Shown piece by piece: positions 1 to 64,000 of a DNA stretch of 64,000 bases. Source of the stretch: Moorella thermoacetica. GTDB taxonomy: Bacteria; Bacillota; DSM-521; Neomoorellales; Neomoorellaceae. Made by a program: the position numbers and the translations under genes. Where the stretch lies: NCBI RefSeq assembly GCF_001267405.1, contig NZ_CP012369.1:1514001-1578000 (forward strand), written 5' to 3'. Position 1 is the first letter of the stretch; each line of letters opens with the position of its first letter. Under the pieces are notes generated by a model. The model did not search any database. It saw nothing but the letters and a program-made list of their open reading frames with translations, and was not told where the DNA came from.

Positions 1-611
1 CGTAAAATAGCCAGTTCCTCTTCGCGACCGGGGAAGTCCAGGTAGAGATAGAGGCAGCGTCGCCTCAAGGCATCGCTCAATTCGCGGACGCGGTTACTGG
101 TAATAACCACCATGGGCACAGCGCGGGCTCTGACAGTACCGTATTCCGGTATGGAAACCTGGTAGTCAGCCAGGGCCTCCAGGAGGAAGCTTTCAAACTC
201 TTCATCGCTTTTATCCAGCTCATCAATGAGGAGGGTAACCGGTTCCGGGCTCAAGAAGGCCTTCAGGATGGGCCGGGGTAATAAAAACTCCTCGCTGAAG
301 AGGTCCTTCTGGACTTCCGACCATGCGCCGTGTTGCGCCTGCAGGTAGAGAAGCTGCTTCTGGTAGTTCCACTCATAAAGAGCCCGGCTTTCATCCAGTC
401 CCTCGTAACACTGGAGGCGGATTAACCGGGTACCGGTCGCCCGGGCAAGGGCCCAGGCCAGTTCCGTCTTGCCCACCCCGGCCGGGCCTTCCACCAGCAC
501 CGGTTTCTGCAGGATATCTGCCAGGTAGATCGCCACCTTAACGTTATTGCCGGCCAGGTAGCCAACCCGGGACAGCCTTTCCCCAACCTCGTCGGGACCC
601 TTAAAAAACAA
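1..611 (-). CDS. MoxR-type AAA ATPase, N-terminal part (runs off window)
   Basis: The minus strand encodes about 203 residues of an AAA+ ATPase that continues past position 1. Seen: Walker A GPAGVGKT near residue 40 and Walker B LLIDELDK near residue 103, in the arrangement of MoxR/RavA-type chaperone ATPases, which often act in metal-centre insertion or enzyme maturation. No ATG lies in frame at the start. The likely start is TTG at 611, with an AAGGGGG ribosome site about 9 bases upstream. The C-terminal half and any VWA-domain partner gene lie outside the window, so the target cannot be inferred. Confidence 0.8.
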   Translation of the reverse strand, partial: MFFKGPDEVGERLSRVGYLAGNNVKVAIYLADILQKPVLVEGPAGVGKTELAWALARATGTRLIRLQCYEGLDESRALYEWNYQKQLLYLQAQHGAWSEVQKDLFSEEFLLPRPILKAFLSPEPVTLLIDELDKSDEEFESFLLEALADYQVSIPEYGTVRARAVPMVVITSNRVRELSDALRRRCLYLYLDFPGREEELAIL

Positions 612-717
612 TAGTCATACCCCCTTTTACTGCTTACCTAATCAGGAGTTTTTTGTTATACTTTTATCATCCAGATTTATTCCTCAAATTAACTGCCAGG
701 GAGAGGGGAGCAACCCC

Positions 718-918
718 ATGGAAGAGTTACTCAAACAAATTTTAAACGAATTACATACATTAAACAATCGGGTTGGCAACCTGGAACCGGGTCAAGAGTC
801 CATGAACGCCAGGCTCATTTAACACGAGTTGCGCTACGTCCGGGAAGATATCAGGCGTCTTAGCAACCGCCTGAGTACCCAGGAAGAGGAGATTGTCATG
901 CTGAAGCGGTTGAAGTAA
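718..918 (+). pseudogene. Small coiled-coil protein with in-frame TAA
   Basis: An ATG at 718 opens a 66-codon frame rich in Glu, Leu, Arg and Asn with heptad-like spacing (MEELLKQILNELHTLNNRV...), ending at 916-918. Codon 35 (820-822) is TAA. The same frame then continues with HELRYVREDIRRL and more coiled-coil sequence, so one nonsense change explains the break. A GAGAGGGGAG-like ribosome site precedes the ATG. Function is unknown. The first 34 residues could be made as a peptide, but the continuity of the coiled coil argues for a recently inactivated gene or a sequencing error. Confidence 0.55.
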
Positions 919-1046
919 TAACCAGATACCCATACCAGCCCTGACGGAATTAATCAAAGGAGGAAAATCCCGGGCGTTGGAACGCAACCGTTTATTATAA
1001 AGTTGCCGTGACAACTTTAACAGACGTAAAACAAGGTGGTGGAGGC

Positions 1047-1418
1047 ATGCGCATTTGCATAACTTTTAATAACAACATTACGGTACCTGCCGAACTAAAC
1101 GACAGTGAAACCGCCAGGAAAATCCAGGACGCCCTTCCCCTGGCCGGCAGGGTGAATACCTGGGGCCACGAAATCTACTTCTCCATTCCGGTAAAGGCAG
1201 GCCTGGAAAAGGGTGCTACAGAGGTAATGGAAATTGGCGACATCGCCTACTGGCCTCCGGGTCATGCTTTATGCCTCTTTTTCGGCCCGACTCCGGCCAG
1301 TGTCGATGATAAGCCTCGAGCGGCCAGCCCGGTAAATAAAATCGGGCGTTTTGAGGCAGATAGTCATATTTTAAAGCAAGTTCCTGACGGTGCCAGGGTG
1401 GAGATAAAGGAAGCATGA
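1047..1418 (+). CDS. Cyclophilin-like fold protein (DUF369/TM1367 family)
   Basis: The gene encodes 123 residues starting at ATG 1047, directly after a strong GGTGGTGGAGG ribosome site; an earlier in-frame start at 1008 lacks one. The N-terminus (MRICITFNN), the central IGDIAYWPPGHALCLFFGPTP and the C-terminal ARVEIKEA match the small bacterial cyclophilin-like beta-barrel family (PF04126). The family's structure resembles cyclophilin, but prolyl isomerase activity is not established, so no reaction is assigned. It is monocistronic and followed by a hairpin. Confidence 0.7.
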   Translation: MRICITFNNNITVPAELNDSETARKIQDALPLAGRVNTWGHEIYFSIPVKAGLEKGATEVMEIGDIAYWPPGHALCLFFGPTPASVDDKPRAASPVNKIGRFEADSHILKQVPDGARVEIKEA

Positions 1419-1424
1419 TACGAG

Positions 1425-1451
1425 CCGGCCTGCAGTAAACCTGCAGGCCGG
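1425..1451 (+). terminator. Hairpin after cyclophilin-like gene
   Basis: A perfect 11-bp stem (CCGGCCTGCAG / CTGCAGGCCGG) with loop TAAAC lies 6 bases after the stop codon. There is no clear U-tract, so termination is inferred from position and stability. Confidence 0.55.
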
Positions 1452-1606
1452 TATGCTTAATGGCGAAATAAACACCAGTTAACCTCTAAATTCCCCCGGT
1501 GTAACCTTCCGGTAATTGCCTGCATAGATTAAATTACTGGAAGGGGTTGCCATGGGACGGAGGGTGCAGGTAATACAGTTGGAATAATAAGGTAGGAGGG
1601 ATTACT

Positions 1607-1693
1607 ATGGGTGGCTTTTTTGGACCTGGTTTCTTCGGTCACTGGGGCTTTATCCTGTTTTTGATCCTCATCCTGTTGTTCTTTGGTAATTAA
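1607..1693 (+). CDS. Small hydrophobic YjcZ-like peptide, 28 aa
   Basis: A 28-residue frame begins at ATG 1607, seven bases after a GGTAGGAGGG ribosome site. It starts with a Gly/Phe-rich stretch (MGGFFGPGFFGHWG) and ends in one hydrophobic segment (FILFLILILLFFGN). This composition matches the tiny sporulation-associated YjcZ-type membrane peptides of Firmicutes. The assignment rests on composition and length only. A terminator-like hairpin follows. Confidence 0.6.
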   Translation: MGGFFGPGFFGHWGFILFLILILLFFGN

Positions 1694-1724
1694 TAACCTA
1701 ACCCTTTCGTCTTAAGGCTCCCCG

Positions 1725-1751
1725 GGGCTGCTGGCAATATGCCGGCAGCCC
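1725..1751 (+). terminator. Terminator-like hairpin
   Basis: GGGCTGCTGGC and GCCGGCAGCCC form an 11-bp stem with one G-U pair around an AATAT loop, followed by TTACCTTTA. It lies downstream of the 28-aa gene. Confidence 0.6.
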
Positions 1752-1927
1752 TTACCTTTAAATGCGGGTTTTACTAAAGAATATCCTGGCGCGCTTCCTC
1801 GAGGTGACTTGTAATAATAATTGGAGCTTGCTGGACGTTGATTGTAAGCTAGGCATGGAAAAATGGAACGCAGGCTGCCCCCTATTCATATAATACTCTG
1901 CAAGCCACTTGCGAGGAGGTTTCTTTT

Positions 1928-2749
1928 ATGCGTTTTGGCCTCGCCCTGGGAGGCGGGGGGCTAAAGGGAATAGCTCACCTTGGCGTCCTGCGCGTCCTGG
2001 AGGAAAACGGCCTGAAGCCCGACCTCGTAGTCGGGACCAGTGCGGGTTCCATCGCCGCCGCCCTCTATGGCGCCGGTCTCCTGCCTGCCGTTAGTTCCAT
2101 TAGCAATCTCCCCCTTCTAAACGCCTTTGCCCTGGAAAATCACCGCTTGACCGGGTTGCCCCTGGGTTTACTTAACGGTGGTACCATCGAAGGAATGCTA
2201 AAACGAACCATTGGTAATCGTCGTCTCTCGGAAATGCAGCCCACCACCGCAGCCGTGACGTGTGATCTGACCACCGGCGAAACCGTTATTTACACTGGCG
2301 CCCGGCCTGTTAAACCTCTGCCGCCGGACTTTGTCATAGGTGGTGATGTCCCCGCCTGGCAGGCTGTCCGGGCTAGCATATCCATACCGGCTCTCTTCGC
2401 CCCCTACAGAATCGGTTCCCGTCTCCTGGTGGATGGCGGCCTGACGGACAATGTCCCGGCCGACATCGCCCATTATCTGGGTGCCGAAATAATTATCGCC
2501 GTCGACCTGGGTTGCGGTATATCCAACCGGAATTTCCATCACGCCGGTGAGGTTCTCCTCCAGAGCCTGGACATTATCAGTCGGCGTAACACCTCTCTTA
2601 CCTTACGTCTCTACGCCGACCTGATCCTTGAACCTATCAAAAAGCCTGTAAGTTTCTGGGACGCAAGCCAGTTTAGCAACCTGGTAAATGCCGGCATGGA
2701 AGAGACCCGGAAACAGCTACCCAAAATTCGCCGGCTCCTGGGGCATTAG
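1928..2749 (+). CDS. Patatin-like phospholipase family protein
   Basis: The 273-residue protein starts at ATG 1928 after a GAGGAGGT ribosome site. It shows the patatin elements in order: oxyanion-hole loop GGGGLKG at residues 8-14, nucleophile elbow GTSAG with Ser38, and the DGG catalytic Asp motif near residue 169 (VDGGLTDNVP). It has the size of bacterial RssA/YlbK-like patatins, which hydrolyse acyl esters of lipids using a Ser-Asp dyad. No signal peptide is seen, so it is probably cytoplasmic or peripheral to the membrane. The physiological substrate is unknown. Confidence 0.85.
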   Translation: MRFGLALGGGGLKGIAHLGVLRVLEENGLKPDLVVGTSAGSIAAALYGAGLLPAVSSISNLPLLNAFALENHRLTGLPLGLLNGGTIEGMLKRTIGNRRLSEMQPTTAAVTCDLTTGETVIYTGARPVKPLPPDFVIGGDVPAWQAVRASISIPALFAPYRIGSRLLVDGGLTDNVPADIAHYLGAEIIIAVDLGCGISNRNFHHAGEVLLQSLDIISRRNTSLTLRLYADLILEPIKKPVSFWDASQFSNLVNAGMEETRKQLPKIRRLLGH

Positions 2750-2754
2750 AAAAA

Positions 2755-2786
2755 GCCGGTACCTGCCCTCTATGTTACCGGCCTTT
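2755..2786. terminator. Bidirectional terminator between convergent genes
   Basis: The inverted repeat GCCGGTA/TACCGGC is followed by CTTTT on the plus strand and bounded by AAAA on the other side. It lies between the convergent patatin and ClC genes. Confidence 0.7.
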
Positions 2787-2797
2787 TACATTATTCA

Positions 2798-4417
2798 TCA
2801 GAATCGTTGCAATTTCTGCTGGAACTTACAACGGGTTACCCCTGATAATTCATGGCAGATTTCTGCCGCCCGTTCTTCAGGGGTAATCACCGCCAGGTGA
2901 TCTCCTTCCTGAATGCTGGTATTACCACGCGGAATTATTTCCCTGCCCTTGCGGCGGATAGTAACCAGCAGGCAATCCGGAGGCAGTTCCAGGTCCCTTA
3001 CCAGGCGACCGCAGGCATCAGAGCCAGCCTCAACGGCAAAGTCCAGCATTAACATCTTGCCAACCGGAGATGGTTCAGCCTCTACCCTGGCCCTGGCCAG
3101 GTCACGCTCCAACAGCATTTCATAGGCTGGTCTGCTCCCCAGGGTCTCTACCACCAGGTAAGCAATCATACAGGTAAAGAGGAGCAACACTATATGCCGG
3201 TAGCTGCCAGTCATCTCGATTATTAAAACTACCCCAGTGAGGGGTAAGCGCAGAATGGCGACAAAATAGGCAGCCATACCGATCATGGCAAAAGCCGGGA
3301 CCATGCCTTGAAAGGCGGGGATTAGCAACCCGCTTACCTGTCCCACGAGGGAACCCAATAGAGCCCCCAGTACCAGCAGGGGCAAAAAGATGCCCCCAGG
3401 AACGCCGGCGCTGTTACTAATCATAGTCAAGAGAAACTTGACCACAAAGAGAAGGGGGATGAGGGTCCAGGCGACCTTTCCGGCCAGGGCTTCTTCCGCC
3501 AGCAGGTGCCCGCCCCCCAGAACCTCTGGTAAAAAATAGCCCAGGATACCTGCTAGAAAAAGGATCAGCAGGGCCCGCAACCAGCGAGGGAACCTGTTTA
3601 ATCTATCCCCCAGTTCGAGACTGGCTAAGAGGGACCAGTTAAAGACGGCCCCCAGGATACCCGCCAGCACCCCTAAAACCAGGAATACCGGCAGGGTAGT
3701 TAATGGTAATACCGGCCAGGCTTCAATTAACCGGAAAGTAGGTAAAGGTCCCAGGATATGCCGGGATACCATGTCCGCCACAACGGAGGCTACCAGGGCT
3801 CCACCCAGGGCATAGGGAGAGAAGTTGCGTCTTAGTTCTTCCAGAACAAAGACTACTCCCGCCAGGGGGGCATTAAAGGCCGCTGCCAGGCCGGCCCCGG
3901 CACCACAGGCGATAAGGTGCAGTTCCTCGGTTTTCGAGCGGCCAAAACCGTCACTTACCGCCTTGCCGGCGGCCGCCCCCATCTGGACCGCCGGGCCTTC
4001 CGGTCCCAGGGATAACCCGGCCCCGATGGCCAGGGCCCCGGCTATAAATTTTACAGGTATGACCCGCCACCATACCAACCGGCGCAGGTTAATTAAAACT
4101 GCTTCCACATGGGGGATACCGCTCCCGGCTGTTTCCGGCGCCAGGCTGGTCAACCAGCCGGCCAGGCCTCCCGCCAGGGCACCCAGGAACGGCAGTGCCA
4201 GCCAGCCCCACAGCGGTATTCCCTTGGCCCATGTCAAGAGGCTATTACGCCATAAGTCCCCTTCCGTCAGGGCCAGCCTGAAGGCCGCGCCCACCAGTCC
4301 GGCGCCCGCTCCCGCCAGGGCTCCCGTACATAAAAAGCGAAGAAGGTAACTATATCTTCTTAATAGTATACCCTCTGGTACCGAATGCTCCTGCAGTACA
4401 GTTTCCACACGTGCCAT
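2798..4417 (-). CDS. ClC-family chloride channel/transporter with C-terminal TrkA-C domain
   Basis: The 539-residue integral membrane protein carries the three ClC selectivity motifs in order: GSGIP (near residue 97), GPEGP (near 139) and GGIFLP (near 343), among many hydrophobic helices. The last about 80 residues (after VEAEPSPVGKMLML) form a soluble RCK_C/TrkA-C ligand-binding domain instead of the CBS pair of many ClC proteins. ClC proteins move chloride or other anions as channels or H+ antiporters; the specificity here is unknown. It is monocistronic. Confidence 0.88.
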   Translation of the reverse strand: MARVETVLQEHSVPEGILLRRYSYLLRFLCTGALAGAGAGLVGAAFRLALTEGDLWRNSLLTWAKGIPLWGWLALPFLGALAGGLAGWLTSLAPETAGSGIPHVEAVLINLRRLVWWRVIPVKFIAGALAIGAGLSLGPEGPAVQMGAAAGKAVSDGFGRSKTEELHLIACGAGAGLAAAFNAPLAGVVFVLEELRRNFSPYALGGALVASVVADMVSRHILGPLPTFRLIEAWPVLPLTTLPVFLVLGVLAGILGAVFNWSLLASLELGDRLNRFPRWLRALLILFLAGILGYFLPEVLGGGHLLAEEALAGKVAWTLIPLLFVVKFLLTMISNSAGVPGGIFLPLLVLGALLGSLVGQVSGLLIPAFQGMVPAFAMIGMAAYFVAILRLPLTGVVLIIEMTGSYRHIVLLLFTCMIAYLVVETLGSRPAYEMLLERDLARARVEAEPSPVGKMLMLDFAVEAGSDACGRLVRDLELPPDCLLVTIRRKGREIIPRGNTSIQEGDHLAVITPEERAAEICHELSGVTRCKFQQKLQRF

Positions 4418-4495
4418 TTCTGTAACCCCAACATGCTCCTTTTTTAATCCCGCTTTTCCATTGTACCACTCTCCCTACCTTTTTGTTAAGCTTTT

Positions 4496-5437
4496 CTAGT
4501 TTTTCCCCATTTCCGTTCGGACTTTATCCACACAGCGAAGCAATGCCCTGGTAAAGGCCAACCGACCCTCATCGACGGTGAGGGTAGGTCGATAGCCCAA
4601 TTCCCGGGCCGCCTTTTCCCAGCTGAGATCCCAGACTTCGTTTAAGAAAGCCGGTCCTGTCCATTCATTCTGGGGTACCAGTTGTAGCTCCCCCGCGGAA
4701 CCGGTAAGTTCAATTATCTTGCTGGCGATCTCTTCCCAGGTCAAATACAGGCTGCCCAGGTTATAGACCTGGCCGCAAGCCCCTTCCCCCGCCAGGACCA
4801 GCCGGCAGGCGGCAGCCAGGTCAGCCATACTGACAAAGGTGCCCCCGGCAGCGACTGGTACCTTGATGGGTTCCTCATTGAGGGCCGCCCGTATGAGGTT
4901 GCGCAAATGGCGACCGCCAATCTCATCGCCAAAGGCCCACCAGAAACGGAAAATGGTCACCGGCAATCCCTGTTCACGGCAGTACTGACGGCACAGCTCC
5001 TCGGCGGCAAACTTGCCCAGGGCATAAAGGGGTTTACGCGCTTCTCCCACCAGGCAGGGATGTTCTTCTACAACTGGATGCCCGGCAGCCCGGCCGTAAA
5101 CTGTAGCGGTACTGGCATAAATAAAGTGCTTCACCCCAGCCCTGGTAGCCGCTGTTAAGAGATTTATATGCCCAATCAGGTCGCCGCCGAAAACCTCCAG
5201 GGGGTCGTCGCTGAAGCTCCAGGCCAGGTGAATTACCGCTTCAACCCCTTTAACAGCCCTGACTACTAGTTCCTTATCCTCCAGCTGGCCTTTAAAAAGA
5301 GTCTCTTGGCTGACAGGGAGGCCATCACCGTTAGGTAGAGCCCGGTCCAGGACCCGTACCCGATGGCCGCGGCCGGCTAAATCCCGGACCAGGTACCGTC
5401 CGACGTCACCAGACCCGCCAGTTATCAGAAGCTCCAT
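4496..5437 (-). CDS. NAD-dependent epimerase/dehydratase (extended SDR)
   Basis: The 313-residue protein opens with the Rossmann NAD(P)-binding motif TGGSGDVGRYL and has YALGK at the YxxxK catalytic position (near residue 137), preceded by a Ser/Thr-rich strand (IYASTATVYG). This is the extended SDR fold of nucleotide-sugar epimerases and dehydratases. The substrate cannot be told from the sequence. It begins just after the hairpin that follows the transporter gene and may be an independent unit on the same strand. Confidence 0.8.
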   Translation of the reverse strand: MELLITGGSGDVGRYLVRDLAGRGHRVRVLDRALPNGDGLPVSQETLFKGQLEDKELVVRAVKGVEAVIHLAWSFSDDPLEVFGGDLIGHINLLTAATRAGVKHFIYASTATVYGRAAGHPVVEEHPCLVGEARKPLYALGKFAAEELCRQYCREQGLPVTIFRFWWAFGDEIGGRHLRNLIRAALNEEPIKVPVAAGGTFVSMADLAAACRLVLAGEGACGQVYNLGSLYLTWEEIASKIIELTGSAGELQLVPQNEWTGPAFLNEVWDLSWEKAARELGYRPTLTVDEGRLAFTRALLRCVDKVRTEMGKN

Positions 5438-5457
5438 GGTTAATGCCTCCTTTTAGC

Positions 5458-5488
5458 ATAAGCAGGGGTACCAGGTACCCCTGCTTAT
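5458..5488 (-). terminator. Strong hairpin after the transporter gene
   Basis: Perfect 14-bp arms (ATAAGCAGGGGTAC / GTACCCCTGCTTAT) with a CAG loop lie between the OFA transporter stop and the epimerase start. The U-tract is weak, so it may be a leaky terminator. Confidence 0.6.
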
Positions 5489-5509
5489 AGCGGAACTCTC
5501 AACTTATTA

Positions 5510-6805
5510 TTAAGCCTGGCTGGAAAAACCACTGCTTCCGCTCTTAATCCCTGAGGGGACTGGTTTAGGAATACTCCGCAATAAAAGGGCACCCAAACCG
5601 GCCAGCAGGGACATTACGGCACCAGTTAAAAATACCGGTGTCCAGCCGCTCATCTGGGCCACCAGGGCGGCCACAAAGCCGCCAACAATACCGCTCAAAC
5701 CCTTGGCACTGTAAATGAAACCATAATTTGTTGCGGCGTAGGTAGTTCCGAAAATATCGGCGTTGACGGCCGGGAACAAGGAATATAGTTCACCCCAGGT
5801 GAACATAATCAGGGCAAAGATAAAGACAAACATAAAGGCGTTATGGCCGATAAAAGGAACCAGGGCCATGGCGATGGCGTTAATGGTAAAGGCCACAAAC
5901 ATTGTCTAGTAACGCCCCAGTTTGTCGGAAATCATACCCCAGATTATCCGCCCGGTACCATTGGCAATGGTATTGATTGTGGCTGCTGTCACAATGATGC
6001 TGGCAGCTATACCCGCCTCCGTACCAAAGGGTTTTGTCTGGGCCGTTACAATCATGCCGCCGGTACAAATAAACAAGAACATTAAATAAATAATCCAGAA
6101 ATGAGCTGTTTTAAACATTTCCACTGTAGTAAAATCACGCTGGCTGGCGGAAACCTGGGCTTTCGCCGTACTGGAGCTACTCGTCTTAGGTTTAGCAGGG
6201 AAACGCATGAACTGGGTGGCAATCAAGGCGATAATTCCCTGGATAACGCCTGTAGTTACGAATGCTGAATTATAACCCTGCTTTTTCAATATGATAGCGA
6301 TAAAGGGGATAAAGAGGGCGGCCCCGGAACCGAAAGCGGCAGCTACCAGTCCGGAGGCCATTCCCCTCTTGGAGGCCTCAAACCAGCGCACGCCCGAGGC
6401 AATGGAGCCGCTATAGATCAGGGCTGCACCCACACCCGCCATACTATATAAGAAATACAAAGCACCAAGGGATTTGACTAATCCCATACCGGCCCATCCA
6501 ATACCGATCATCAAGGCGGCTACAGTCAGCAAAGCCCGGGGGCTGTAGCGATCCATGAAGTATCCGGCAATAGGCTGGCCCCAGCTCTCAAAGGCGATAA
6601 AGAGGGAAAACCCCATCTGGACTGCAGCTTTCGTTGAGTTAAGACCTTTTACTACTTCCGGCACAAAGAGAGTCCAGGCATACTGGAGGTTGGCAATCAT
6701 GATCATGCCGATCATGGCAATAATCAATTGCACCCATTTATTCTCGAAAAAAGGTTTGGGTACTTCCCGGGGCCCGAACGGGGTCTCAGGGTTCTGGATT
6801 GACAT
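5510..6805 (-). pseudogene. Oxalate/formate-type MFS transporter, interrupted by in-frame TAG
   Basis: A 432-codon frame starts at ATG 6805 after a GGGAGGTG ribosome site. It encodes a 12-helix major facilitator of the OFA (OxlT-like) type; the middle contains DRYSPR and SDKLGR loop motifs. Codon 300 (5906-5908) is TAG, splitting it into 299 residues and a 130-residue C-terminal part that resumes at ATG 5902 in the same frame. Position directly downstream of oxalate oxidoreductase suggests oxalate uptake or oxalate/formate exchange. With the stop, the last about four helices are lost unless read through. TAG is a normal terminator for several genes in this window. Confidence 0.75.
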
Positions 6806-7008
6806 TATAAGCACCTCCCAAATTAAATGCAATTTACCCCCTAAGGTTATTTATTTCGATCTTTTTTGCATTTACTGACTATATTTGGGAGGTAGATTGG
6901 CTATTGCCCGGCTTTTGTAACGATTAAGTAATGAAAAATTACGACATCCACTGGTGCTATTCTCGTTTTTTAGATCAAATTATATAATTATTACTAGAAA
7001 TATGCACA

Positions 7009-7044
7009 CCCCTGCCCCCGGTTTTAACAAACCGGGGGCAGGGG
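7009..7044 (-). terminator. Very stable hairpin after oxalate oxidoreductase beta gene
   Basis: Perfect 16-bp arms (CCCCTGCCCCCGGTTT / AAACCGGGGGCAGGGG) with a 4-base loop lie 9 bases after the stop of the beta-subunit gene. There is no good U-tract; it may terminate transcription or protect the mRNA end. Confidence 0.6.
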
Positions 7045-7052
7045 AATTTCAA

Positions 7053-9214
<2,162 letters not shown>

Positions 9215-9235
9215 GTTTTTCACCTCCTGGCTAAA

Positions 9236-10183
9236 TTAATCTTTGAAGTCAAGTTCCGGTACATTAGTCAGGGCGCCGCTGGGGCAGACCGCCGTACAGA
9301 GGCCGCAGCCCTTGCAGTACTTCATATTAAATACCGGTCCTTCTTCGGTCCTGGTGATGCAGGAATCGGGGCAGTAGATCCAGCAGGTATAACATTCGGT
9401 ACAGGCTTCCCGGTCGATAATGGGCCTTTGGATGCGCCAGTTGCCGGTTACCATGCCCTCATTCTCCGTTACCGGTGAGGGAACCGTCCCGGCAAAGGGC
9501 ATTTGCCTCAACAATTCAGTCGCTGATACGGCCGCTTCCTCAACTGCTTCATGGGGCGGCAGCTGGCGCACCTGGGCTTCCGCATAGCCCCGGCGCATGG
9601 CGGCGGGATTCTTGACCACAGCGGCGAGGTTTTCAACATCAACTATACCTGTAGCCTTGACAACAGCACCCGCAATGGGAGCCGCTATGCCGGCGCCAAT
9701 ACCCGTAGCGTCAGTAGCGCCTTCAGCGCCAGACAAAGTCATGACAGCCTCGGCCATACTGTTGGCATCCACCGTTACGATTTGGGCCAGATTGCCGGTA
9801 TCACCCAGGAACTCAAGGATAGTATCTATGGAACGTTTGGTATTTACAACCAGGGTACTACCCGGACGGATGCCCTTCAGTATGGGCACTCCTTTGATCA
9901 GGGATTCTTCAACTAAAACAACAATGTCGGGAGTCTCATTCTCGTAAATGTATTTGCTTTCAATGGGATCGCTGCTGATGCGGGCATAGGCCCTTACCGG
10001 GACGTAGATCCGGTCGGGGAGGTCAACATAGTTCTCCCAGGCCTAAACATATTTACCCTCTTTGGCAGCCGCTTCTGTCAGGGCCACCACGATATCACGG
10101 GCGTCCTTGTTCATGACAACGCCCCGGGCCCACACAGTAATCTGCTTGAGATTGGGTTCAGCAAAGAGATCTTTGGTGGACAA
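9236..10183 (-). pseudogene. Oxalate oxidoreductase gamma-delta subunit with in-frame TAG at codon 47
   Basis: The full frame (316 codons, TTG start at 10183 after GAAAGGAGGA) fuses the gamma domain to a C-terminal 2x[4Fe-4S] ferredoxin delta domain (CTECYTCWIYCPDSC and CKGCGLCTAVCPSG). Codon 47 (10043-10045) is TAG in the context KYV-stop-AWENY, and the surrounding frame is otherwise intact. Without this subunit electrons cannot leave the alpha-beta catalytic unit. Internal starts such as ATG 9889 would drop much of the gamma domain. A single substitution, for example CAG to TAG, would explain it. A sequencing error or suppression remains possible. Confidence 0.8.
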
Positions 10184-10200
10184 TTAGCCTTCCTCCTTTC

Positions 10201-10296
10201 TTACCAGCCAGGATTGCCATCTGCGCGGCTCCCACTCTTCGGAAGCCTCCGGGCCACCGCTGCTAGCAGGGCCCGCTGTTGCTGTGGGACAGTCAC
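10201..10296 (-). CDS. Possible 31-aa peptide upstream of the oxalate genes
   Basis: A GTG-initiated frame of 31 codons (VTVPQQQRALLAAVARRL...) fills most of the gap between the CDC48-like gene and the gamma-delta gene; its stop sits just before the next ribosome site. The ribosome site of this frame is weak. It is not recognised and may be chance. Confidence 0.2.
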   Translation of the reverse strand: MTVPQQQRALLAAVARRLPKSGSRADGNPGW

Positions 10297-10341
10297 TTTA
10301 ACCTGCGTGCTGCCACAATTTCTAATCCGCCTGCGGTCGCC

Positions 10342-12534
10342 TCACCTCCCCACCTGTGATATTGCTCCGGGGACAACATTATTCCAGACGGGGCGCAGGG
10401 TATGGTTCTCCGCCCCGGTCCGTGCCTGTTGTTTTTCGGCCTGGATCTCGGCCAGGGCCTGTTCCAGGTGACACGTTTTAATGTAAGCTCCGGCACCTTT
10501 ATGGTTAATCACTTCAGATACGGCCAGCAGGGCCGCTCGCTTGCACAGGGCTTCAATCTCCGACCCCACCAGCCCTTCAGCCGCACCGGCCAGACTATCC
10601 AGGTTAATGCCCGGGTCAACCGGCCGGTTGCGCAGGTAAATCTGGAAAATCTCTTTCCTGGCTGCCTGGTCCGGATACGGGAACTCCAGAATCTGGTCAA
10701 AGCGACCGGGCCGCAGGACGGCCGGGTCAATCATATCAATACGGTTGGTAGCTCCCAGGACGATTACCTCCCGCAATTCTTCCAGGCCATCTAACTCCAT
10801 CAGGAACTGGGATACCAGGCGGCTGCCAATGCTACTACCTTCGCCAGCTTTGCGGGCCGGTACCAGGGCGTCCAGTTCGTCAAAAAACAGCAGGCAGGGA
10901 GAGGCCTGGCGGGCCTTGCGAAAAACCTCATGTAGGGTTTTCTCCGCCTCTCCCCACCAGTGGGAAAAGAGGAGGGAACTGTTAACCGGTATGAAATTAA
11001 TCCCGCTCTCCCGGGCCAGGGCTTTAGCTACCAGGGTCTTACCTGTCCCGGGGGGACCGGAGAGCAGAATGCCCTTGGGAGTTTGCAGGCCAAACTGTTG
11101 GAAAAGTTCTGGATAGCGTAGGGGCCACTCGACCATAGCCTGCAGTCGTTCTTTAATCTTCTCCAGGCCACCGATATCCTCCCAGGTTGCCGTAGGAATC
11201 TCCATGGCGAACTCCCTGGTGGCCGAAGGCTCGACCTCCGTCAGGGCATCGAGAAAGTCTCGCATAGTAACCTGGAGTTGCAGGTCTTCCGTACGCTCGT
11301 TGCCCAGCTGGAAGCTTTTAAGGGCCCGTCGCAGGGCATACATGCCGGCTTCCCGGCAGAGGGCGGCCAAATCAGCACTGACAAAGCCGTGGGTGATGGC
11401 TGCCAGGCGATCCAGGGAAACGTCCTCCGCCAGGGACATGCCCCGGGTATGGATCTGCAGGATCTCCCGCCGGCCCCTTTGATCCGGGACGTTGATGGCT
11501 ATCTCCCGGTCAAAACGGCCCGGGCGGCGCAGGGCCGGATCGACAAGGTCGGGTATATTAGTGGCCGCTATCACAATTACGTTGCCGCGGGATTCCAGCC
11601 CGTCCATCAAGGCCAGCAACTGGGCGACAACACGTTTTTCCACGTCGCCGTGAACGTCGGCCCGGCGCGGAGCCAGGGCGTCAATCTCATCCAGGAAGAT
11701 AATACTCGGTGCCTTCCTGCGGGCCTCATCAAAAACCTGGCGCAGGCGGGCCTCGCTTTCACCGTAGTATTTATGCATTATCTCCGGGCCGTTGACGTGG
11801 ATAAAGTGGGCTTCCGTTTCCGAGGCTACGGCCCGGGCAATAAGGGTTTTACCCGTTCCGGGTGCCCCGTGCATCAAGATGCCCTTGGGAGCCTCTACTC
11901 CCAACCTTTGAAAGAGTTGTGGGTATTTTAAGGGCAATTCGATAATTTCCCTGACCCGTTGGACTTCCCTGGCCAGACCGCCGATATCCTCATAGGTGAC
12001 CCGCTGGCCCCGGCCTTCGGTGGCTTCCCCGCCTTTAAAGCGTACAGCTGTATCACGAGTGATTACCACCGCTCCCCGGGGTGCAGCCCCTTCAACGGTA
12101 AAGGCCTCATCACCACCGCTAAACTGAGGGATGGTTACCTGATCACCCGGTACCACCGCCCGGCCGATGAGGTGCTTCTTTAAATGTACAATCTCATGCT
12201 CGCCGCCGAGGGTCCAGCCGGGCAGGACCGGCGCCAAAACCACCGTCCTGGCTGTTTCCCATTCCACGGGAGATAGAGTAACTCCTTCGCCGATGCCGAC
12301 TTGGGCATTCTGGCGCTGGAGGCCGTCCATCTGGATGTTGCCCGGGGGACAACCGTCTTGAAAAGCCGGCATTATCCTGGCTACCGTAGTCCGCTTGCCG
12401 GTAATAGCAACGACGTCGTTGGGTTTTAAACCCAATTCATCCATAACCGGGGTCAGTACCCGTACTATACCTTTACGGGCATCCTCAACCATTCCCTCGC
12501 ACACGCGGAGTTTTACACCCAAATCCCCAGGCAT
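10342..12534 (-). CDS. CDC48-type double AAA+ ATPase
   Basis: The 730-residue protein has the CDC48/p97 plan: an N-terminal double-psi-barrel-like substrate domain (residues 1-150), D1 with Walker A GAPGTGKT (near 223-230) and Walker B FLDEIDAL, and D2 with GPPGTGKT (near 500) and FFDELDAL. Such proteins unfold or extract protein substrates. The start is ATG 12534, nine bases after GAGGGG; a TTG three codons earlier is less likely. It lies between the GntR gene and the oxalate enzyme genes, all on one strand, so it may serve assembly or turnover of that complex. This is inference from position. Confidence 0.88.
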   Translation of the reverse strand: MPGDLGVKLRVCEGMVEDARKGIVRVLTPVMDELGLKPNDVVAITGKRTTVARIMPAFQDGCPPGNIQMDGLQRQNAQVGIGEGVTLSPVEWETARTVVLAPVLPGWTLGGEHEIVHLKKHLIGRAVVPGDQVTIPQFSGGDEAFTVEGAAPRGAVVITRDTAVRFKGGEATEGRGQRVTYEDIGGLAREVQRVREIIELPLKYPQLFQRLGVEAPKGILMHGAPGTGKTLIARAVASETEAHFIHVNGPEIMHKYYGESEARLRQVFDEARRKAPSIIFLDEIDALAPRRADVHGDVEKRVVAQLLALMDGLESRGNVIVIAATNIPDLVDPALRRPGRFDREIAINVPDQRGRREILQIHTRGMSLAEDVSLDRLAAITHGFVSADLAALCREAGMYALRRALKSFQLGNERTEDLQLQVTMRDFLDALTEVEPSATREFAMEIPTATWEDIGGLEKIKERLQAMVEWPLRYPELFQQFGLQTPKGILLSGPPGTGKTLVAKALARESGINFIPVNSSLLFSHWWGEAEKTLHEVFRKARQASPCLLFFDELDALVPARKAGEGSSIGSRLVSQFLMELDGLEELREVIVLGATNRIDMIDPAVLRPGRFDQILEFPYPDQAARKEIFQIYLRNRPVDPGINLDSLAGAAEGLVGSEIEALCKRAALLAVSEVINHKGAGAYIKTCHLEQALAEIQAEKQQARTGAENHTLRPVWNNVVPGAISQVGR

Positions 12535-12564
12535 CAGGTACAACCCCTCTCATTAGCAAAGCCA

Positions 12565-12579
12565 GGTATACGGTATACC
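12565..12579. promoter_or_regulatory. Palindromic GntR-type operator (site 1)
   Basis: GGTATAC-G-GTATACC is a perfect 15-base palindrome about 30 bases upstream of the CDC48-like start. GGTATACC-type palindromes are typical targets of GntR/FCD regulators, and the neighbouring gene encodes one. Confidence 0.55.
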
Positions 12580-12699
12580 ATATCCGTAGATTAAAAAAAC
12601 GATTTTTTCTAATACTCTTTAGCCCATCTTAGCATAGCAACTTTAATATCTTCCTCGCTCTAGCACCTTGTTTTTATTTTGCTCCACAAACGGATTTTT

Positions 12700-12707
12700 G
12701 GTATACC
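12700..12707. promoter_or_regulatory. GGTATACC operator (site 2)
   Basis: A second GGTATACC palindrome lies 128 bases from the same core in site 1, just downstream of the GntR gene and before the CDC48-like gene. Two copies of the motif in one gap support an operator pair. Confidence 0.45.
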
Positions 12708-12775
12708 TTGTTAACTTGTTATAAATTGTTCGACGTATCTATCAAAATTCCTGCTGGTTGGACGCAACTTTTTCG

Positions 12776-13471
12776 TTAAATGTTGGTATTTTTTTGATCC
12801 CTTAATGCCACCTGGACAAAATAGGCATGGCGGGAATTTTCAATATGTTGCCGGGCTAGCTTCTCGGCTTTTTCGCCATCTCCACGCGCCAGGGCCTCAA
12901 CGAGTTCCCGGTGCTCCCTGGTTGCCGCCCGTACCCGGCCGGGTACACTGTACCCCACCCTGGTAAAACCGACAATATAATCCGCCAGATTATTGATCAT
13001 CTGGTGCAGGCGCGGGCTCTCGGCTGCCGTCCATACTGTTTCATTAAACTCCTGGTGCAATTCCTGTAACCGTTCCTCGTTCTCTTCCTCGCAGGCCTGT
13101 TCCATCGCCCTGACAATCTCGTTTAACCTGAGCAACTGGACGGGGTTGATATGCTCTGCCGCCAGGCGGGCGGCCAGGCCCTCCAGAACGGCCCGAATGC
13201 TGTAGACTTCAAAGGCTTCCCGGGTAGACATCCGGGCGACCACCACCCCCCGCCGGGGATGGTGCTCAACCAGACCTTCCAGTTCCAGCTTGCGAATGGC
13301 CTCGCGCACCGGTGTCCGGCTGACACCCAGCTGCCTGGCTATTTTGCGCTCCACCAGGCGCGTACCGGGCTCCAAGCGACCCGTGAGGATGGCTTCCCGC
13401 AAGGCCTGGTAGGCTTCCTGGCGCACCGGTTGATAGCTATCCAGGTTGATAGGTTCAAGCAGGCTTTCCAT
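12776..13471 (-). CDS. GntR-family transcriptional regulator, FCD type
   Basis: The 231-residue protein has an N-terminal winged helix of the GntR family (residues about 15-80; LGVSRTPVREAIRKLELEGLVE) and a C-terminal all-helical FCD ligand domain (residues about 90-220), with acidic and His residues that often bind a metal and a carboxylate. It is the first gene of the minus-strand run leading to oxalate oxidoreductase, so a carboxylic acid such as oxalate or a relative is a reasonable but unproven effector. Two GGTATACC palindromes follow it. Confidence 0.85.
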   Translation of the reverse strand: MESLLEPINLDSYQPVRQEAYQALREAILTGRLEPGTRLVERKIARQLGVSRTPVREAIRKLELEGLVEHHPRRGVVVARMSTREAFEVYSIRAVLEGLAARLAAEHINPVQLLRLNEIVRAMEQACEEENEERLQELHQEFNETVWTAAESPRLHQMINNLADYIVGFTRVGYSVPGRVRAATREHRELVEALARGDGEKAEKLARQHIENSRHAYFVQVALRDQKNTNI

Positions 13472-13678
13472 AGTATGATCCCTCCCGCGTCTATTGCTGT
13501 AAAGAAAGCCGTCGCCCGGGTAACATGGGATACCTTAACATAAAATTAGCACATTTTTAACCAAATTACAAGGGGTGAAATGCCTGCAACCTACTTTTCG
13601 CTATAACTGTTTGACACAATTCCCGCCTGTTGTTACAATAAATCTGTAAAGTAAAAATAAAGAAAGGAAAAAACCTCG

Positions 13679-13924
13679 ATGCCCATCTACGAATTTCGTT
13701 GCCTCCACTGCGGTAAGCTTTTCGAAAAACGATTTACCACTATGGACGAAAAGGTTGAACTTAGTTGCCCGGAATGTCAATCCCCCTCCCTGGAACGGGT
13801 CATCAGTAAGGTTAACTTTATCGCCCATGGGAGTAAAAGTGAGGCAAAGCCAAAACTCATCAGCAAGTCCTGCAGTCCGGGGAGTAACTGCATGACCCTG
13901 GACATTCCAGGCCCGGATGAATAA
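13679..13924 (+). CDS. FmdB-family zinc-ribbon protein
   Basis: The 81-residue protein starts MPIYEFRCLHCGKLFEK and has CxxC pairs CLHC (8-11) and CPEC (near 31-34), the zinc-ribbon signature of FmdB-like putative regulators. The C-terminal tail holds two extra Cys (CSPGSNC). A ribosome site AAAGAAAGG lies upstream. It overlaps the next gene by 8 bases, so the two are probably translated together. The role in this family is not established. Confidence 0.75.
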   Translation: MPIYEFRCLHCGKLFEKRFTTMDEKVELSCPECQSPSLERVISKVNFIAHGSKSEAKPKLISKSCSPGSNCMTLDIPGPDE

Positions 13925-15092
13925 AAAAAGGAGCCGAAAGCAATTCCCCATGGAAAATGAAAAAAAATTAAGGGAACACCACCCCATAAAACAAACTCCA
14001 GTCAGGGAACCGGTCAGTAAACCCCTTTGCCCTTTCTGCGGCTTGCCCATTGCTAAACCGCGGGAACTGGCGACCCACCGCCCGGGGGAGATGCCCGTCG
14101 GTTCCTGTTCCTGCGGTGCTGTTTATGCCTGCGACGTCACCGGCCATAACCTGGGGGCCGCCTTTATTGAAGCCCTGGTTTTCGGTTGTAACCAGGATTG
14201 GGACCTGGCCTGGGGATTGTTACCGGAAGAAGATTACCTGGAAAGACTGGTGGAACATTACGATTATGATAGCCACCTCATTGTTCCGGAGGGAGTTTAT
14301 GAGGGCCGCAGGGTGACCGGGGCCCTCTATTTTGTACGGTTGCAAGCAGATATCCGGGAAGTAACCGGGCCTGGAGTGCAGAGGAAATTAAGGGAGGCCG
14401 CTACCCCTGGGGCAGATAGGCCAGGCTACTGCCACCCTGCCGGTGCCAGGAAATATAGTAAAAAAGAGATTACCCAACTGGTAAAGGGATATCACCTTGA
14501 AACTCTGGTGGATATAGCCCGGCAGGACAGGCGGGTCCTCGGCGATCTCCAGCGCCTCCTCTGCTCGGGTGACGCCCTCCTACGCCTGCAGGCGGCAGAC
14601 ATTCTCGGCCGGGCTGCTGCCGTCTATGCTACCGGCGCGCCGGAGATCATTGCCAATCTACTCCAGCGCCTCCTGGCCTCCGTCTCCGATCCCGGTGCCG
14701 CCAGCTGGGGCGCCGTTGATGCCATGGGCGAAATTATCGCCAACGCTCCAGCTACCTTTGCCGGGTACATCCCTCAGCTCTATCCCTTCCTGGAAGATAA
14801 AATCCTCCGGCCCAGGGTACTGCGGGCCTTAGGCAGGATCGCCGGGGTTAAACCGGGGCTTTTACAGCGGGCAGCCCTGCATTTTTTAACCTTCCTCAGG
14901 GACCCCGACCCGGAAACCAGGGGTTATGCCGCCTGGCTCCTGGGCATCCTGAGAACGGAGGCCGCCCGGGAGGATCTAAAAGGGCTTCTCGATGATCGGC
15001 AGGTCGTCGCCGTCTATCATAACGGCGCCATTGATGAAAAGACGGTGGGGGAACTGGCCGCCGCAGCCCTGGACCGGCTGGCGGGAGCTTAA
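13917..15092 (+). CDS. DVU0298-like HEAT-repeat protein
   Basis: The 391-residue protein has an N-terminal zinc-binding segment (CPFCGLPI near residue 38 and CSCGAVYAC near 63) followed by helical HEAT/armadillo-like repeats through the C-terminal half. The pattern matches the DVU0298-type family, which is largely confined to sulfite/sulfate reducers and often lies near dsr genes, as here. The first start overlaps the FmdB-like stop; MENEKK at 13950 is an alternative. It converges with the TPR gene, overlapping it by 4 bases. Biochemical role unknown. Confidence 0.6.
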   Translation: MNKKRSRKQFPMENEKKLREHHPIKQTPVREPVSKPLCPFCGLPIAKPRELATHRPGEMPVGSCSCGAVYACDVTGHNLGAAFIEALVFGCNQDWDLAWGLLPEEDYLERLVEHYDYDSHLIVPEGVYEGRRVTGALYFVRLQADIREVTGPGVQRKLREAATPGADRPGYCHPAGARKYSKKEITQLVKGYHLETLVDIARQDRRVLGDLQRLLCSGDALLRLQAADILGRAAAVYATGAPEIIANLLQRLLASVSDPGAASWGAVDAMGEIIANAPATFAGYIPQLYPFLEDKILRPRVLRALGRIAGVKPGLLQRAALHFLTFLRDPDPETRGYAAWLLGILRTEAAREDLKGLLDDRQVVAVYHNGAIDEKTVGELAAAALDRLAGA

Positions 15093-15724
15093 GCCTGGCG
15101 ATAGGGTTCCAGTTCCTTGAGAAATTCCGGGTGGGGGGTAAAACCCAGTTCCCTGGCCCGATCCACATGTTCAATGGCCCTGGCATAATCGCCCTTTAAA
15201 TAATAAGCATAAGCCAGGTTATTATGCCCCAGGGCAAAATCCGGGGCTATCTCCAGGAGCTTCCGGCCGGTGGCAACGGCCCTCTCTATGTCGCCCTTCT
15301 GGAGATAGACGTTTGCTAAATTATTCCAGGCCTGAACTATCCGGGGGTTTAATTCAATGGCCTTCTCCAGGGCGGCGATGGCTTCCTCGGATTTTCCCAT
15401 CTGGGCGTAGGCAAAACCCAGATTGGCGTAGCCCCGGGCATAGCGGGGTTCAATGGCAACGGCCTGTTTATTGGCCTCGACTACCTTCTCCAGCTCCCCC
15501 AGCTGGAAGTAGATATATCCCAGGTTGACATAAGCTTCAAACATACGGCCGCCATTGGCGATGGCTTCTTCAAAGGCAGCGATGGCCTCGGGATATTTCC
15601 CCTGCTGCATATAGAAAACCCCCAGGTTATACTGGGCGCTGGCGCAACCCGGATTTCCCGCCAGTATTTTTCTTTGTTCGGCAATAAAATCCTCAAAGTC
15701 CTGCGGTTTCAGCATTCCAACCAC
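15089..15724 (-). CDS. Tetratricopeptide repeat protein
   Basis: The 211-residue protein consists of about five TPR motifs (for example YNLGVFYMQQGKYPEAIAAF, AYVNLGYIYFQLGELEK, AYANLGFAYAQMGKSEEAI-like units). There is no signal peptide or membrane segment. TPR proteins are adaptors for protein complexes. It follows dsrD on the same strand about 100 bases downstream, so it may belong to the dsr transcript and help assemble the reductase. That link is inferred only from position. Confidence 0.8.
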   Translation of the reverse strand: MVGMLKPQDFEDFIAEQRKILAGNPGCASAQYNLGVFYMQQGKYPEAIAAFEEAIANGGRMFEAYVNLGYIYFQLGELEKVVEANKQAVAIEPRYARGYANLGFAYAQMGKSEEAIAALEKAIELNPRIVQAWNNLANVYLQKGDIERAVATGRKLLEIAPDFALGHNNLAYAYYLKGDYARAIEHVDRARELGFTPHPEFLKELEPYRQA

Positions 15725-15822
15725 CCTTCTGTTCAGGGCTGAAGATAAAGGGAGGCCGCCTCGCTATAGTTGGCTGCCTCCCTGTTGTTCATACCGGCTT
15801 TTTACGGTTAAAAGGGACCGGC

Positions 15823-16056
15823 TTACTCGTCTTCAGTTATCCCCCGGCCCTTCAAACCGTACATGGTTGTGCTGCCGGTGGAGAAATAGATGAGTTTCTC
15901 TTCATTGACCAGCTCGGTCGCGGCTTTCTTAATCTCCCGTGCCTTGGCATCGGGTATTTTGGCCTGGACAGCCTTCTCCAGATCTTTGAAGTAAAACTTG
16001 CTCTTCTTGCTGTTGGCGGCAAAATCCAGGATTGCTGCTTTGATATCTTCCATCAT
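15823..16056 (-). CDS. dsrD: DsrD, dissimilatory sulfite reductase accessory activator
   Basis: The 77-residue protein (MMEDIKAAILDF...) has the size and winged-helix-like helical pattern of DsrD, including the GSTTMYGLKG C-terminal strand. DsrD is found next to dsrAB in sulfate/sulfite reducers and is reported to stimulate DsrAB activity; it is generally absent from sulfur oxidisers. It lies 28 bases after the dsrB stop with an AGGGGG ribosome site, so it is clearly in the dsrABD operon. Its presence argues for a reductive pathway. Confidence 0.85.
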   Translation of the reverse strand: MMEDIKAAILDFAANSKKSKFYFKDLEKAVQAKIPDAKAREIKKAATELVNEEKLIYFSTGSTTMYGLKGRGITEDE

Positions 16057-16084
16057 AATTGTTACCCCCTTATCTCAGGCAGGT

Positions 16085-17272
16085 CTAGTCGTCGATACCC
16101 CCTGCCGCCCTGGAAACTTCCCAGGCTTTTCCGGTGAATTTAAACTGGGTGCTGGTCCGGTAGGTATCATAGGCCAGGCGGTAATCATCAATGAGGTGCT
16201 CGGTAAAGGGCAAATCACACAGCTCGAAGAACTTCTCCCAGCCGATTCTCTCCGCCCAGTCACCAATGCGCTCGTACTTGCGGGCATTGGCGGCATAGAC
16301 TTCGATGATCTTCTTAACTGTGGCCACCACTTCCGGGAAGCGGGGGAAGTTGTTGGGCAACCAGGGAACAATGACCTTGGAGAACTTGGGCTCGCTGATC
16401 CGGTTGGAGATCTTGCCGCCGGCCAGGATGGTCACGCCGTCGCCCTCCTTGTCGGCCAGAGGCAGGGCCGGGCACATGGTATAGCAATTGCCGCAGAACA
16501 TGCACCGATCTTCTTTGATCTTCACCGACTTCCGGCCGTCTTCCGTCTTGGCCGGCGAGATGGCACCCACGGGACAGGCGGCAATGGCCAGGGGTATTTC
16601 ACAAATGGAATCAATATTATCGTCTACAATCGGCGGTTTCCTGTGGATGCCCAGGAGGGCAATATCCGAGCAGTGAACGGCGCCGCACATATTCAGGCAG
16701 CAGGCCATGGAAATCCGGACGTGGGCCGGCAGGGTCATGCCGGTGAAGTAGTCCATGAGTTCATCCATGACTGCCTTGACCATGGAGGAAGCGTCGGTTG
16801 CCGGGGTATGGCAATGGATATAGCCCTGGGTATGAACGATGTTGGTAACCCCGGCGCCGGTGCCGCCGATGGGAAATTTGTAGCTCCCGGAGATGTATTT
16901 CCGGCTCAGGAGGTCTTTCTTCAACTCCTGGACTTTTTCATAACTTGTTACCATGAATTCAATATTATTCCGGGTGGTAAAGCGCACATAACCATCGCAG
17001 TATTTATCGGCAATGTCGCAGATCTCCCGGATATTTTCCGCCGTCATAAGTCGTGAGCCGCCGCAACGCACGGTAAAGACCTTGTCCCCGGTCTCGGAGA
17101 CATGGACCATGATACCGGGTTCCAGGATGTCATGATAAGCCCACTTGCCGTAGTTTTTCTGGATAACCGGTGGGAAGAAATCCCAAAAGTGCCTGGGACC
17201 GATATCCGTAATCCTGTTTTCCGTCGGTTTCTCCGGGTTGTATTTACCCAGTCTCCCTTGTGATAATGCCAT
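16085..17272 (-). CDS. dsrB: Dissimilatory sulfite reductase beta subunit
   Basis: The 395-residue DsrB has the canonical beta-type cluster ligands: Cys154 (in QGYIHCH) and Cys191, Cys192, Cys196 (ACCLNMC). It has a ferredoxin domain with [12 protein letters not shown]. DsrAB forms an alpha2-beta2 enzyme with sirohaem and [4Fe-4S] clusters that reduces sulfite using DsrC as co-substrate. It starts 12 bases after the dsrA stop, showing translational coupling typical of dsrAB. Ends in TAG. Confidence 0.93.
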
Positions 17273-17284
17273 ATATATAACCCC

Positions 17285-18703
17285 CTATCTCTTGTGCCGC
17301 TGCCGGTATTCGTTGATATCGCGTTTCCAGCCGCCGGGTACGTCTTCTTCCTTCCAGAAGATATAAGGATTGGTCCGGGGATGGCGAACCATTTGGGGTG
17401 CGGCCGGTACGCCGATAACCTCCAGGAACTTGGGTAAACCCTTGCGCTGGATCAGTTCGCCCAGGCGCTCACGGTTTTTGCCCTCTTCCATCCACCAATC
17501 CCAGACCTTTTCAACCAGCTCTTTAATATTATCGTAGGGCGCTTCGGCCTTCATGAAGGGTATTGTTAATACCGCCAGCTGGGCGCCCTCCAGGATGGGT
17601 GCCTTGGCCCCGAAGAGGACGCTGACGCCGGTATCCCTTCCCGGTTTCAGGGCTCGCGGCATGACGTTGATGCAGTGCATGCAGCGGTTGCATTCTTTAT
17701 TATTGATTTTCAGCTGGCCGTCTTCCAGGGCCATACAGCCAGTCGGGCAGAGATCAATAACCTCTTTCTGGATATCAAATTTGCCCCAATCGCGGCCCTT
17801 ATGGGCGCCCCCGTTGGGTTCAATATCGCCGGCCATGTAGGCCCGTACAGCCTCCTGGTCAATGCGGATATCGTCCCGCCAGGTGCCAATGAGGGACATG
17901 TCAGAACGGGCAATGGAAGCTACGCAACCGTTGGGGCAACCGTCGACCTTAATCTTAAACTTGTAGGGGAAGGCCGGGCGGTGCAGCTCATCCTGGTAGT
18001 GGGTGGTTATCTCATAACATAAATCCTGGGTGTCGATGCAGGCAAACTCGCACCTGGCCTTGCCGATGCAGCAGGAAGGTGTCCGCAGGTTGGAACCGGA
18101 CCCGCCAAGGTCCTGATCCAGCTCGTGGGTCAGATCATAAAAGATAGGTTCCAGCTGTTCGGTAGAGGTTCCCAGGAGAATGATGTCCCCGGTGGAGCCA
18201 TGCAGATTGAACATACCGCTGCCGCGGTACTCCCACAGGTCGGCCAGGGCCCGCAAGAAATCAGTCTTATAGAACTTGCTGGCCGGTTGGTTGACCCGCA
18301 GGGTATGGAATTGGGCCACCGAAGGGAATTTTTCGGGAACGTCCGAGTACCGGCCGATGACGCCGCCGCCGTAACCGAAGACGCCGACGATACCGCCGTG
18401 CTTCCAGTGGGTTTCTCCGTCGTCAAAGGATAATTGCAGCTGTCCGAGTAAATCGTCAACTACGTCCTTGTCGATCATAAGCCGGTCATCGGCGAGCTTC
18501 TTGCGATGCAGGGCTTCCCGCTTGGCATCGGCGACAAAGCTGGGCCACGGTCCCTTTTCCAGTTCGTCCAGGTCGGGAATGTCGTGTTTGAGCTTAAAGT
18601 TTTTTAGTTCTTCTTCCGAGTAGTTATGCAATTCTTCGTCGGTATAAATGCGCAATTCGTCGTACTTTAAGTCCTTCTGCGGCCGCTTGGGCTTAAACTC
18701 CAT
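17285..18703 (-). CDS. dsrA: Dissimilatory sulfite reductase alpha subunit
   Basis: The 472-residue DsrA shows the catalytic sirohaem/[4Fe-4S] ligands in SCCIGKARC (Cys212-x5-Cys218) and GCPNGC (Cys256-x3-Cys260), followed by an inserted ferredoxin domain (CNRCMHCINVMP). The start ATG 18703 has AAGGGGG eight bases upstream; a TTG two codons earlier is less likely. A charged N-terminal region of about 60 residues precedes the core. It is first gene of dsrABD and is separated from dsrM by 280 bases holding a likely promoter. Confidence 0.93.
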   Translation of the reverse strand: MEFKPKRPQKDLKYDELRIYTDEELHNYSEEELKNFKLKHDIPDLDELEKGPWPSFVADAKREALHRKKLADDRLMIDKDVVDDLLGQLQLSFDDGETHWKHGGIVGVFGYGGGVIGRYSDVPEKFPSVAQFHTLRVNQPASKFYKTDFLRALADLWEYRGSGMFNLHGSTGDIILLGTSTEQLEPIFYDLTHELDQDLGGSGSNLRTPSCCIGKARCEFACIDTQDLCYEITTHYQDELHRPAFPYKFKIKVDGCPNGCVASIARSDMSLIGTWRDDIRIDQEAVRAYMAGDIEPNGGAHKGRDWGKFDIQKEVIDLCPTGCMALEDGQLKINNKECNRCMHCINVMPRALKPGRDTGVSVLFGAKAPILEGAQLAVLTIPFMKAEAPYDNIKELVEKVWDWWMEEGKNRERLGELIQRKGLPKFLEVIGVPAAPQMVRHPRTNPYIFWKEEDVPGGWKRDINEYRQRHKR

Positions 18704-18851
18704 TAGCAATACCCCCTTGATATGTTGAGTATAAGGCCAACCCCAAAATCAACTTTAATGTACAGCCGCCCCTTCGCCTCCTTTACCAGGGGATGGGTTA
18801 TTGCAAAGCCTCTGGTTGCCAGGGCACTGGAAACCTAGCAGGGTAATTTAC

Positions 18852-18902
18852 GTTAAGTTTATATTTGTGAAAGCTCTTTTTAGAACTCAGGTTAAACTTA
18901 AC
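18852..18902. promoter_or_regulatory. Spaced 10-bp inverted repeat before dsrA
   Basis: GTTAAGTTTA (18852-18861) and its exact reverse complement TAAACTTAAC (18893-18902) are 41 bases apart start to start, about four helical turns, in the gap between dsrM and dsrA. A TTGACA box sits just upstream on the minus strand (near 18922-18927). This could be a looping or cooperative operator; the protein is unknown. Confidence 0.4.
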
Positions 18903-18982
18903 ACCTCCTTCTCCCTGGTGTCAAGTCGTTTTTTATATACAGTGAAAATGTTATTATAAATCTCGAACGATCCGTGATATAC

Positions 18983-19975
18983 CTATTCTTTCTCTAACGG
19001 CAAACCGGCGAGCTTCATCTTGTCCCGGAACTCATCCTCGTATTCGGCATAGGTGTGGACCGGGACCGGATAATTCCACGGGTTGATGTGCCGGTAAGCC
19101 CGGCTGTTATTGGCCAGGTTGCGGGTCGGGCTGAGAAAGACGCCGCCCATATGCATAAGCTTGCTGAAGGGGAAATAGGCCCCCAGGACACTGGCTAGGA
19201 AGAGGTGGATATAAAACAGCAACCCCGCCCCTGCCGGCACGCTGGGTTTCAAAGTAACTAACCCCATGGTCAGTTCCTTCACCGCAGTAACGTCCACCCG
19301 GTAAAAGTAGCGCATTAATATCCCCGAAAATGCCAGGCCGAAGATTAACATGAGAGGGAAATAGTCGGCCGGCAGGGAGATATAACGTACCTGGGGGATA
19401 AAAACCCGCCGTAGGAAGAGATAGGTAACGGCTACCAGGATACCGATATCCGTCAAGTAGAGGGCCCGGACACCTACCCGTAAAAAACCATCCAGACTCT
19501 CCAGGAAGGGTACGAAACCGGGAACCGGTTCGGTGAAAAACCGCAGGTGCCTAAAAAAAATGATGAAAAAGGACCAGTGAAAAACCAGGGCCGCCAGCCA
19601 GAGCCATTTTTCCCAGTGGTAGGTGAGTTTGGGCCCTTCGTGCAGCTCAAACTTGGTATTGCGGAAAAGGGAACGGAAGAAAAGGATTTCCAGGGCCATC
19701 CTGCCGACAACGCCTGCCGCAGTGGCCGGGTTATCGAAGGTGCTGGCTTTAATCCAGGGCAGGGATTTCTGCTGCCCGGCCGTTGTCGGAATATGAAAGG
19801 GTACCGGCACCCGGGCCCACTTGATGACGCGATAAATGATCCCCAATAAAAAAGTAGCAATGGCCAGGTAGGGGACTACCACCCCGAAGAGAAAATACAG
19901 GTGGAAAACCCCTGCACCCAGGATAACGATAAAAAGGAGCGCGGCAATAACTAGCAAAGAAATGGTAATGCCCAT
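18983..19975 (-). CDS. dsrM: DsrM, haem b membrane subunit of DsrMKJOP
   Basis: The 330-residue protein has an N-terminal hydrophobic pair of helices and a nitrate-reductase-gamma-like cytochrome b core with paired His residues (for example LVFHWSFFIIFFRHLRFF and FYIHLFLASVLGAYFPFSKLMHMGG). DsrM oxidises menaquinol in the membrane and passes electrons to DsrK. It is the last gene of dsrKJOPM and lies 48 bases after dsrP. Confidence 0.88.
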   Translation of the reverse strand: MGITISLLVIAALLFIVILGAGVFHLYFLFGVVVPYLAIATFLLGIIYRVIKWARVPVPFHIPTTAGQQKSLPWIKASTFDNPATAAGVVGRMALEILFFRSLFRNTKFELHEGPKLTYHWEKWLWLAALVFHWSFFIIFFRHLRFFTEPVPGFVPFLESLDGFLRVGVRALYLTDIGILVAVTYLFLRRVFIPQVRYISLPADYFPLMLIFGLAFSGILMRYFYRVDVTAVKELTMGLVTLKPSVPAGAGLLFYIHLFLASVLGAYFPFSKLMHMGGVFLSPTRNLANNSRAYRHINPWNYPVPVHTYAEYEDEFRDKMKLAGLPLEKE

Positions 19976-20023
19976 TTACCGATCCCTCGTTTTGTGTAAT
20001 GCTCCCGATGATATCGGTTGCCC

Positions 20024-21181
20024 TTAAAGCAAATCTTCTTTAACCGCAATAGCAATTTTATAAAGAAAAGTCAGGATGAGGGCCCCGACGGCCCAGATAC
20101 CCAGGGTGATCAACATCTCCAGGGGAGTAGGGCTGTATTCCGTCACCCGGTTGAAGGCGTTGGGAATAAAGCCGCCGATTACCAAACCAATACCCTTTTC
20201 CAACCACATGGAGATAAATACCGCGCCGCAGGCGGCTATCAGGGTAGCCTCCCTGTTCCGGGTGCGGGGATTGATTAGCAAAACAAGGGCTATTACAGCC
20301 AGGACGGCAAACAGCCACATCAAAGGAACTAATTTAGCATGGCCATCCAGGCCGGCAAAGAGATAGATAAGGCTATCCATACCATGGGCCGGAACCTGGC
20401 TATAAAAGGCAGTGAAGAATTCCAGGCCCACAAAGAAGACGCTGATAATGGTGGCATAGGTAACGATGGCTGCCAGCTTGTCGATAGCCTCACGGCCGGG
20501 GTCAAACTTGCTGACCTTCCTGATAATGAAGCACAGGACAATCAGCAGGGCCGGACCCGAGGCAAAGGCCGAGGCCAGGAAGCGGGCGGCCATAATGGCT
20601 GTCAGCCAGTAATGGCGCCCCGGCAGGCCGGCGTAAAGAAAAGCCGTAACCGTATGGATGCTGATGGCCCAGGGGATGGATATATAGATCAAAATCTTAA
20701 CCCATTTTGGCGGGGCTACCGTCTTATATTCCGCTTCCAGCATGGTCCAGCCGATGACAATATTGAGAAGGAGGTAACCAGTTAACACAACCATATCCCA
20801 GAAGAGGATGGAGTTGGGGGTCGGGTAGAGGATCATGTTCAGCAGGCGCATGGGTTTCCCAAGGTCGACGAAAACAAAGAGTAAGCACATGATGATGGCG
20901 GCCACCGCCAGGAACTCCCCCAGGATAGTAATACGCCCAAAGGCTTTGACATTATGAAGATAGTAGGGCAGCACCAGCATTACTGCCGAAGCGGCCACCC
21001 CTACCAGGAAGGTTAGCTGGCCAATATACAGGCCCCAGGAAACGTCCCGGCTCATACCGGTAACTGTCAGGCCCCGGTTGAACTGGACCAGGTAACAGGC
21101 GAACCCTATGCCGGCCAGGACTAGCAGGAATACTACCCAGCTCCAGTACCTTTTGCTGCCGTTAAAAGCCCTGGCAATCAT
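20024..21181 (-). CDS. dsrP: DsrP, NrfD/PsrC-type membrane subunit
   Basis: The 385-residue protein has about ten transmembrane helices and the NrfD/PsrC fold features (N-terminal YWSWVVFLLVLAGIGF helix, central EFFTAFYSQVP). These subunits exchange electrons between the quinone pool and periplasmic iron-sulfur or haem proteins, here DsrO and DsrJ. It starts 23 bases after the dsrO stop. Confidence 0.87.
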   Translation of the reverse strand: MIARAFNGSKRYWSWVVFLLVLAGIGFACYLVQFNRGLTVTGMSRDVSWGLYIGQLTFLVGVAASAVMLVLPYYLHNVKAFGRITILGEFLAVAAIIMCLLFVFVDLGKPMRLLNMILYPTPNSILFWDMVVLTGYLLLNIVIGWTMLEAEYKTVAPPKWVKILIYISIPWAISIHTVTAFLYAGLPGRHYWLTAIMAARFLASAFASGPALLIVLCFIIRKVSKFDPGREAIDKLAAIVTYATIISVFFVGLEFFTAFYSQVPAHGMDSLIYLFAGLDGHAKLVPLMWLFAVLAVIALVLLINPRTRNREATLIAACGAVFISMWLEKGIGLVIGGFIPNAFNRVTEYSPTPLEMLITLGIWAVGALILTFLYKIAIAVKEDLL

Positions 21182-21204
21182 TTCTCCCCCTCCCTCGCAA
21201 ATGA

Positions 21205-21981
21205 CTAGACTATATAGTAAATACTGGGATGGGTGCCCAGTTCGGGTTTACGCTGGATGGTATACCGGTTTTTCAGAAGCTGTCTTGCCTCCGAACTGGG
21301 ATCTTCCAGATCGCCAAAGGTTATGGCCTTTGCCGGGCAGACCTCGACGCAGGCCGGCGGCAACCCGGTATCAATCCGCTCGACACAGAGGGTACACTTT
21401 TCGACTACGCCCTTTTCCCGGGTGGGATAGGCAGGATTCAATTCCTTAATATAGGGCCTGGGGTCCCGGAAATTGAAACTCCTGGCCCCGTATGGGCAGG
21501 CGGCCATACAATAACGGCAACCGATACAGCGATGATAATCAATCATAACAATACCATCCTGGCGTTTAAAGGTTGCCCTGGTGGGGCAGACCCGCACGCA
21601 TGGCGGTTTGTCACAGTGGTTGCAGAGAACTATAAAGGGGTTATTCTTGATGTCCTCTGCCATCAACTCGTGTTGCTGGTCGGGGAAGGCATCCCCGTAG
21701 GGTTCCGTCCAGATCCACTTTATCTCTTCTTTCTTGTTACCGATATCAGGAATGTTGTGCTCCCGCCTGCAGGTATCGAAACACCTGCGGCAACCTGCCT
21801 GATATCGGGGCCAGCACTTCTGCATATCGATGACCAGGCCCCACCTTTTACCGGCCATGGCCTTCGGATTAACCAGGTGTTCCGGATTGTTGGCCGCGAA
21901 CCCCTTAACCGCCGGCAGGATGGCGAGCCCCAGGGCCCAGGCGCCACCCAGTTTTAAGAAGTTCCTCCTGCTAGTTTCCAT
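21205..21981 (-). CDS. dsrO: DsrO, periplasmic iron-sulfur subunit with Tat signal
   Basis: The 258-residue protein begins with a twin-arginine signal (SRRNFLK, residues 4-10, then a hydrophobic stretch). It has several four-cysteine ferredoxin motifs: CNHCDKPPCVRVCP, CIGCRYCMAACPYG and CTLCVERI...CVEVCP. It is the exported [4Fe-4S] subunit of DsrMKJOP. It overlaps the end of dsrJ by one base. Confidence 0.9.
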   Translation of the reverse strand: METSRRNFLKLGGAWALGLAILPAVKGFAANNPEHLVNPKAMAGKRWGLVIDMQKCWPRYQAGCRRCFDTCRREHNIPDIGNKKEEIKWIWTEPYGDAFPDQQHELMAEDIKNNPFIVLCNHCDKPPCVRVCPTRATFKRQDGIVMIDYHRCIGCRYCMAACPYGARSFNFRDPRPYIKELNPAYPTREKGVVEKCTLCVERIDTGLPPACVEVCPAKAITFGDLEDPSSEARQLLKNRYTIQRKPELGTHPSIYYIV

Positions 21982-22385
21982 TACTTATTCTCCTTTGGCT
22001 CGATATGACAGGACCAGCAGTCCGGCTCTACCCCGGCATAAGTATGGCACTGGTCACAAAACTCGGCCTTATTGCTATGACACTGGAAACAGGTATTTTC
22101 CAGGCTCATGGTATACTGTTTCCCATCGCTGGCGACATAGATCTCCTTGCCGTCCCTGACCACCTGGGTCCGCCAATCATTCAACAACTGCATATGGTAA
22201 GCGCGCATATACTGGGTAGCCTCGATACACTGCTTTGCGGGTAACTGGCGGATAGCTGGGGTATCCAGGTTTGGTGCCGGCGCCGGGGCGGCCCGGCCGG
22301 CATTGGACCAAAAGGGGAAGGTCATCAAACCCACAAAGATCACCAGGCCGGTTATGATATAACGGGCATCACGATACATCGCCAT
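21981..22385 (-). CDS. dsrJ: DsrJ, triheme cytochrome c
   Basis: The 134-residue protein has one N-terminal membrane anchor (residues about 9-27) and three CxxCH haem c sites: CFQCH, CDQCH and CWSCH in the last 40 residues. This matches DsrJ, the periplasmic cytochrome of DsrMKJOP. It overlaps the end of dsrK by 17 bases and dsrO by one base, so the genes are tightly coupled. Confidence 0.9.
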   Translation of the reverse strand: MAMYRDARYIITGLVIFVGLMTFPFWSNAGRAAPAPAPNLDTPAIRQLPAKQCIEATQYMRAYHMQLLNDWRTQVVRDGKEIYVASDGKQYTMSLENTCFQCHSNKAEFCDQCHTYAGVEPDCWSCHIEPKENK

Positions 22386-23994
22386 CTACCGCCCCTTCTT
22401 TGCCGGGCAAGGGTTCACCCCGCAGGTTAGTCGTTCTCTCTTTTTCACCCTTCATTACCAGGGCATTGCCCACCAGCTCATGGACGCCGGTGACTCCAAC
22501 CCCGGGTACCCAGTACTCCATCAAGGCCGGGAAGACGGCCCGGTCCACGGCACAGATGCAGGCCAGCATATTAACGCCGTATTTTTCGTGAACATACTTT
22601 ACTGCATTGGCCCGGGGCAGGCCGCCCCGCATCCGCATCTCCATATATTCATCAGCGTTAAGGCCGGCACCGCTGCCACAGCAAAAAGTCTTTTCCCTGA
22701 TGGTGTTCTCGGGCATCTCGAAGAAATTATTGCAGACATGCTTGATGATGTAACGCGGTTCCTCAAAAAGCCCCATGGATCGCGCCGGGTTGCAGGAGTC
22801 ATGGAAGGTAACCCGCAGGTTATCGTTGCGGCTGGGGTCCAGTTTTAGCTTATTGTGCTTGATCAAGTCCGCCGTAAATTCGGTGATATGGACCATCTTG
22901 GTTGATTTGGCGTTCTCAAACCTCGTGCCGGTGATGGGGGAAACGGGCACTTCCAGGAAATCGGCCGGGCCGTTCATGGTATCCATATACTGGTTAATGA
23001 CCCGCCACATGTGGCCGCACTCGCCCCCAAGGATCCACTTCACCCCCAGGCGTTTGGCCTCGGCGTACATCTTGGCGTTGAGCCTCTTCATCATTTCGTG
23101 GGAGGTGAACATACCAAAGTTGCCGCCCTCGGAAGCGTAGGTACTCCAGGTGTAATCCAGGCCGATCTCGTGGAAGAGCATAAGATAGCCCATGAGGGTG
23201 TAGGTCCCGGGGTCAGCGAAAACGTCGCCGGAAGGGGCGATAAAGAGCACCTCCGCCCCCTTGCGGTTGAAGGTAGGTTCCACCCTGATGCCGGTTATGT
23301 TTTCGATTTCGTCGACACAGAACTCCACCATATCCTTGAAGGCGTGGGGTTCGATGCCGACGTGGTTCCCGGTGCGGTAGCAGTTGGCCACCGGAGAAGC
23401 AATCCAGTCGATATTGCACCCGACCAGGTTGAGGAGTTCCCGGCCGATCATGGTGATTTCCGCCGTATCAATGCCGTAGGGGCAGAAGAGGGAGCAGCGG
23501 CGGCACTCGGTGCACTGAAAAAAGTAGTAGAACCATTCCTTCAGGACATCGACCGTTAAATCCCTGGCGCCGACGAGTCTTCCCAGGAGCTTACCGGCGG
23601 TAGTAAAGTCGCGACGGTATACCGAGCGCAGGAGCTCGGCCCGCAGGACAGGCATATTCTTGGGATCGCCGGTGCCGATGAAGAAATGGCATTTATCGGC
23701 ACAGGCGCCACAGCGGACGCAGATATCCATGAAAACCTGCAGCGAGCGGAAGCGTCCCAGGCGTTCCCGCAGACCTTCCAGGATAATCTCCTGCCAGTTT
23801 TCCGGTAGTTTCCAATCCTCGTCTTCCGGCGACCATTCCCTGGGATTGGGCAGGCCGACGACTTCCAGGCTCTTGGGTTTAGCGGCGTATAGGTAGTTGC
23901 CCCGCCGGAATTGCACCGGAGTATCCATCCACCCCGTCCGGGGAGGCCGGTAATTTATCTTTACTAATTCCTCAGGTTTAGGAATAGCTGCCAT
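22369..23994 (-). CDS. dsrK: DsrK, HdrD-like catalytic iron-sulfur subunit
   Basis: The 541-residue protein has two ferredoxin motifs (CVRCGACADKC near residue 92 and CTECRRCSLFCP near 163) and the CCG-type cysteines of HdrD-like proteins (GGECGHMW, HDSCNPAR, CCGSGAG). DsrK takes electrons from DsrM and is thought to reduce the DsrC trisulfide or disulfide on the cytoplasmic side. Start ATG 23994 sits two codons after a GTG that overlaps the previous stop. Confidence 0.9.
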   Translation of the reverse strand: MAAIPKPEELVKINYRPPRTGWMDTPVQFRRGNYLYAAKPKSLEVVGLPNPREWSPEDEDWKLPENWQEIILEGLRERLGRFRSLQVFMDICVRCGACADKCHFFIGTGDPKNMPVLRAELLRSVYRRDFTTAGKLLGRLVGARDLTVDVLKEWFYYFFQCTECRRCSLFCPYGIDTAEITMIGRELLNLVGCNIDWIASPVANCYRTGNHVGIEPHAFKDMVEFCVDEIENITGIRVEPTFNRKGAEVLFIAPSGDVFADPGTYTLMGYLMLFHEIGLDYTWSTYASEGGNFGMFTSHEMMKRLNAKMYAEAKRLGVKWILGGECGHMWRVINQYMDTMNGPADFLEVPVSPITGTRFENAKSTKMVHITEFTADLIKHNKLKLDPSRNDNLRVTFHDSCNPARSMGLFEEPRYIIKHVCNNFFEMPENTIREKTFCCGSGAGLNADEYMEMRMRGGLPRANAVKYVHEKYGVNMLACICAVDRAVFPALMEYWVPGVGVTGVHELVGNALVMKGEKERTTNLRGEPLPGKEGAVDGDVS

Positions 23995-23996
23995 TT

Positions 23997-24515
23997 TCAC
24001 ACCTTCTCAAGGAGATTGGCTTTTTGCAGTAATCTGGCGATCCGGTTTTTTACTTCTTGAACCCGGATCTCATAAAGCTTCTCCCGGCAGGCCATATAGA
24101 TGTCAAAGGCGGCTAGGGCCAGCCGGTCAACCCGGGAGGCAAAGAGGCGTATCTCTTCCGGGTGGATTCCGGCCGCCCTGATTTCGCCTGCCAGCTCCTC
24201 GCCGATGATTTTCTTTATGTGCAAAATACCGCCGATAGCCCGGGAAGGGGGAAAATCCTGGACCGCCTGAATACGGAGCAGGCTGTCCAGGTACCTCGAG
24301 GCACTGCCGGCTTCTCCTCCCTCCAGGAGGATATCAAACAAGCCCGTAACGGCCTCCTGGATGGTATGGCCCACCGGATTAGCAAACTGGTCCTTTTCCC
24401 GCAGTAAAAAGCGGGCCGTTTCCGGGGGATACTCCTCCGCCAGGAGCTGAAACCACCTGTTTACCACGGCGGTCTTTTTATTCGCCAAAAACTCCTCCAA
24501 TTTCACGCCGACCAC
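23997..24515 (-). CDS. RsbRD N-terminal-domain protein, first gene of the dsrKJOPM operon
   Basis: The 172-residue all-helical protein resembles the RsbRD/RsbR co-antagonist N-terminal domain (WFQLLAEEYPPETARFL, then NPVGHTIQEAVTGLFDILLEGG). Small proteins of this type are often found directly before dsrMKJOP in sulfite/sulfate reducers. It ends at the dsrK start with no gap. It lacks a STAS domain. A sensory or assembly role is possible; no function is established. Confidence 0.7.
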   Translation of the reverse strand: MVGVKLEEFLANKKTAVVNRWFQLLAEEYPPETARFLLREKDQFANPVGHTIQEAVTGLFDILLEGGEAGSASRYLDSLLRIQAVQDFPPSRAIGGILHIKKIIGEELAGEIRAAGIHPEEIRLFASRVDRLALAAFDIYMACREKLYEIRVQEVKNRIARLLQKANLLEKV

Positions 24516-24703
24516 GCCTTTTTAACTTTTAAAAAATCTTTCCGGGGTAGTCATGTTGTTTACTCCTATGTACTATGTATGCCATTAGCCCCTTTTTCAC
24601 AAATAGAGTCATAACCTTTCGTCGCCGTAGGTACATTTTTGGTATTTATAAATTTAGTTCGCTATTTATCTCAAAAATCCTGCTGCCGGCATAATTTTTT
24701 TTC

Positions 24704-25324
24704 TCAAACTAAACTCTCAAATTTGCGGGCCGCGGTCAGGACCTTATCAATATATGCCCGGGTCTCCCGGTAAGGAGGTACACCGCGGTAGTGCTCGACG
24801 GCTCCGGGACCGGCATTATACGCCGCCAGGGCCATACGGATATCTCCCTGGAAGCGGTCCAGCATTTGTTTCAGGTAACGGGCGCCGCCGTCCAGATTGG
24901 CCGCCGGGTCAAAGGGGTCATTTACCCCCAGGGCCCTGGCTGTAGCCGGCATGAGTTGCATGAGGCCTATGGCCCCGGCCGGAGAAACGGCCCGGGGATT
25001 AAAGCCGGATTCCGCCGTGACTACTCCTTTGAGAAGCGACGCTGGTAAACCGTACCTGGCAGCCACTTCGCTGATTAAAGTCTCAAGGCTCGTATTAGAA
25101 GGTGCGGGAGCTCCGGTTCTATCCACCTGAGACCCGTCCGCCAGGCGACCGGCAGCAGTAGTTGGCCCGGCGGGGGTTAGGCCCCGGTCAGGTTCCATTT
25201 GGGCCAGGAGAGCCAGGAGAAAAATGGTATTGAAGCTTTGCTTGCTCTCGTTAGCCAAGCTGGCAGAAGTTGCCTGCATTTTCGCCCAGGCAGCTATTAC
25301 CGGTGCCAGGGTTTCGATATTCAT
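24704..25324 (-). CDS. Lytic transglycosylase (SLT domain)
   Basis: The 206-residue protein has a Slt70-type domain in its C-terminal half: catalytic Glu in [10 protein letters not shown] (near residue 105), then [10 protein letters not shown] and [12 protein letters not shown]. It cleaves peptidoglycan with formation of 1,6-anhydro ends. The N-terminal 75 residues are low-complexity and no clear signal peptide is seen, as in flagellar or spore-associated small SLT proteins. Monocistronic on the minus strand. Confidence 0.87.
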
Positions 25325-25401
25325 AACACTTTCTCCCCTTTCTTCAGTTTATTATATCATAATCGCCATCTCTACGGCTGTTTGAACTAGTATCCGGTCA
25401 T

Positions 25402-25427
25402 AAAAAAGCAGGCCTTAAAGCCTGTTA
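25402..25427 (-). terminator. Rho-independent terminator
   Basis: On the minus strand AACAGGC-TTTAAG-GCCTGC is followed by TTTTTTATG. It would end transcripts coming from the 103-aa membrane protein gene. Confidence 0.75.
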
Positions 25428-25526
25428 CCGGACTGTGATATTGTCACCCTGTAAGCAGACTGAAAATGTCATTACTGAAATGCTAAATCTTTTAGTCCTG
25501 AGTTTTTCTGGGGGAACTAGGTAGGG

Positions 25527-25838
25527 TTAATGTAATATTAAAAGCAAATATAATATAAAGATCGTTTGAGGTATAAGGAGGAGCCATGGAAAGCATGATG
25601 TTAAACATTGCTTAATTGCCAAGGCTATACCAAAATGGCATAGGGGTAAAAAGTATCCTACAAATTTAAAAGATATATCTGGCGAACCAGTTAAAAACCA
25701 TGCAAATCCAAGGCTAACTATCCCTCCAGAAAAGGCAAATAAGTGATGGCGACGAATAATCCCAAGTAATGATAATAGTAGCGACCCTAAAATACTTGGC
25801 CAACCTATCAGAACTGAAAAAACAGGCACTTCATCCAT
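25527..25838 (-). CDS. Hypothetical membrane protein, 103 aa
   Basis: The protein has about three hydrophobic helices (near residues 8-27, 33-50 and 83-101) and no recognisable family. Base composition is AT-rich like the rest of the island and unlike the flanking core genes. A terminator follows about 100 bases downstream. Not recognised. Confidence 0.5.
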   Translation of the reverse strand: MDEVPVFSVLIGWPSILGSLLLSLLGIIRRHHLFAFSGGIVSLGFAWFLTGSPDISFKFVGYFLPLCHFGIALAIKQCLTSCFPWLLLIPQTIFILYLLLILH

Positions 25839-25904
25839 ACCCCTTTTTATTCTTTATATTTTATTGTCTAATATGGTAAGCCATAATATAGCTGAACGCG
25901 GTGC

Positions 25905-26146
25905 GGGCCAAGACTTTGATAGGAAAAGGTAGGTTTTATCCCACCTTTTCGTTGTTAAGTAACCTCTTTGATATTACCGAAATTTGTATATATAAGCCAA
26001 CGAACTTTAAGGATTACAAACATCTTGCATTTCTTTTAGGTATTTCAAAGCCTCTTCTTTAGTTGAGGTTATCAATTCGTTATTAACAACCTTTAATTCA
26101 GCGTTTTTTGCTAGATCATATTTATATTGTGTCCAGTCTTTTTGCT
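25905..26146. repeat. Dispersed 242-bp duplication, copy A
   Basis: This segment is nearly identical to 33198-33440 in the same orientation. It includes the last about 40 codons and the downstream flank of the SurA-like lipoprotein gene found intact in that part only at copy B. At 26147 it joins abruptly to transposase sequence. Confidence 0.85.
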
Positions 26147-26730
26147 TCCTCGATAACCTGGGGTACCAGGACTTATCACTGCTATTGCCGTCCAAGCTCT
26201 GAGCCAAAATGGGCAACCCATCTCTATTTACGGTCAAGCCGATGAGAAATTGTTTGAGGTTGGGGCGATGATCTTTGCTAAAACCGAAGGTGATGTCTAA
26301 ATCTCTTTCGCCCTCATAGGCGCCATGCACGGATATAGAGGTGGTATCCACATGGATGCCTTCAATGGGCACGTTGTGGGTGGCGGCGGCAGTTAAAGCA
26401 ATGCTGGAGAACAACTTCTTCAGCTGGCCGCTGGTGAAGAGTTTATCCAGGGCCCGGCCCAGGGCATCATCGTTTAAATCTTCAGGCCGGACCTGTTGCT
26501 CAGCTCCAAACAAAACCTCCAGGTCCTGGTTCTCATAAAAGCGCTCCACATGATAGAGGGCCTCCCGGTCTACCAGAAGATTAATGATCAGCGCCTTAAC
26601 CCGATTTCCCGGGGAAAGATGGCACTGGGCCGGGTCCCATTCGACTACGGCATCAATGATTTCTGCTATCTTCAGGACGTCACATAACCTGGCGATTCGA
26701 CACGTAGTTTGAAATTCCTGGTTAGAAGTT
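26007..26730 (-). pseudogene. IS4/IS1634-type transposase N-terminal fragment fused to a foreign 3' end
   Basis: From about 26730 to 26147 the minus strand encodes the start of a DUF4277/IS1634-like transposase (WDPAQCHLSPGNRVKALIIN, then HVDTTSISVHGAYEG with the first catalytic Asp). At 26147 the frame runs into copy A of the 242-bp repeat, so the last 40 or so residues come from the lipoprotein gene of 33301-34009. The result is one long open frame that is a rearrangement chimera. The DDE domain is incomplete, so no transposase activity is expected. Confidence 0.75.
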
Positions 26731-26959
26731 TCCCTCTACTTTTATTTCTTCCTGTACCCTGTAAAACTCCTATAAAATTATTTTGGGGTTGCTCACAGGG
26801 TGCGGAAGATGGGGTATATAGTGGCAGTAACAGCTCTGCCATGGCTTCGGCTTCCTCGAGGGCGTGTGTCTCACTAGCATTGCATAGCGAAAATATTAAC
26901 TTGTCAAGGGCGTAAGGCAGGTTCTGACTGGCGAAGCCCGTTATTTCAACGACGTACAT
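26672..26959 (-). CDS. Unrecognised 95-aa frame
   Basis: An open frame from ATG 26959 (MYVVEITGFASQNLPYALDK...) overlaps the 5' part of the transposase fragment in another frame. No family, signal or ribosome site is clear. The last third is probably non-coding; it may be a broken gene cut by the insertion. Confidence 0.2.
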   Translation of the reverse strand: MYVVEITGFASQNLPYALDKLIFSLCNASETHALEEAEAMAELLLPLYTPSSAPCEQPQNNFIGVLQGTGRNKSRGKLLTRNFKLRVESPGYVTS

Positions 26960-27061
26960 ATGCCACCTATAGAACGTTTATGAAGCTTTTTGATTAGTCT
27001 GACCCTCCCCCGATTTGTAGGACACAGAGTTAAGAGTGTATAATCAGAGCAAGGAGGCGTT

Positions 27062-27373
27062 GTGTCCATGGGGGATTCCAGACGAAAATATGATGAAGAA
27101 TTCAAGCGAAATGCCGTCGAACTATGCCGCACCAGCGGCAAAACTACCAGCCAGATTGCCCGGGACCTGGGGATCAACAGTAGCATTCTCAACAGGTGGC
27201 GAAGAGAGCAGGTAAAGTATGGAGAACGCGCCTTTCCCGGTATAGGAAAGCAGATGCGCGGTACCGATCTTGAAGAGGAAAACCGCCGCCTGAAAAAAGA
27301 GCTGGCGATAGCCCAGGAGGAACGGGATATCTTAAAAAAAGCTGTGGCCATCTTCTCCAAAATGCCGAAATGA
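27062..27373 (+). CDS. IS3-family transposase OrfA
   Basis: The 103-residue protein has a helix-turn-helix ([21 protein letters not shown]) followed by a leucine-rich coiled coil ([22 protein letters not shown] written here in part), the standard OrfA plan for DNA binding and multimerisation. GTG 27062 follows AAGGAGG; ATG 27068 is an alternative. It overlaps orfB by 4 bases (ATGA), the usual arrangement for coupled or frameshifted OrfAB production. Confidence 0.85.
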
Positions 27374-28244
27374 AGTATCGGTTTATCCGGGAGCACACGG
27401 GAACTTTCCGTGTCGAGACGATGTGCCGAGTTTTAAAGGTGTCCCGGACAGGATATTACCGCTGGCTAAAAAGGCCTGTAAGCCAACGCCGGAGCCAGGA
27501 TGAAATTATCAAAGAAAAGATTTTGAATATCTACAACAAGAGCCGTAAAACGTATGGCAGTCCCCGTATACAAAAGCAGCTGGGCAGGGAGGGTATCCAC
27601 TGCAGCAAAAAGAGGGTCGAACGACTGATGCGAGAAGCGGGGGTCCAGGCCATCCAAAAACGCAAATTCAAGGTTACCACCGACTCCAGGCACAATCTGC
27701 CGGTGGCCGAAAATATCTTAAACAGGGAGTTTACCGCCAGCAGCCCTAATAAGAGATGGGTAACGGATATAACGTATATCCCTACCGAAGAAGGCTGGCT
27801 GTACCTGGCGGCGGTCATGGACCTCTATTCTAAAAGGATTGCAGGTTATTCAATCCAGAAATATCTAACCCGGGAACTGGTGATTGAGGCCCTGCAGAAG
27901 GCCGTCACCAACCGTCGTCCCGGCCGTGGATTGGTCATCCATTCCGACCGCGGCAGCCAGTATGCGAGCTCCGATTATCAGCAACTGCTGCGGCAATATG
28001 GTTTTATCTGTTCCATGAGCCGCAAGGGAGATTGTTGGGACAACTCCCTATGGAAAGTTTCTTCAAAACATTGAAGAGGGAACTCGTATATCATCGCCGT
28101 TTTAAAACCCGGGCAGAAGTCAAGTTGGAAATCTTTGAGTACATCGAGGTTTTTTATAACCGGTTCAGGTTACATTCAGCTCTCGGGTATGAGACACCGG
28201 AAGAATTCGAGAAAAACTATGAGAACCTCATAAAAGTGGCTTAA
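27370..28244 (+). pseudogene. IS3-family transposase OrfB with frameshift before the catalytic Glu
   Basis: The frame begins at ATG 27370 with HTH_21 and rve integrase-core sequence. The catalytic Asp residues are in WVTDITYIP and IHSDRGSQY. Near 28046 the sequence reads AACTCCCTATGG where AACTCCCCTATGG would keep the frame; after the shift the other frame continues with [13 protein letters not shown], which holds the third catalytic residue (Glu), to 28244. One lost C in a C-run explains the break, so the element is probably not autonomous. Confidence 0.8.
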
Positions 28245-28300
28245 GTTGGTGTCCTATTTATCGGGGGAAGTCCAGTCCCTGCATCCGACCCGATGAATAT

Positions 28301-28453
28301 TTAGTCCCTTTTATCACCTGAATGATTCCCCGGTTTTGATTTCCTACCTAGGAAAAATCCTATAACAAATCCTACCAAGACATTTAAAAAGGCAAAACCT
28401 ATAATCTGCCACGTACTAGGGTAACCAATTAAACCGTAAACTTTTGCTGGCAT
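28301..28453 (-). CDS. Small single-helix membrane protein, 50 aa
   Basis: ATG 28453 follows a GAAAAGGAGTG ribosome site. The 50-residue product has one hydrophobic helix (IIGFAFLNVLVGFVIGFFLG) and a basic, polar tail (GRKSKPGNHSGDKRD). It is last in a minus-strand run starting at the LytTR-type promoter near 29531, with other cargo genes upstream. Not recognised; an immunity or peptide-like role is conceivable only from context. Confidence 0.5.
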   Translation of the reverse strand: MPAKVYGLIGYPSTWQIIGFAFLNVLVGFVIGFFLGRKSKPGNHSGDKRD

Positions 28454-28534
28454 TAAATTCACTCCTTTTCAGTTATCAAGTGGACAAATCTCTCTTGATA
28501 CTATAATTAAGACTATACCATTTTGATAAACTTC

Positions 28535-28936
28535 TTAATATCCATCATAAACATTCCCACCAGCAGCTAATTCTTTACTAGTATCTTGTTGTGCTATGAG
28601 AGCTAACTTGGTATTTTGCGGAATATTTATAAAATGTAATGGCGAGAACCAATTATTAGTGAGGTAGTCGCCTGAAACTTGCTGATATGGCGTGATCGGA
28701 TTTACTGTAAACCATCTATCTTCTCCAATCGCATAACTAATAATTGCTCCAGGCATATTCATACTATACTGCCATCCTGTAACTGAAGCCACACTACTAT
28801 TTATATAGAAATTACTACTATATCTATATGGATTAGATGCATAATCATCGCCTTTCCATGTAAAAGAGTATTGAGTCACTAAGTAGCCTGCAAAAGCTAT
28901 GGGGGTAGCAATTATCATACATATAAAAAGGGCCAC
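28535..28936 (-). CDS. Hypothetical exported or membrane-anchored protein
   Basis: The GTG-initiated 133-residue protein has an N-terminal hydrophobic segment (residues about 2-20) and then an aromatic- and Asn-rich domain (SNFYINSSVASVTGWQYSMN...). No family is recognised. It starts 35 bases after the previous gene, which has its own signal peptide, so both are probably cargo of one transcript from the promoter near 29531. Confidence 0.5.
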   Translation of the reverse strand: MALFICMIIATPIAFAGYLVTQYSFTWKGDDYASNPYRYSSNFYINSSVASVTGWQYSMNMPGAIISYAIGEDRWFTVNPITPYQQVSGDYLTNNWFSPLHFINIPQNTKLALIAQQDTSKELAAGGNVYDGY

Positions 28937-28971
28937 TATAACTCTTGCTATATTTGATTTATATAAAGACC

Positions 28972-29415
28972 TTACATCCCATTATCTTTAATGCTAATTG
29001 AGTTTGTTATATCTATAACCCATTTTATTCCATTATAAAAAACGGGATATTTTACTGTAAGTTCATTTTTAGGACTATATACCTTTACGGTTACATAGGC
29101 TTTTTTATCATTAACTTTTTCCACAGAAAGAATATCATATCTATTGACCCTGAGCTGGCTTGACTGTTTTTGTTCATCAATAATATTTTGCCGCCTTTGC
29201 TCCTTCGTCATTTGAGGATGACGTTCATCAATTGTATACTCTAGTACGGTTTCATAATTGCCTGATATAGCTGCATCAAAAACTTTAGTAACAGTATCCC
29301 TGGCAGCATCTTCAACTTTTTGCGAAGCAAAAGACTGCTGGGCAATCCCAATTAATAAAGCTATAAGAAGTAACCCCATACCAGAAAGACCAATAATCCT
29401 TTTTGAGATACTCAT
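28972..29415 (-). CDS. Exported hypothetical protein (agr cargo, module 1)
   Basis: The 147-residue protein has a signal peptide (SKRIIGLSGMGLLLIALLIG, cleavage likely after FAS near residue 30) and a mature domain of alternating helix and strand (VEDAARDTVTKVFDAAISGNY then VKVYSPKNELTVKYPV), resembling small NTF2-like or DUF4878-type exported domains. Start ATG 29415 follows AGGTG by six bases. It is the first gene after the repeat-containing promoter at 29531-29620. Confidence 0.6.
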   Translation of the reverse strand: MSISKRIIGLSGMGLLLIALLIGIAQQSFASQKVEDAARDTVTKVFDAAISGNYETVLEYTIDERHPQMTKEQRRQNIIDEQKQSSQLRVNRYDILSVEKVNDKKAYVTVKVYSPKNELTVKYPVFYNGIKWVIDITNSISIKDNGM

Positions 29416-29530
29416 AATCAACACCTAACCTTTCTATCTATGATACTGGTTTATATGGCTGGTTTATTTTTTAGTACGACGTTTAAATATTCAGGTTATA
29501 AAAATCAGCCCCTTTCTTTATCCGAATCTC

Positions 29531-29620
29531 ATTATAACACCAGTTTCGCCAGTTCGAGGCTCTCTTGGGATATAAAGTGGTTTTCAGCGGATAAAATGCG
29601 GCTTTTGCCGGACTAAATCC
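29531..29620 (-). promoter_or_regulatory. LytTR-type promoter array, module 1
   Basis: Three direct repeats of period 21 (29600-29620, 29579-29599, 29558-29578) read on the minus strand as GGATTTAGTCCGGCAAAAG, GCATTTTATCCGCTGAAAA and ACTTTATATCCCAAGAGAG. The -10 box TATAAT (29531-29536) begins exactly 21 bases after the third repeat. The -35 is poor, as expected for an activated promoter. It drives the 29415 cargo gene. Confidence 0.7.
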
Positions 29621-29663
29621 GGCAATATAGGGATATGGGGTGATGCTTTTTATATGTTTTGAA

Positions 29664-29685
29664 GGGGTAAGGCTACCCTTACCCC
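29664..29685 (-). terminator. Hairpin after agrD copy 1
   Basis: GGGGTAAGG-CTAC-CCTTACCCC is a perfect 9-bp stem between the agrD stop and the next promoter array. Related but imperfect stems follow the other two agrD copies. Confidence 0.55.
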
Positions 29686-29696
29686 CCTCAAATTAC

Positions 29697-29819
29697 CTAT
29701 TTCAGCAACTCCAGTGGTGTTTCCGGCTGATACCAGGCCATCCAGCTGGTGGGCCGGACACCTAAAAGAGCCACAAAGACGGCATGGTTGGCAGCCAGGG
29801 CAAAAAACAGGTGCTCCAT
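29697..29819 (-). CDS. AgrD-like cyclic lactone autoinducer precursor, copy 1
   Basis: A 40-residue frame closely matches the AgrD at 38315-38437: amphipathic N-terminus (MEHLFFALAANHAVFVALLG), a core with RPTSWMAWYQPE, and an acidic C-terminal tail ending ELLK. A Ser, not Cys, is in the ring-forming position, so a lactone is expected. Changes at the start (EH for KR) and a weak ribosome site suggest this copy may be poorly expressed. No agrB lies beside it. Confidence 0.7.
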   Translation of the reverse strand: MEHLFFALAANHAVFVALLGVRPTSWMAWYQPETPLELLK

Positions 29820-29832
29820 CCTGTTTTCACTT

Positions 29833-29866
29833 TCAGCAAATAGTCAACGCTGTTTAGGGCAAAGGC
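29833..29866 (-). pseudogene. Fragment of a LytTR response-regulator gene
   Basis: The minus strand encodes AFALNSVDYLLK, matching the receiver-domain end of the regulator at 39136-39873 (near 39573-39605). It lies 13 bases upstream of agrD copy 1, where agrB is expected, so agrB and most of the regulator were lost by deletion. IS110 copy 1 begins 22 bases further on. Confidence 0.7.
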
Positions 29867-30032
29867 CTACCAAGAGGAACAAAATGATTAGCAAGAAAAT
29901 AGCCCTAATCAAGTGATCTTTACCAAGTAAATGTGCCTGCCAGGCAGGGCGTAAAAAGGCAATAACAAGTTAGCAGATGCATGAACTTGCATCAGCCGGG
30001 TTAATCCTTCTTCCTTCTGGAGGGTGTAACTG

Positions 30033-31278
30033 TTAAACGACCGAATTAACTTCCCTTATCTCAAGCCCCAGCTTCCGGGCCTCTGCAATAATTTTTTTGA
30101 TCCGAAACCTTTCTTGCTTTTGTTTGGCTTTCTCAAATGAAGTCTCGTCGTAGTCTGTACCGTTTTTTAGTAAGTTGTAAATGATCACCAGGAGCTTTCT
30201 GGCTAGAGCGATAAGGGCTTTCTTGGCCCCGCGGCGTTGCTTAACCTTCCAGTACCAGGACGATAAATAGCTGTTGCGTACTCGGGTGATGCACCAAGCA
30301 ACTTCGCAGAGGATTCGCTTTAGATAGGTGTTACCGTGGGTGGTGCGAGTGGACTTTTTTTCCTGCACTTTCATTATTGCCGGGACTTAAGCCCGCCCAG
30401 GAACAGATATGTTCCGCAGTTTTAAAGCGGCTCATATCAATGCCGATTTCCGCCAGAATAGCGGCGGCAGCGGTTTTGTCAATCCCCGGGATGCCGTCTA
30501 GTTGCTCCAGTTGTCTTTGGTATTGGCCCAATTTTTCCTCCAGCTTTTGCTCTACCTGGTGAAGATGCTTGTAGTGCTGATCCAGCCAGCCCAGCAAAAG
30601 CTTGAGGAACTCCCTTTGGTGAACATCCATTTTGCCATTGACAGCCTGCTTGATTTCCTGGAGCTTGCACTTGGCACGACCCTTTACTAAAGTCTCTACT
30701 TCCCGGGCGGATATCTTCCCATGACGGCAAAGGTGATCCATAATCGCCCGGCCCGATACCCCGAAGATATCGGTGAGGAAAGTGGAGAGCTTGAAACCGC
30801 AGCTTTGTAAGTGCTTTTCGATGCGGTTCTTTTGCGACGCAATCTCTTCGATAATACTTTTGCGGTACCGGGTTAGATTACGGAGTTCCCGGATAGGTTT
30901 GGAGGGAATAAAACTTCCTTCCAACAATCCGGCGCGCAAGAGGGTGGCTATCCATTCGGCGTCTTTCATGTCAGTCTTTTTACCGGGAACGTTTTTCATG
31001 TGCCGTGCGTTGGCAACAATCAAAACTATACTGCCGTCAAAGGCTTCTTCCAGGACGTTATATACAGGCTGCCAATAAACCCCGGTGCTTTCCATGGCCA
31101 CATGCCGGCAGTCCTCCGCTTCCAGCCAGGCTTTCAGTTCTTCCAGTCCGGCCAGAAGGGTGGAAAAGGTGCGGATAATTTTTGTCGGTTCCTCGCCAAC
31201 ATTGCCTTTTAATAGGCAGGCGACGACAGTTTCTTTGTGGACATCGAGACCGCAACAGATTTCCAGGATGTCTTGCAT
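30033..31278 (-). pseudogene. IS110-family DEDD transposase, split by frameshift (copy 1)
   Basis: The first frame (31278 to 30331) encodes an N-terminal RuvC-like DEDD domain starting near GLDVHKETVVACLL. It continues with the C-terminal Tnp_20 domain including PGIDKTAAAAILAEIG and SWAGLSPGN. At a run of seven A the frame ends; the rest (STRTTHGNTYLKRIL...) continues to 30033 in the +1 frame. Removing one A gives a 428-residue protein of normal IS110 size. Copy 2 has the same break, so either both descend from a broken copy or transcript slippage on the A-run is used. Confidence 0.82.
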
Positions 31279-31545
31279 GAGCTTCCTCCTGCCTCATTGG
31301 ATTTCAGGGATGATTGCCCGAGAAAGTAAGAAGTTTAGCACCCGTGCTGTTCCCAAGTCCTTAAGAACAAGGGGCGACAATTGGCTGTGCTCAAAGGCAA
31401 TCAGGTTAGGTTAGAGTCCGAGGTTATACCATCAAAATATACTCAACCTTTGTCCCTGATAAGTCCAATGTAGCAGAAAATCAGGCCGTTGTAATCACTT
31501 CTTCCTATTTTCATGATTGGTTGTGCCCCACTGGGCATGGCCGGT
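31279..31545 (-). other. IS110 left-end non-coding region (candidate bridge-RNA source), copy 1
   Basis: 267 bases between the element's left end and the transposase start hold no reading frame. IS110-family elements are known to express a bridge RNA from a non-coding end that pairs with target and donor DNA. The length fits, but loops and guides could not be assigned by eye. Confidence 0.4.
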
Positions 31546-31562
31546 CAGATTGAAATAGGGCC

Positions 31563-31799
31563 CTACCTACTGGTTCGTAATTGTTTAATTAATTTTTTTT
31601 CAATATCTCTTATCAGCAATTTGGTTTGTGTGACACTCATATTTTTAACCTTGGCTATCTTATAAATTGGCATTGCTGGCTGACCTATGCCGTAGCGCAT
31701 CCTTAGTATATCAGCTTCTTCTTGCGTGAAATAATTTAGTAACTCACTTATCTTTTCTTTCTTTATAAACGATATCGTTGGCGGCTTCAGTTCATCCAT
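31563..31799 (-). CDS. Sigma-70 region 4-like small protein (module 2)
   Basis: The 78-residue protein resembles sigma factor region 4: LNYFTQEEADILRMRYGIGQ, then a helix-turn-helix-like MPIYKIAKVKNMSVTQTKLLIRDIEKKL. There is no region 2, so it cannot act as a complete sigma factor by itself. It begins 5 bases after the exported cargo gene 31805-32416 and is probably co-transcribed. It could modulate RNA polymerase or DNA binding in the module. Function inferred only from fold similarity. Confidence 0.55.
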   Translation of the reverse strand: MDELKPPTISFIKKEKISELLNYFTQEEADILRMRYGIGQPAMPIYKIAKVKNMSVTQTKLLIRDIEKKLIKQLRTSR

Positions 31800-31804
31800 T
31801 TTAC

Positions 31805-32416
31805 TTATGCCTCTGGTGCAACAGATAAATCAGGAGAATAAGCCGAACCACTTTGAGGGGGGTAACCTGGAGACATCAGATAAAATACATTCCTACTCCT
31901 CCATATTCCCAGAGTAGGCCATCTAAAGAGATAAATTGGAGTTGCAATTGCAGTTCCTGACCCAGTATAAGTAGGTTGTTGTTGCTCTGTTAGCCAGCCG
32001 CTGCCTGACCACCATAATAAAGCCTCGGTCATATTTATAGTCACTGGAATATTAGAATAGCACGTCCCGTAATACCTTATATAATTGTAGAAAGCGTCAG
32101 TCCCTATTACAGATTCTACATATGCATCTAGAGGTAGAGTTGTCGCCTTATTCTGTACACTATTATCATCTTGTAAGATAGTTACTTTATATCGAGCAAC
32201 TCTATCTGTCCATTCTCTGCCTTCTTCATCTCTTTGTTTTATAATATATGTCTTTATTAGATCGATCTTTATGTTTTTATTATCAATTTCTAACACGGGT
32301 TTAATAGGCTCATTAATCGTTAATTGTTCGTTTGGAAATGCGTTAGCAATAGTTAAAAATGTAAAAAACAAAACCAGAAACATCATTAGAGTTAAGAACC
32401 TTTGTCGATTAGACAT
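31805..32416 (-). CDS. Exported hypothetical protein (agr cargo, module 2)
   Basis: The 203-residue protein starts at ATG 32416, seven bases after AAGGAGGG. It has a signal peptide (RQRFLTLMMFLVLFFTFLTI, cleavage likely after ANA), then a strand-rich mature region with a Trp/Gly/Ser-rich end (LLWWSGSGWLTEQQQPTYTG). No family is recognised. It is preceded by a 260-base leader from the promoter near 32676 and followed immediately by the sigma-like gene. Confidence 0.6.
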   Translation of the reverse strand: MSNRQRFLTLMMFLVLFFTFLTIANAFPNEQLTINEPIKPVLEIDNKNIKIDLIKTYIIKQRDEEGREWTDRVARYKVTILQDDNSVQNKATTLPLDAYVESVIGTDAFYNYIRYYGTCYSNIPVTINMTEALLWWSGSGWLTEQQQPTYTGSGTAIATPIYLFRWPTLGIWRSRNVFYLMSPGYPPQSGSAYSPDLSVAPEA

Positions 32417-32675
32417 ATTGATTCCCTCCTTATTCTTCAAAAATAGGAAATATGTTATCCTTACTCTTCATAACAACCAAAAGCATGGTTTTCCCTATCT
32501 GTCTCTTCAAAGAAGCTCACACACGCTGAGTGCTAAAAAACTTGGAGGTTGACATAGATTTTAGAACCATACACCTGATTGTGCTTGTCGAATTACCAAA
32601 ATTGTTACCTCCTTTTAGCTTTTCTAGCTCGTTGTAGTGCACCCAACAGCATCACTCCCCTTATTTTCTGATTCC
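32417..32675 (-). other. Leader region of module 2
   Basis: The transcript leader holds no long frame. One 12-codon frame (TTG start, MVIRQAQSGVWF) directly follows AAAGGAGGT near 32590-32600 and is the only other well-placed ribosome site. It could be a leader peptide or chance. Confidence 0.25.
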
Positions 32676-32765
32676 ATTATACCACCGTTTTCCCCAAATC
32701 AATCCTCCTTTGGGATATGATGTAGGTTTCGGCGGATAAAATGCAGCTTTTGCCAGACGAAATCC
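32676..32765 (-). promoter_or_regulatory. LytTR-type promoter array, module 2
   Basis: Three 21-bp direct repeats (32745-32765, 32724-32744, 32703-32723) read GGATTTCGTCTGGCAAAAG, GCATTTTATCCGCCGAAAC and ACATCATATCCCAAAGGAG on the minus strand. TATAAT (32676-32681) starts exactly 21 bases after the last repeat. Confidence 0.7.
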
Positions 32766-32841
32766 GGCAACGTTGGGATATAGGGGTGATACCTTTTATA
32801 GTTTGAAGGGGTAAGGCTACCCCTACCCCCTCAGGAATTAC

Positions 32842-32964
32842 CTATTTCAGCAACTCCGACGACGTTTCCGGCTGGTACCAGGCCAACCAGCTGGTGGGCC
32901 GGACACCTAAAAGAGCGACAAGGACGGCCAGGTTGGCAACCAGGGCAAAGAATAGGCGCTTCAT
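32842..32964 (-). CDS. AgrD-like cyclic lactone autoinducer precursor, copy 2
   Basis: The 40-residue frame (MKRLFFALVANLAVLVALLG, then RPTSWLAWYQPE and an acidic tail ending ELLK) differs from the complete-locus AgrD only in a few leader and tail positions. The predicted signal core SWLAWY is the same, so both may give the same peptide. Its own agrB is a remnant, so processing would depend on AgrB at 38445-39077. Confidence 0.75.
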   Translation of the reverse strand: MKRLFFALVANLAVLVALLGVRPTSWLAWYQPETSSELLK

Positions 32965-32967
32965 CTT

Positions 32968-33197
32968 GTTTTGACCCCCCTTCGCGGGTAATATAATGCA
33001 ATCTAAACAGTGCATCGCTTTATGTCCCTGGGGTAGCAATGTAAGCAACTTGAGGGATAATCCCAGTGAAGCGGCAAAAATGACATCCTGGCCTACGGTA
33101 ATACTGCCGCCGCTATTGCATATCCGGCCAGGACTCCTAGAGTCCACTTTTTCATCTTCAGCCGTTTTTCTGTTTTTTACCAGCCGATGAGTTGTCC
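32968..33197 (-). pseudogene. agrB remnant (C-terminal third)
   Basis: The minus strand matches the last about 80 codons of AgrB at 38445-39077 (MKKWTLGVLAGYAIAAAVLP... and HKAMHCLD) but with frameshifts and no N-terminal half. It is truncated at the junction with repeat copy B near 33198. Confidence 0.75.
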
Positions 33198-33440
33198 GGG
33201 CCAATGACTTTGATAGGAAAAGATAGGTTTTATCCCACCTTTTCGTTGTTAAGTAACCTCTTTGATATTACCGAAACTTGTATATATAAGTCAACGAACT
33301 TTAAGGCTTAAAAACATCTTGCATTTCTTTTAGGTATTTCAAAGCCTCTTCTTTAGTTGAGGTTATCAATTCGTTATTCACAACCTTTAATTCAGCGTTT
33401 TTTGCTAGATTATATTTATATTGGGTCCAGTCTTTTTGCT
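33198..33440. repeat. Dispersed 242-bp duplication, copy B
   Basis: It is nearly identical to 25905-26146. Here the segment is continuous with the rest of the lipoprotein gene, so this looks like the parental copy. Confidence 0.85.
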
Positions 33441-34009
33441 CCGATATCACTTGAGCTTTAAGAGCTCCAATAGTCAATCCTTTTTTAAGTAATTTCGGCT
33501 GTACCTGATCAAAATAACGAGACTCACCAACTATTTGAATTGTTTTTTGTGCCTCGGGATTCGATTCTTCCATTTTGCGTATGGATTGAATGTAATCTTG
33601 TACCTCTTGATCACTCTTTAATAGACCTTTTTTGATTGCTTCGCTATAAGCAGCGGTATCTGCTAATTGTTGTGCTAAAGCTATTGTACCAGGTGAATAT
33701 TTATTTAATAATTTACTTGTGTTATCTACCATCGTTTTGCCTTTGAGCCCCAATTTATTGGCGTCTTGCTGCAATAAAGCAAAATTATTTTGGACGCTTG
33801 CATAAGTAGCTAAATATTCTCCAGCCGTAATAGGTATATTATTAACGTAGGCCACTACTTCGTCTGCTTTTTCTGCATTTTTATAAGCTAACCCTATATC
33901 TTCTGCTTTTTTCATTTTAGCATCCTCATTTGCATGGAGTACAGCCATAAAAAGATAATAACGCTATTAGGGTAAATCCTAACAAAATAAACCACTTTTT
34001 GCTTTTCAT
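33301..34009 (-). pseudogene. SurA/PrsA-N-like lipoprotein with 5' frameshift
   Basis: From ATG 34009 the minus strand encodes a lipoprotein signal (MKSKKWFILLGFTLIALLSF then YGC) and meets a TGA after 27 codons. The neighbouring +1 frame (from 33948) continues with a SurA-N-like helical domain (ADEVVAYVNNIPITAGEYLA... to MQDVFKP at 33301). One indel near 33930 would join them into a lipoprotein of about 230 residues. No parvulin catalytic domain follows. A chaperone-like role is only inferred. Confidence 0.6.
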
Positions 34010-34029
34010 ACTAAAGGCCCTCACTTATT

Positions 34030-34215
34030 AATAAACTATTTAAGAAATAATATCGGTCCTCGTAGTAGAGAAGATCGACTTCCAGGTTGAAGAGGGGGAC
34101 CACGGAGAAGAGGATATCCTTTTGCAGTTCTTCAGCAACCTCGAATAAGCCTGACTGCAGAAGATGTACAGTCGCATAGATGAGGAAGTGCCCGTCATCT
34201 GACCGCTGGCGAAGT
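34030..34215 (-). pseudogene. IS4/IS1634-type transposase fragment
   Basis: The minus strand reads LFEVAEELQKDILFSVVPLF then NLEVDLLYYE, typical of the region leading to the first catalytic Asp of IS1634-like transposases. Only about 60 codons remain. It differs from the fragment at 26147-26730. Confidence 0.5.
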
Positions 34216-34221
34216 AGAAAC

Positions 34222-34533
34222 TTAAGCTTTCATGTAACGATAAAAACCAACAATAAGAACTATAAAAGCAACAAGTAGAAATAAAATACTTGGCAGCTTT
34301 ATTAAAAAGATTATCATAGCGATATTGGAATAGGAAACATCTATTCCTCTAAGAAATAAGCCTAATTTAGGGATACTAAAGTAAATAATTAGCTTTATGA
34401 TATAAGAAACTGTCACCAGCATAAAAAACCTTATGCCATATCGATAAATGATATTATTTTTAATGCGAGTATAACAAACATATATTCCCCAAGATGTTAA
34501 AATCAAAATTACAATATTTGAAACTAAGCCCAT
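34222..34533 (-). CDS. Hypothetical membrane protein, paralogue of the next gene
   Basis: The 103-residue protein has three to four hydrophobic helices. It shares a pattern with its neighbour (ICY/VCY near residue 20, then NNxxYRYGxxFFxL). The two genes are 3 bases apart on the minus strand. The pair lies downstream of the module 3 cargo gene, separated from it by the intron and IS110 insertions. Function unknown. Confidence 0.5.
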   Translation of the reverse strand: MGLVSNIVILILTSWGIYVCYTRIKNNIIYRYGIRFFMLVTVSYIIKLIIYFSIPKLGLFLRGIDVSYSNIAMIIFLIKLPSILFLLVAFIVLIVGFYRYMKA

Positions 34534-34536
34534 GGA

Positions 34537-34821
34537 TTAATCACCCCTGTTGTCTTTAAAGAACAAAAAACCTAAAACAAGTATCGTATAAGCAGTAATA
34601 ATTAATATATTACTTACTAATAGAGAGGTATTCATAATAAATAATTGGGGGTTCAATGATTTGTTAAGATTATATACTAACTGTGGAATTGACATAAATA
34701 CTTGTGAAATAGCAAGTAAGATAAAAAAACTCATTCCATAACGGTAGAGGTTATTATAGTGCATGTGTTTGTAACAAATTAAAATACCTATAAATATAAT
34801 AGGCAAAATAAAGATATCCAC
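34537..34821 (-). CDS. Hypothetical membrane protein, tandem paralogue
   Basis: The product of about 94 residues starts at GTG 34821, eight bases after AAGGAG; a GTG three codons earlier touches that site and is less likely. It has three hydrophobic helices and the NNLYRYGMSFF motif shared with the next gene. It was probably part of the module 3 transcript before the intron inserted. Not recognised. Confidence 0.5.
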   Translation of the reverse strand: MDIFILPIIFIGILICYKHMHYNNLYRYGMSFFILLAISQVFMSIPQLVYNLNKSLNPQLFIMNTSLLVSNILIITAYTILVLGFLFFKDNRGD

Positions 34822-34842
34822 TATATTCACTCCTTAAACTTA

Positions 34843-35047
34843 ATCGAGGAGGATGGGGTGGCTAGCCTACGTCCCCTCACACCACCGAACATGTAGGTCC
34901 AAATTTCAGCTTCCATGGCCGGTCTACCGCTCTCTTCTCCTCATTAATTTTGAGCTTCAACCGCTCCTGTAGGAAGTTGCTGATACTTCCCATAACCCCT
35001 TCCCCCGTGCTGTTTCTATCCTTCTTGCGAACCTATCGTTTTCCCCT
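34843..35047 (-). mobile_element. Group II intron remnant, 3' part
   Basis: The minus strand encodes the end of an intron reverse transcriptase/maturase (FLQERLKLKINEEKRAVDRP). It is followed by GGTGTGAGGGGACG... and CCTCCTCGAT, the usual 3' end of bacterial intron RNA. Domain V is shortened. IS110 copy 2 replaces the upstream part. Confidence 0.7.
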
Positions 35048-35050
35048 CTA

Positions 35051-35317
35051 ACCGGCCATGCCCAGTGGGGCACAACCAATCATGAAAATAGGAAGAAGTG
35101 ATTACAACGGCCTGATTTTCTGCTACATTGGACTTATCAGGGACAAAGGTTGAGTATATTTTGATGGTATAACCTCGGACTCTAACCTAACCTGATTGCC
35201 TTTGAGCACAGCCAATTGTCGCCCCTTGTTCTTAAGGACTTGGGAACAGCACGGGTGCTAAACTTCTTACTTTCTCGGGCAATCATCCCTGAAATCCAAT
35301 GAGGCAGGAGGAAGCTC
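35051..35317 (+). other. IS110 left-end non-coding region (candidate bridge-RNA source), copy 2
   Basis: 267 non-coding bases precede the transposase; the right end has only 145. A bridge RNA would be expected here by analogy with IS110-group elements such as IS621, but pairing loops were not resolved. Confidence 0.4.
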
Positions 35318-36563
35318 ATGCAAGACATCCTGGAAATCTGTTGCGGTCTCGATGTCCACAAAGAAACTGTCGTCGCCTGCCTATTAAAAGGCAATGTTGG
35401 CGAGGAACCGACAAAAATTATCCGCACCTTTTCCACCCTTCTGGCCGGACTGGAAGAACTGAAAGCCTGGCTGGAAGCGGAGGACTGCCGGCATGTGGCC
35501 ATGGAAAGCACCGGGGTTTATTGGCAGCCTGTATATAACGTCCTGGAAGAAGCCTTTGACGGCAGTATAGTTTTGATTGTTGCCAACGCACGGCACATGA
35601 AAAACGTTCCCGGTAAAAAGACTGACATGAAAGACGCCGAATGGATAGCCACCCTCTTGCGCGCCGGATTGTTGGAAGGAAGTTTTATTCCCTCCAAACC
35701 TATCCGGGAACTCCGTAATCTAACCCGGTACCGCAAAAGTATTATCGAAGAGATTGCGTCGCAAAAGAACCGCATCGAAAAGCACTTACAAAGCTGCGGT
35801 TTCAAGCTCTCCACTTTCCTCACCGATATCTTCGGGGTATCGGGCCGGGCGATTATGGATCACCTTTGCCGTCATGGGAAGATATCCGCCCGGGAAGTAG
35901 AGACTTTAGTAAAGGGTCGTGCCAAGTGCAAGCTCCAGGAAATCAAGCAGGCTGTCAATGGCAAAATGGATGTTCACCAAAGGGAGTTCCTCAAGCTTTT
36001 GCTGGGCTGGCTGGATCAGCACTACAAGCATCTTCACCAGGTAGAGCAAAAGCTGGAGGAAAAATTGGGCCAATACCAAAGACAACTGGAGCAACTAGAC
36101 GGCATCCCGGGGATTGACAAAACCGCTGCCGCCGCTATTCTGGCGGAAATCGGCATTGATATGAGCCGCTTTAAAACTGCGGAACATATCTGTTCCTGGG
36201 CGGGCTTAAGTCCCGGCAATAATGAAAGTGCAGGAAAAAAAGTCCACTCGCACCACCCACGGTAACACCTATCTAAAGCGAATCCTCTGCGAAGTTGCTT
36301 GGTGCATCACCCGAGTACGCAACAGCTATTTATCGTCCTGGTACTGGAAGGTCAAGCAACGCCGCGGGGCCAAGAAAGCCCTTATCGCTCTAGCCAGAAA
36401 GCTCCTGGTGATCATTTACAACTTACTAAAAAACGGTACAGACTACGACGAGACTTCATTTGAGAAAGCCAAACAAAAGCAAGAAAGGTTTCGGATCAAA
36501 AAAATTATTGCAGAGGCCCGGAAGCTGGGGCTTGAGATAAGGGAAGTTAATTCGGTCGTTTAA
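35318..36563 (+). pseudogene. IS110-family DEDD transposase, split by frameshift (copy 2)
   Basis: Same two frames as copy 1: 35318-36265 (DEDD and start of Tnp_20) and 36222-36563 (rest of Tnp_20), joined by a +1 shift at GGAAAAAAAGTC near 36233-36244. ATG 35318 follows GGCAGGAGGAAG. Both copies share the break exactly, so the shift preceded the last duplication or is functional slippage. Confidence 0.82.
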
Positions 36564-36708
36564 CAGTTACACCCTCCAGAAGGAAGAAGGATTAACCCGG
36601 CTGATGCAAGTTCATGCATCTGCTAACTTGTTATTGCCTTTTTACGCCCTGCCTGGCAGGCACATTTACTTGGTAAAGATCACTTGATTAGGGCTATTTT
36701 CTTGCTAA

Positions 36709-37109
36709 CTTTATATTGGGGCCTTCCCCTACGGTTCATGGTCTTCAAGGTACTATAAACCTTTGTTAATCTCTACCGGTTCAGCCGGGCCCCCCGGCCA
36801 GGTTACCAGCTTTCATAGCTTATCCGGCAACACCTACATCTGATGGGTCTCCGCCCGGGTAACAGCGCTAATCTTCGCCGCCCGCCCCCTATGCTCCACC
36901 GTTCCTTTGCAATCTTGGATTTCGCTGTGTTGTGCCAGCTCATCCGGACGCTTTAGCTTAGTATGAGGTTCTTGTTCCACAGGCCTTTGCCTTTAGCTTC
37001 CTTCGGGTCCTATCTCGCGATGGACATCCTTTCCTTTGGGCTAAAAGATTGGTGCCGCCTCGCCTGCAGTGAACTTTCACCACCAAATTAGCGCCCATGC
37101 CGGGCGCAC
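36709..37109 (-). mobile_element. Group II intron remnant, 5' part
   Basis: Read on the minus strand, the segment starts GTGCGCCCGGCATGGGCGC at 37109, the conserved 5' end of bacterial group II introns. It continues with typical domain I sequence for 400 bases before stopping at IS110 copy 2. It begins exactly at the base of a terminator-like hairpin, as class C introns do. No open frame. Confidence 0.75.
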
Positions 37110-37153
37110 ACATAACATATAGAGGGATAAAAATCCCTCTATATGTTATGTGT
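37108..37153 (-). terminator. Terminator-like hairpin and intron target
   Basis: Perfect 20-bp arms (ACACATAACATATAGAGGGA and its complement) with a 6-base loop lie 8 bases after the stop of the module 3 cargo gene. The U-tract that should follow is displaced by the intron start at 37109. Confidence 0.8.
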
Positions 37154-37161
37154 ATTTAAGT

Positions 37162-37971
37162 TTAAAAATCCACTTTTATACGATACCAATCACTATATTC
37201 TCCACTTGTCTCATGATAAGAATCAAAGGTTCCTGTTAAATGAGTATAACCTTCAGTTTGAAGTAGAACAAGGTACTCATGGCCGGCTTGAAGGGTAGCC
37301 TGGAAAGCATTCGGTTTAGAATAATTTACATTGTATACATTTGCATCACCGCTAGCAGGAGCATATAGGAAGGCCACTTGAGCACTATCAACCCAAGTGT
37401 CGGCAGTATAATCATATAGTTTAAAATCTATTCCTCCAGTTGAAGCCCCATAGTCTGCACTTTGAAGAAATGCACCGTAATATCCTTCTATAGAAAAGAA
37501 AGCTACTTGCGAACCTGTACCATTAACCCTAAAACTTTTGCCTACCCAAGCCCAAGCTGATGAGCTTGTTCCTATAGACCAACAGCCTACCAGATTGCGG
37601 TTATTGGACGTATTAAAATTTGCATAATAATTTCCGCTACCACCATGGTTTCCTGCGCTAGCAGCATAAAAATTACAATCTCTACCTAAGTAAACATCTA
37701 CGTCACCTTCTAAAGTAATATCAGGTTTTGGCTTATTAGCCATATATTGTCTTATGCTTTCTTTAACTTCGGCGTCCGTGATTTCGTGCATTTTTAACGT
37801 TCGCTTAAGCAGCTCTTTTTCTTTGTTATTTTTACATGCAGATATTTTTTGTTTCAATTCTTCACTAAAATTTTTCGGCTGTTTGATGAAATTATCATTA
37901 GCTTGAGCTGGAAGTGTTGCGGAAAAAAGATAAGTCAAAATCAAAATAATAACTAAAAATCGTTTATTCAT
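37162..37971 (-). CDS. Large exported protein (agr cargo, module 3)
   Basis: The 269-residue protein has a clear signal peptide (NKRFLVIILILTYLFSATL, cleavage after AQA near residue 24), a charged helical propeptide-like stretch (residues 30-80), and a Gly/Asn/Tyr/Ser-rich beta domain with two Cys (RDCNF and VGCWS). It ends YSDWYRIKVDF. No catalytic motif is recognised. It is the first gene after the module 3 promoter array. It could be an effector or surface protein. Confidence 0.6.
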   Translation of the reverse strand: MNKRFLVIILILTYLFSATLPAQANDNFIKQPKNFSEELKQKISACKNNKEKELLKRTLKMHEITDAEVKESIRQYMANKPKPDITLEGDVDVYLGRDCNFYAASAGNHGGSGNYYANFNTSNNRNLVGCWSIGTSSSAWAWVGKSFRVNGTGSQVAFFSIEGYYGAFLQSADYGASTGGIDFKLYDYTADTWVDSAQVAFLYAPASGDANVYNVNYSKPNAFQATLQAGHEYLVLLQTEGYTHLTGTFDSYHETSGEYSDWYRIKVDF

Positions 37972-38146
37972 TAATAATATATCACCCTTCTAAAGTTTTT
38001 AGTGTTCAGATCAATATTGATAAATTTAGTCGTTCAAAGAAACCCTTCCCTTCTTTTTTGTTTTATATGCTAGCCCGATCTATTTTTTTGATACGACGTT
38101 TAAATATTCAAGTCATAAAAATCACCCCCCTTCTTTTTCTGATCCC

Positions 38147-38236
38147 ATTATACCACCACTTTCCCCAAATCGATCCTCCTTTGGGATATAATATAGGTTT
38201 TTGCGGATAAAATGCGGCTTTTGCCAGACGAAATCC
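38147..38236 (-). promoter_or_regulatory. LytTR-type promoter array, module 3
   Basis: Three 21-bp direct repeats (38216-38236, 38195-38215, 38174-38194) read GGATTTCGTCTGGCAAAAG, GCATTTTATCCGCAAAAAC and ATATTATATCCCAAAGGAG on the minus strand. TATAAT (38147-38152) begins 21 bases after the last repeat. Confidence 0.7.
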
Positions 38237-38314
38237 GGCAATGTAGGGATATGGGGGTGATGCTTTTTATATGTTTTGAAGGGGTAAGGTGACCCCTACC
38301 CCCTCGAGAATTAC

Positions 38315-38437
38315 CTATTTCAGCAACTCCGGCGGCGTTTCCGGCTGGTACCAAGCTAGCCAACTGGTGGGCCGGACACCTAAAAGGGCGACAAAAACGG
38401 CCAGATTGGCAGCCAGGGCAAAGAACAGTCGCTTCAT
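38315..38437 (-). CDS. agrD: AgrD-like cyclic lactone autoinducer precursor (complete locus)
   Basis: The 40-residue precursor has an amphipathic leader (MKRLFFALAANLAVFVALLG), a core RPTSWLAWYQPE and a C-terminal tail ending in ELLK. The YQPE-plus-acidic-tail plan is that of Firmicute AgrD peptides cut by AgrB. Ser replaces the usual Cys, so a lactone rather than thiolactone is expected. It starts 7 bases after agrB with GGAGGTG in the agrB end as ribosome site. Confidence 0.82.
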   Translation of the reverse strand: MKRLFFALAANLAVFVALLGVRPTSWLAWYQPETPPELLK

Positions 38438-38444
38438 ATTACTT

Positions 38445-39077
38445 TCACCTCCCTGCGCGTGTAATATGAGGAGAAAGTTTGATTAACAGGTAGTCTAAAT
38501 AGTACATCGCTTTATGTCCCAAGGGTAGCAATGTAAGCAACTGGACTGTTAATCCTAGGGAAGCGGCCAAAATGATATCCTGGCCTAATGGTAACACTGC
38601 CGCCACTATTGCATATCCGGCCAGGACTCCTAAAGCCCACTTTTTCATCTTCAGCCGTTCTTCTGGTTTTTTTACCGGTCGGGATGAGTTGTCCAGCGGG
38701 ACCAGATAAATGGTTGTCACAACGGCCAAACCCACTATGATATAAAACACCGGCATTGTCCCTTGACCCAATCCCCCTGTTAGTTTGGTCAGAAGGCCAA
38801 TTGTTGTAAAGGCTAACAGACTCCCTATCAAGCAGCGCCCGAAGGAGGTGCAATGGGCGCCGCCGGCAGGCAGACGAAATAAGGCGGAAGCAGACAGGGC
38901 CGCCAGGGTCTGGGGTAAAACGCCCAGGAGGGAAGGAACAATCAGGAAAAAGAGTAGTTTGATAAATAGTCCCAGGATTAGTTCCAGGCCATAGGCGATT
39001 ACCGGGACCCGGCTGGCATCCATGCCACCGTTAAAAGCGAAAAATTTTGCCAGCCGCAGGGAGAGGTTATGGATCAC
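38445..39077 (-). CDS. agrB: AgrB-family autoinducer-processing peptidase
   Basis: The 210-residue membrane protein has about six helices and the AgrB catalytic site: GGAHCTSFGRC near residues 72-82, where His and the second Cys form the cysteine peptidase pair. AgrB cuts the AgrD tail and cyclises the peptide at the membrane. It lies between the LytTR regulator and agrD in one minus-strand operon and is the only intact agrB here. Confidence 0.87.
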   Translation of the reverse strand: MIHNLSLRLAKFFAFNGGMDASRVPVIAYGLELILGLFIKLLFFLIVPSLLGVLPQTLAALSASALFRLPAGGAHCTSFGRCLIGSLLAFTTIGLLTKLTGGLGQGTMPVFYIIVGLAVVTTIYLVPLDNSSRPVKKPEERLKMKKWALGVLAGYAIVAAVLPLGQDIILAASLGLTVQLLTLLPLGHKAMYYLDYLLIKLSPHITRAGR

Positions 39078-39135
39078 TCTTTGTCCAGATCCTTTGCTAT
39101 AACAAAGTAAGTATCCAACCTACGTATCCAACCTA

Positions 39136-39873
39136 TTAGCTTATTTTTAGATGCTTTTTGACTAAATCTATATTGCCCCTGCTAATAATAGCATCTTTTT
39201 TACAACCGCTAAACTTAACGATAAAGGAGTTACCGCCAAAAGGGCTAATACTTTCAACCATGTTTAAATTGATTAAATATGATTTATGAACCCTTTGGAA
39301 AAAACTATGCCTCGCCAGTTGCTGTTCCAGTTCGGCGATGGTTTGAGGCGTATGGAAGTCCTTTCGATCTGTATGGATTATGGTGGTGTTTTTCCCGCTC
39401 TTTTCTATGAAAATGATCTCGTCGAGATTAATTAAGAATATCCTGCCCTTGTTTCTGATTGCCAGTTTGTCTAGCCTCCCGCCACCAGGTTTCTTTATAA
39501 CTTCCCGGGCTGCCAGCTTCTCCTGGACTTTGGCCACGGTTTTCCTGACCCGGAAAGCGTCAAAGGGTTTCAACAAATAATCAACACTGTTTAGGGCAAA
39601 GGCTTCCACGGCAAAGTCCCGATAGGCAGTGAAAAAGACAATTAAGGTTTCGGGCGCTAAGGTAAGAATTTCCCGGGCTACTTCTAGGCCGTTGGGCCCC
39701 GGCATTTCGATATCCAGAAAGGCAATGTCCGGCCGCAACCTGGTAACCAGATCTAAAACCGTCAAGCCGTCCTGAGCTTCAGCCAAAATTTTAACCTCAT
39801 TAGTTTCTTCCAGTAGCTTGCAGAAATACAACCTTTCAATTTCATTGTCATCAGCAATAATGCCCGTTAGCAT
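39136..39873 (-). CDS. LytTR-family response regulator (AgrA-like)
   Basis: The 245-residue protein has a receiver domain (ADDNE at 8-12, phospho-acceptor Asp in AFLDIEMPG near residue 55) and a C-terminal LytTR DNA-binding domain (residues about 135-240; FHTPQTIAELEQQL, FFQRVHKSYLINL). LytTR proteins bind pairs of direct repeats spaced about 21 bp, which is the spacing of the repeat arrays in this region. It follows the kinase gene by 25 bases. Confidence 0.88.
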   Translation of the reverse strand: MLTGIIADDNEIERLYFCKLLEETNEVKILAEAQDGLTVLDLVTRLRPDIAFLDIEMPGPNGLEVAREILTLAPETLIVFFTAYRDFAVEAFALNSVDYLLKPFDAFRVRKTVAKVQEKLAAREVIKKPGGGRLDKLAIRNKGRIFLINLDEIIFIEKSGKNTTIIHTDRKDFHTPQTIAELEQQLARHSFFQRVHKSYLINLNMVESISPFGGNSFIVKFSGCKKDAIISRGNIDLVKKHLKIS

Positions 39874-39898
39874 AATGCCACCCCTTAGATAAGCAACT

Positions 39899-40726
39899 TC
39901 ATACCGGGAACTTCACCCGGAAAGTTACCGGATCAGTCTCTACTTCGATAGTGCCACCATGACTTATTACCATCTCCCACACTGTTGCCAGGCCTAACCC
40001 CCGGTCCAGCCCTTTGGTGGATACGCCGGGCCGGAAGATAGCCTCTTTCATGGCCGAGTCCAGGGGAGGCCCCGAATTGCTGATACTAAAGATATATCCC
40101 GTCTCAGATCTGGATATATCTAGTTGGATAAGACGTTGTTCCCCAGGTAGCGGTTCCACAGCTTCCATGGCGTTCTCCAGGATATTGCCCAGGACGGTGA
40201 CAAGGGCATAGGGCTTAACCTTTAGCCCTTTTAAGTCTGCACGCACATCGATATAGAAGGTTATTCCCCTGGCCATAGCCTGGCTGGCTTTATTCTGTAA
40301 AAAAGCGGCGACGACCGGTTGCTCCAACCGCAGCAAATGGCTTGTATTGGCCGCCACCTGGACCAACTGGCCGGTATATTCTCTAGCCGGCACCTCTCTT
40401 CCAAGGGAGAGCAGGGCATACACGGTATCCAGGTGGTTGATAATATCGTGTCTCTGGGCACGCACGGTGCGAAGAAGGTTTTGCAGGCTGTCCATTTCCT
40501 TTTCTTTTTGCCCTAAAAGCTTTTGTTGCTCCTTTATATCCAACAATTTTTTGATTAACAGCAGGGTCATAAAGTAGAAGGAGAGGCTAACCAGGTTGGC
40601 GCCCAGGGTGATGGGCTGAATACCGGCATACGGGGAAAGCTGGAGGTTTTGCACCGCTATATTTAATAGAAAAGTCTGGCCAAGCAGGATAATTAAAATC
40701 CAATAATTGGTATTTTGTCTGCCCAT
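39899..40726 (-). CDS. GHKL sensor histidine kinase (AgrC-like)
   Basis: The 275-residue protein has two N-terminal hydrophobic helices (residues about 8-26 and 35-62), a Spo0B-like dimerisation helix with the phospho-acceptor RHDIINHLD (near residue 95) and a GHKL ATPase with NILENAMEA and GLGLATVWE. The sensor part is short; the adjacent 156-residue membrane protein may supply the rest. It would sense the cyclic peptide and phosphorylate the LytTR regulator. Confidence 0.85.
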   Translation of the reverse strand: MGRQNTNYWILIILLGQTFLLNIAVQNLQLSPYAGIQPITLGANLVSLSFYFMTLLLIKKLLDIKEQQKLLGQKEKEMDSLQNLLRTVRAQRHDIINHLDTVYALLSLGREVPAREYTGQLVQVAANTSHLLRLEQPVVAAFLQNKASQAMARGITFYIDVRADLKGLKVKPYALVTVLGNILENAMEAVEPLPGEQRLIQLDISRSETGYIFSISNSGPPLDSAMKEAIFRPGVSTKGLDRGLGLATVWEMVISHGGTIEVETDPVTFRVKFPV

Positions 40727-40729
40727 TAT

Positions 40730-41200
40730 CTAATCACCTCGATGTCCACGACCACAGATATTGTTTCTATAAATCCTATAGGTAATCAGAGCCAAAATGG
40801 CCAGCTCCGGTACGGCCATAAAAATACGGAGCGAAGGCCGGGGCCAGGCTTCGCTAAAACGCTCTAACCCCAGGATGGATGTTTCGAGGGGCAGCAAGAG
40901 TATCTCTATAGCGCCCAGGGTGGCCAGGGTTGTCAGGGAGGCCACAAAGCCCTGGTAAAAACTCATAGCCAGCAAGAATTTAAAAATTAGAGTCAGGACA
41001 ATAACGCCGACGAGAGCGTGAATACCATAGGGAAAGGGGAGCCGGCGGATAAGGTCCGAACATAACGCTGAAATAGCCGCCCCGGCCAGCAATCTAAATC
41101 TATCCGGCTGGCACTTAAATAAGCTGGTGCCAAAAAGCAACAAAAGCACACTTTCCGGGAATGATTGCAGGACCAGGTTAATAAGGGGCATCTTATCCAT
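40730..41200 (-). CDS. Membrane protein, putative sensor part of the agr operon
   Basis: The 156-residue protein has about five hydrophobic helices and ends in a basic tail. It begins the agr operon, 3 bases before the kinase gene. The N-terminal half of AgrC kinases is a similar multi-helix sensor, so this may be a split sensor module. The family is not recognised, and this reading is based on position and topology. Confidence 0.55.
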   Translation of the reverse strand: MDKMPLINLVLQSFPESVLLLLFGTSLFKCQPDRFRLLAGAAISALCSDLIRRLPFPYGIHALVGVIVLTLIFKFLLAMSFYQGFVASLTTLATLGAIEILLLPLETSILGLERFSEAWPRPSLRIFMAVPELAILALITYRIYRNNICGRGHRGD

Positions 41201-41220
41201 GTGCTCCAGCGCTCCTTTTA

Positions 41221-41310
41221 GTATTCTTGATCCAGGGGGGGCTTTCCTGCTCTGTCAGGACGAAATGCGGTTTTCGGCAGACACAATGCGGTTTTAGACG
41301 GATAAAACGC
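41221..41310 (-). promoter_or_regulatory. LytTR-type promoter array before the agr operon
   Basis: Three exact-period 21-bp repeats (41290-41310, 41269-41289, 41248-41268) read GCGTTTTATCCGTCTAAAAC, GCATTGTGTCTGCCGAAAAC and GCATTTCGTCCTGACAGAGC on the minus strand. The -10-like GAATAC (41221-41226) follows after 21 bases. This predicts positive autoregulation of the agr operon. Confidence 0.68.
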
Positions 41311-41403
41311 CTTACGTCCAGATTTTTCGGCGGTTTAACTTTCTCTGCTATATTTTGTAATGGTTATTGTTCGTTGTCCATACTGGTTTTTCCTGCTAAC
41401 AGC

Positions 41404-41439
41404 AAAAAAGCCACCTCTTTCCTTTTCGGAGTAGGTGGC
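41404..41439 (-). terminator. Rho-independent terminator upstream of the agr promoter
   Basis: GCCACCT...AGGTGGC with a 16-base loop is followed by TTTTTTGCT on the minus strand. It would end the short transcript that starts at the promoter near 41734. Confidence 0.75.
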
Positions 41440-41643
41440 CAGTAAAAATATATGGAATTGCATTTGCTTTTGCATGAGCTGGTCTTCTTGCTGGAGATTT
41501 TAAGTATCATCGATTTTACGCCTTTAAATATCATTCTCGTACAGCGATTATTTATGAACATAGCTAAAAAAATACTATAAAATTATTGCTAAAACATTTG
41601 AGTAGAAGCTGTGTCAACCCAAGGGCCAGAAGAGTACCAGCTT

Positions 41644-41727
41644 TCATCTAACATAAAAAGACGTTTTAGCTTTTACATAATACGTGTCACTTATAAAATT
41701 CTGTAGTAAGTTATAAATTTTTTTCAT
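41644..41727 (-). CDS. Possible 27-aa peptide
   Basis: A frame from ATG 41727 (MKKIYNLLQNFISDTYYVKA...) ends at 41644. It lies just after the repeat-containing promoter, where cargo would be expected, and is basic and amphipathic. No good ribosome site is seen. Evidence is positional only. Confidence 0.22.
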   Translation of the reverse strand: MKKIYNLLQNFISDTYYVKAKTSFYVR

Positions 41728-41733
41728 ATGTTA

Positions 41734-41819
41734 TTTATATCACATTCTCAATTCGGTCCTCTTTTGGGATATAATGCAGGTTACGCCAGATATAATGCGG
41801 CTTTTGCCAGACAAAATCA
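41734..41819 (-). promoter_or_regulatory. LytTR-type promoter array, fifth copy
   Basis: Repeats at 41799-41819, 41778-41798 and 41757-41777 read TGATTTTGTCTGGCAAAAG, GCATTATATCTGGCGTAAC and GCATTATATCCCAAAAGAG. The -10-like TATAAA (41734-41739) is 17 bases from the last repeat, four fewer than in the other copies. Confidence 0.6.
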
Positions 41820-41843
41820 GGCAATGGAGGGATAAAAAAATAA

Positions 41844-41865
41844 AGCGTGGGGGAACCCCACACTA
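41844..41865 (-). terminator. Terminator after the small redox protein gene
   Basis: On the minus strand GTGTGGGG-TTCC-CCCACGC forms a stem followed by TTTATTTTTTT. Confidence 0.75.
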
Positions 41866-41885
41866 GGGCTTTTTACCCTGCTTTT

Positions 41886-42131
41886 TTACTCAGCCGCAGC
41901 ACTGGTGAGTATACTGGTTAACCGGGCTTTATCCGGGACCCGGCCGGCTACGGCTACCTTGCCGTTGACCACCAGGGCCGGGGTGCTCATTATGCCGTAC
42001 TTCATTATCTCCTTGATGTCGGTAACCAGCTCGACACTGGCCTGGAATCCGAGTTCATCGACTACCTGCCGGCAAAGCTGTTCCAGTTTGTGACAATTGG
42101 CGCAACCGCCACCCAGGACTTTAAGCTCCAT
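41886..42131 (-). CDS. Small thioredoxin-like protein (redox-active disulfide type)
   Basis: The 81-residue protein has the MELKVLGGGCANCHKLEQL start with a CxxC (Cys10, Cys13), followed by a thioredoxin-fold core with cis-Pro (GIMSTPALVVNGKV). It matches the short redox-active disulfide protein 2 family. Such proteins exchange thiols or bind metal. It lies 52 bases after selD on the same strand and before the agr island; a link to the Dsr2/selenium genes is possible. Confidence 0.8.
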   Translation of the reverse strand: MELKVLGGGCANCHKLEQLCRQVVDELGFQASVELVTDIKEIMKYGIMSTPALVVNGKVAVAGRVPDKARLTSILTSAAAE

Positions 42132-42183
42132 CCTCCAGTACCTCCATAATGGTTTGCTAATATTATTATATACTGGAAGATCG

Positions 42184-43263
42184 TCATGTCAAGACAATTA
42201 CCCGGCCGGGGCCTTGTTCCACCTCGCCGACAACCCGGGCTGCCATTACCCCGCGCCGGTTCAGGTCGTCCATCAGGTCGTCGACCCGGTCCTGGGGTAT
42301 GGCGATCAACAGTCCCCCTGAAGTCTGGGGGTCATAGAGGACATCCCGGAGGTCCTCCGGTACGCCGGCTTCCATATCAACCCTGTCCTCGACATAATGG
42401 CGATTGTTATAGGCGCCGCCGGGTACCAGGCCCATGGCGGCAAATTCCCTCGCGCGGGGCAAGACCGGGATGGACCCGGCGTGGAAGACCAGGTTTACCC
42501 CGCTGCCGCTAGCCATTTCCAACCCATGGCCCAGGAGGCCGAAACCGGTTATATCAGTACAGGCATGGGCGCCGGCAGCGACCATGGCTGCAGCCGCTTC
42601 CCGGTTCAAGGTAGCCATCCAGCGGCTGACTTCCCCTTCCAGGTCCGGGGAGGCCATCTCGGCCTTTATCGCTGTAGTGATAATCCCCGTCCCCAGGGGT
42701 TTGGTCAGCACCAGTTTGTCTCCGGGGCGGGCGGCGCAGTTGGTAATTATCCGGTCAGGGTGGATAACCCCGGTTACAGCCAAGCCATACTTCGGCTCGT
42801 CGTCTTCAATGCTGTGCCCGCCAACCAGAACCGCCCCGGCCTCCAGAATCTTATCAGCCCCGCCCCGCAGGATCTCCCCCAGGACGGCAGTATCTACTTT
42901 CTTGCTGGGGAAGGCCACCAGGTTCATGGCGGTCACCGGCCGCCCGCCCATGGCATACACGTCGCTCAAGGCGTTGGCGGCGGCAATCTGGCCGTAAATG
43001 TACGGATCATCAACAATGGGAGTGAAAAAGTCTACTGTCTGGATGAGGGCCAGATCGTCGGTCAGGCGATAAACCCCGGCATCATCAACGCTGTTCATAC
43101 CTACCAGGAGGTTGGGATCAGCCATCGCCGGCAGGTACTGTAATACCTGGTTAAGGGTCCCCGGACCCATCTTAGCCGCTCACCCGGAACTGCAGGAAAG
43201 CTGGGTCAGCCGGGGATTTTCCAGCCTGGGGCCGAGGCCGCAGGCATTTTTGTCAGCTGCCAT
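42184..43263 (-). CDS. selD: Selenide, water dikinase, a selenoprotein (in-frame UGA)
   Basis: SelD makes selenophosphate from selenide and ATP for tRNA-Sec and selenoprotein synthesis. From ATG 43263 the frame runs 31 codons to KMGPG..., with TGA as codon 28 (43180-43182) in CSSG-U-AAK. This is the catalytic position that is Cys or Sec in SelD. Glycine-rich ATP-binding segments (GGHSIEDDEPKYG, TDITGFGLLGHG) are intact. A start after the TGA (ATG 43170) would lack the active site. The family commonly has Sec here. Ends in the gap before the redox protein gene. Confidence 0.88.
43155..43182 (-). promoter_or_regulatory. Candidate bacterial SECIS element of selD
   Basis: Eleven bases after the UGA, GGGTC-CGGG-GACCC forms a 5-bp stem with a 4-base loop having G in its second position. 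The loop starts 17 bases after the UGA, which fits the loose bacterial SECIS rules. Confidence 0.55.
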
Positions 43264-43341
43264 TGTATACCCCCTCCTCCCTTCCCGTCTTATTCTACCA
43301 GTTTTCACCCGCTCCATGTATGACAAAAAGGCATAATAAAA

Positions 43342-43360
43342 AAGGCCTCCCTGAAGCCTT
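43342..43360 (-). terminator. Terminator between tusA-like gene and selD
   Basis: AAGGCTT-CAGGG-AGGCCTT is followed by TTTTATTAT on the minus strand, overlapping the tusA-like stop. selD may therefore have its own promoter. Confidence 0.65.
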
Positions 43361-43586
43361 AAGACTTTTTCCGGATCAAAAACGAATAATAATCCTCCCG
43401 GGGTTCAATGGCTACCAGGGTGTGCCCGGCCTCCTGGCACCAGGCCGGGAGGTCGAATTCGGCCGCCAGGTCATCGGTCCAGACCTCCAGCAGTTGCCCG
43501 GCCTTCAATTTCTTCATTTTTTGGGCTGTAGCCATCAGGGGTCCCGAACAGGTCATCCCCCGGCAATCCAGGATAATCCCGTCCAC
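43359..43586 (-). CDS. TusA/YedF-family sulfurtransferase-like protein
   Basis: The 75-residue protein has the TusA start (ILDCRGMTCSGPLMATAQKM) with the conserved Cys of the CPxP-type loop present as CSGP, then the second helix and strand of the fold. TusA proteins carry persulfide sulfur; YedF-type members often lie next to selD. Here the gene lies between the triple-HTH gene (1-base overlap) and selD. It could serve sulfur transfer for the Dsr2 system or selenium handling. Confidence 0.75.
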   Translation of the reverse strand: MDGIILDCRGMTCSGPLMATAQKMKKLKAGQLLEVWTDDLAAEFDLPAWCQEAGHTLVAIEPREDYYSFLIRKKS

Positions 43587-44488
43587 TACACTCCATCCTC
43601 CTGGTGCTTCTTGTTTAGTACCCCGATAAGGTTTGCTACCAGGTTCCTCTCTTCTTCCTTAGAGCGTCTAATGAAATCCTTTATTTCCTGGTACTCTTCT
43701 TCATCGTCGTCATTTAGCGGGCGGCGGGCCTCATTCATTATACTTACAAAATCTAGTAACCCCTTGATCTCCCGGTCGCTCCAGCCGGCCAGGTCGCGCA
43801 CGACCTGCTGGAGCAAAGGCCGCCGCAGGGCTTCCCGGATATCAGCCTCCAGGCGATAATCCAGGTAGAGATCTTCTTCGTCATCCTCCATAAGGAAGTA
43901 ACAAGTAGAAACCCCCAGGGCCTCGGCCAGGCTACTCAGGGTGGACAGGGAAGGCTGGATGCGATCTGTCTCAATCTGGCCGATGAGGCTGTGGGAAATT
44001 CCGACCTGCTGGGCCAGCTCCTTCTGGGTCAGGCCGATCTTTTCCCGCAGGCGCTTCAGCTTGGCTCCCAGGGAATCCTGCTGGCCGGAGCGCAACAGGG
44101 AACTGGTTGAAACCTCCAGGACGGCGGCCAGTTTTTCCAGGGTCTTAAGGGAGGCCGTCGAGCGCGAGCGTTCGATCTCACTGATATGGGCCAGGGAAAC
44201 CCCAGAACGGCGGCTCAATTCACTCAGGGTAATGCCCTTTTGCTCCCGCAAACGCCGTAGCCTGGCGCCTACGCTGTTGTCGTTCTTGTTATCATTTTCC
44301 TCTTGAAAATAGCTAACATCTACCCCCAGGATGGCAGCCACCTCCTTCAGGGTGGCCAGGGACAGCCTCCTGGTGCCCTGCTCTACTTCCACCATACAGG
44401 CGGGGGCGATATCCAGGCGATCGGCCAGTTCCTCCAGGGGTATTCCCCTATCTTCCCTTAGCTTTTTTAGTTTCTCACCTATGGTCAT
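43586..44488 (-). CDS. Transcriptional regulator with three tandem XRE helix-turn-helix domains
   Basis: The 300-residue protein holds three successive HTH_3/XRE domains: residues about 5-60 (LKKLREDRGIPLEELADRLD), 73-128 (LRRLREQKGITLSELSRRSG) and 138-193 (LKRLREKIGLTQKELAQQVG). They are followed by an acidic linker (MEDDEEDLYLD) and a helical C-terminus. Most XRE regulators have one such domain. It sits inside the dsr2 gene run, between cbiA/dsrN-like and tusA-like genes, so it likely controls that locus. The effector is unknown. Confidence 0.82.
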   Translation of the reverse strand: MTIGEKLKKLREDRGIPLEELADRLDIAPACMVEVEQGTRRLSLATLKEVAAILGVDVSYFQEENDNKNDNSVGARLRRLREQKGITLSELSRRSGVSLAHISEIERSRSTASLKTLEKLAAVLEVSTSSLLRSGQQDSLGAKLKRLREKIGLTQKELAQQVGISHSLIGQIETDRIQPSLSTLSSLAEALGVSTCYFLMEDDEEDLYLDYRLEADIREALRRPLLQQVVRDLAGWSDREIKGLLDFVSIMNEARRPLNDDDEEEYQEIKDFIRRSKEEERNLVANLIGVLNKKHQEDGV

Positions 44489-44529
44489 GCCGGGACCTCC
44501 TCAATTCCCTACAATGCTGCTTACCGTAT

Positions 44530-45882
44530 TTAGTTCCCCGCCGCCAGGGCCACCAGGTTGGGCGCCCACTCGGGGCTGGACGGGGCGTATAAATGATTAT
44601 ACCCTGCCAGGACCTGCCGGTAAAGAATACCGTCCACCTGGCCGTCGATGCCATAGCCCCGGCATACCCGGTAAAGGAAGTTTACCTCCCGGCGTTCCAG
44701 GTTTATTACCCGCGAGTGGTGGAACTCATGACCCCGGATAGTACTGCCCCGGGTCAGGAAGGGGCTATCGCCCTCGACGTACATGGCTGTATAGCCGTGG
44801 CCCTGGGGGCAGGAAGACATTGTCACGTCCAATGGCAGGGCACCGCACATTTCATACCAGCGTCCCCGGTAATTGAGCCTCCGGGCCAGGTACATCAGGC
44901 CGCCGCACTCGGCATAGACCGGCATGCCGGCAGCCACGGCTTCCTTAACCTCCCGCCGCAAAGACCTGTTGGCTTCCAGTTGAGGGGCAAAAACCTCGGG
45001 GAAACCGCCGCCGAGATAGAGCCCCTGGACGTCCGGTAATTTCTCATCTGCCAGGCTGTCAATCTTTACCAGTTCGGCCCCGGCGGCAGCCAGGGCCTCC
45101 AGGTTTTCCGGGTAATAAAAAGTAAAAACGCGATCCTGGAAGACGCCCAGGCGTACCCGGCGTGGGGCCGGCCGGTTTTCCTGTTCCGGTGCCGTAAGCT
45201 CCGGGGCCCGGCTGGCAATGGCCAGCAGGGCGTCCAGGTCGACTGCCGCTGCGATGGCTTTACCCGTAGCCTCCAGGGCTACATGGAGGCGTTCGTTTTC
45301 TGCCGCCGGGATCAGGCCCAGGTGGCGGTCGGGTATACCGAAGTCTTTCTTTTTGGGCAGGGCCCCCAGCACCGGCAGGCCGGTATAGTGTTCAATGGAG
45401 CGGCGCAGGATATCCTCGTGGCGGGCGCGGGCCACCTGGTTCAGGATTACCCCGGCGATGCTTACCCCGGGGTCAAAATTCTGGAAGCCTCGCACCAGGG
45501 CGGCAGCGCTCCTGGTCATACGGGTAGCGTCAATTACCAGCACCACCGGAGCCATGAGGGCCCTGGCTACGGCAGCAGTACTATCACTGCCCTCCAGATC
45601 CAGGCCGTCAAAGAGCCCCATGGCCCCTTCCACCAAACCCACATCGGCTCCCCGGCAACTGGCGGCAAAGTGCAGCCGGAGCTTTTCCGGTGATAAGAAA
45701 TAGAGGTCAAGATTGCGGCAGGGGCGACCGGCCACCAGGCTCAACCACCCCGGGTCGATGAAATCAGGCCCCTTTTTGAAGGGCTGGATCACCAGACCCT
45801 TTTGCCTCAAAGCGGCTATTAAGCCTATAGTAATGGTTGTCTTGCCCGAACGGCCGTGGGGCGCCGCAATTACCAGGCGCAT
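44530..45882 (-). CDS. CbiA/CobB-type a,c-diamide synthase, DsrN-like
   Basis: The 450-residue protein has a P-loop at the N-terminus (HGRSGKTTITIGL), a dethiobiotin-synthetase-like ATPase half and a C-terminal class I glutamine amidotransferase half with the nucleophile Cys in YAECGGLMYL (near residue 325). CbiA amidates cobyrinate; the homologue DsrN amidates sirohaem for dissimilatory sulfite reductases. The position 11 bases after the second DsrB-like gene, away from any cobalamin gene, favours the DsrN role. Confidence 0.82.
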   Translation of the reverse strand: MRLVIAAPHGRSGKTTITIGLIAALRQKGLVIQPFKKGPDFIDPGWLSLVAGRPCRNLDLYFLSPEKLRLHFAASCRGADVGLVEGAMGLFDGLDLEGSDSTAAVARALMAPVVLVIDATRMTRSAAALVRGFQNFDPGVSIAGVILNQVARARHEDILRRSIEHYTGLPVLGALPKKKDFGIPDRHLGLIPAAENERLHVALEATGKAIAAAVDLDALLAIASRAPELTAPEQENRPAPRRVRLGVFQDRVFTFYYPENLEALAAAGAELVKIDSLADEKLPDVQGLYLGGGFPEVFAPQLEANRSLRREVKEAVAAGMPVYAECGGLMYLARRLNYRGRWYEMCGALPLDVTMSSCPQGHGYTAMYVEGDSPFLTRGSTIRGHEFHHSRVINLERREVNFLYRVCRGYGIDGQVDGILYRQVLAGYNHLYAPSSPEWAPNLVALAAGN

Positions 45883-45893
45883 GGGTCCACCTC

Positions 45894-46961
45894 CTACCGC
45901 AGGTGCAGGTCCCGGCGTAGGCCAGCAAAGGGGAAATGGTTATCAAAAATGTCTGCTACCGGGCTAGCCCCTACGGCCTTGAGAAAAGCCGGCCAGCCAA
46001 GGCGTTCCAGGAAGCCGGCGAGCCTTTCCCCGCGTTTCCCCCTGTCCCGCCAGCAGGCGATAATCCGTTGCACCCGTTCGCAAATGGCCGCGTAGTCCAG
46101 GGGCCTGGCCGGTACCCGGGAAAACACCACGGCTGCCATTTCTGGGCCCCGCCGGTTATTACCGCCGTGGCCGCCGACGGCGATGGCGACAAAGCGCTCC
46201 GGGCCGGGCTTTATCCCTTCAGGCGCCACCTGGATACAGGAGGTGCAGCGGATGCAACGTTCGGCGTTAATAACCACTGTCGTCCCGCCCTCGACCTGCC
46301 GGGGACGAATGGCCCCTACCGGGCAACCGGAGATCAGGTGGCCGAAGTCGATATTGGCTGCCATCAGGCCGGCGTCGTCCACCCTGGGTACGGTGGCAAA
46401 ATATCCGGATATGCCGATGTCCGCCTCGACACCGCCGCCACACTGGTTGGGGCAGCCGGTTACCGATATCTTCAGCGGTGCCGGCAGGTCCTGGTGGAAA
46501 AACGCCGGGTACAAATAGTCCGCCAGGGTTTTGGCGATGCTGGGCGCATCGACGGCGGCATTCTGGCAATGGATGAAGGAGGTACAGCACTTAATCTGGT
46601 GCAGACTATTACCAGTACCCCCGGCCGGAAAACCGCTCGCCGCCAGCTCGGCCAGGAAGTTATCCAGGAGTTCCGGCCGGACGCCGACAAACTCGAAACC
46701 CTGGCGGCTGGTGCGCCGGCCAGTCAGGGCATAAACCCGGATCCAGCGGGCCAGCTGACGCAGGGTAGCCGCGCTCAACAGGCCGTTGGGTGGCAGTAAA
46801 ATGCGGACCGTCAGGATGGCGGTACCATCGCCGGCCAGATGACGGATCACTCCTGGCCGGACCATTTCATGCCTGACCCACTTTCCCCGGCAGGCGAGGA
46901 GTTCTGGTGGTATCTGCTGGCGGTAGTCGGGCATAATCCCGGCCGGCAGATCATTTTTCAT
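45894..46961 (-). CDS. Second, divergent DsrB-like sulfite reductase subunit
   Basis: The 355-residue protein aligns with DsrB over its length (GGTGNSLHQIKCCTSFIHC, then SVTGCPNQC and the ferredoxin motif CIRCTSCIQVAPEG). Its cluster cysteines are Cys126-x5-Cys132 and Cys170-x3-Cys174, the pattern of DsrA, whereas the canonical DsrB here (16085-17272) has Thr at the first position and uses a CC pair. ATG 46961 follows GGAGTG. A 127-base gap separates it from the dsrA-like gene, unlike the 12 bases in dsrAB. Confidence 0.85.
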   Translation of the reverse strand: MKNDLPAGIMPDYRQQIPPELLACRGKWVRHEMVRPGVIRHLAGDGTAILTVRILLPPNGLLSAATLRQLARWIRVYALTGRRTSRQGFEFVGVRPELLDNFLAELAASGFPAGGTGNSLHQIKCCTSFIHCQNAAVDAPSIAKTLADYLYPAFFHQDLPAPLKISVTGCPNQCGGGVEADIGISGYFATVPRVDDAGLMAANIDFGHLISGCPVGAIRPRQVEGGTTVVINAERCIRCTSCIQVAPEGIKPGPERFVAIAVGGHGGNNRRGPEMAAVVFSRVPARPLDYAAICERVQRIIACWRDRGKRGERLAGFLERLGWPAFLKAVGASPVADIFDNHFPFAGLRRDLHLR

Positions 46962-47091
46962 CACCGCGGCTCACTCCTAAAAAAGCCCTCTACCAGAACT
47001 GGCGCTTTTTGCATGGATAGAGATATGTCCCATGCCCTCAGAAATTATACGCCGACAAGACTACGGTGCGGTTCGAAACGTTCCGGAGTCG

Positions 47092-48216
47092 CTAGTACAC
47101 ATTCCTCTTGGGGCTCAAGAGGATCTGGGGCTGGGCCTCGAGGCCGAGTTCCCGTAAAATCTTCAGGGGGCCAACGCGGGCGATAAAGTCCCCCACCCGC
47201 TCCTTTTTCTTAGCGTTATCCGCCCAGAACTCCAGGAAAGCGCCGAAGATATCGCCGACGGCGGTGTAATCGTCATCGGCAACGGGGATGAAGGGCACCA
47301 GGACAAAACCTACCATGGGGCCCTGGGGGCCCCGGTGACCGTATTTGCCCCCGGCAACCCAGGCGACCCCCCGCTCGCGGCCGGGACGGATGGCCGGGCA
47401 GTAGTTGATACAGGCCATGCAACGCCAGCAGCGTTCCTTGTCTACCTCCAAGGTATCCCCCACCAGGGTCAGGGCCCCTGCCGGGCAGGCGGCCAGGAGG
47501 CCGTTCAGGTCGCCGCCCTTCTCCCGCCAGGCGGCCAGCATCTCGCCGTCTACCATGGGCCAGTCCCGGTAAACGCCGATAAAGGAATGGTCCTTTTGCA
47601 TCATGGCCCGGATACAATCATTGGGACAACCGGCCACGGCGCTCTTAACCTTCTGGGGGTAGCCGGGATACTGCTGGTCGTCAATAAAGCGCTGCCCCAG
47701 GTAGGTGGCCAGGGCCGGAGCATCCACCAGGGCATGCTCGCAGCGTACCGGTCCGCAGCAGGCCGTCAGGCAACGTAGATCATCCCCCGTTGAACCCACA
47801 TCCAAACCCCCGCTGTTTAACTCCCGGACCAGGGGTAGCATCTGTTCGCGGCCGGTGTAGATCTCTATGGTGCCGCCGCTGGTCAGGTGAACCAGCCCCC
47901 GGCCGTAGGTCTCAGCACAATCGGCCAGTTTCTCCAGGGTTGCAGCCGCGAGCCATCCCCCCGCCGGCGCCAGGATGCGGAGATAGGACGATTCCTGAAT
48001 GATGTCCGGACGACGGCTGTTGCGCACAGCCACCCCGGCAGGCAGTTCCGGGACACTGATATAGCCGCCGTGGCCATAAGCGGATTCTCCCTCTGCCAGC
48101 CCTGCTTCATACATGGCCAGGGGGTAGTTGCTTTTTACCAGCTCCCGGACATGGCTGGGTGACAGTCCTACCATTAGCTGCCGACAAAGAGGAAAATCCC
48201 GGAATGCTTCCTTCAA
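47092..48216 (-). CDS. Second, divergent DsrA-like sulfite reductase subunit
   Basis: The 374-residue protein has the sirohaem cluster ligands Cys153-x5-Cys159 (TACCGPVRCEHA) and Cys197-x3-Cys201 (GCPNDC), and a ferredoxin domain with CWRCMACINYCP. It is about 100 residues shorter than the canonical DsrA at 17285-18703, mainly at the N-terminus. TTG 48216 follows AAGGAG by nine bases, starting almost at the stop of the single-Cys DsrC paralogue. Predicted to reduce sulfite or a related oxyanion; the substrate is not proven. Confidence 0.85.
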   Translation of the reverse strand: MKEAFRDFPLCRQLMVGLSPSHVRELVKSNYPLAMYEAGLAEGESAYGHGGYISVPELPAGVAVRNSRRPDIIQESSYLRILAPAGGWLAAATLEKLADCAETYGRGLVHLTSGGTIEIYTGREQMLPLVRELNSGGLDVGSTGDDLRCLTACCGPVRCEHALVDAPALATYLGQRFIDDQQYPGYPQKVKSAVAGCPNDCIRAMMQKDHSFIGVYRDWPMVDGEMLAAWREKGGDLNGLLAACPAGALTLVGDTLEVDKERCWRCMACINYCPAIRPGRERGVAWVAGGKYGHRGPQGPMVGFVLVPFIPVADDDYTAVGDIFGAFLEFWADNAKKKERVGDFIARVGPLKILRELGLEAQPQILLSPKRNVY

Positions 48217-48219
48217 AAT

Positions 48220-48474
48220 TTAACACTCCTTGGGCATAGGCAAGCCGGTAATCTGACTGATCTCGCCAATAGGGTTACCGGGAAAGAGTTGGTAGATCCT
48301 TTTTTTCTCCAGGCCACTGAGTTTAATCAGTTTACGCAGGGTACAGATGGTCTGGTGCTTCTGGTAGTAAGCATAGCTTACTTCAATTAACCGCCAGTGG
48401 TCCTCGGTCAGGTTAATACCCCGTTGCTCCGCTTTCGCTTTGATTGCTTCCCGTTGTTCCACCGGAGGCAGCAT
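48220..48474 (-). CDS. DsrC/TusE-like paralogue with a single C-terminal Cys
   Basis: The 84-residue protein has the DsrC core (LTEDHWRLIEVSYAYYQKHQ, then KRIYQLFPGNP) and ends GLPMPKEC. The final Cys matches Cys104 of DsrC, but the second redox Cys (Cys93 in the neighbour) is Ser73 here. It also lacks the N-terminal strand pair. It cannot form the intramolecular DsrC disulfide. It may act as a sulfur carrier or regulator like TusE-type proteins. Lies between dsrC and the dsrA-like gene. Confidence 0.8.
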   Translation of the reverse strand: MLPPVEQREAIKAKAEQRGINLTEDHWRLIEVSYAYYQKHQTICTLRKLIKLSGLEKKRIYQLFPGNPIGEISQITGLPMPKEC

Positions 48475-48499
48475 CTCACAATCCTCCCCGAATTGAGTT

Positions 48500-48528
48500 A
48501 GAGGCCAGCACCTGGTGCGCTGGCCTCT
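48500..48528 (-). terminator. Hairpin between dsrC and its paralogue
   Basis: AGAGGCCAG...CTGGCCTCT forms a long stem with a short loop 17 bases after the dsrC stop. There is no U-tract, so attenuation or mRNA stabilisation is as likely as termination. Confidence 0.45.
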
Positions 48529-48544
48529 ATGCCCAATCCTATCT

Positions 48545-48862
48545 TTACACGCAGCCGGTGGGTTTGGGTAGACCGGCGACTTTACAGGCCCCTTTAGCCG
48601 GACCGCTGGGGAAGAGGTCGTAGATCTGCTTGAGGCTGAAGCCGGTTTCCTTGCAGACCTTGCGGATCATGGGAGCGATGCCGAACTGGAGGTAGTACTG
48701 GCGCAGGTAATTGACCAGTTTCCAGTGGTCCTCGGTCATTTCGGTTACCCCTTCCTGCTCCGCCAGGGCTCTGGCGACATCCTCGTTCCACTTGCTGGGG
48801 TCGGCAATGAACCCGTCTTCATCAACTTCAAGCTGCATACCGGCGAGATTTACCGTCGGCAT
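48545..48862 (-). CDS. dsrC: DsrC, sulfite reductase co-substrate protein
   Basis: The 105-residue protein is a full DsrC: N-terminal strands, WNEDVARALAEQEG, the conserved TEDHWKLVNYLRQYY and the flexible C-terminal arm with both redox cysteines (Cys93 in GACKVAG and Cys104 in PTGCV). DsrC receives sulfite sulfur from DsrAB as a trisulfide, which DsrMK reduces. ATG 48862 lies eight bases after AGGAGG. This is the only complete dsrC in the window, so it may serve both Dsr systems. Confidence 0.92.
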   Translation of the reverse strand: MPTVNLAGMQLEVDEDGFIADPSKWNEDVARALAEQEGVTEMTEDHWKLVNYLRQYYLQFGIAPMIRKVCKETGFSLKQIYDLFPSGPAKGACKVAGLPKPTGCV

Positions 48863-48941
48863 GTTAAACACCTCCTGCCAGATTTTATTATACCTGTACC
48901 CTCGATTAAAGGCTACAGGCTAAAAACACCATGATTAACAA

Positions 48942-50321
48942 TTAATTGTACACCAGGGCATTAGCCACCAGCTCACTGACACCCATGAAACGTACCGGCA
49001 GCTTATAGTAGTTGATAATCTCCCGGAACTGGCCCTTACAATTGGAGCAGGCCAGGGCTACAATGCTGGCGCCGGTGGCTTTTAGCTGCTCGGCTTTGAG
49101 CTTACCGTAGGTTTCCATGCGGAATTTAAGGAAGTCGCCCTTATCCATAATGGCAAAACCGCTGCCACCGCCGCAGCAAATACTCATTTCCCGGTTGGGC
49201 GTCATTTCGCGAAAATCAGTGCAGCAGGCTTTGAGGATGCGCCGCGGCTCCTCATAGAGCCCTCCCAGGCGGCCCAGCTTGCAGGAATCATGGTAGGTCA
49301 CAGGTTCAGGGTTCTTCTGGGGGTCGACCTTAATCCGCCCTTCCCGGATCCATTGATCCTCCAGTTCCAGGATGCTCTTGACCTCAAAAGGCCTTTCTTC
49401 CGGGGGGACGAGGCGCAAGATCAGGTACTTCAGCGCCTCGAAGGCATGACCGCACTCGCCTACGACGAAAGTCTTAATCCCTAACTTTTTGGCAGTTTCG
49501 ATATGGGCCCTGGCAACACTGGCGAACTCGGTATCGCTGTAAAAGACGCCGTAATTGACGGCATCGTTGAGGCCCGTTTCCGGGGAATTGAGGGTCCAGT
49601 CGACACCGGCGGCGTTCATGACTTCGGCGGCGCCCATTACCGTCTCGGCAAAGGCCAGGTAGTCGCCGGCGTTATGCATGAGGAGGTACTCGGCGCCCTG
49701 CTTATCAACCGGTATTTTAATTTTATATCCCCGTGTATCCTCAATCTCTTCCTCCAGGAACTCAATCATGTCAAAAAAGGCGTTGGCCGGCATACCGGTG
49801 GCGTTACCCAGCCGGACCTGTTTCCGGGTGCCGTTTTTCTTCAGCTCGTCGGGGGCGATATCGATGGCGTCGAAGATTTTCCGTGCTTCCCGGGCAATCA
49901 AGCCGTTATCAATGGCTACCGGGCAAACATAGGCACAGCGGCGGCAAATGGTACACCGGTAAATATTCTCGGCCATGGCATTGAGTTTATCTTCCGTCAG
50001 GTCTTCCGCTCCCACCAGGCCCGGAAAAAACCTTCCTGCCAGGGTAAAATACCGTTTATAAACCTTACGCAGCATGTCGGAACGGTAGACCGGATGGTAG
50101 ATGTCTTTGCGGCCGCTGGCCAGGTAGACCGGGCAGACCTCGGCGCAGGTACCGCACTTCATGCAGGTATCCAGGGATAGGGTATAGGGGAGCCAAAAGG
50201 TCCAGTTATCCCGCTGCCGGAGGGATTTCCCCATGGCCTGGAGGAATTTTTCCACCCGTGGCGCGTCTGGTTTCAGGGTCTCATCTGAGAGCACCCGGTA
50301 ATCGTCAAAGACTTTACGCAT
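48942..50321 (-). CDS. DsrK-like (HdrD-type) iron-sulfur protein of the second locus
   Basis: The 459-residue protein has two ferredoxin motifs (CMKCGTCAEVCP near residue 53 and CTICRRCAYVCP near 122) and CCG-domain cysteines (GECGHAF, HDSCKLG, CCGGGSG). It is shorter than the DsrK of the first cluster. It overlaps the end of the DsrM-like gene by one to three bases (TAATG). It would pass quinol electrons from the DsrM-like protein to DsrC. No J, O or P genes are nearby. Confidence 0.87.
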   Translation of the reverse strand: MRKVFDDYRVLSDETLKPDAPRVEKFLQAMGKSLRQRDNWTFWLPYTLSLDTCMKCGTCAEVCPVYLASGRKDIYHPVYRSDMLRKVYKRYFTLAGRFFPGLVGAEDLTEDKLNAMAENIYRCTICRRCAYVCPVAIDNGLIAREARKIFDAIDIAPDELKKNGTRKQVRLGNATGMPANAFFDMIEFLEEEIEDTRGYKIKIPVDKQGAEYLLMHNAGDYLAFAETVMGAAEVMNAAGVDWTLNSPETGLNDAVNYGVFYSDTEFASVARAHIETAKKLGIKTFVVGECGHAFEALKYLILRLVPPEERPFEVKSILELEDQWIREGRIKVDPQKNPEPVTYHDSCKLGRLGGLYEEPRRILKACCTDFREMTPNREMSICCGGGSGFAIMDKGDFLKFRMETYGKLKAEQLKATGASIVALACSNCKGQFREIINYYKLPVRFMGVSELVANALVYN

Positions 50322-50983
50322 TATTCCATTTCACCCCACTTGACCTTGTGGTAGGTAAAATACTTGACGGCGAAATGCGCCATTCGGGTAAAGGGCAGGT
50401 AAACCAAGAAAAGCTCAAATATTAAAAGAAAGACCAGGTAAGTTCCCGGCAGGGGCAAGTGGGGCCGCAGGGTTAACAAGCTGATTAAATAGATCCTGAA
50501 ACCGGGATCCCCCAAGGCGCCGCTGGTGAGGGCGCTGAAGGCCATCATGAAGACAAAGAGCAGGTTTAAGTACTCTACCGGCGCAGATATCTGGCGCAGA
50601 TCGGCAGTAAATAAGCGCAGGAAAAACAGGGCGCAGGAGCCCACCACCGCCAGGATGCCCCCGGCGATACCCAGGTACAGGGCGAAGGGAGCACCCACCA
50701 GTAAGAAGAATAGCCAGAAAACCACCAGGTAAATGCCGTAGTGCATAAGAAGGGAAGGTAGCCATAACTTGCGGTTATGGTTAAAAAGGCTGCGCAGGGT
50801 AAAGACCTCGGTCAACAGTTCGCCAAGCTGGCCCCCCAGGGTACGGGGATAGGGAAAGAGTTCCCAGTGGAGGTTGACAGGGGCCCTGAGCCAGTAAGTT
50901 ATTTTATAGACCAGCCCTACCACCAGCACGACTATAGACACATACGGCAGGATACCGCCGATAAATGACTGCCAGATATCCAT
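50321..50983 (-). CDS. DsrM-like cytochrome b of the second locus
   Basis: The 220-residue membrane protein has about five to six helices of the nitrate-reductase-gamma/DsrM type, with His residues in LMHYGIYLVVFWLFFLL and FTRMAHFAVKYFTYH. It lacks the about 100 extra residues of the DsrM at 18983-19975. It is first in the second Dsr gene run, 190 bases after the YeiH-like gene, from which a terminator separates it. Confidence 0.83.
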   Translation of the reverse strand: MDIWQSFIGGILPYVSIVVLVVGLVYKITYWLRAPVNLHWELFPYPRTLGGQLGELLTEVFTLRSLFNHNRKLWLPSLLMHYGIYLVVFWLFFLLVGAPFALYLGIAGGILAVVGSCALFFLRLFTADLRQISAPVEYLNLLFVFMMAFSALTSGALGDPGFRIYLISLLTLRPHLPLPGTYLVFLLIFELFLVYLPFTRMAHFAVKYFTYHKVKWGEME

Positions 50984-51120
50984 AAACCGGCATCCTCCTA
51001 TTCTATTGGTACGAGGGCGACTATGATATTTATAAAATCAGCTTCGTAAACTTTATATATATTTCGCTGTCGAGCCCTGTTTTCCTGCCACCCGGCGAAA
51101 ATTTTTTGGTATATCTAAAA

Positions 51121-51150
51121 TCGGCGGCCCCGGTTTACCGGGGCCGCCGA
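51121..51150 (-). terminator. Terminator after the YeiH-like gene
   Basis: CGGCGGCCCCGG-TAAA-CCGGGGCCGCCG followed by ATTTTAG on the minus strand. Confidence 0.75.
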
Positions 51151-51175
51151 CGGGGAGCAACTTGCCGGCCGGGCT

Positions 51176-52486
51176 TTAATGCAGCGGTGCGGCAATGATA
51201 CCGCCAAAGAAGAGGTTGGCAACAATGAAGCCCACGATGACGTTAACCAGGACCACCGTAGTGAAGGCAATGATGGGTTTCCGGCCCATGGCCCGGATAT
51301 CCTGGATCTTGGTGTTCAGGCCGATGCACAGGAAAGCCAGGACGAAGAGCCAGGTGCGGATGGTAGTGAGGTTGGCCGAGATATGGGCATCAACAGCGGG
51401 TTTCCCCAGGGACACGACCCATGAAGTCGTGATGAACGAAGCTACCAGGAAGGCCAGGACGAACTTGGGGAAACGCTCCCAGATAACCATGGCGCTGGGC
51501 CGCTCGCCGCTGGCTGCAACCTCCCAGCGAGTGACCGCCAGGGTAGCAAAGATAAAGGACAGGACACCGATCATCACGTCGCGGTTGAGTTTCACCAGGG
51601 TAAAGGCTTTGACGGCATTATCTGAAACCATGGCTGCTGCAGCCAGGCCGGCAGCATCGGCCAGTTCGGAACCGCCAATCCAGGCCCCGGTGACATACTC
51701 GTTGAGGCCGAAAAGTCTACCCAATACTGGCAAGAGGAAAATGAGAACTAGCGCATACAGGACCACCAAAGAAACCACGTAACCGACATGCTTCTCTTCA
51801 GCTTTAACCGAACTCCCGACGGCAATGGCTGCCGAAACGCCACAGACGGAACCGCCAGCACCCAGGACGGCCGCAAAACGGGGATCATAACCCAGCCTGC
51901 GGGCAATGGTAAAGGCCACAGTGAAGCCAATGGCAACAATGCATATGGCCTCCAGGAAGCCCCAGACGCCGCCAGAAACGATGACGGTAAAGGGCAAGCC
52001 GGCACCCAGCAGGACAATACCGGTCTTAATAAAGAATTCCGTTCTTTTGGCGCCTTCCTGGAACCACTCAGGTAATGTCGTAAAGTTTCCAATAATGAGT
52101 CCTATTACCAGGGACCAGAAGGGGTACTCCAGTCCATAATGCTTGATCGTATGCTGGCTCCCAATAATTAAAATAATGAGGGAAGCTATGAATAAAACTG
52201 TAAAGGAAGCAATATAATTGCCCACCTTGCCGCCCATAACGGCTACGGCAATGGTGGTTAGTACCAGCAGAATAAAGTACATGGCAATATAGGCGCCGAT
52301 ATTAGCAGCGAAGTGGGCCCCCAGGCTTTTGGTCGGCCATTCAACTGGCATGGCAGCCTTTAAAAAATCCAGGGAAGAACCGGCTTTAAAAGCGAAGTAT
52401 GTTAATAGCACCAGAAAAAGGCCCAGGTAAACTGACCACCAGTCTTCACTGGCAAGAAAGGGACTGCGCTTATTACCGTTCGGCAT
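51176..52486 (-). CDS. YeiH/UPF0324-family putative sulfate or sulfite exporter
   Basis: The 436-residue protein has about 11 hydrophobic helices and conserved UPF0324 segments (KTGIVLLGAGLPF, GAGGSVCGVSAAIAVGS, FIGLNTKIQDI-like C-terminus). Members are annotated as putative sulfate exporters, and some relatives take part in taurine or sulfite metabolism. Its place directly upstream of the second Dsr locus suggests movement of sulfite, sulfate or a sulfonate, but a terminator lies between them. Substrate inferred. Confidence 0.78.
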   Translation of the reverse strand: MPNGNKRSPFLASEDWWSVYLGLFLVLLTYFAFKAGSSLDFLKAAMPVEWPTKSLGAHFAANIGAYIAMYFILLVLTTIAVAVMGGKVGNYIASFTVLFIASLIILIIGSQHTIKHYGLEYPFWSLVIGLIIGNFTTLPEWFQEGAKRTEFFIKTGIVLLGAGLPFTVIVSGGVWGFLEAICIVAIGFTVAFTIARRLGYDPRFAAVLGAGGSVCGVSAAIAVGSSVKAEEKHVGYVVSLVVLYALVLIFLLPVLGRLFGLNEYVTGAWIGGSELADAAGLAAAAMVSDNAVKAFTLVKLNRDVMIGVLSFIFATLAVTRWEVAASGERPSAMVIWERFPKFVLAFLVASFITTSWVVSLGKPAVDAHISANLTTIRTWLFVLAFLCIGLNTKIQDIRAMGRKPIIAFTTVVLVNVIVGFIVANLFFGGIIAAPLH

Positions 52487-53086
52487 TTACTCTCCCCCCA
52501 GACTATGTTTTTGACCAGCCATTCATTTCGAAAGCTTTTTCCCTGCCTCTTCGCCGGACATTACCTCCTTTCCCTGGGTTTAAAATTCTTTCCTCACCAC
52601 CTCCTCTGATGGGGTTTTATGGCAAGCAGACACTTTCACAAACAAGGCTACGCTATTTATAATTTGCTATTAGATATTATAAATCTTTGTATCTTTCTAT
52701 TTCGCTACTAAGGGGAAAATTCCTGCTTCAGCAAAATATTTTTTTCCTATAATTAAAGACAGAAATCCTGGCAAGCCGGTTTGACAGGCCTGTAGTTTTT
52801 CGGCCATACGGTTGCTCCGCTAATTTTTTAAAAGAATAGCAAACGCATATTTCACTTTTTTTGAAGCCATTGATCATTCCCAGCCTCAGGCATTTTAGCT
52901 ACTCGCCTTTTTAGGACAAAGGGGTCTCCGGATAGCTCATCTTTTCGTAAAGGATAAGCCTTTGAGTTTTTTCAGCTTGCAATAACTTATCATTTCTTCT
53001 CCATTATTAACTATTAGTAAGCTCTTATTACTTTTATAACAAACTCCCGGCTCATGATAAAAAATTTTTTTACCATAAAAGGAAAA
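52487..53086. other. 600-bp gap between rex and the YeiH-like gene
   Basis: AT-rich, no long gene. On the minus strand two short frames have ribosome sites: an 18-codon frame starting MISYCKLKKLKG after GGAGAAG (near 52980), and the 36-codon frame listed separately. No known riboswitch class was recognised. Confidence 0.4.
52697..52807 (-). CDS. Possible 36-aa small protein
   Basis: ATG 52807 lies seven bases after GCGGAG. The frame encodes MAEKLQACQTGLPGFLSLII and a further 16 residues ending FPLVAK. One Cys and one short hydrophobic stretch are present. It is upstream of the YeiH-like gene on the same strand. No family is recognised; it may be real because the ribosome site is well placed. 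Confidence 0.3.
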   Translation of the reverse strand: MAEKLQACQTGLPGFLSLIIGKKYFAEAGIFPLVAK

Positions 53087-53108
53087 GCAGCCTTTCCTGC
53101 AAGGCTGC
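53087..53108 (-). terminator. rex terminator
   Basis: GCAGCCTT-GCAGGA-AAGGCTGC followed by TTTTCCTTTT on the minus strand, 27 bases after the rex stop. Confidence 0.8.
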
Positions 53109-53134
53109 CAGTAAATAACGAAAAACGCGGTTTT

Positions 53135-53803
53135 CTAACCTTTATCCCCGATTAACTTGTCATCATTACTTATATAATAAGCTAGGCGCTGAAGATCGAG
53201 GTTGTAATCGGCATTATAAACCATTACCCCTTCAGGTACACTTAGGGTTATGGGGGCATAGCTGAGAATGCCTCTGATGCCGCACTTCACCATCTCCAGG
53301 GCCACCCGCTGGGCCTCTTCTGCCGGTACGGCCAGAATGGCCAGTTTGACATCATGTTCTTTAATAACCCCTGGCATAGCTTGCATGGGGCTGACCTGTT
53401 GCCCCCCAACCAGGCGACTGACCTTTTCCGGATCCCGGTCGAATACGCCGACGATGTGAAAGTGCTGGCCGTACTTGCGGTTGTGTTCAGCCAGGGCCGA
53501 TCCCAGCTTACCGGCCCCCACCAGGATCATGGGCCATTCTTTATCCAGGCCCAGGATGCGGCCAATAGCTTCCTTCAGGTAGGTTACATTATAGCCAACC
53601 CCACGTTTACCCAGTTCACCAAACCAGGCCAGGTCTTTACGAATAACCGAAGGGTCTACTCCCACCCTGACCCCGAGGACCTGGGAATTGATCTCTTCGA
53701 CGCCGTGGTCTTCAATTAAATTAAGGCAGCGGTAGTAAAGGGGCAGGCGTTCAATGGTAGAACGGGGTATCTTAATGCGAAAAGGTATTGTGGCCCACCT
53801 CAC
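53135..53803 (-). CDS. rex: Redox-sensing transcriptional repressor Rex
   Basis: The 222-residue protein has the Rex winged helix (IPRSTIERLPLYYRCL, then RVGVDPSVIRKDLAWFGELG) and a C-terminal Rossmann NAD(H) domain (LVGAGKLGSALAEH). Rex senses the NADH/NAD+ ratio and represses fermentative and redox genes. The only in-frame start is GTG 53803 with a weak ribosome site. No full Rex palindrome was seen before the dsr operons, only TTGTGAAA half-sites. Confidence 0.9.
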   Translation of the reverse strand: MRWATIPFRIKIPRSTIERLPLYYRCLNLIEDHGVEEINSQVLGVRVGVDPSVIRKDLAWFGELGKRGVGYNVTYLKEAIGRILGLDKEWPMILVGAGKLGSALAEHNRKYGQHFHIVGVFDRDPEKVSRLVGGQQVSPMQAMPGVIKEHDVKLAILAVPAEEAQRVALEMVKCGIRGILSYAPITLSVPEGVMVYNADYNLDLQRLAYYISNDDKLIGDKG

Positions 53804-53842
53804 TCTTACCAGTGTTAGTTTACTCTACGCTAAAGTTAATTT

Positions 53843-54901
53843 CTAATTTCCGTTACCTGACTCGTATCGGGCTGTAGCCTGGTTATGCTCGGCCAGGGTG
53901 CTGCTGAAGTAGTGGGAGCCGTCCGGTTTGGCAACAAAATAGAGATAATCCGTTTGATTCGGCTTTAGGACTGCCAGGAGTGAGGCCCGCCCCGGATTGG
54001 CAATGGGGCCTGGAGGCAGGCCCTTTACCCGGTAGGTGTTGTAAGGAGAATCAATTTGCAGGTCCTGGTAGGAAAGGACCGGTTTGGGCGCCGGCAGGAG
54101 ATATTCCACCGTGGCACAGGATTCCAGCCTCATACCCCGCCGGAGGCGGTTGATAAATACCCCGGCGATAAGGGGGCGTTCATTGTCGAGTTTGGCTTCC
54201 CTTTCGACTATGGAAGCCAGGGTTACAATCTGACGGATATTGAATTCCACGTCTTTATCCTTTTGCGGGGCAATCTCCTGGTAGACCTGGTTAAAGCGGT
54301 TCAGCATCATCATGATAATTTCCCGGGCTGGCGTACCCGGCGCTACCTGGTAGGTATCGGGGAAGAGAAAACCCTGCACATGTTCCGGCCCCGAAGGCAG
54401 GCCCTGGAGAAAAGAAAAAGGATAATCCCCGGCGGCGGCTTTTAAGAAATCCTCTTCCTTAACCAGTCCCTTTTGTTGCAACAGGGACGCAATCTGGCGG
54501 ACGGTATACCCTTCCGGAACGGTAAACTCGATCTCCAGGGTGTTGCCGCTGGCCAGCAGGCGGGTTATAGCCGGCAGGGGCAGGCCGGGAGAAATTAAAT
54601 AACTGCCCGACTTTAACTGCCTGTCCACTCCCTGGGCCATGGCCACCAGCCGGAAGGCCAGGGGGCTGCGGATAAGGCCCTTCTCCGCCAGGGTGGCGGC
54701 AATGGTGGCCGAACTCGCTCCGGGCGGAATAGACACCTCGATTGCCGCTCCCCCGGGGTGCCTGGGAGCCAGAAGGGTCGTAAAGTACCAGCCCAGGCCC
54801 ACCAGCAGGGCTGTTAAAGCAAGTAATAGTGTGACCCGGTGCCGCCAGGGCCGGTCAAAGGCTATGATGTAATTATGACTTGTTTCGAGTTCTTCCCCCA
54901 T
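53843..54901 (-). CDS. mltG: Endolytic murein transglycosylase MltG
   Basis: The 352-residue protein has one N-terminal membrane helix (residues about 22-42), a LysM-like region and a YceG catalytic domain with the active Glu in LASIVEREAKL (near residue 218) and the C-terminal LPPGPIANPG motif. MltG cuts nascent glycan strands to set their length. In Firmicutes it is the last gene of the alaS-ireB-ruvX-DUF1292-mltG cluster, here with extra genes between. Confidence 0.92.
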   Translation of the reverse strand: MGEELETSHNYIIAFDRPWRHRVTLLLALTALLVGLGWYFTTLLAPRHPGGAAIEVSIPPGASSATIAATLAEKGLIRSPLAFRLVAMAQGVDRQLKSGSYLISPGLPLPAITRLLASGNTLEIEFTVPEGYTVRQIASLLQQKGLVKEEDFLKAAAGDYPFSFLQGLPSGPEHVQGFLFPDTYQVAPGTPAREIIMMMLNRFNQVYQEIAPQKDKDVEFNIRQIVTLASIVEREAKLDNERPLIAGVFINRLRRGMRLESCATVEYLLPAPKPVLSYQDLQIDSPYNTYRVKGLPPGPIANPGRASLLAVLKPNQTDYLYFVAKPDGSHYFSSTLAEHNQATARYESGNGN

Positions 54902-55053
54902 AAGCTATCCCCTGCATCATTTGTTTAATTATATCAAGATGTAGGGGACTACGGCAACACCCTCTTTTTCTCCCCTTTACTACCGCCTCTGTAAGTTTAC
55001 ATAAACAAATGCCGGGTCGTTATTTTAAGTCCCTCCAGGCGGGTGGCTACTAT

Positions 55054-56364
55054 CTACCCCCCCTGGCCTCCCTTGCGGATGATTCGGGGTTGGGGTGGAT
55101 AGAGATCCCTCGAAACTACTTCGGGTTGCCCTTTCTTGTCGTCCTGGTAAATGATCCGGATTACTTGCGTGCGGAAACCGGGTTTTCCTTCCCTTTTTAA
55201 CTCCACCCGCCCCGGGGGCCAATCCGGTTCCCATTCGATTTCTTCCAGGGGCGGGATGGTTTCTAGTACCTGGCTGGTGACCTCTGCCCGGGGCGCCTCA
55301 TCAGCGGCATAAAAGGCCATGGTCAACTTCCCGGCTTCAACGCCAGTCTTTAATAAATACCAGTAAGGGGTATCATTACGAAACTTCAGGTCTATCAGGC
55401 CATAGGCTACGGTGGCATCCCGGCCCGGGGGAACATAGGTGATGGGCAGGCCGTGGGGCTGGCGTTCCGTAATGGTCAGTCCCGCCAGCAGGGCCACATT
55501 GTAGAGGGTCGAAGATACCTGGCAGACGCCGCCACCGGTGCCAGGGACAAAGTTGCCCTCTTCGACGACCAGGGCATCCCGGTAACCCCGGTCGGGCATC
55601 CGTGGCCCGACAGTCCGGTTAAAGGAAAACTCCCCTCCTGGTGGTAGCCACAGCCCGTCCAGGGTGCCGGCCGCCAGGCGGATATTATGGGTACGGTCGG
55701 CCTCGGCTGGATCAAAAAGGGTGGTAAAGGAGGCCACCTGCCGGGTAATCCTGCGGGCCGCCAGTTCCGCCGTTGTGAGCCGGGGTTCGAGGCGGTTCAG
55801 GGGAATGTCGATTGTTTGCCCTGTGGTGGCCTCCTCCAGGCGTGACTTTAAAATAGCGGCGTCCACCTGCCAGCCGGTCACGGCCGGTACCAGGCGTGGC
55901 TGGCCGCCGGCAACGATCTCTATCCGGGCATCCGCCGGTTCCCTGCGCCAGGCTCCGCCCAGGCGTTCGAGCCCTGCCTGGAGGCGTTGCTGGTCCAGGT
56001 GGGTAACCGGCTCGACCCGGCGCTTCCGGGCAGACAGCAGGACCAAACGTTTAACCAGGGGTCCCTGGCGGCCCAGGGCATAAGCCCGGGCCAGGGTAGC
56101 TTCTACGTCCACCTCCAATCCCAGGGCGCCGGGAGTGGAAGCCAGCACCTGTTCCCCCAGGCGCAGGCTTACCTGGCGGTTCTCAACCTCTGCCGCCAGT
56201 TCTGTTATCACTTTTCTGGCCCTTTCCAGGTCCATACCGCCCACCGGGCGGCCGGCGACGGCCACCCCCGGTAAAATCCGGCCGGAAAAATAAAATCTTG
56301 CCAGGGCCAGGAGGGCCAACCCCAACAAGAAGAATAACAGAACCCCCAGCTTCCACCTGGCCAT
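55054..56364 (-). CDS. VanW-family protein with PG-binding_4 domains
   Basis: The 436-residue protein has an N-terminal membrane anchor (residues 5-28), two putative peptidoglycan-binding_4 domains (residues about 35-210) and a VanW domain (FNRTVGPRMPDRGYRDALVV, then GGGVCQVSSTLYNVAL). VanW-like proteins are common in Gram-positive cell envelopes; their exact activity is not settled. Located among cell-wall genes between mltG and DUF1292. Confidence 0.85.
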   Translation of the reverse strand: MARWKLGVLLFFLLGLALLALARFYFSGRILPGVAVAGRPVGGMDLERARKVITELAAEVENRQVSLRLGEQVLASTPGALGLEVDVEATLARAYALGRQGPLVKRLVLLSARKRRVEPVTHLDQQRLQAGLERLGGAWRREPADARIEIVAGGQPRLVPAVTGWQVDAAILKSRLEEATTGQTIDIPLNRLEPRLTTAELAARRITRQVASFTTLFDPAEADRTHNIRLAAGTLDGLWLPPGGEFSFNRTVGPRMPDRGYRDALVVEEGNFVPGTGGGVCQVSSTLYNVALLAGLTITERQPHGLPITYVPPGRDATVAYGLIDLKFRNDTPYWYLLKTGVEAGKLTMAFYAADEAPRAEVTSQVLETIPPLEEIEWEPDWPPGRVELKREGKPGFRTQVIRIIYQDDKKGQPEVVSRDLYPPQPRIIRKGGQGG

Positions 56365-56470
56365 GGGCTCACTTCCCGCTAAAATTCTTTAAAGTATAAT
56401 ATGCCCCCGGGAAGCCGGAGATACAAAACAAATAAAGGTAAAGCCCGCCAGTTTTCCGGCGGGCCTCTGT

Positions 56471-56743
56471 TTACTCTTCCCCATCCTCCTCGGCAACGGC
56501 GTCTTCCCAGGCCCGGGCTACCCGCTGCCATTCCTCTTCATCGTCGATTTCATAGAGGATTTCGTTGCCGTCTTCATCCAGGCCAATCTTTAAAACAACG
56601 GCCTCGTCATTGCCGTCGGCGTTCTCCGCCGGCAGCAGGATGGCATACTCGTCATCCTCAAGGTTCAGGACATCGACGACGATAAACTCGTGCTCATGGC
56701 CTTCATCATCCGTCAGGATAATGGTATTTTCCTGATCGGCCAT
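56471..56743 (-). CDS. DUF1292 family protein (YrzB-like)
   Basis: The very acidic 90-residue protein has the DUF1292 pattern (IILTDDEGHEHEFIVVDVL, then YAILLPAENADG). ATG 56743 follows AAAAAAGGGGTGAGG; a longer frame upstream lacks one. Function unknown; its place next to ruvX and ireB is conserved in Firmicutes. Confidence 0.87.
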   Translation of the reverse strand: MADQENTIILTDDEGHEHEFIVVDVLNLEDDEYAILLPAENADGNDEAVVLKIGLDEDGNEILYEIDDEEEWQRVARAWEDAVAEEDGEE

Positions 56744-56774
56744 GACCTCACCCCTTTTTTCCAGGATGGGGTTA

Positions 56775-57197
56775 TCATACCCCATTTTGCCCCAGACGGT
56801 CAAGGTATCCCTGCAAAATATAAGTGGCCGCCACCTGGTCGATGACCTGCCGCCGGCGCCGACGGGAGAGGTCGGCCTCCAGGAGCACCCTGCCAGCGGC
56901 TACCGTCGTTAGTCGTTCGTCAAAAAAATGTACCGGCAGCCCTACCTCGGCCTGTAAATGCCGGGCGAAGGCGCGTACTGCTTCTGCCTGGGGACCCAGG
57001 CTGCCGTTCATATTGCGGGGCAGGCCTACTACCAGCTCCTCCACACCGTAGCGCCGTACCAGTTCTTTCAGGGCCGCCAGGTCGGCGGCCAGGTTGCGCC
57101 GGCGGATGGTGGTCAGGCCCTGGGCCGTCCAGCCCAAGGGGTCGCTCAGGGCCACCCCGATGGTTTTTGTGCCCACGTCCAGGCCCATAATCCGCAT
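56775..57197 (-). CDS. ruvX: RuvX/YqgF putative Holliday junction resolvase
   Basis: The 140-residue RNase H-fold protein has MRIMGLDVGTKTIGVALSD (first catalytic Asp), VVGLPRNMNGS and FFDERLTTVAA (second acidic motif). The family acts in 16S rRNA 5' processing or junction resolution. It overlaps the end of the aldo-keto reductase gene by one base. Confidence 0.9.
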   Translation of the reverse strand: MRIMGLDVGTKTIGVALSDPLGWTAQGLTTIRRRNLAADLAALKELVRRYGVEELVVGLPRNMNGSLGPQAEAVRAFARHLQAEVGLPVHFFDERLTTVAAGRVLLEADLSRRRRRQVIDQVAATYILQGYLDRLGQNGV

Positions 57198-58144
57198 TAG
57201 ATCACCTTAATACAGAAATCACGGCAGGCCCCGGCGCAGTAGCCGCAGAGGATGCAGCGCTCCGGGTCGACGACAGCGCGGCCCTCGATAACCTCCAGGG
57301 CCCCCTGGGGGCAACGCCGCACGCAGTTGCCGCACCCCTGGCACCATTCTTCTATTAGCAGGCATCGTTTCCGGGCCTGGAGCCGGCTGAGAACGTCCTC
57401 TCCGGGTTCCCGCCCGCTGCACCAGGCTACATTGGCCTCCACCTCGGCTGGAGACTGCATGCCTACGGCCACGGCGTCAATCCCGGGCGTCTTAAGGACG
57501 AACTCCAGGGCCGCCCGGGCCTCTCCGGCCAGGTGGCCGCCCCCCAGGGCCTTCATGGCATAGATTCCCTTACCCCTGGTGTGGGCCAGGGTAATGGCGG
57601 CCAGCATCTCTTCCCTGGTCCCGTCGAGGATCCCTAACCCGGCACGGTTGTAGAGGGGATGAATGACATCAATTTCCGGCATAGTCGCGGCTACCCGCAC
57701 AGCTTCTACGGCGTGGGAGGAAATCCCCACCGCCCGGACCAGCCCCCGCTCCCTGGCCTCCAGAAGATAATCCAGGGCCGGCCGGTGCCCGGCCAGGGTA
57801 AGGGCCGTTTCCTGCTCGTGGAGGAGAAAGATGTCGATAACCTCCCGGTCCATTTCCCGCCGGGCCTCTTCCAGGCTTAAGGCCATGCCTTCCGCCGTGT
57901 AGTCGTAGGATTTGGTCGCTACTACCACCTCCCCGGACCAACCTTTTAGGGCGGCCCGGATGTAGGGGTAGTTGTTATAACACTGGGCCGTGTCGATAAA
58001 GTTTACTCCCAGTTCCAGGGCACGACGAATAAGCCCGGCTCCTTCCTTGATAGTAAGGCCCGCCTGGAGCGGGCCCATGGTTAGGGAACCGAAACACAGG
58101 CGGGACACCCGAATCCCGCTGGTTCCCAGGGTAGTATACTGCAC
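57197..58144 (-). CDS. Aldo/keto reductase with C-terminal 4Fe-4S domain
   Basis: The 315-residue protein has the AKR barrel with catalytic Asp and Tyr in the FIDTAQCYNNYP segment (residues about 50-62) and Lys in ATKSYDY. It ends in two four-Cys ferredoxin motifs (CQGCGNCVRRCP, CILCGYCAGAC). Such ferredoxin-fused AKRs are common in anaerobes; their substrate is generally unknown. It is inserted between ireB and ruvX, with a small gene before it. Confidence 0.88.
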   Translation of the reverse strand: MQYTTLGTSGIRVSRLCFGSLTMGPLQAGLTIKEGAGLIRRALELGVNFIDTAQCYNNYPYIRAALKGWSGEVVVATKSYDYTAEGMALSLEEARREMDREVIDIFLLHEQETALTLAGHRPALDYLLEARERGLVRAVGISSHAVEAVRVAATMPEIDVIHPLYNRAGLGILDGTREEMLAAITLAHTRGKGIYAMKALGGGHLAGEARAALEFVLKTPGIDAVAVGMQSPAEVEANVAWCSGREPGEDVLSRLQARKRCLLIEEWCQGCGNCVRRCPQGALEVIEGRAVVDPERCILCGYCAGACRDFCIKVI

Positions 58145-58450
58145 TCAACCTTCCTGCTTTCTGATCTCGGCCAGTTTTTTCTCCCAGTAAGCCAGTTTTT
58201 CCTCGGTTTGGTTCAGGATGCGCTGGTCCTGTTCGGTGAAGAATCCCCCTTCGGCCCTGGCCCGGGCTTCTTCCAGGTGGGAGCGCAGGGTCTCCAGGCT
58301 GCGACGGTAGAGTTCCAGGGCATAACCGGCTCGTTCCCGTTCATGCCCCCATCCCCCCTGCCAGTCCCTGATGGCAGCTTTCAGAAGGTCAAAGAATTTA
58401 TCCCCTTCTGTGTAGAGGTTGACCGTCAGGTCGACATCCGATAGGGCCAT
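58145..58450 (-). CDS. Hypothetical helical protein, 101 aa
   Basis: The product is charged and helical, with a likely coiled coil in the C-terminal half (TLRSHLEEARARAEGG, EKLAYWEKKLAEIRK). It starts 16 bases after ireB and ends at the start of the aldo-keto reductase gene, so it is in the operon. Not recognised. Confidence 0.6.
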   Translation of the reverse strand: MALSDVDLTVNLYTEGDKFFDLLKAAIRDWQGGWGHERERAGYALELYRRSLETLRSHLEEARARAEGGFFTEQDQRILNQTEEKLAYWEKKLAEIRKQEG

Positions 58451-58466
58451 AGGTACCGGCCTCCTT

Positions 58467-58718
58467 TTAGGCTAAGTAGCTTTTGAGTAGCTCCGCCAGA
58501 ATCTCATCTCGTTCCACCCGGCGGATTAAATTGCGGGCCCCCTTGTGGCTGGTGATATACGCCGGGTCCCCGGACAGGAGGTAGCCTATTAACTGGTTGA
58601 TGGGATCATATCCTTTTTCTGTAAGGGCTGCCTGGACCTCGGTTAAAACGTCCCTGACCCTGACCTTTTCCTCCTTTTCCACCTTAAACATCATGGTTTC
58701 CTGCATGTCCCCTGGCAT
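58467..58718 (-). CDS. IreB-family regulatory phosphoprotein (UPF0297)
   Basis: The 83-residue protein has the [12 protein letters not shown] start and [25 protein letters not shown] core of IreB, a small phosphoprotein targeted by PASTA kinases in Firmicutes. ATG 58718 follows AAGGGGGGAAG; the open frame further upstream is alaS antiframe sequence. It lies 22 bases after the alaS stop. Confidence 0.88.
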
Positions 58719-58740
58719 CTTCTTCCCCCCTTGCGGCTTT

Positions 58741-61392
<2,652 letters not shown>

Positions 61393-61412
61393 TCAACTCC
61401 TCGTCAAAACTA

Positions 61413-61447
61413 AACCTCGCCCCCGCCTCGGGGCGGTGAACGAGGTT
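61413..61447. terminator. Hairpin between methyltransferase gene and alaS
   Basis: AACCTCG...CGAGGTT arms enclose a GC-rich inner stem and are flanked by T or A runs. It lies after the methyltransferase stop on the minus strand. Confidence 0.55.
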
Positions 61448-61493
61448 TTTCCCGCTGAATTTTTCTACATTATACCTGAAGCGGTGAAGGTTG

Positions 61494-62372
61494 TCAATGA
61501 AGGTTCACGTTCCAGGAAAGGTAAGCTACCGTCATTTCCCGGCGGGAGGGGTAACGGCCGTTGACGGTATTGGCCTGTACATGATTGATGATGGCCCGGC
61601 GTACGGCCGGGGTCAATTCCAGGTGGGGATAAAAGAAGATCTCCATCTCTTCGATGGCCTGGTCCGGTTCCAATTCCCTGGTACTCACCTTATGCTCCAG
61701 TTCCAGGGAGGGGTTGTAGCCCCAGGCGTAAAGGAGATGGAAGATGTAAAGGACGTCGGCCGGTATGGGAGGCATTTCCCCGCCAATCAACTCCTGCCAG
61801 AGTTCCCGGCGGCCGCTAATCTCCTGGCGCACATGGCCGGCCAAAAAGCAGGCCCCTCGAGAAGCCGCCATCATCTTCTGCAGGGTAGCCGCATCCTTTA
61901 TCCCCGGGCTCATCAGGGCCAGGACCAGGTCAAAGGCTTCCCGCCAGCCCTGTTTCTCCAGGTCCACCTCCTCCCAGGCCATCTGGATTGGTTCCACATT
62001 ATTGATTCCTTCGGCGGCCGCTTTTTCCTTCAAGATGGCCAGCATCTCCGCCGCCGGGTCCAGGGCCACCACCCGCCGCGCCCGGCGGGCCAGGGGCAGG
62101 GCGTAATTGCCGGTACCGCAGCCGATATCCAGGACCTCCAAATCCTTTTCCAGGCCGCCATGGTGGCCCAGCCAGTGAAGGATCCCGGCCACCCGCTGTT
62201 TGCCCTCCTCGCTGCCGGTCTGGCGGGCAAAGTGCCCGGCACGCCGGTTCCAGTAGGCGCTGCCATCCCGCTCCGGCCGGCGCCTACCATAAAGGGAGTT
62301 ACGGTGCTCCTCCCGCCAGGCCTCCTCCCAAAAATCGGCCCGTTCAAGCAAGGGTAATTCCATGTTTTCCAT
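61494..62372 (-). CDS. Class I SAM-dependent methyltransferase
   Basis: The 292-residue protein has the SAM-binding motif I VLDIGCGTGNYALPLA (near residue 78) and the acidic motif II VVALDPAAEML. The N-terminal 70 residues and the C-terminal helical part are not specific. Substrate unknown. ATG 62372 follows GAGGTGATG. It stands between the YgeY-like hydrolase gene and alaS. Confidence 0.82.
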   Translation of the reverse strand: MENMELPLLERADFWEEAWREEHRNSLYGRRRPERDGSAYWNRRAGHFARQTGSEEGKQRVAGILHWLGHHGGLEKDLEVLDIGCGTGNYALPLARRARRVVALDPAAEMLAILKEKAAAEGINNVEPIQMAWEEVDLEKQGWREAFDLVLALMSPGIKDAATLQKMMAASRGACFLAGHVRQEISGRRELWQELIGGEMPPIPADVLYIFHLLYAWGYNPSLELEHKVSTRELEPDQAIEEMEIFFYPHLELTPAVRRAIINHVQANTVNGRYPSRREMTVAYLSWNVNLH

Positions 62373-62493
62373 AAAAACATCACCTCAGCCCCTATTTTAC
62401 CCTTTTAGCAGCATTTTGCTAGAGAGAAGTTGGTTAACCTGCCGGTTCCGTAGGGATCTGGCCTCACCCTTTTTTGCAGGGTTAAAAAACTCA

Positions 62494-62515
62494 GGCCCCT
62501 CGCAATTGAGGGGCC
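62494..62515 (-). terminator. Terminator after the YgeY-like gene
   Basis: GGCCCCTC-AATTGC-GAGGGGCC then TGAGTTTTTT on the minus strand. Confidence 0.82.
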
Positions 62516-62526
62516 ATGTTTTTGGT

Positions 62527-63732
62527 TTATCTGGCCAGCATTTCCCTTAAAACCGTGGGGAAGTAGGCGTAGAACTCGGTGGAACGGACGACGTCTTCGA
62601 TGGGCACCTGGTCGAGGACGCTGTGGGCGTAGACCTCGTCGCCGGGGCCAAAGCCGATGGCGGGAATGCCGGCTTTACCCATCCAGTAAATACCGTTGGT
62701 GCTGAAGACCCATTTCCCCACCCCGGTGGGCTGGCCGAAAACCCGTTGATAGGTTTCCAGGCCGGCCTTGACCAGGAGGTGATCCTCAGGCAGGACCCAG
62801 GCCGGGAAGTATTTGTCGACTTTGAAGACAAAGCCGGTATAGCTGGGCTCGTCAAACTCCAGCACCTCGACCTTGCCGCCGTGGGGCTCGGCTACTTTAC
62901 GCACCTGCTCGACGGCCATCTCCTGGGTCTCACCGAAGGTCAGGCGGCGGTCAATGTAAATCACGCACTCGTCGGGTAAGGCATTGATGGAGGGCGTTTT
63001 GCAGTGGATGTCGGTGACGGCTATAGACCCCTTTCCCAGGAAGGGGTCCTCAACGAAGTCGGCGCCCATCTGGCTAATGCCCTTGATAATTTCCGCCATT
63101 TTGTAAACGGCGTTGACCCCGCGCTCCGGGGCGCTGGCGTGGCAAGTCCGGCCTTTGGTGGTAACCTTCATCTCCACCCGGCCGCGGTGACCCCGGTAGA
63201 TGTTCATTTTGGTAGGCTCACCGATAACAACAAAGTCGGGTTTGATCTTATCGGTGACCACCAGGGAGTTGGGCGCCACTCCGTCGCAGATCTCCTCGAT
63301 ATTACCGAAATAGTAAAGGGTAAAGTCATCGGCCAGGCCCAGGTCCTTGATGATCTTCAGTCCGTAAACCATCCCCGGAGTGGAATTCTTCTCATCCCCG
63401 GCCCCCAGACCGTAGAAAATACCATTCTCTTCCTTGCCCTTGTAGGGGTCCCACTGCCACTGATCGGAATCGGCGATATCCACGGTGTCAATATGGCTGT
63501 CATACAGGAGTACCCTGGGGCCGCTGCCGATGCGGCCGACGATATTGCCCATGCTGTCCAGGAAGACGTCGTCGAAACCCAGTTTTCTCATCTCCTGGCC
63601 GATGCGCTCGGCTACGGCCTTGATATCCCCGTTGGGGCTGGGGATGGCGACTATGTCCTTCAGGAACCGGATTATGTCTCCCCGATATTTGGCCACCTCG
63701 GACTTAATCTGGGCAATGACAACATCACTCAT
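62527..63732 (-). CDS. YgeY-family selenium-metabolism-linked hydrolase (M20 peptidase)
   Basis: The 401-residue protein is an M20 metallohydrolase: YDSHIDTVD (first metal His and Asp near residues 79-81), GLGAGDEKNSTPGM, and GNIEEICDG with metal-binding acids. The C-terminal half has the dimerisation lid. The YgeY subgroup clusters with selenium-dependent molybdenum hydroxylase genes in other anaerobes; no such genes are seen here. It probably cleaves an N-acyl or carbamoyl amide. Monocistronic with its own terminator. Confidence 0.83.
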   Translation of the reverse strand: MSDVVIAQIKSEVAKYRGDIIRFLKDIVAIPSPNGDIKAVAERIGQEMRKLGFDDVFLDSMGNIVGRIGSGPRVLLYDSHIDTVDIADSDQWQWDPYKGKEENGIFYGLGAGDEKNSTPGMVYGLKIIKDLGLADDFTLYYFGNIEEICDGVAPNSLVVTDKIKPDFVVIGEPTKMNIYRGHRGRVEMKVTTKGRTCHASAPERGVNAVYKMAEIIKGISQMGADFVEDPFLGKGSIAVTDIHCKTPSINALPDECVIYIDRRLTFGETQEMAVEQVRKVAEPHGGKVEVLEFDEPSYTGFVFKVDKYFPAWVLPEDHLLVKAGLETYQRVFGQPTGVGKWVFSTNGIYWMGKAGIPAIGFGPGDEVYAHSVLDQVPIEDVVRSTEFYAYFPTVLREMLAR

Positions 63733-63850
63733 CCGTAGTTTTCCCCCTCACCTGGTTTGTTAAGTTAAATTTACTTTACTCAAAATCCCCTTTTTAACCT
63801 ATATTTAAATTCAACGTTGATGGTAAAATTCCTGCCACTTCCCCAAAAAT

Positions 63851-64000
63851 TTAACTGCTTACCAGGCGGGCCCAAATGAATTTCACTAAAATATAGCCGA
63901 TGGCCGTCAGGGGTACGGCCAGGATGAGGCCGGCTGCACCCCAGAGCTCACCCCCGGCCAGGAGGGCAAAAATGATAATTAAAGGGTGCAGGCCGACGCT
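63851..64000 (-). CDS. AI-2E family transporter, C-terminal end (runs off window)
   Basis: The last 49 residues read as a hydrophobic helix pair (SVGLHPLIIIFALLAGGELW, then GLILAVPLTAIGYILVKF), the conserved C-terminus of the AI-2E/PerM transporter family. In Firmicutes such a gene (yrrI-like) lies upstream of alaS, as here. The rest is outside the window. Confidence 0.8.
   Translation of the reverse strand, partial: SVGLHPLIIIFALLAGGELWGAAGLILAVPLTAIGYILVKFIWARLVSS

Follow-up and report, generated by a model that had tools for sequence, protein, structure and literature searches.

The divergent DsrAB pair of Moorella thermoacetica, DsrA2B2, probably represents (we put this at about 60%) a sirohaem enzyme of the DsrAB type that branched off early and has a single working site in each heterodimer, an ancestral type of cluster ligation and a DsrC homologue of its own, DsrC2. 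This interpretation is carried by the cluster-ligand motif of DsrB2 and its conservation, by the tree position of the two subunits, by the pocket residues and by the co-occurrence of DsrC2, all of which were read from the sequences. The stretch of DNA that was analyzed, referred to here as the window, is 64,000 nucleotides long.

The second dsr cluster and the ligand motif of DsrB2

The features of the window needed for the argument are the following.

16085-17272, minus strand: canonical dsrB, for comparison (Thr148, C191/C192)
17285-18709, minus strand: canonical dsrA, for comparison
43586-44488, minus strand: XRE-type regulator with three HTH repeats
44530-45882, minus strand: dsrN / CbiA-type amidase, 3' of dsrB2; predicted sirohaem amidation, role from PMC10504309
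45894-46964, minus strand: dsrB2, divergent DsrB, 356 aa, GTG start; ATG at 46961
46584-46586, 46566-46568, 46452-46454 and 46440-46442, minus strand: ligand codons of dsrB2 for C127, C133, C171 and C175, respectively
47092-48216, minus strand: dsrA2, divergent DsrA, 374 aa; cluster ligands C153, C159, C197 and C201
48220-48474, minus strand: dsrC2, DsrC homologue with a single C-terminal Cys, 84 aa; end GLPMPKEC, Ser at the CysB position
48545-48871, minus strand: dsrC, normal two-Cys form, ...ACKVAGLPKPTGCV
48942-50321, minus strand: DsrK2 (dsrK-like), upstream of dsrC; under the DsrK equivalog cut-off
50321-50983, minus strand: DsrM2 (dsrM-like membrane protein), 220 aa

The second cluster has the order YeiH-like protein, DsrM2, DsrK2, DsrC, DsrC2, DsrA2, DsrB2, DsrN, XRE regulator and SelD, and the canonical dsr genes (dsrD, dsrB and dsrA together with a DsrMKJOP-type set) are found at 15823-24000, in a host genome of 2.53 Mb that consists of a single contig. 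The two clusters are separated by about 29 kb here, compared to about 7 kb in several other Moorella genomes, and between them are two transposase genes that are identical and oppositely oriented (30331-31278, minus strand; 35318-36265, plus strand). The spacer between dsrA2 and dsrB2 measures 127 bp (46965-47091), and the regulator gene adjoining dsrN was kept in the examined neighbourhoods that reach that far (including L090 and L091). In the SelD gene (42184-43236, minus strand) an in-frame TGA is read through (SGUAAK), so that SelD is probably a selenoprotein with its true start upstream of the listed ORF. Dsr-LP/Fsr-C-like and AsrC-like sirohaem proteins (L005, L006) are also encoded in the same genome.

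Numbered from the GTG start, the cluster ligands of DsrB2 are C127-x5-C133 and C171-x3-C175, i.e. a C-x5-C...C-x3-C set of the DsrA type, as had been noticed in a sequence-only reading of this DNA that counted from the ATG and listed the same residues as C126, C132, C170 and C174. That reading had also correctly assigned Thr148 and C191/C192 to the canonical DsrB of the window (16085-17272), in which the full arrangement is Thr148-x5-Cys154 and C191/C192-x3-C196. Relative to this protein, the Thr is replaced by Cys127 and the CC pair by Gly170-Cys171 in DsrB2, and the joint occurrence of the two replacements is compensatory, so that four Cys are retained. A Cys at the first position together with Gly-Cys was found in all 17 DsrB2 rows (16 genomes, one of them represented twice), whereas each of the 33 rows of canonical DsrB has Thr together with Cys-Cys, as do 14 further rows that come partly from the same genomes. 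Since the motif is fixed in the former and missing from all of the latter, it is not a product of chance. An extra Cys, C126 in the GTG numbering, is located beside C127, and because this neighbor varies (Gly in G053, L065), C127 is the constant residue and the ligand candidate. In three comparisons the dN/dS of dsrB2 amounted to 0.10-0.15, indicating purifying selection, which was likewise found for A2 and C2. DsrB2 does not carry the CXnCCX3C catalytic cluster motif of DsrB, and the catalytic site of DsrA2B2 has the C-x5-C...C-x3-C ligands of the Asr/Fsr type. In addition, DsrB from Hydrothermarchaeota has been reported to contain CX5CXnCX3C (PMC6759336), and the ancestral motif may therefore extend beyond the basal type I clade to which, as described below, DsrA2B2 belongs.

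Against the DsrB equivalog TIGR02066, DsrB2 scored 241.5 bits and remained under the cut-off of 341.5; all DsrB2 sequences ranged between 181 and 250 bits, and the matches above the cut-off between 465 and 544 bits. The best fold match of the DsrB2 model, which is of moderate quality (mean pLDDT 73.5, with the least confidence in the cluster loops), was DsrB (Z 27), and this fold together with the grouping with DsrB in the tree (99/93; rival placements p 0.054-0.09) places DsrB2 in the DsrB lineage. A scan of genome contigs identified relatives only in Moorella, Thermanaeromonas and one Clostridia MAG, plasmid and viral-contig searches yielded no relative, and phage records provided nothing but a DsrA at 22% identity.

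The catalytic pocket and its substrate

In the known DsrAB enzymes the DsrA site is inactive and has a structural role, whereas the catalytic site is the one that contains the DsrB cluster, CXnCCX3C (PMC10229431), which is the reverse of the earlier assumption that the beta site is the structural one. As the sirohaem is anchored mainly by one protomer and the cluster is held by its partner (PMC10229431), the catalytic site combines the DsrA pocket with the DsrB cluster, and the ligand change observed in DsrB2 consequently falls in the catalytic site. In MjFsr, sulfite is bound by R355, R423, K460 and K462, with R388 as an additional assimilatory trait (PMC10229431). DsrA2 retains the four sulfite-binding residues as R80, R148, K189 and K191 (8 of 8 sequences) and hence has the Arg/Lys set expected at the catalytic site of an active sulfite reductase. 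The position of Fsr R388 is occupied by S, T, A or N in DsrA2 and by Thr in canonical DsrA, and since the R388-type Arg is absent, the site of DsrA2B2 is a mosaic. A Cys, Cys149, directly follows the substrate-binding Arg148 (LRC/IRC) in 18 of 18 DsrA2 sequences and in none of 45 other DsrA.

We infer from these residues that the DsrA2 pocket would bind sirohaem and sulfite or a similar oxyanion, and that DsrB2 would supply the coupled [4Fe-4S] cluster, held by the ancestral C-x5-C...C-x3-C ligands. Electrons may reach this cluster via the ferredoxin-like inserts, and the reduced sulfur would be released in the form of sulfide or carried off bound to DsrC2 as an adduct. The enzyme would work alongside an ordinary DsrAB. 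Both DsrAB copies of M. thermoacetica have been detected in a proteome (PMC10504309), and a DsrB above the family cut-off is also present in 15 of the 16 DsrAB2 genomes, the exception being one that is 84% complete (G008). In Moorella and the DJKA97 MAG this companion DsrB belongs to the canonical long type; elsewhere in the order, and in family f35, it is of a shorter type encoded a few kb away. In G001, G016, G017, G018, G053 and G094, a third, shorter DsrAB with the canonical Thr/CC motif was found at a distance of a few kb from DsrAB2 (L021-L024, L085, L086).

The occurrence of DsrAB2 almost always as an extra copy alongside another DsrAB could also indicate that its substrate is not sulfite but selenite, nitrite, thiosulfate or another sulfur oxyanion. 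In most Moorellia loci the operon is followed on its 3' side by a gene for selenophosphate synthase; nitrite and selenite are reduced in vitro by Fsr, whose ligand set is the same (PMC10229431); and Moorella species are stated not to reduce sulfite (PMC7174415). However, all four sulfite-binding residues are retained, and in the f35 genomes selD was not found adjoining the DsrAB2 module. A different substrate is thus possible, if doubtful, and sulfite is preferred here.

Phylogenetic position and origin of the ligand set

The relationships were analyzed in a maximum-likelihood tree of 57 sequences, from which the trait columns were omitted and which was rooted on an outgroup of AsrC, Fsr and Dsr-LP; archaeal DsrB was represented by Archaeoglobus only, and basal type II DsrB was left out. 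DsrA divided into A2 and A1+A3 (support 100/99) and DsrB into B2 and B1+B3 (99/93), with each half itself supported at 100/99 or better. By the tree and the AU tests, DsrA2 is therefore sister to every other DsrA in the sample, and DsrB2 to every other DsrB. A grouping of B2 with B1, the bacterial reductive-type DsrB, was rejected (p 0.0005), as was a clade of DsrA2 and DsrB2 (p 5e-5). Placements of DsrB2 as sister to DsrA (p 0.09) or outside both subunits (p 0.054) were not firmly rejected, and the ligand set is ancestral in these trees as well. The C-x5-C motif is common to the outgroups, all DsrA and DsrB2, and a single change on the canonical DsrB stem suffices in the best tree. With the B2+B1 grouping rejected, the ligand set is most simply regarded as ancestral, and the T-x5-C and CC-x3-C set would have arisen later, on the stem of canonical DsrB.

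The sister position, the adjoining dsrC and dsrN genes and the Moorella-type genome identify DsrA2B2 as a member of basal type I DsrAB, the Moorella second copy. The same clade is basal in published trees (PMC10504309, PMC12948486); a different early arrangement has been presented in PMC7174415. In the sequence-only reading the enzyme was thought to resemble the ancestral state before the subunits diverged. The ancestral nature of the ligand set agrees with the tree, but the timing does not, because DsrA2 groups with DsrA (100/99), DsrB2 groups with DsrB (99/93) and their union is rejected. Judged by sequence, DsrA2B2 branched off early, once the duplication had taken place, and has retained one ancestral feature.

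Since just two positions must change, DsrB2 might alternatively have descended from a T/CC-type DsrB and regained DsrA-like ligands, for which the neighboring paralogue dsrA2 could have donated sequence. This reversion is decidedly unlikely, as the B2+B1 grouping was rejected with the trait columns omitted, the surroundings of the motif in DsrB2 are DsrB-like and not DsrA-like, and DsrB2 has further outgroup features (TSRQG). Gene conversion from dsrA2 was set aside for the same DsrB-like character of the motif-flanking residues.

The second site, DsrC2 and known relatives

At the second site, which involves the DsrA2 cluster, DsrB2 keeps the lining residues R54, R87 and K165, has His122 in place of R423 and a variable residue (P/Q/W/G/R) in place of K460 (Fsr numbering); canonical DsrB also lacks R423, and the B1 group also lacks K460. 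This residue pattern makes it likely that DsrA2B2 possesses a single functional-type site, at the usual position, and a second site that is as degenerate as in the known enzymes and would have stayed so. That both sirohaem-[4Fe-4S] sites are catalytically active, as had been proposed earlier from the full C-x5-C...C-x3-C set in both subunits and as Arg87 within a TSRQG motif similar to AsrC and Dsr-LP might suggest, is very improbable, because only the site of the DsrA2 pocket and DsrB2 cluster keeps the four sulfite-binding residues, DsrB2 lacks two of their equivalents much like canonical DsrB, and the cluster motif alone is insufficient, given that canonical DsrA has it at a structural site (PMC10229431).

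A second Pfam DsrC match in the genome (61.9 bits, cut-off 24.9), DsrC2, is encoded between dsrC and dsrA2, its stop codon lying 3 bp ahead of the start of dsrA2; against TIGR03342 it scored 50.5 bits (cut-off 53.5). The Pfam match and the terminal Cys84 (CysA), found in 13 of 13 sequences, place DsrC2 in the DsrC family, in which it forms a group separate from ordinary DsrC (support 100/100). An internal Cys44 is invariant in the 13 sequences, 12 of which have Ser at the CysB position, with Cys only in G094. When 398 genomes from the phylum were searched, 13 were matched by the DsrAB2 model at a score of at least 455 bits, and the DsrC2 model matched exactly these 13 at at least 130 bits, the next best score being 63. 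Wherever the neighbourhood was assessable, dsrC2 was located adjacent or close to dsrA2B2; the two genomes from another family have the order A2-B2-N-XRE-C2, with the genes still together, and G129, from that same family and without DsrAB2, has ordinary DsrC only.

On the basis of this gene linkage, DsrC2 would be a physical partner of DsrA2B2 to which sulfur is handed over. As the usual CysA-CysB trisulfide is impossible on a DsrC2 without CysB, its single C-terminal Cys would take the sirohaem sulfur as a persulfide-type adduct. It is conceivable, though rather unlikely, that DsrC2 and DsrA2B2 are a relic from a time before the CC arrangement of the cluster and the trisulfide cycle with two Cys, in which an enzyme with assimilatory-type ligation passes sulfur to a single-Cys carrier, with DsrA2 Cys149 possibly in the role of DsrC CysB. 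In that case the evolution of the CC motif in DsrB would have been coupled to that of the energy-conserving DsrC with its two Cys.

The DsrAB trees by which sulfite respiration is dated are rooted by basal type I DsrAB, which was set aside in a 2026 paper for lack of functional evidence. Its catalytic site appears intact and ancestrally ligated, and it is accompanied by a DsrC of its own in which CysB is mostly missing. This provides a concrete, testable account of steps toward modern DsrAB and DsrC in Moorella species that are cultivable. The clade itself is already known (PMC10504309, PMC12948486), and DsrA2B2 shares with it the adjoining dsrC and dsrN and scores under the DsrA and DsrB equivalog cut-offs; in the searchable literature we found no earlier report of the C-x5-C...C-x3-C set in basal type I DsrB, of the one-site pocket pattern in basal type I DsrAB or of a DsrC2 beside dsrA2.

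Similar to canonical DsrAB (D. vulgaris 2V4J, A. fulgidus 3MM5), DsrA2B2 belongs to the two-subunit family, with a ferredoxin insert, catalytic-site residues in DsrA and a degenerate second site in DsrB. In contrast to the canonical enzymes, DsrB2 has C127 and Gly170 instead of Thr and Cys, DsrA2 lacks the conserved Thr133/136 and has the extra Cys149, and the second cluster lacks DsrD. With Fsr and the assimilatory sulfite reductases it shares an active-site cluster on C-x5-C...C-x3-C, but it differs from these enzymes in the absence of the Arg388-type residue from DsrA2, in its two different subunits and in the co-encoded DsrC-family proteins. Likewise, DsrC2 resembles DsrC and TusE as a DsrC-family protein with a C-terminal CysA, in which CysB is mostly absent as in TusE, whereas its length of 84 aa with a shortened N-terminus, the Cys as the very last residue, the invariant Cys44 and the strict linkage to DsrAB2 distinguish it from both.
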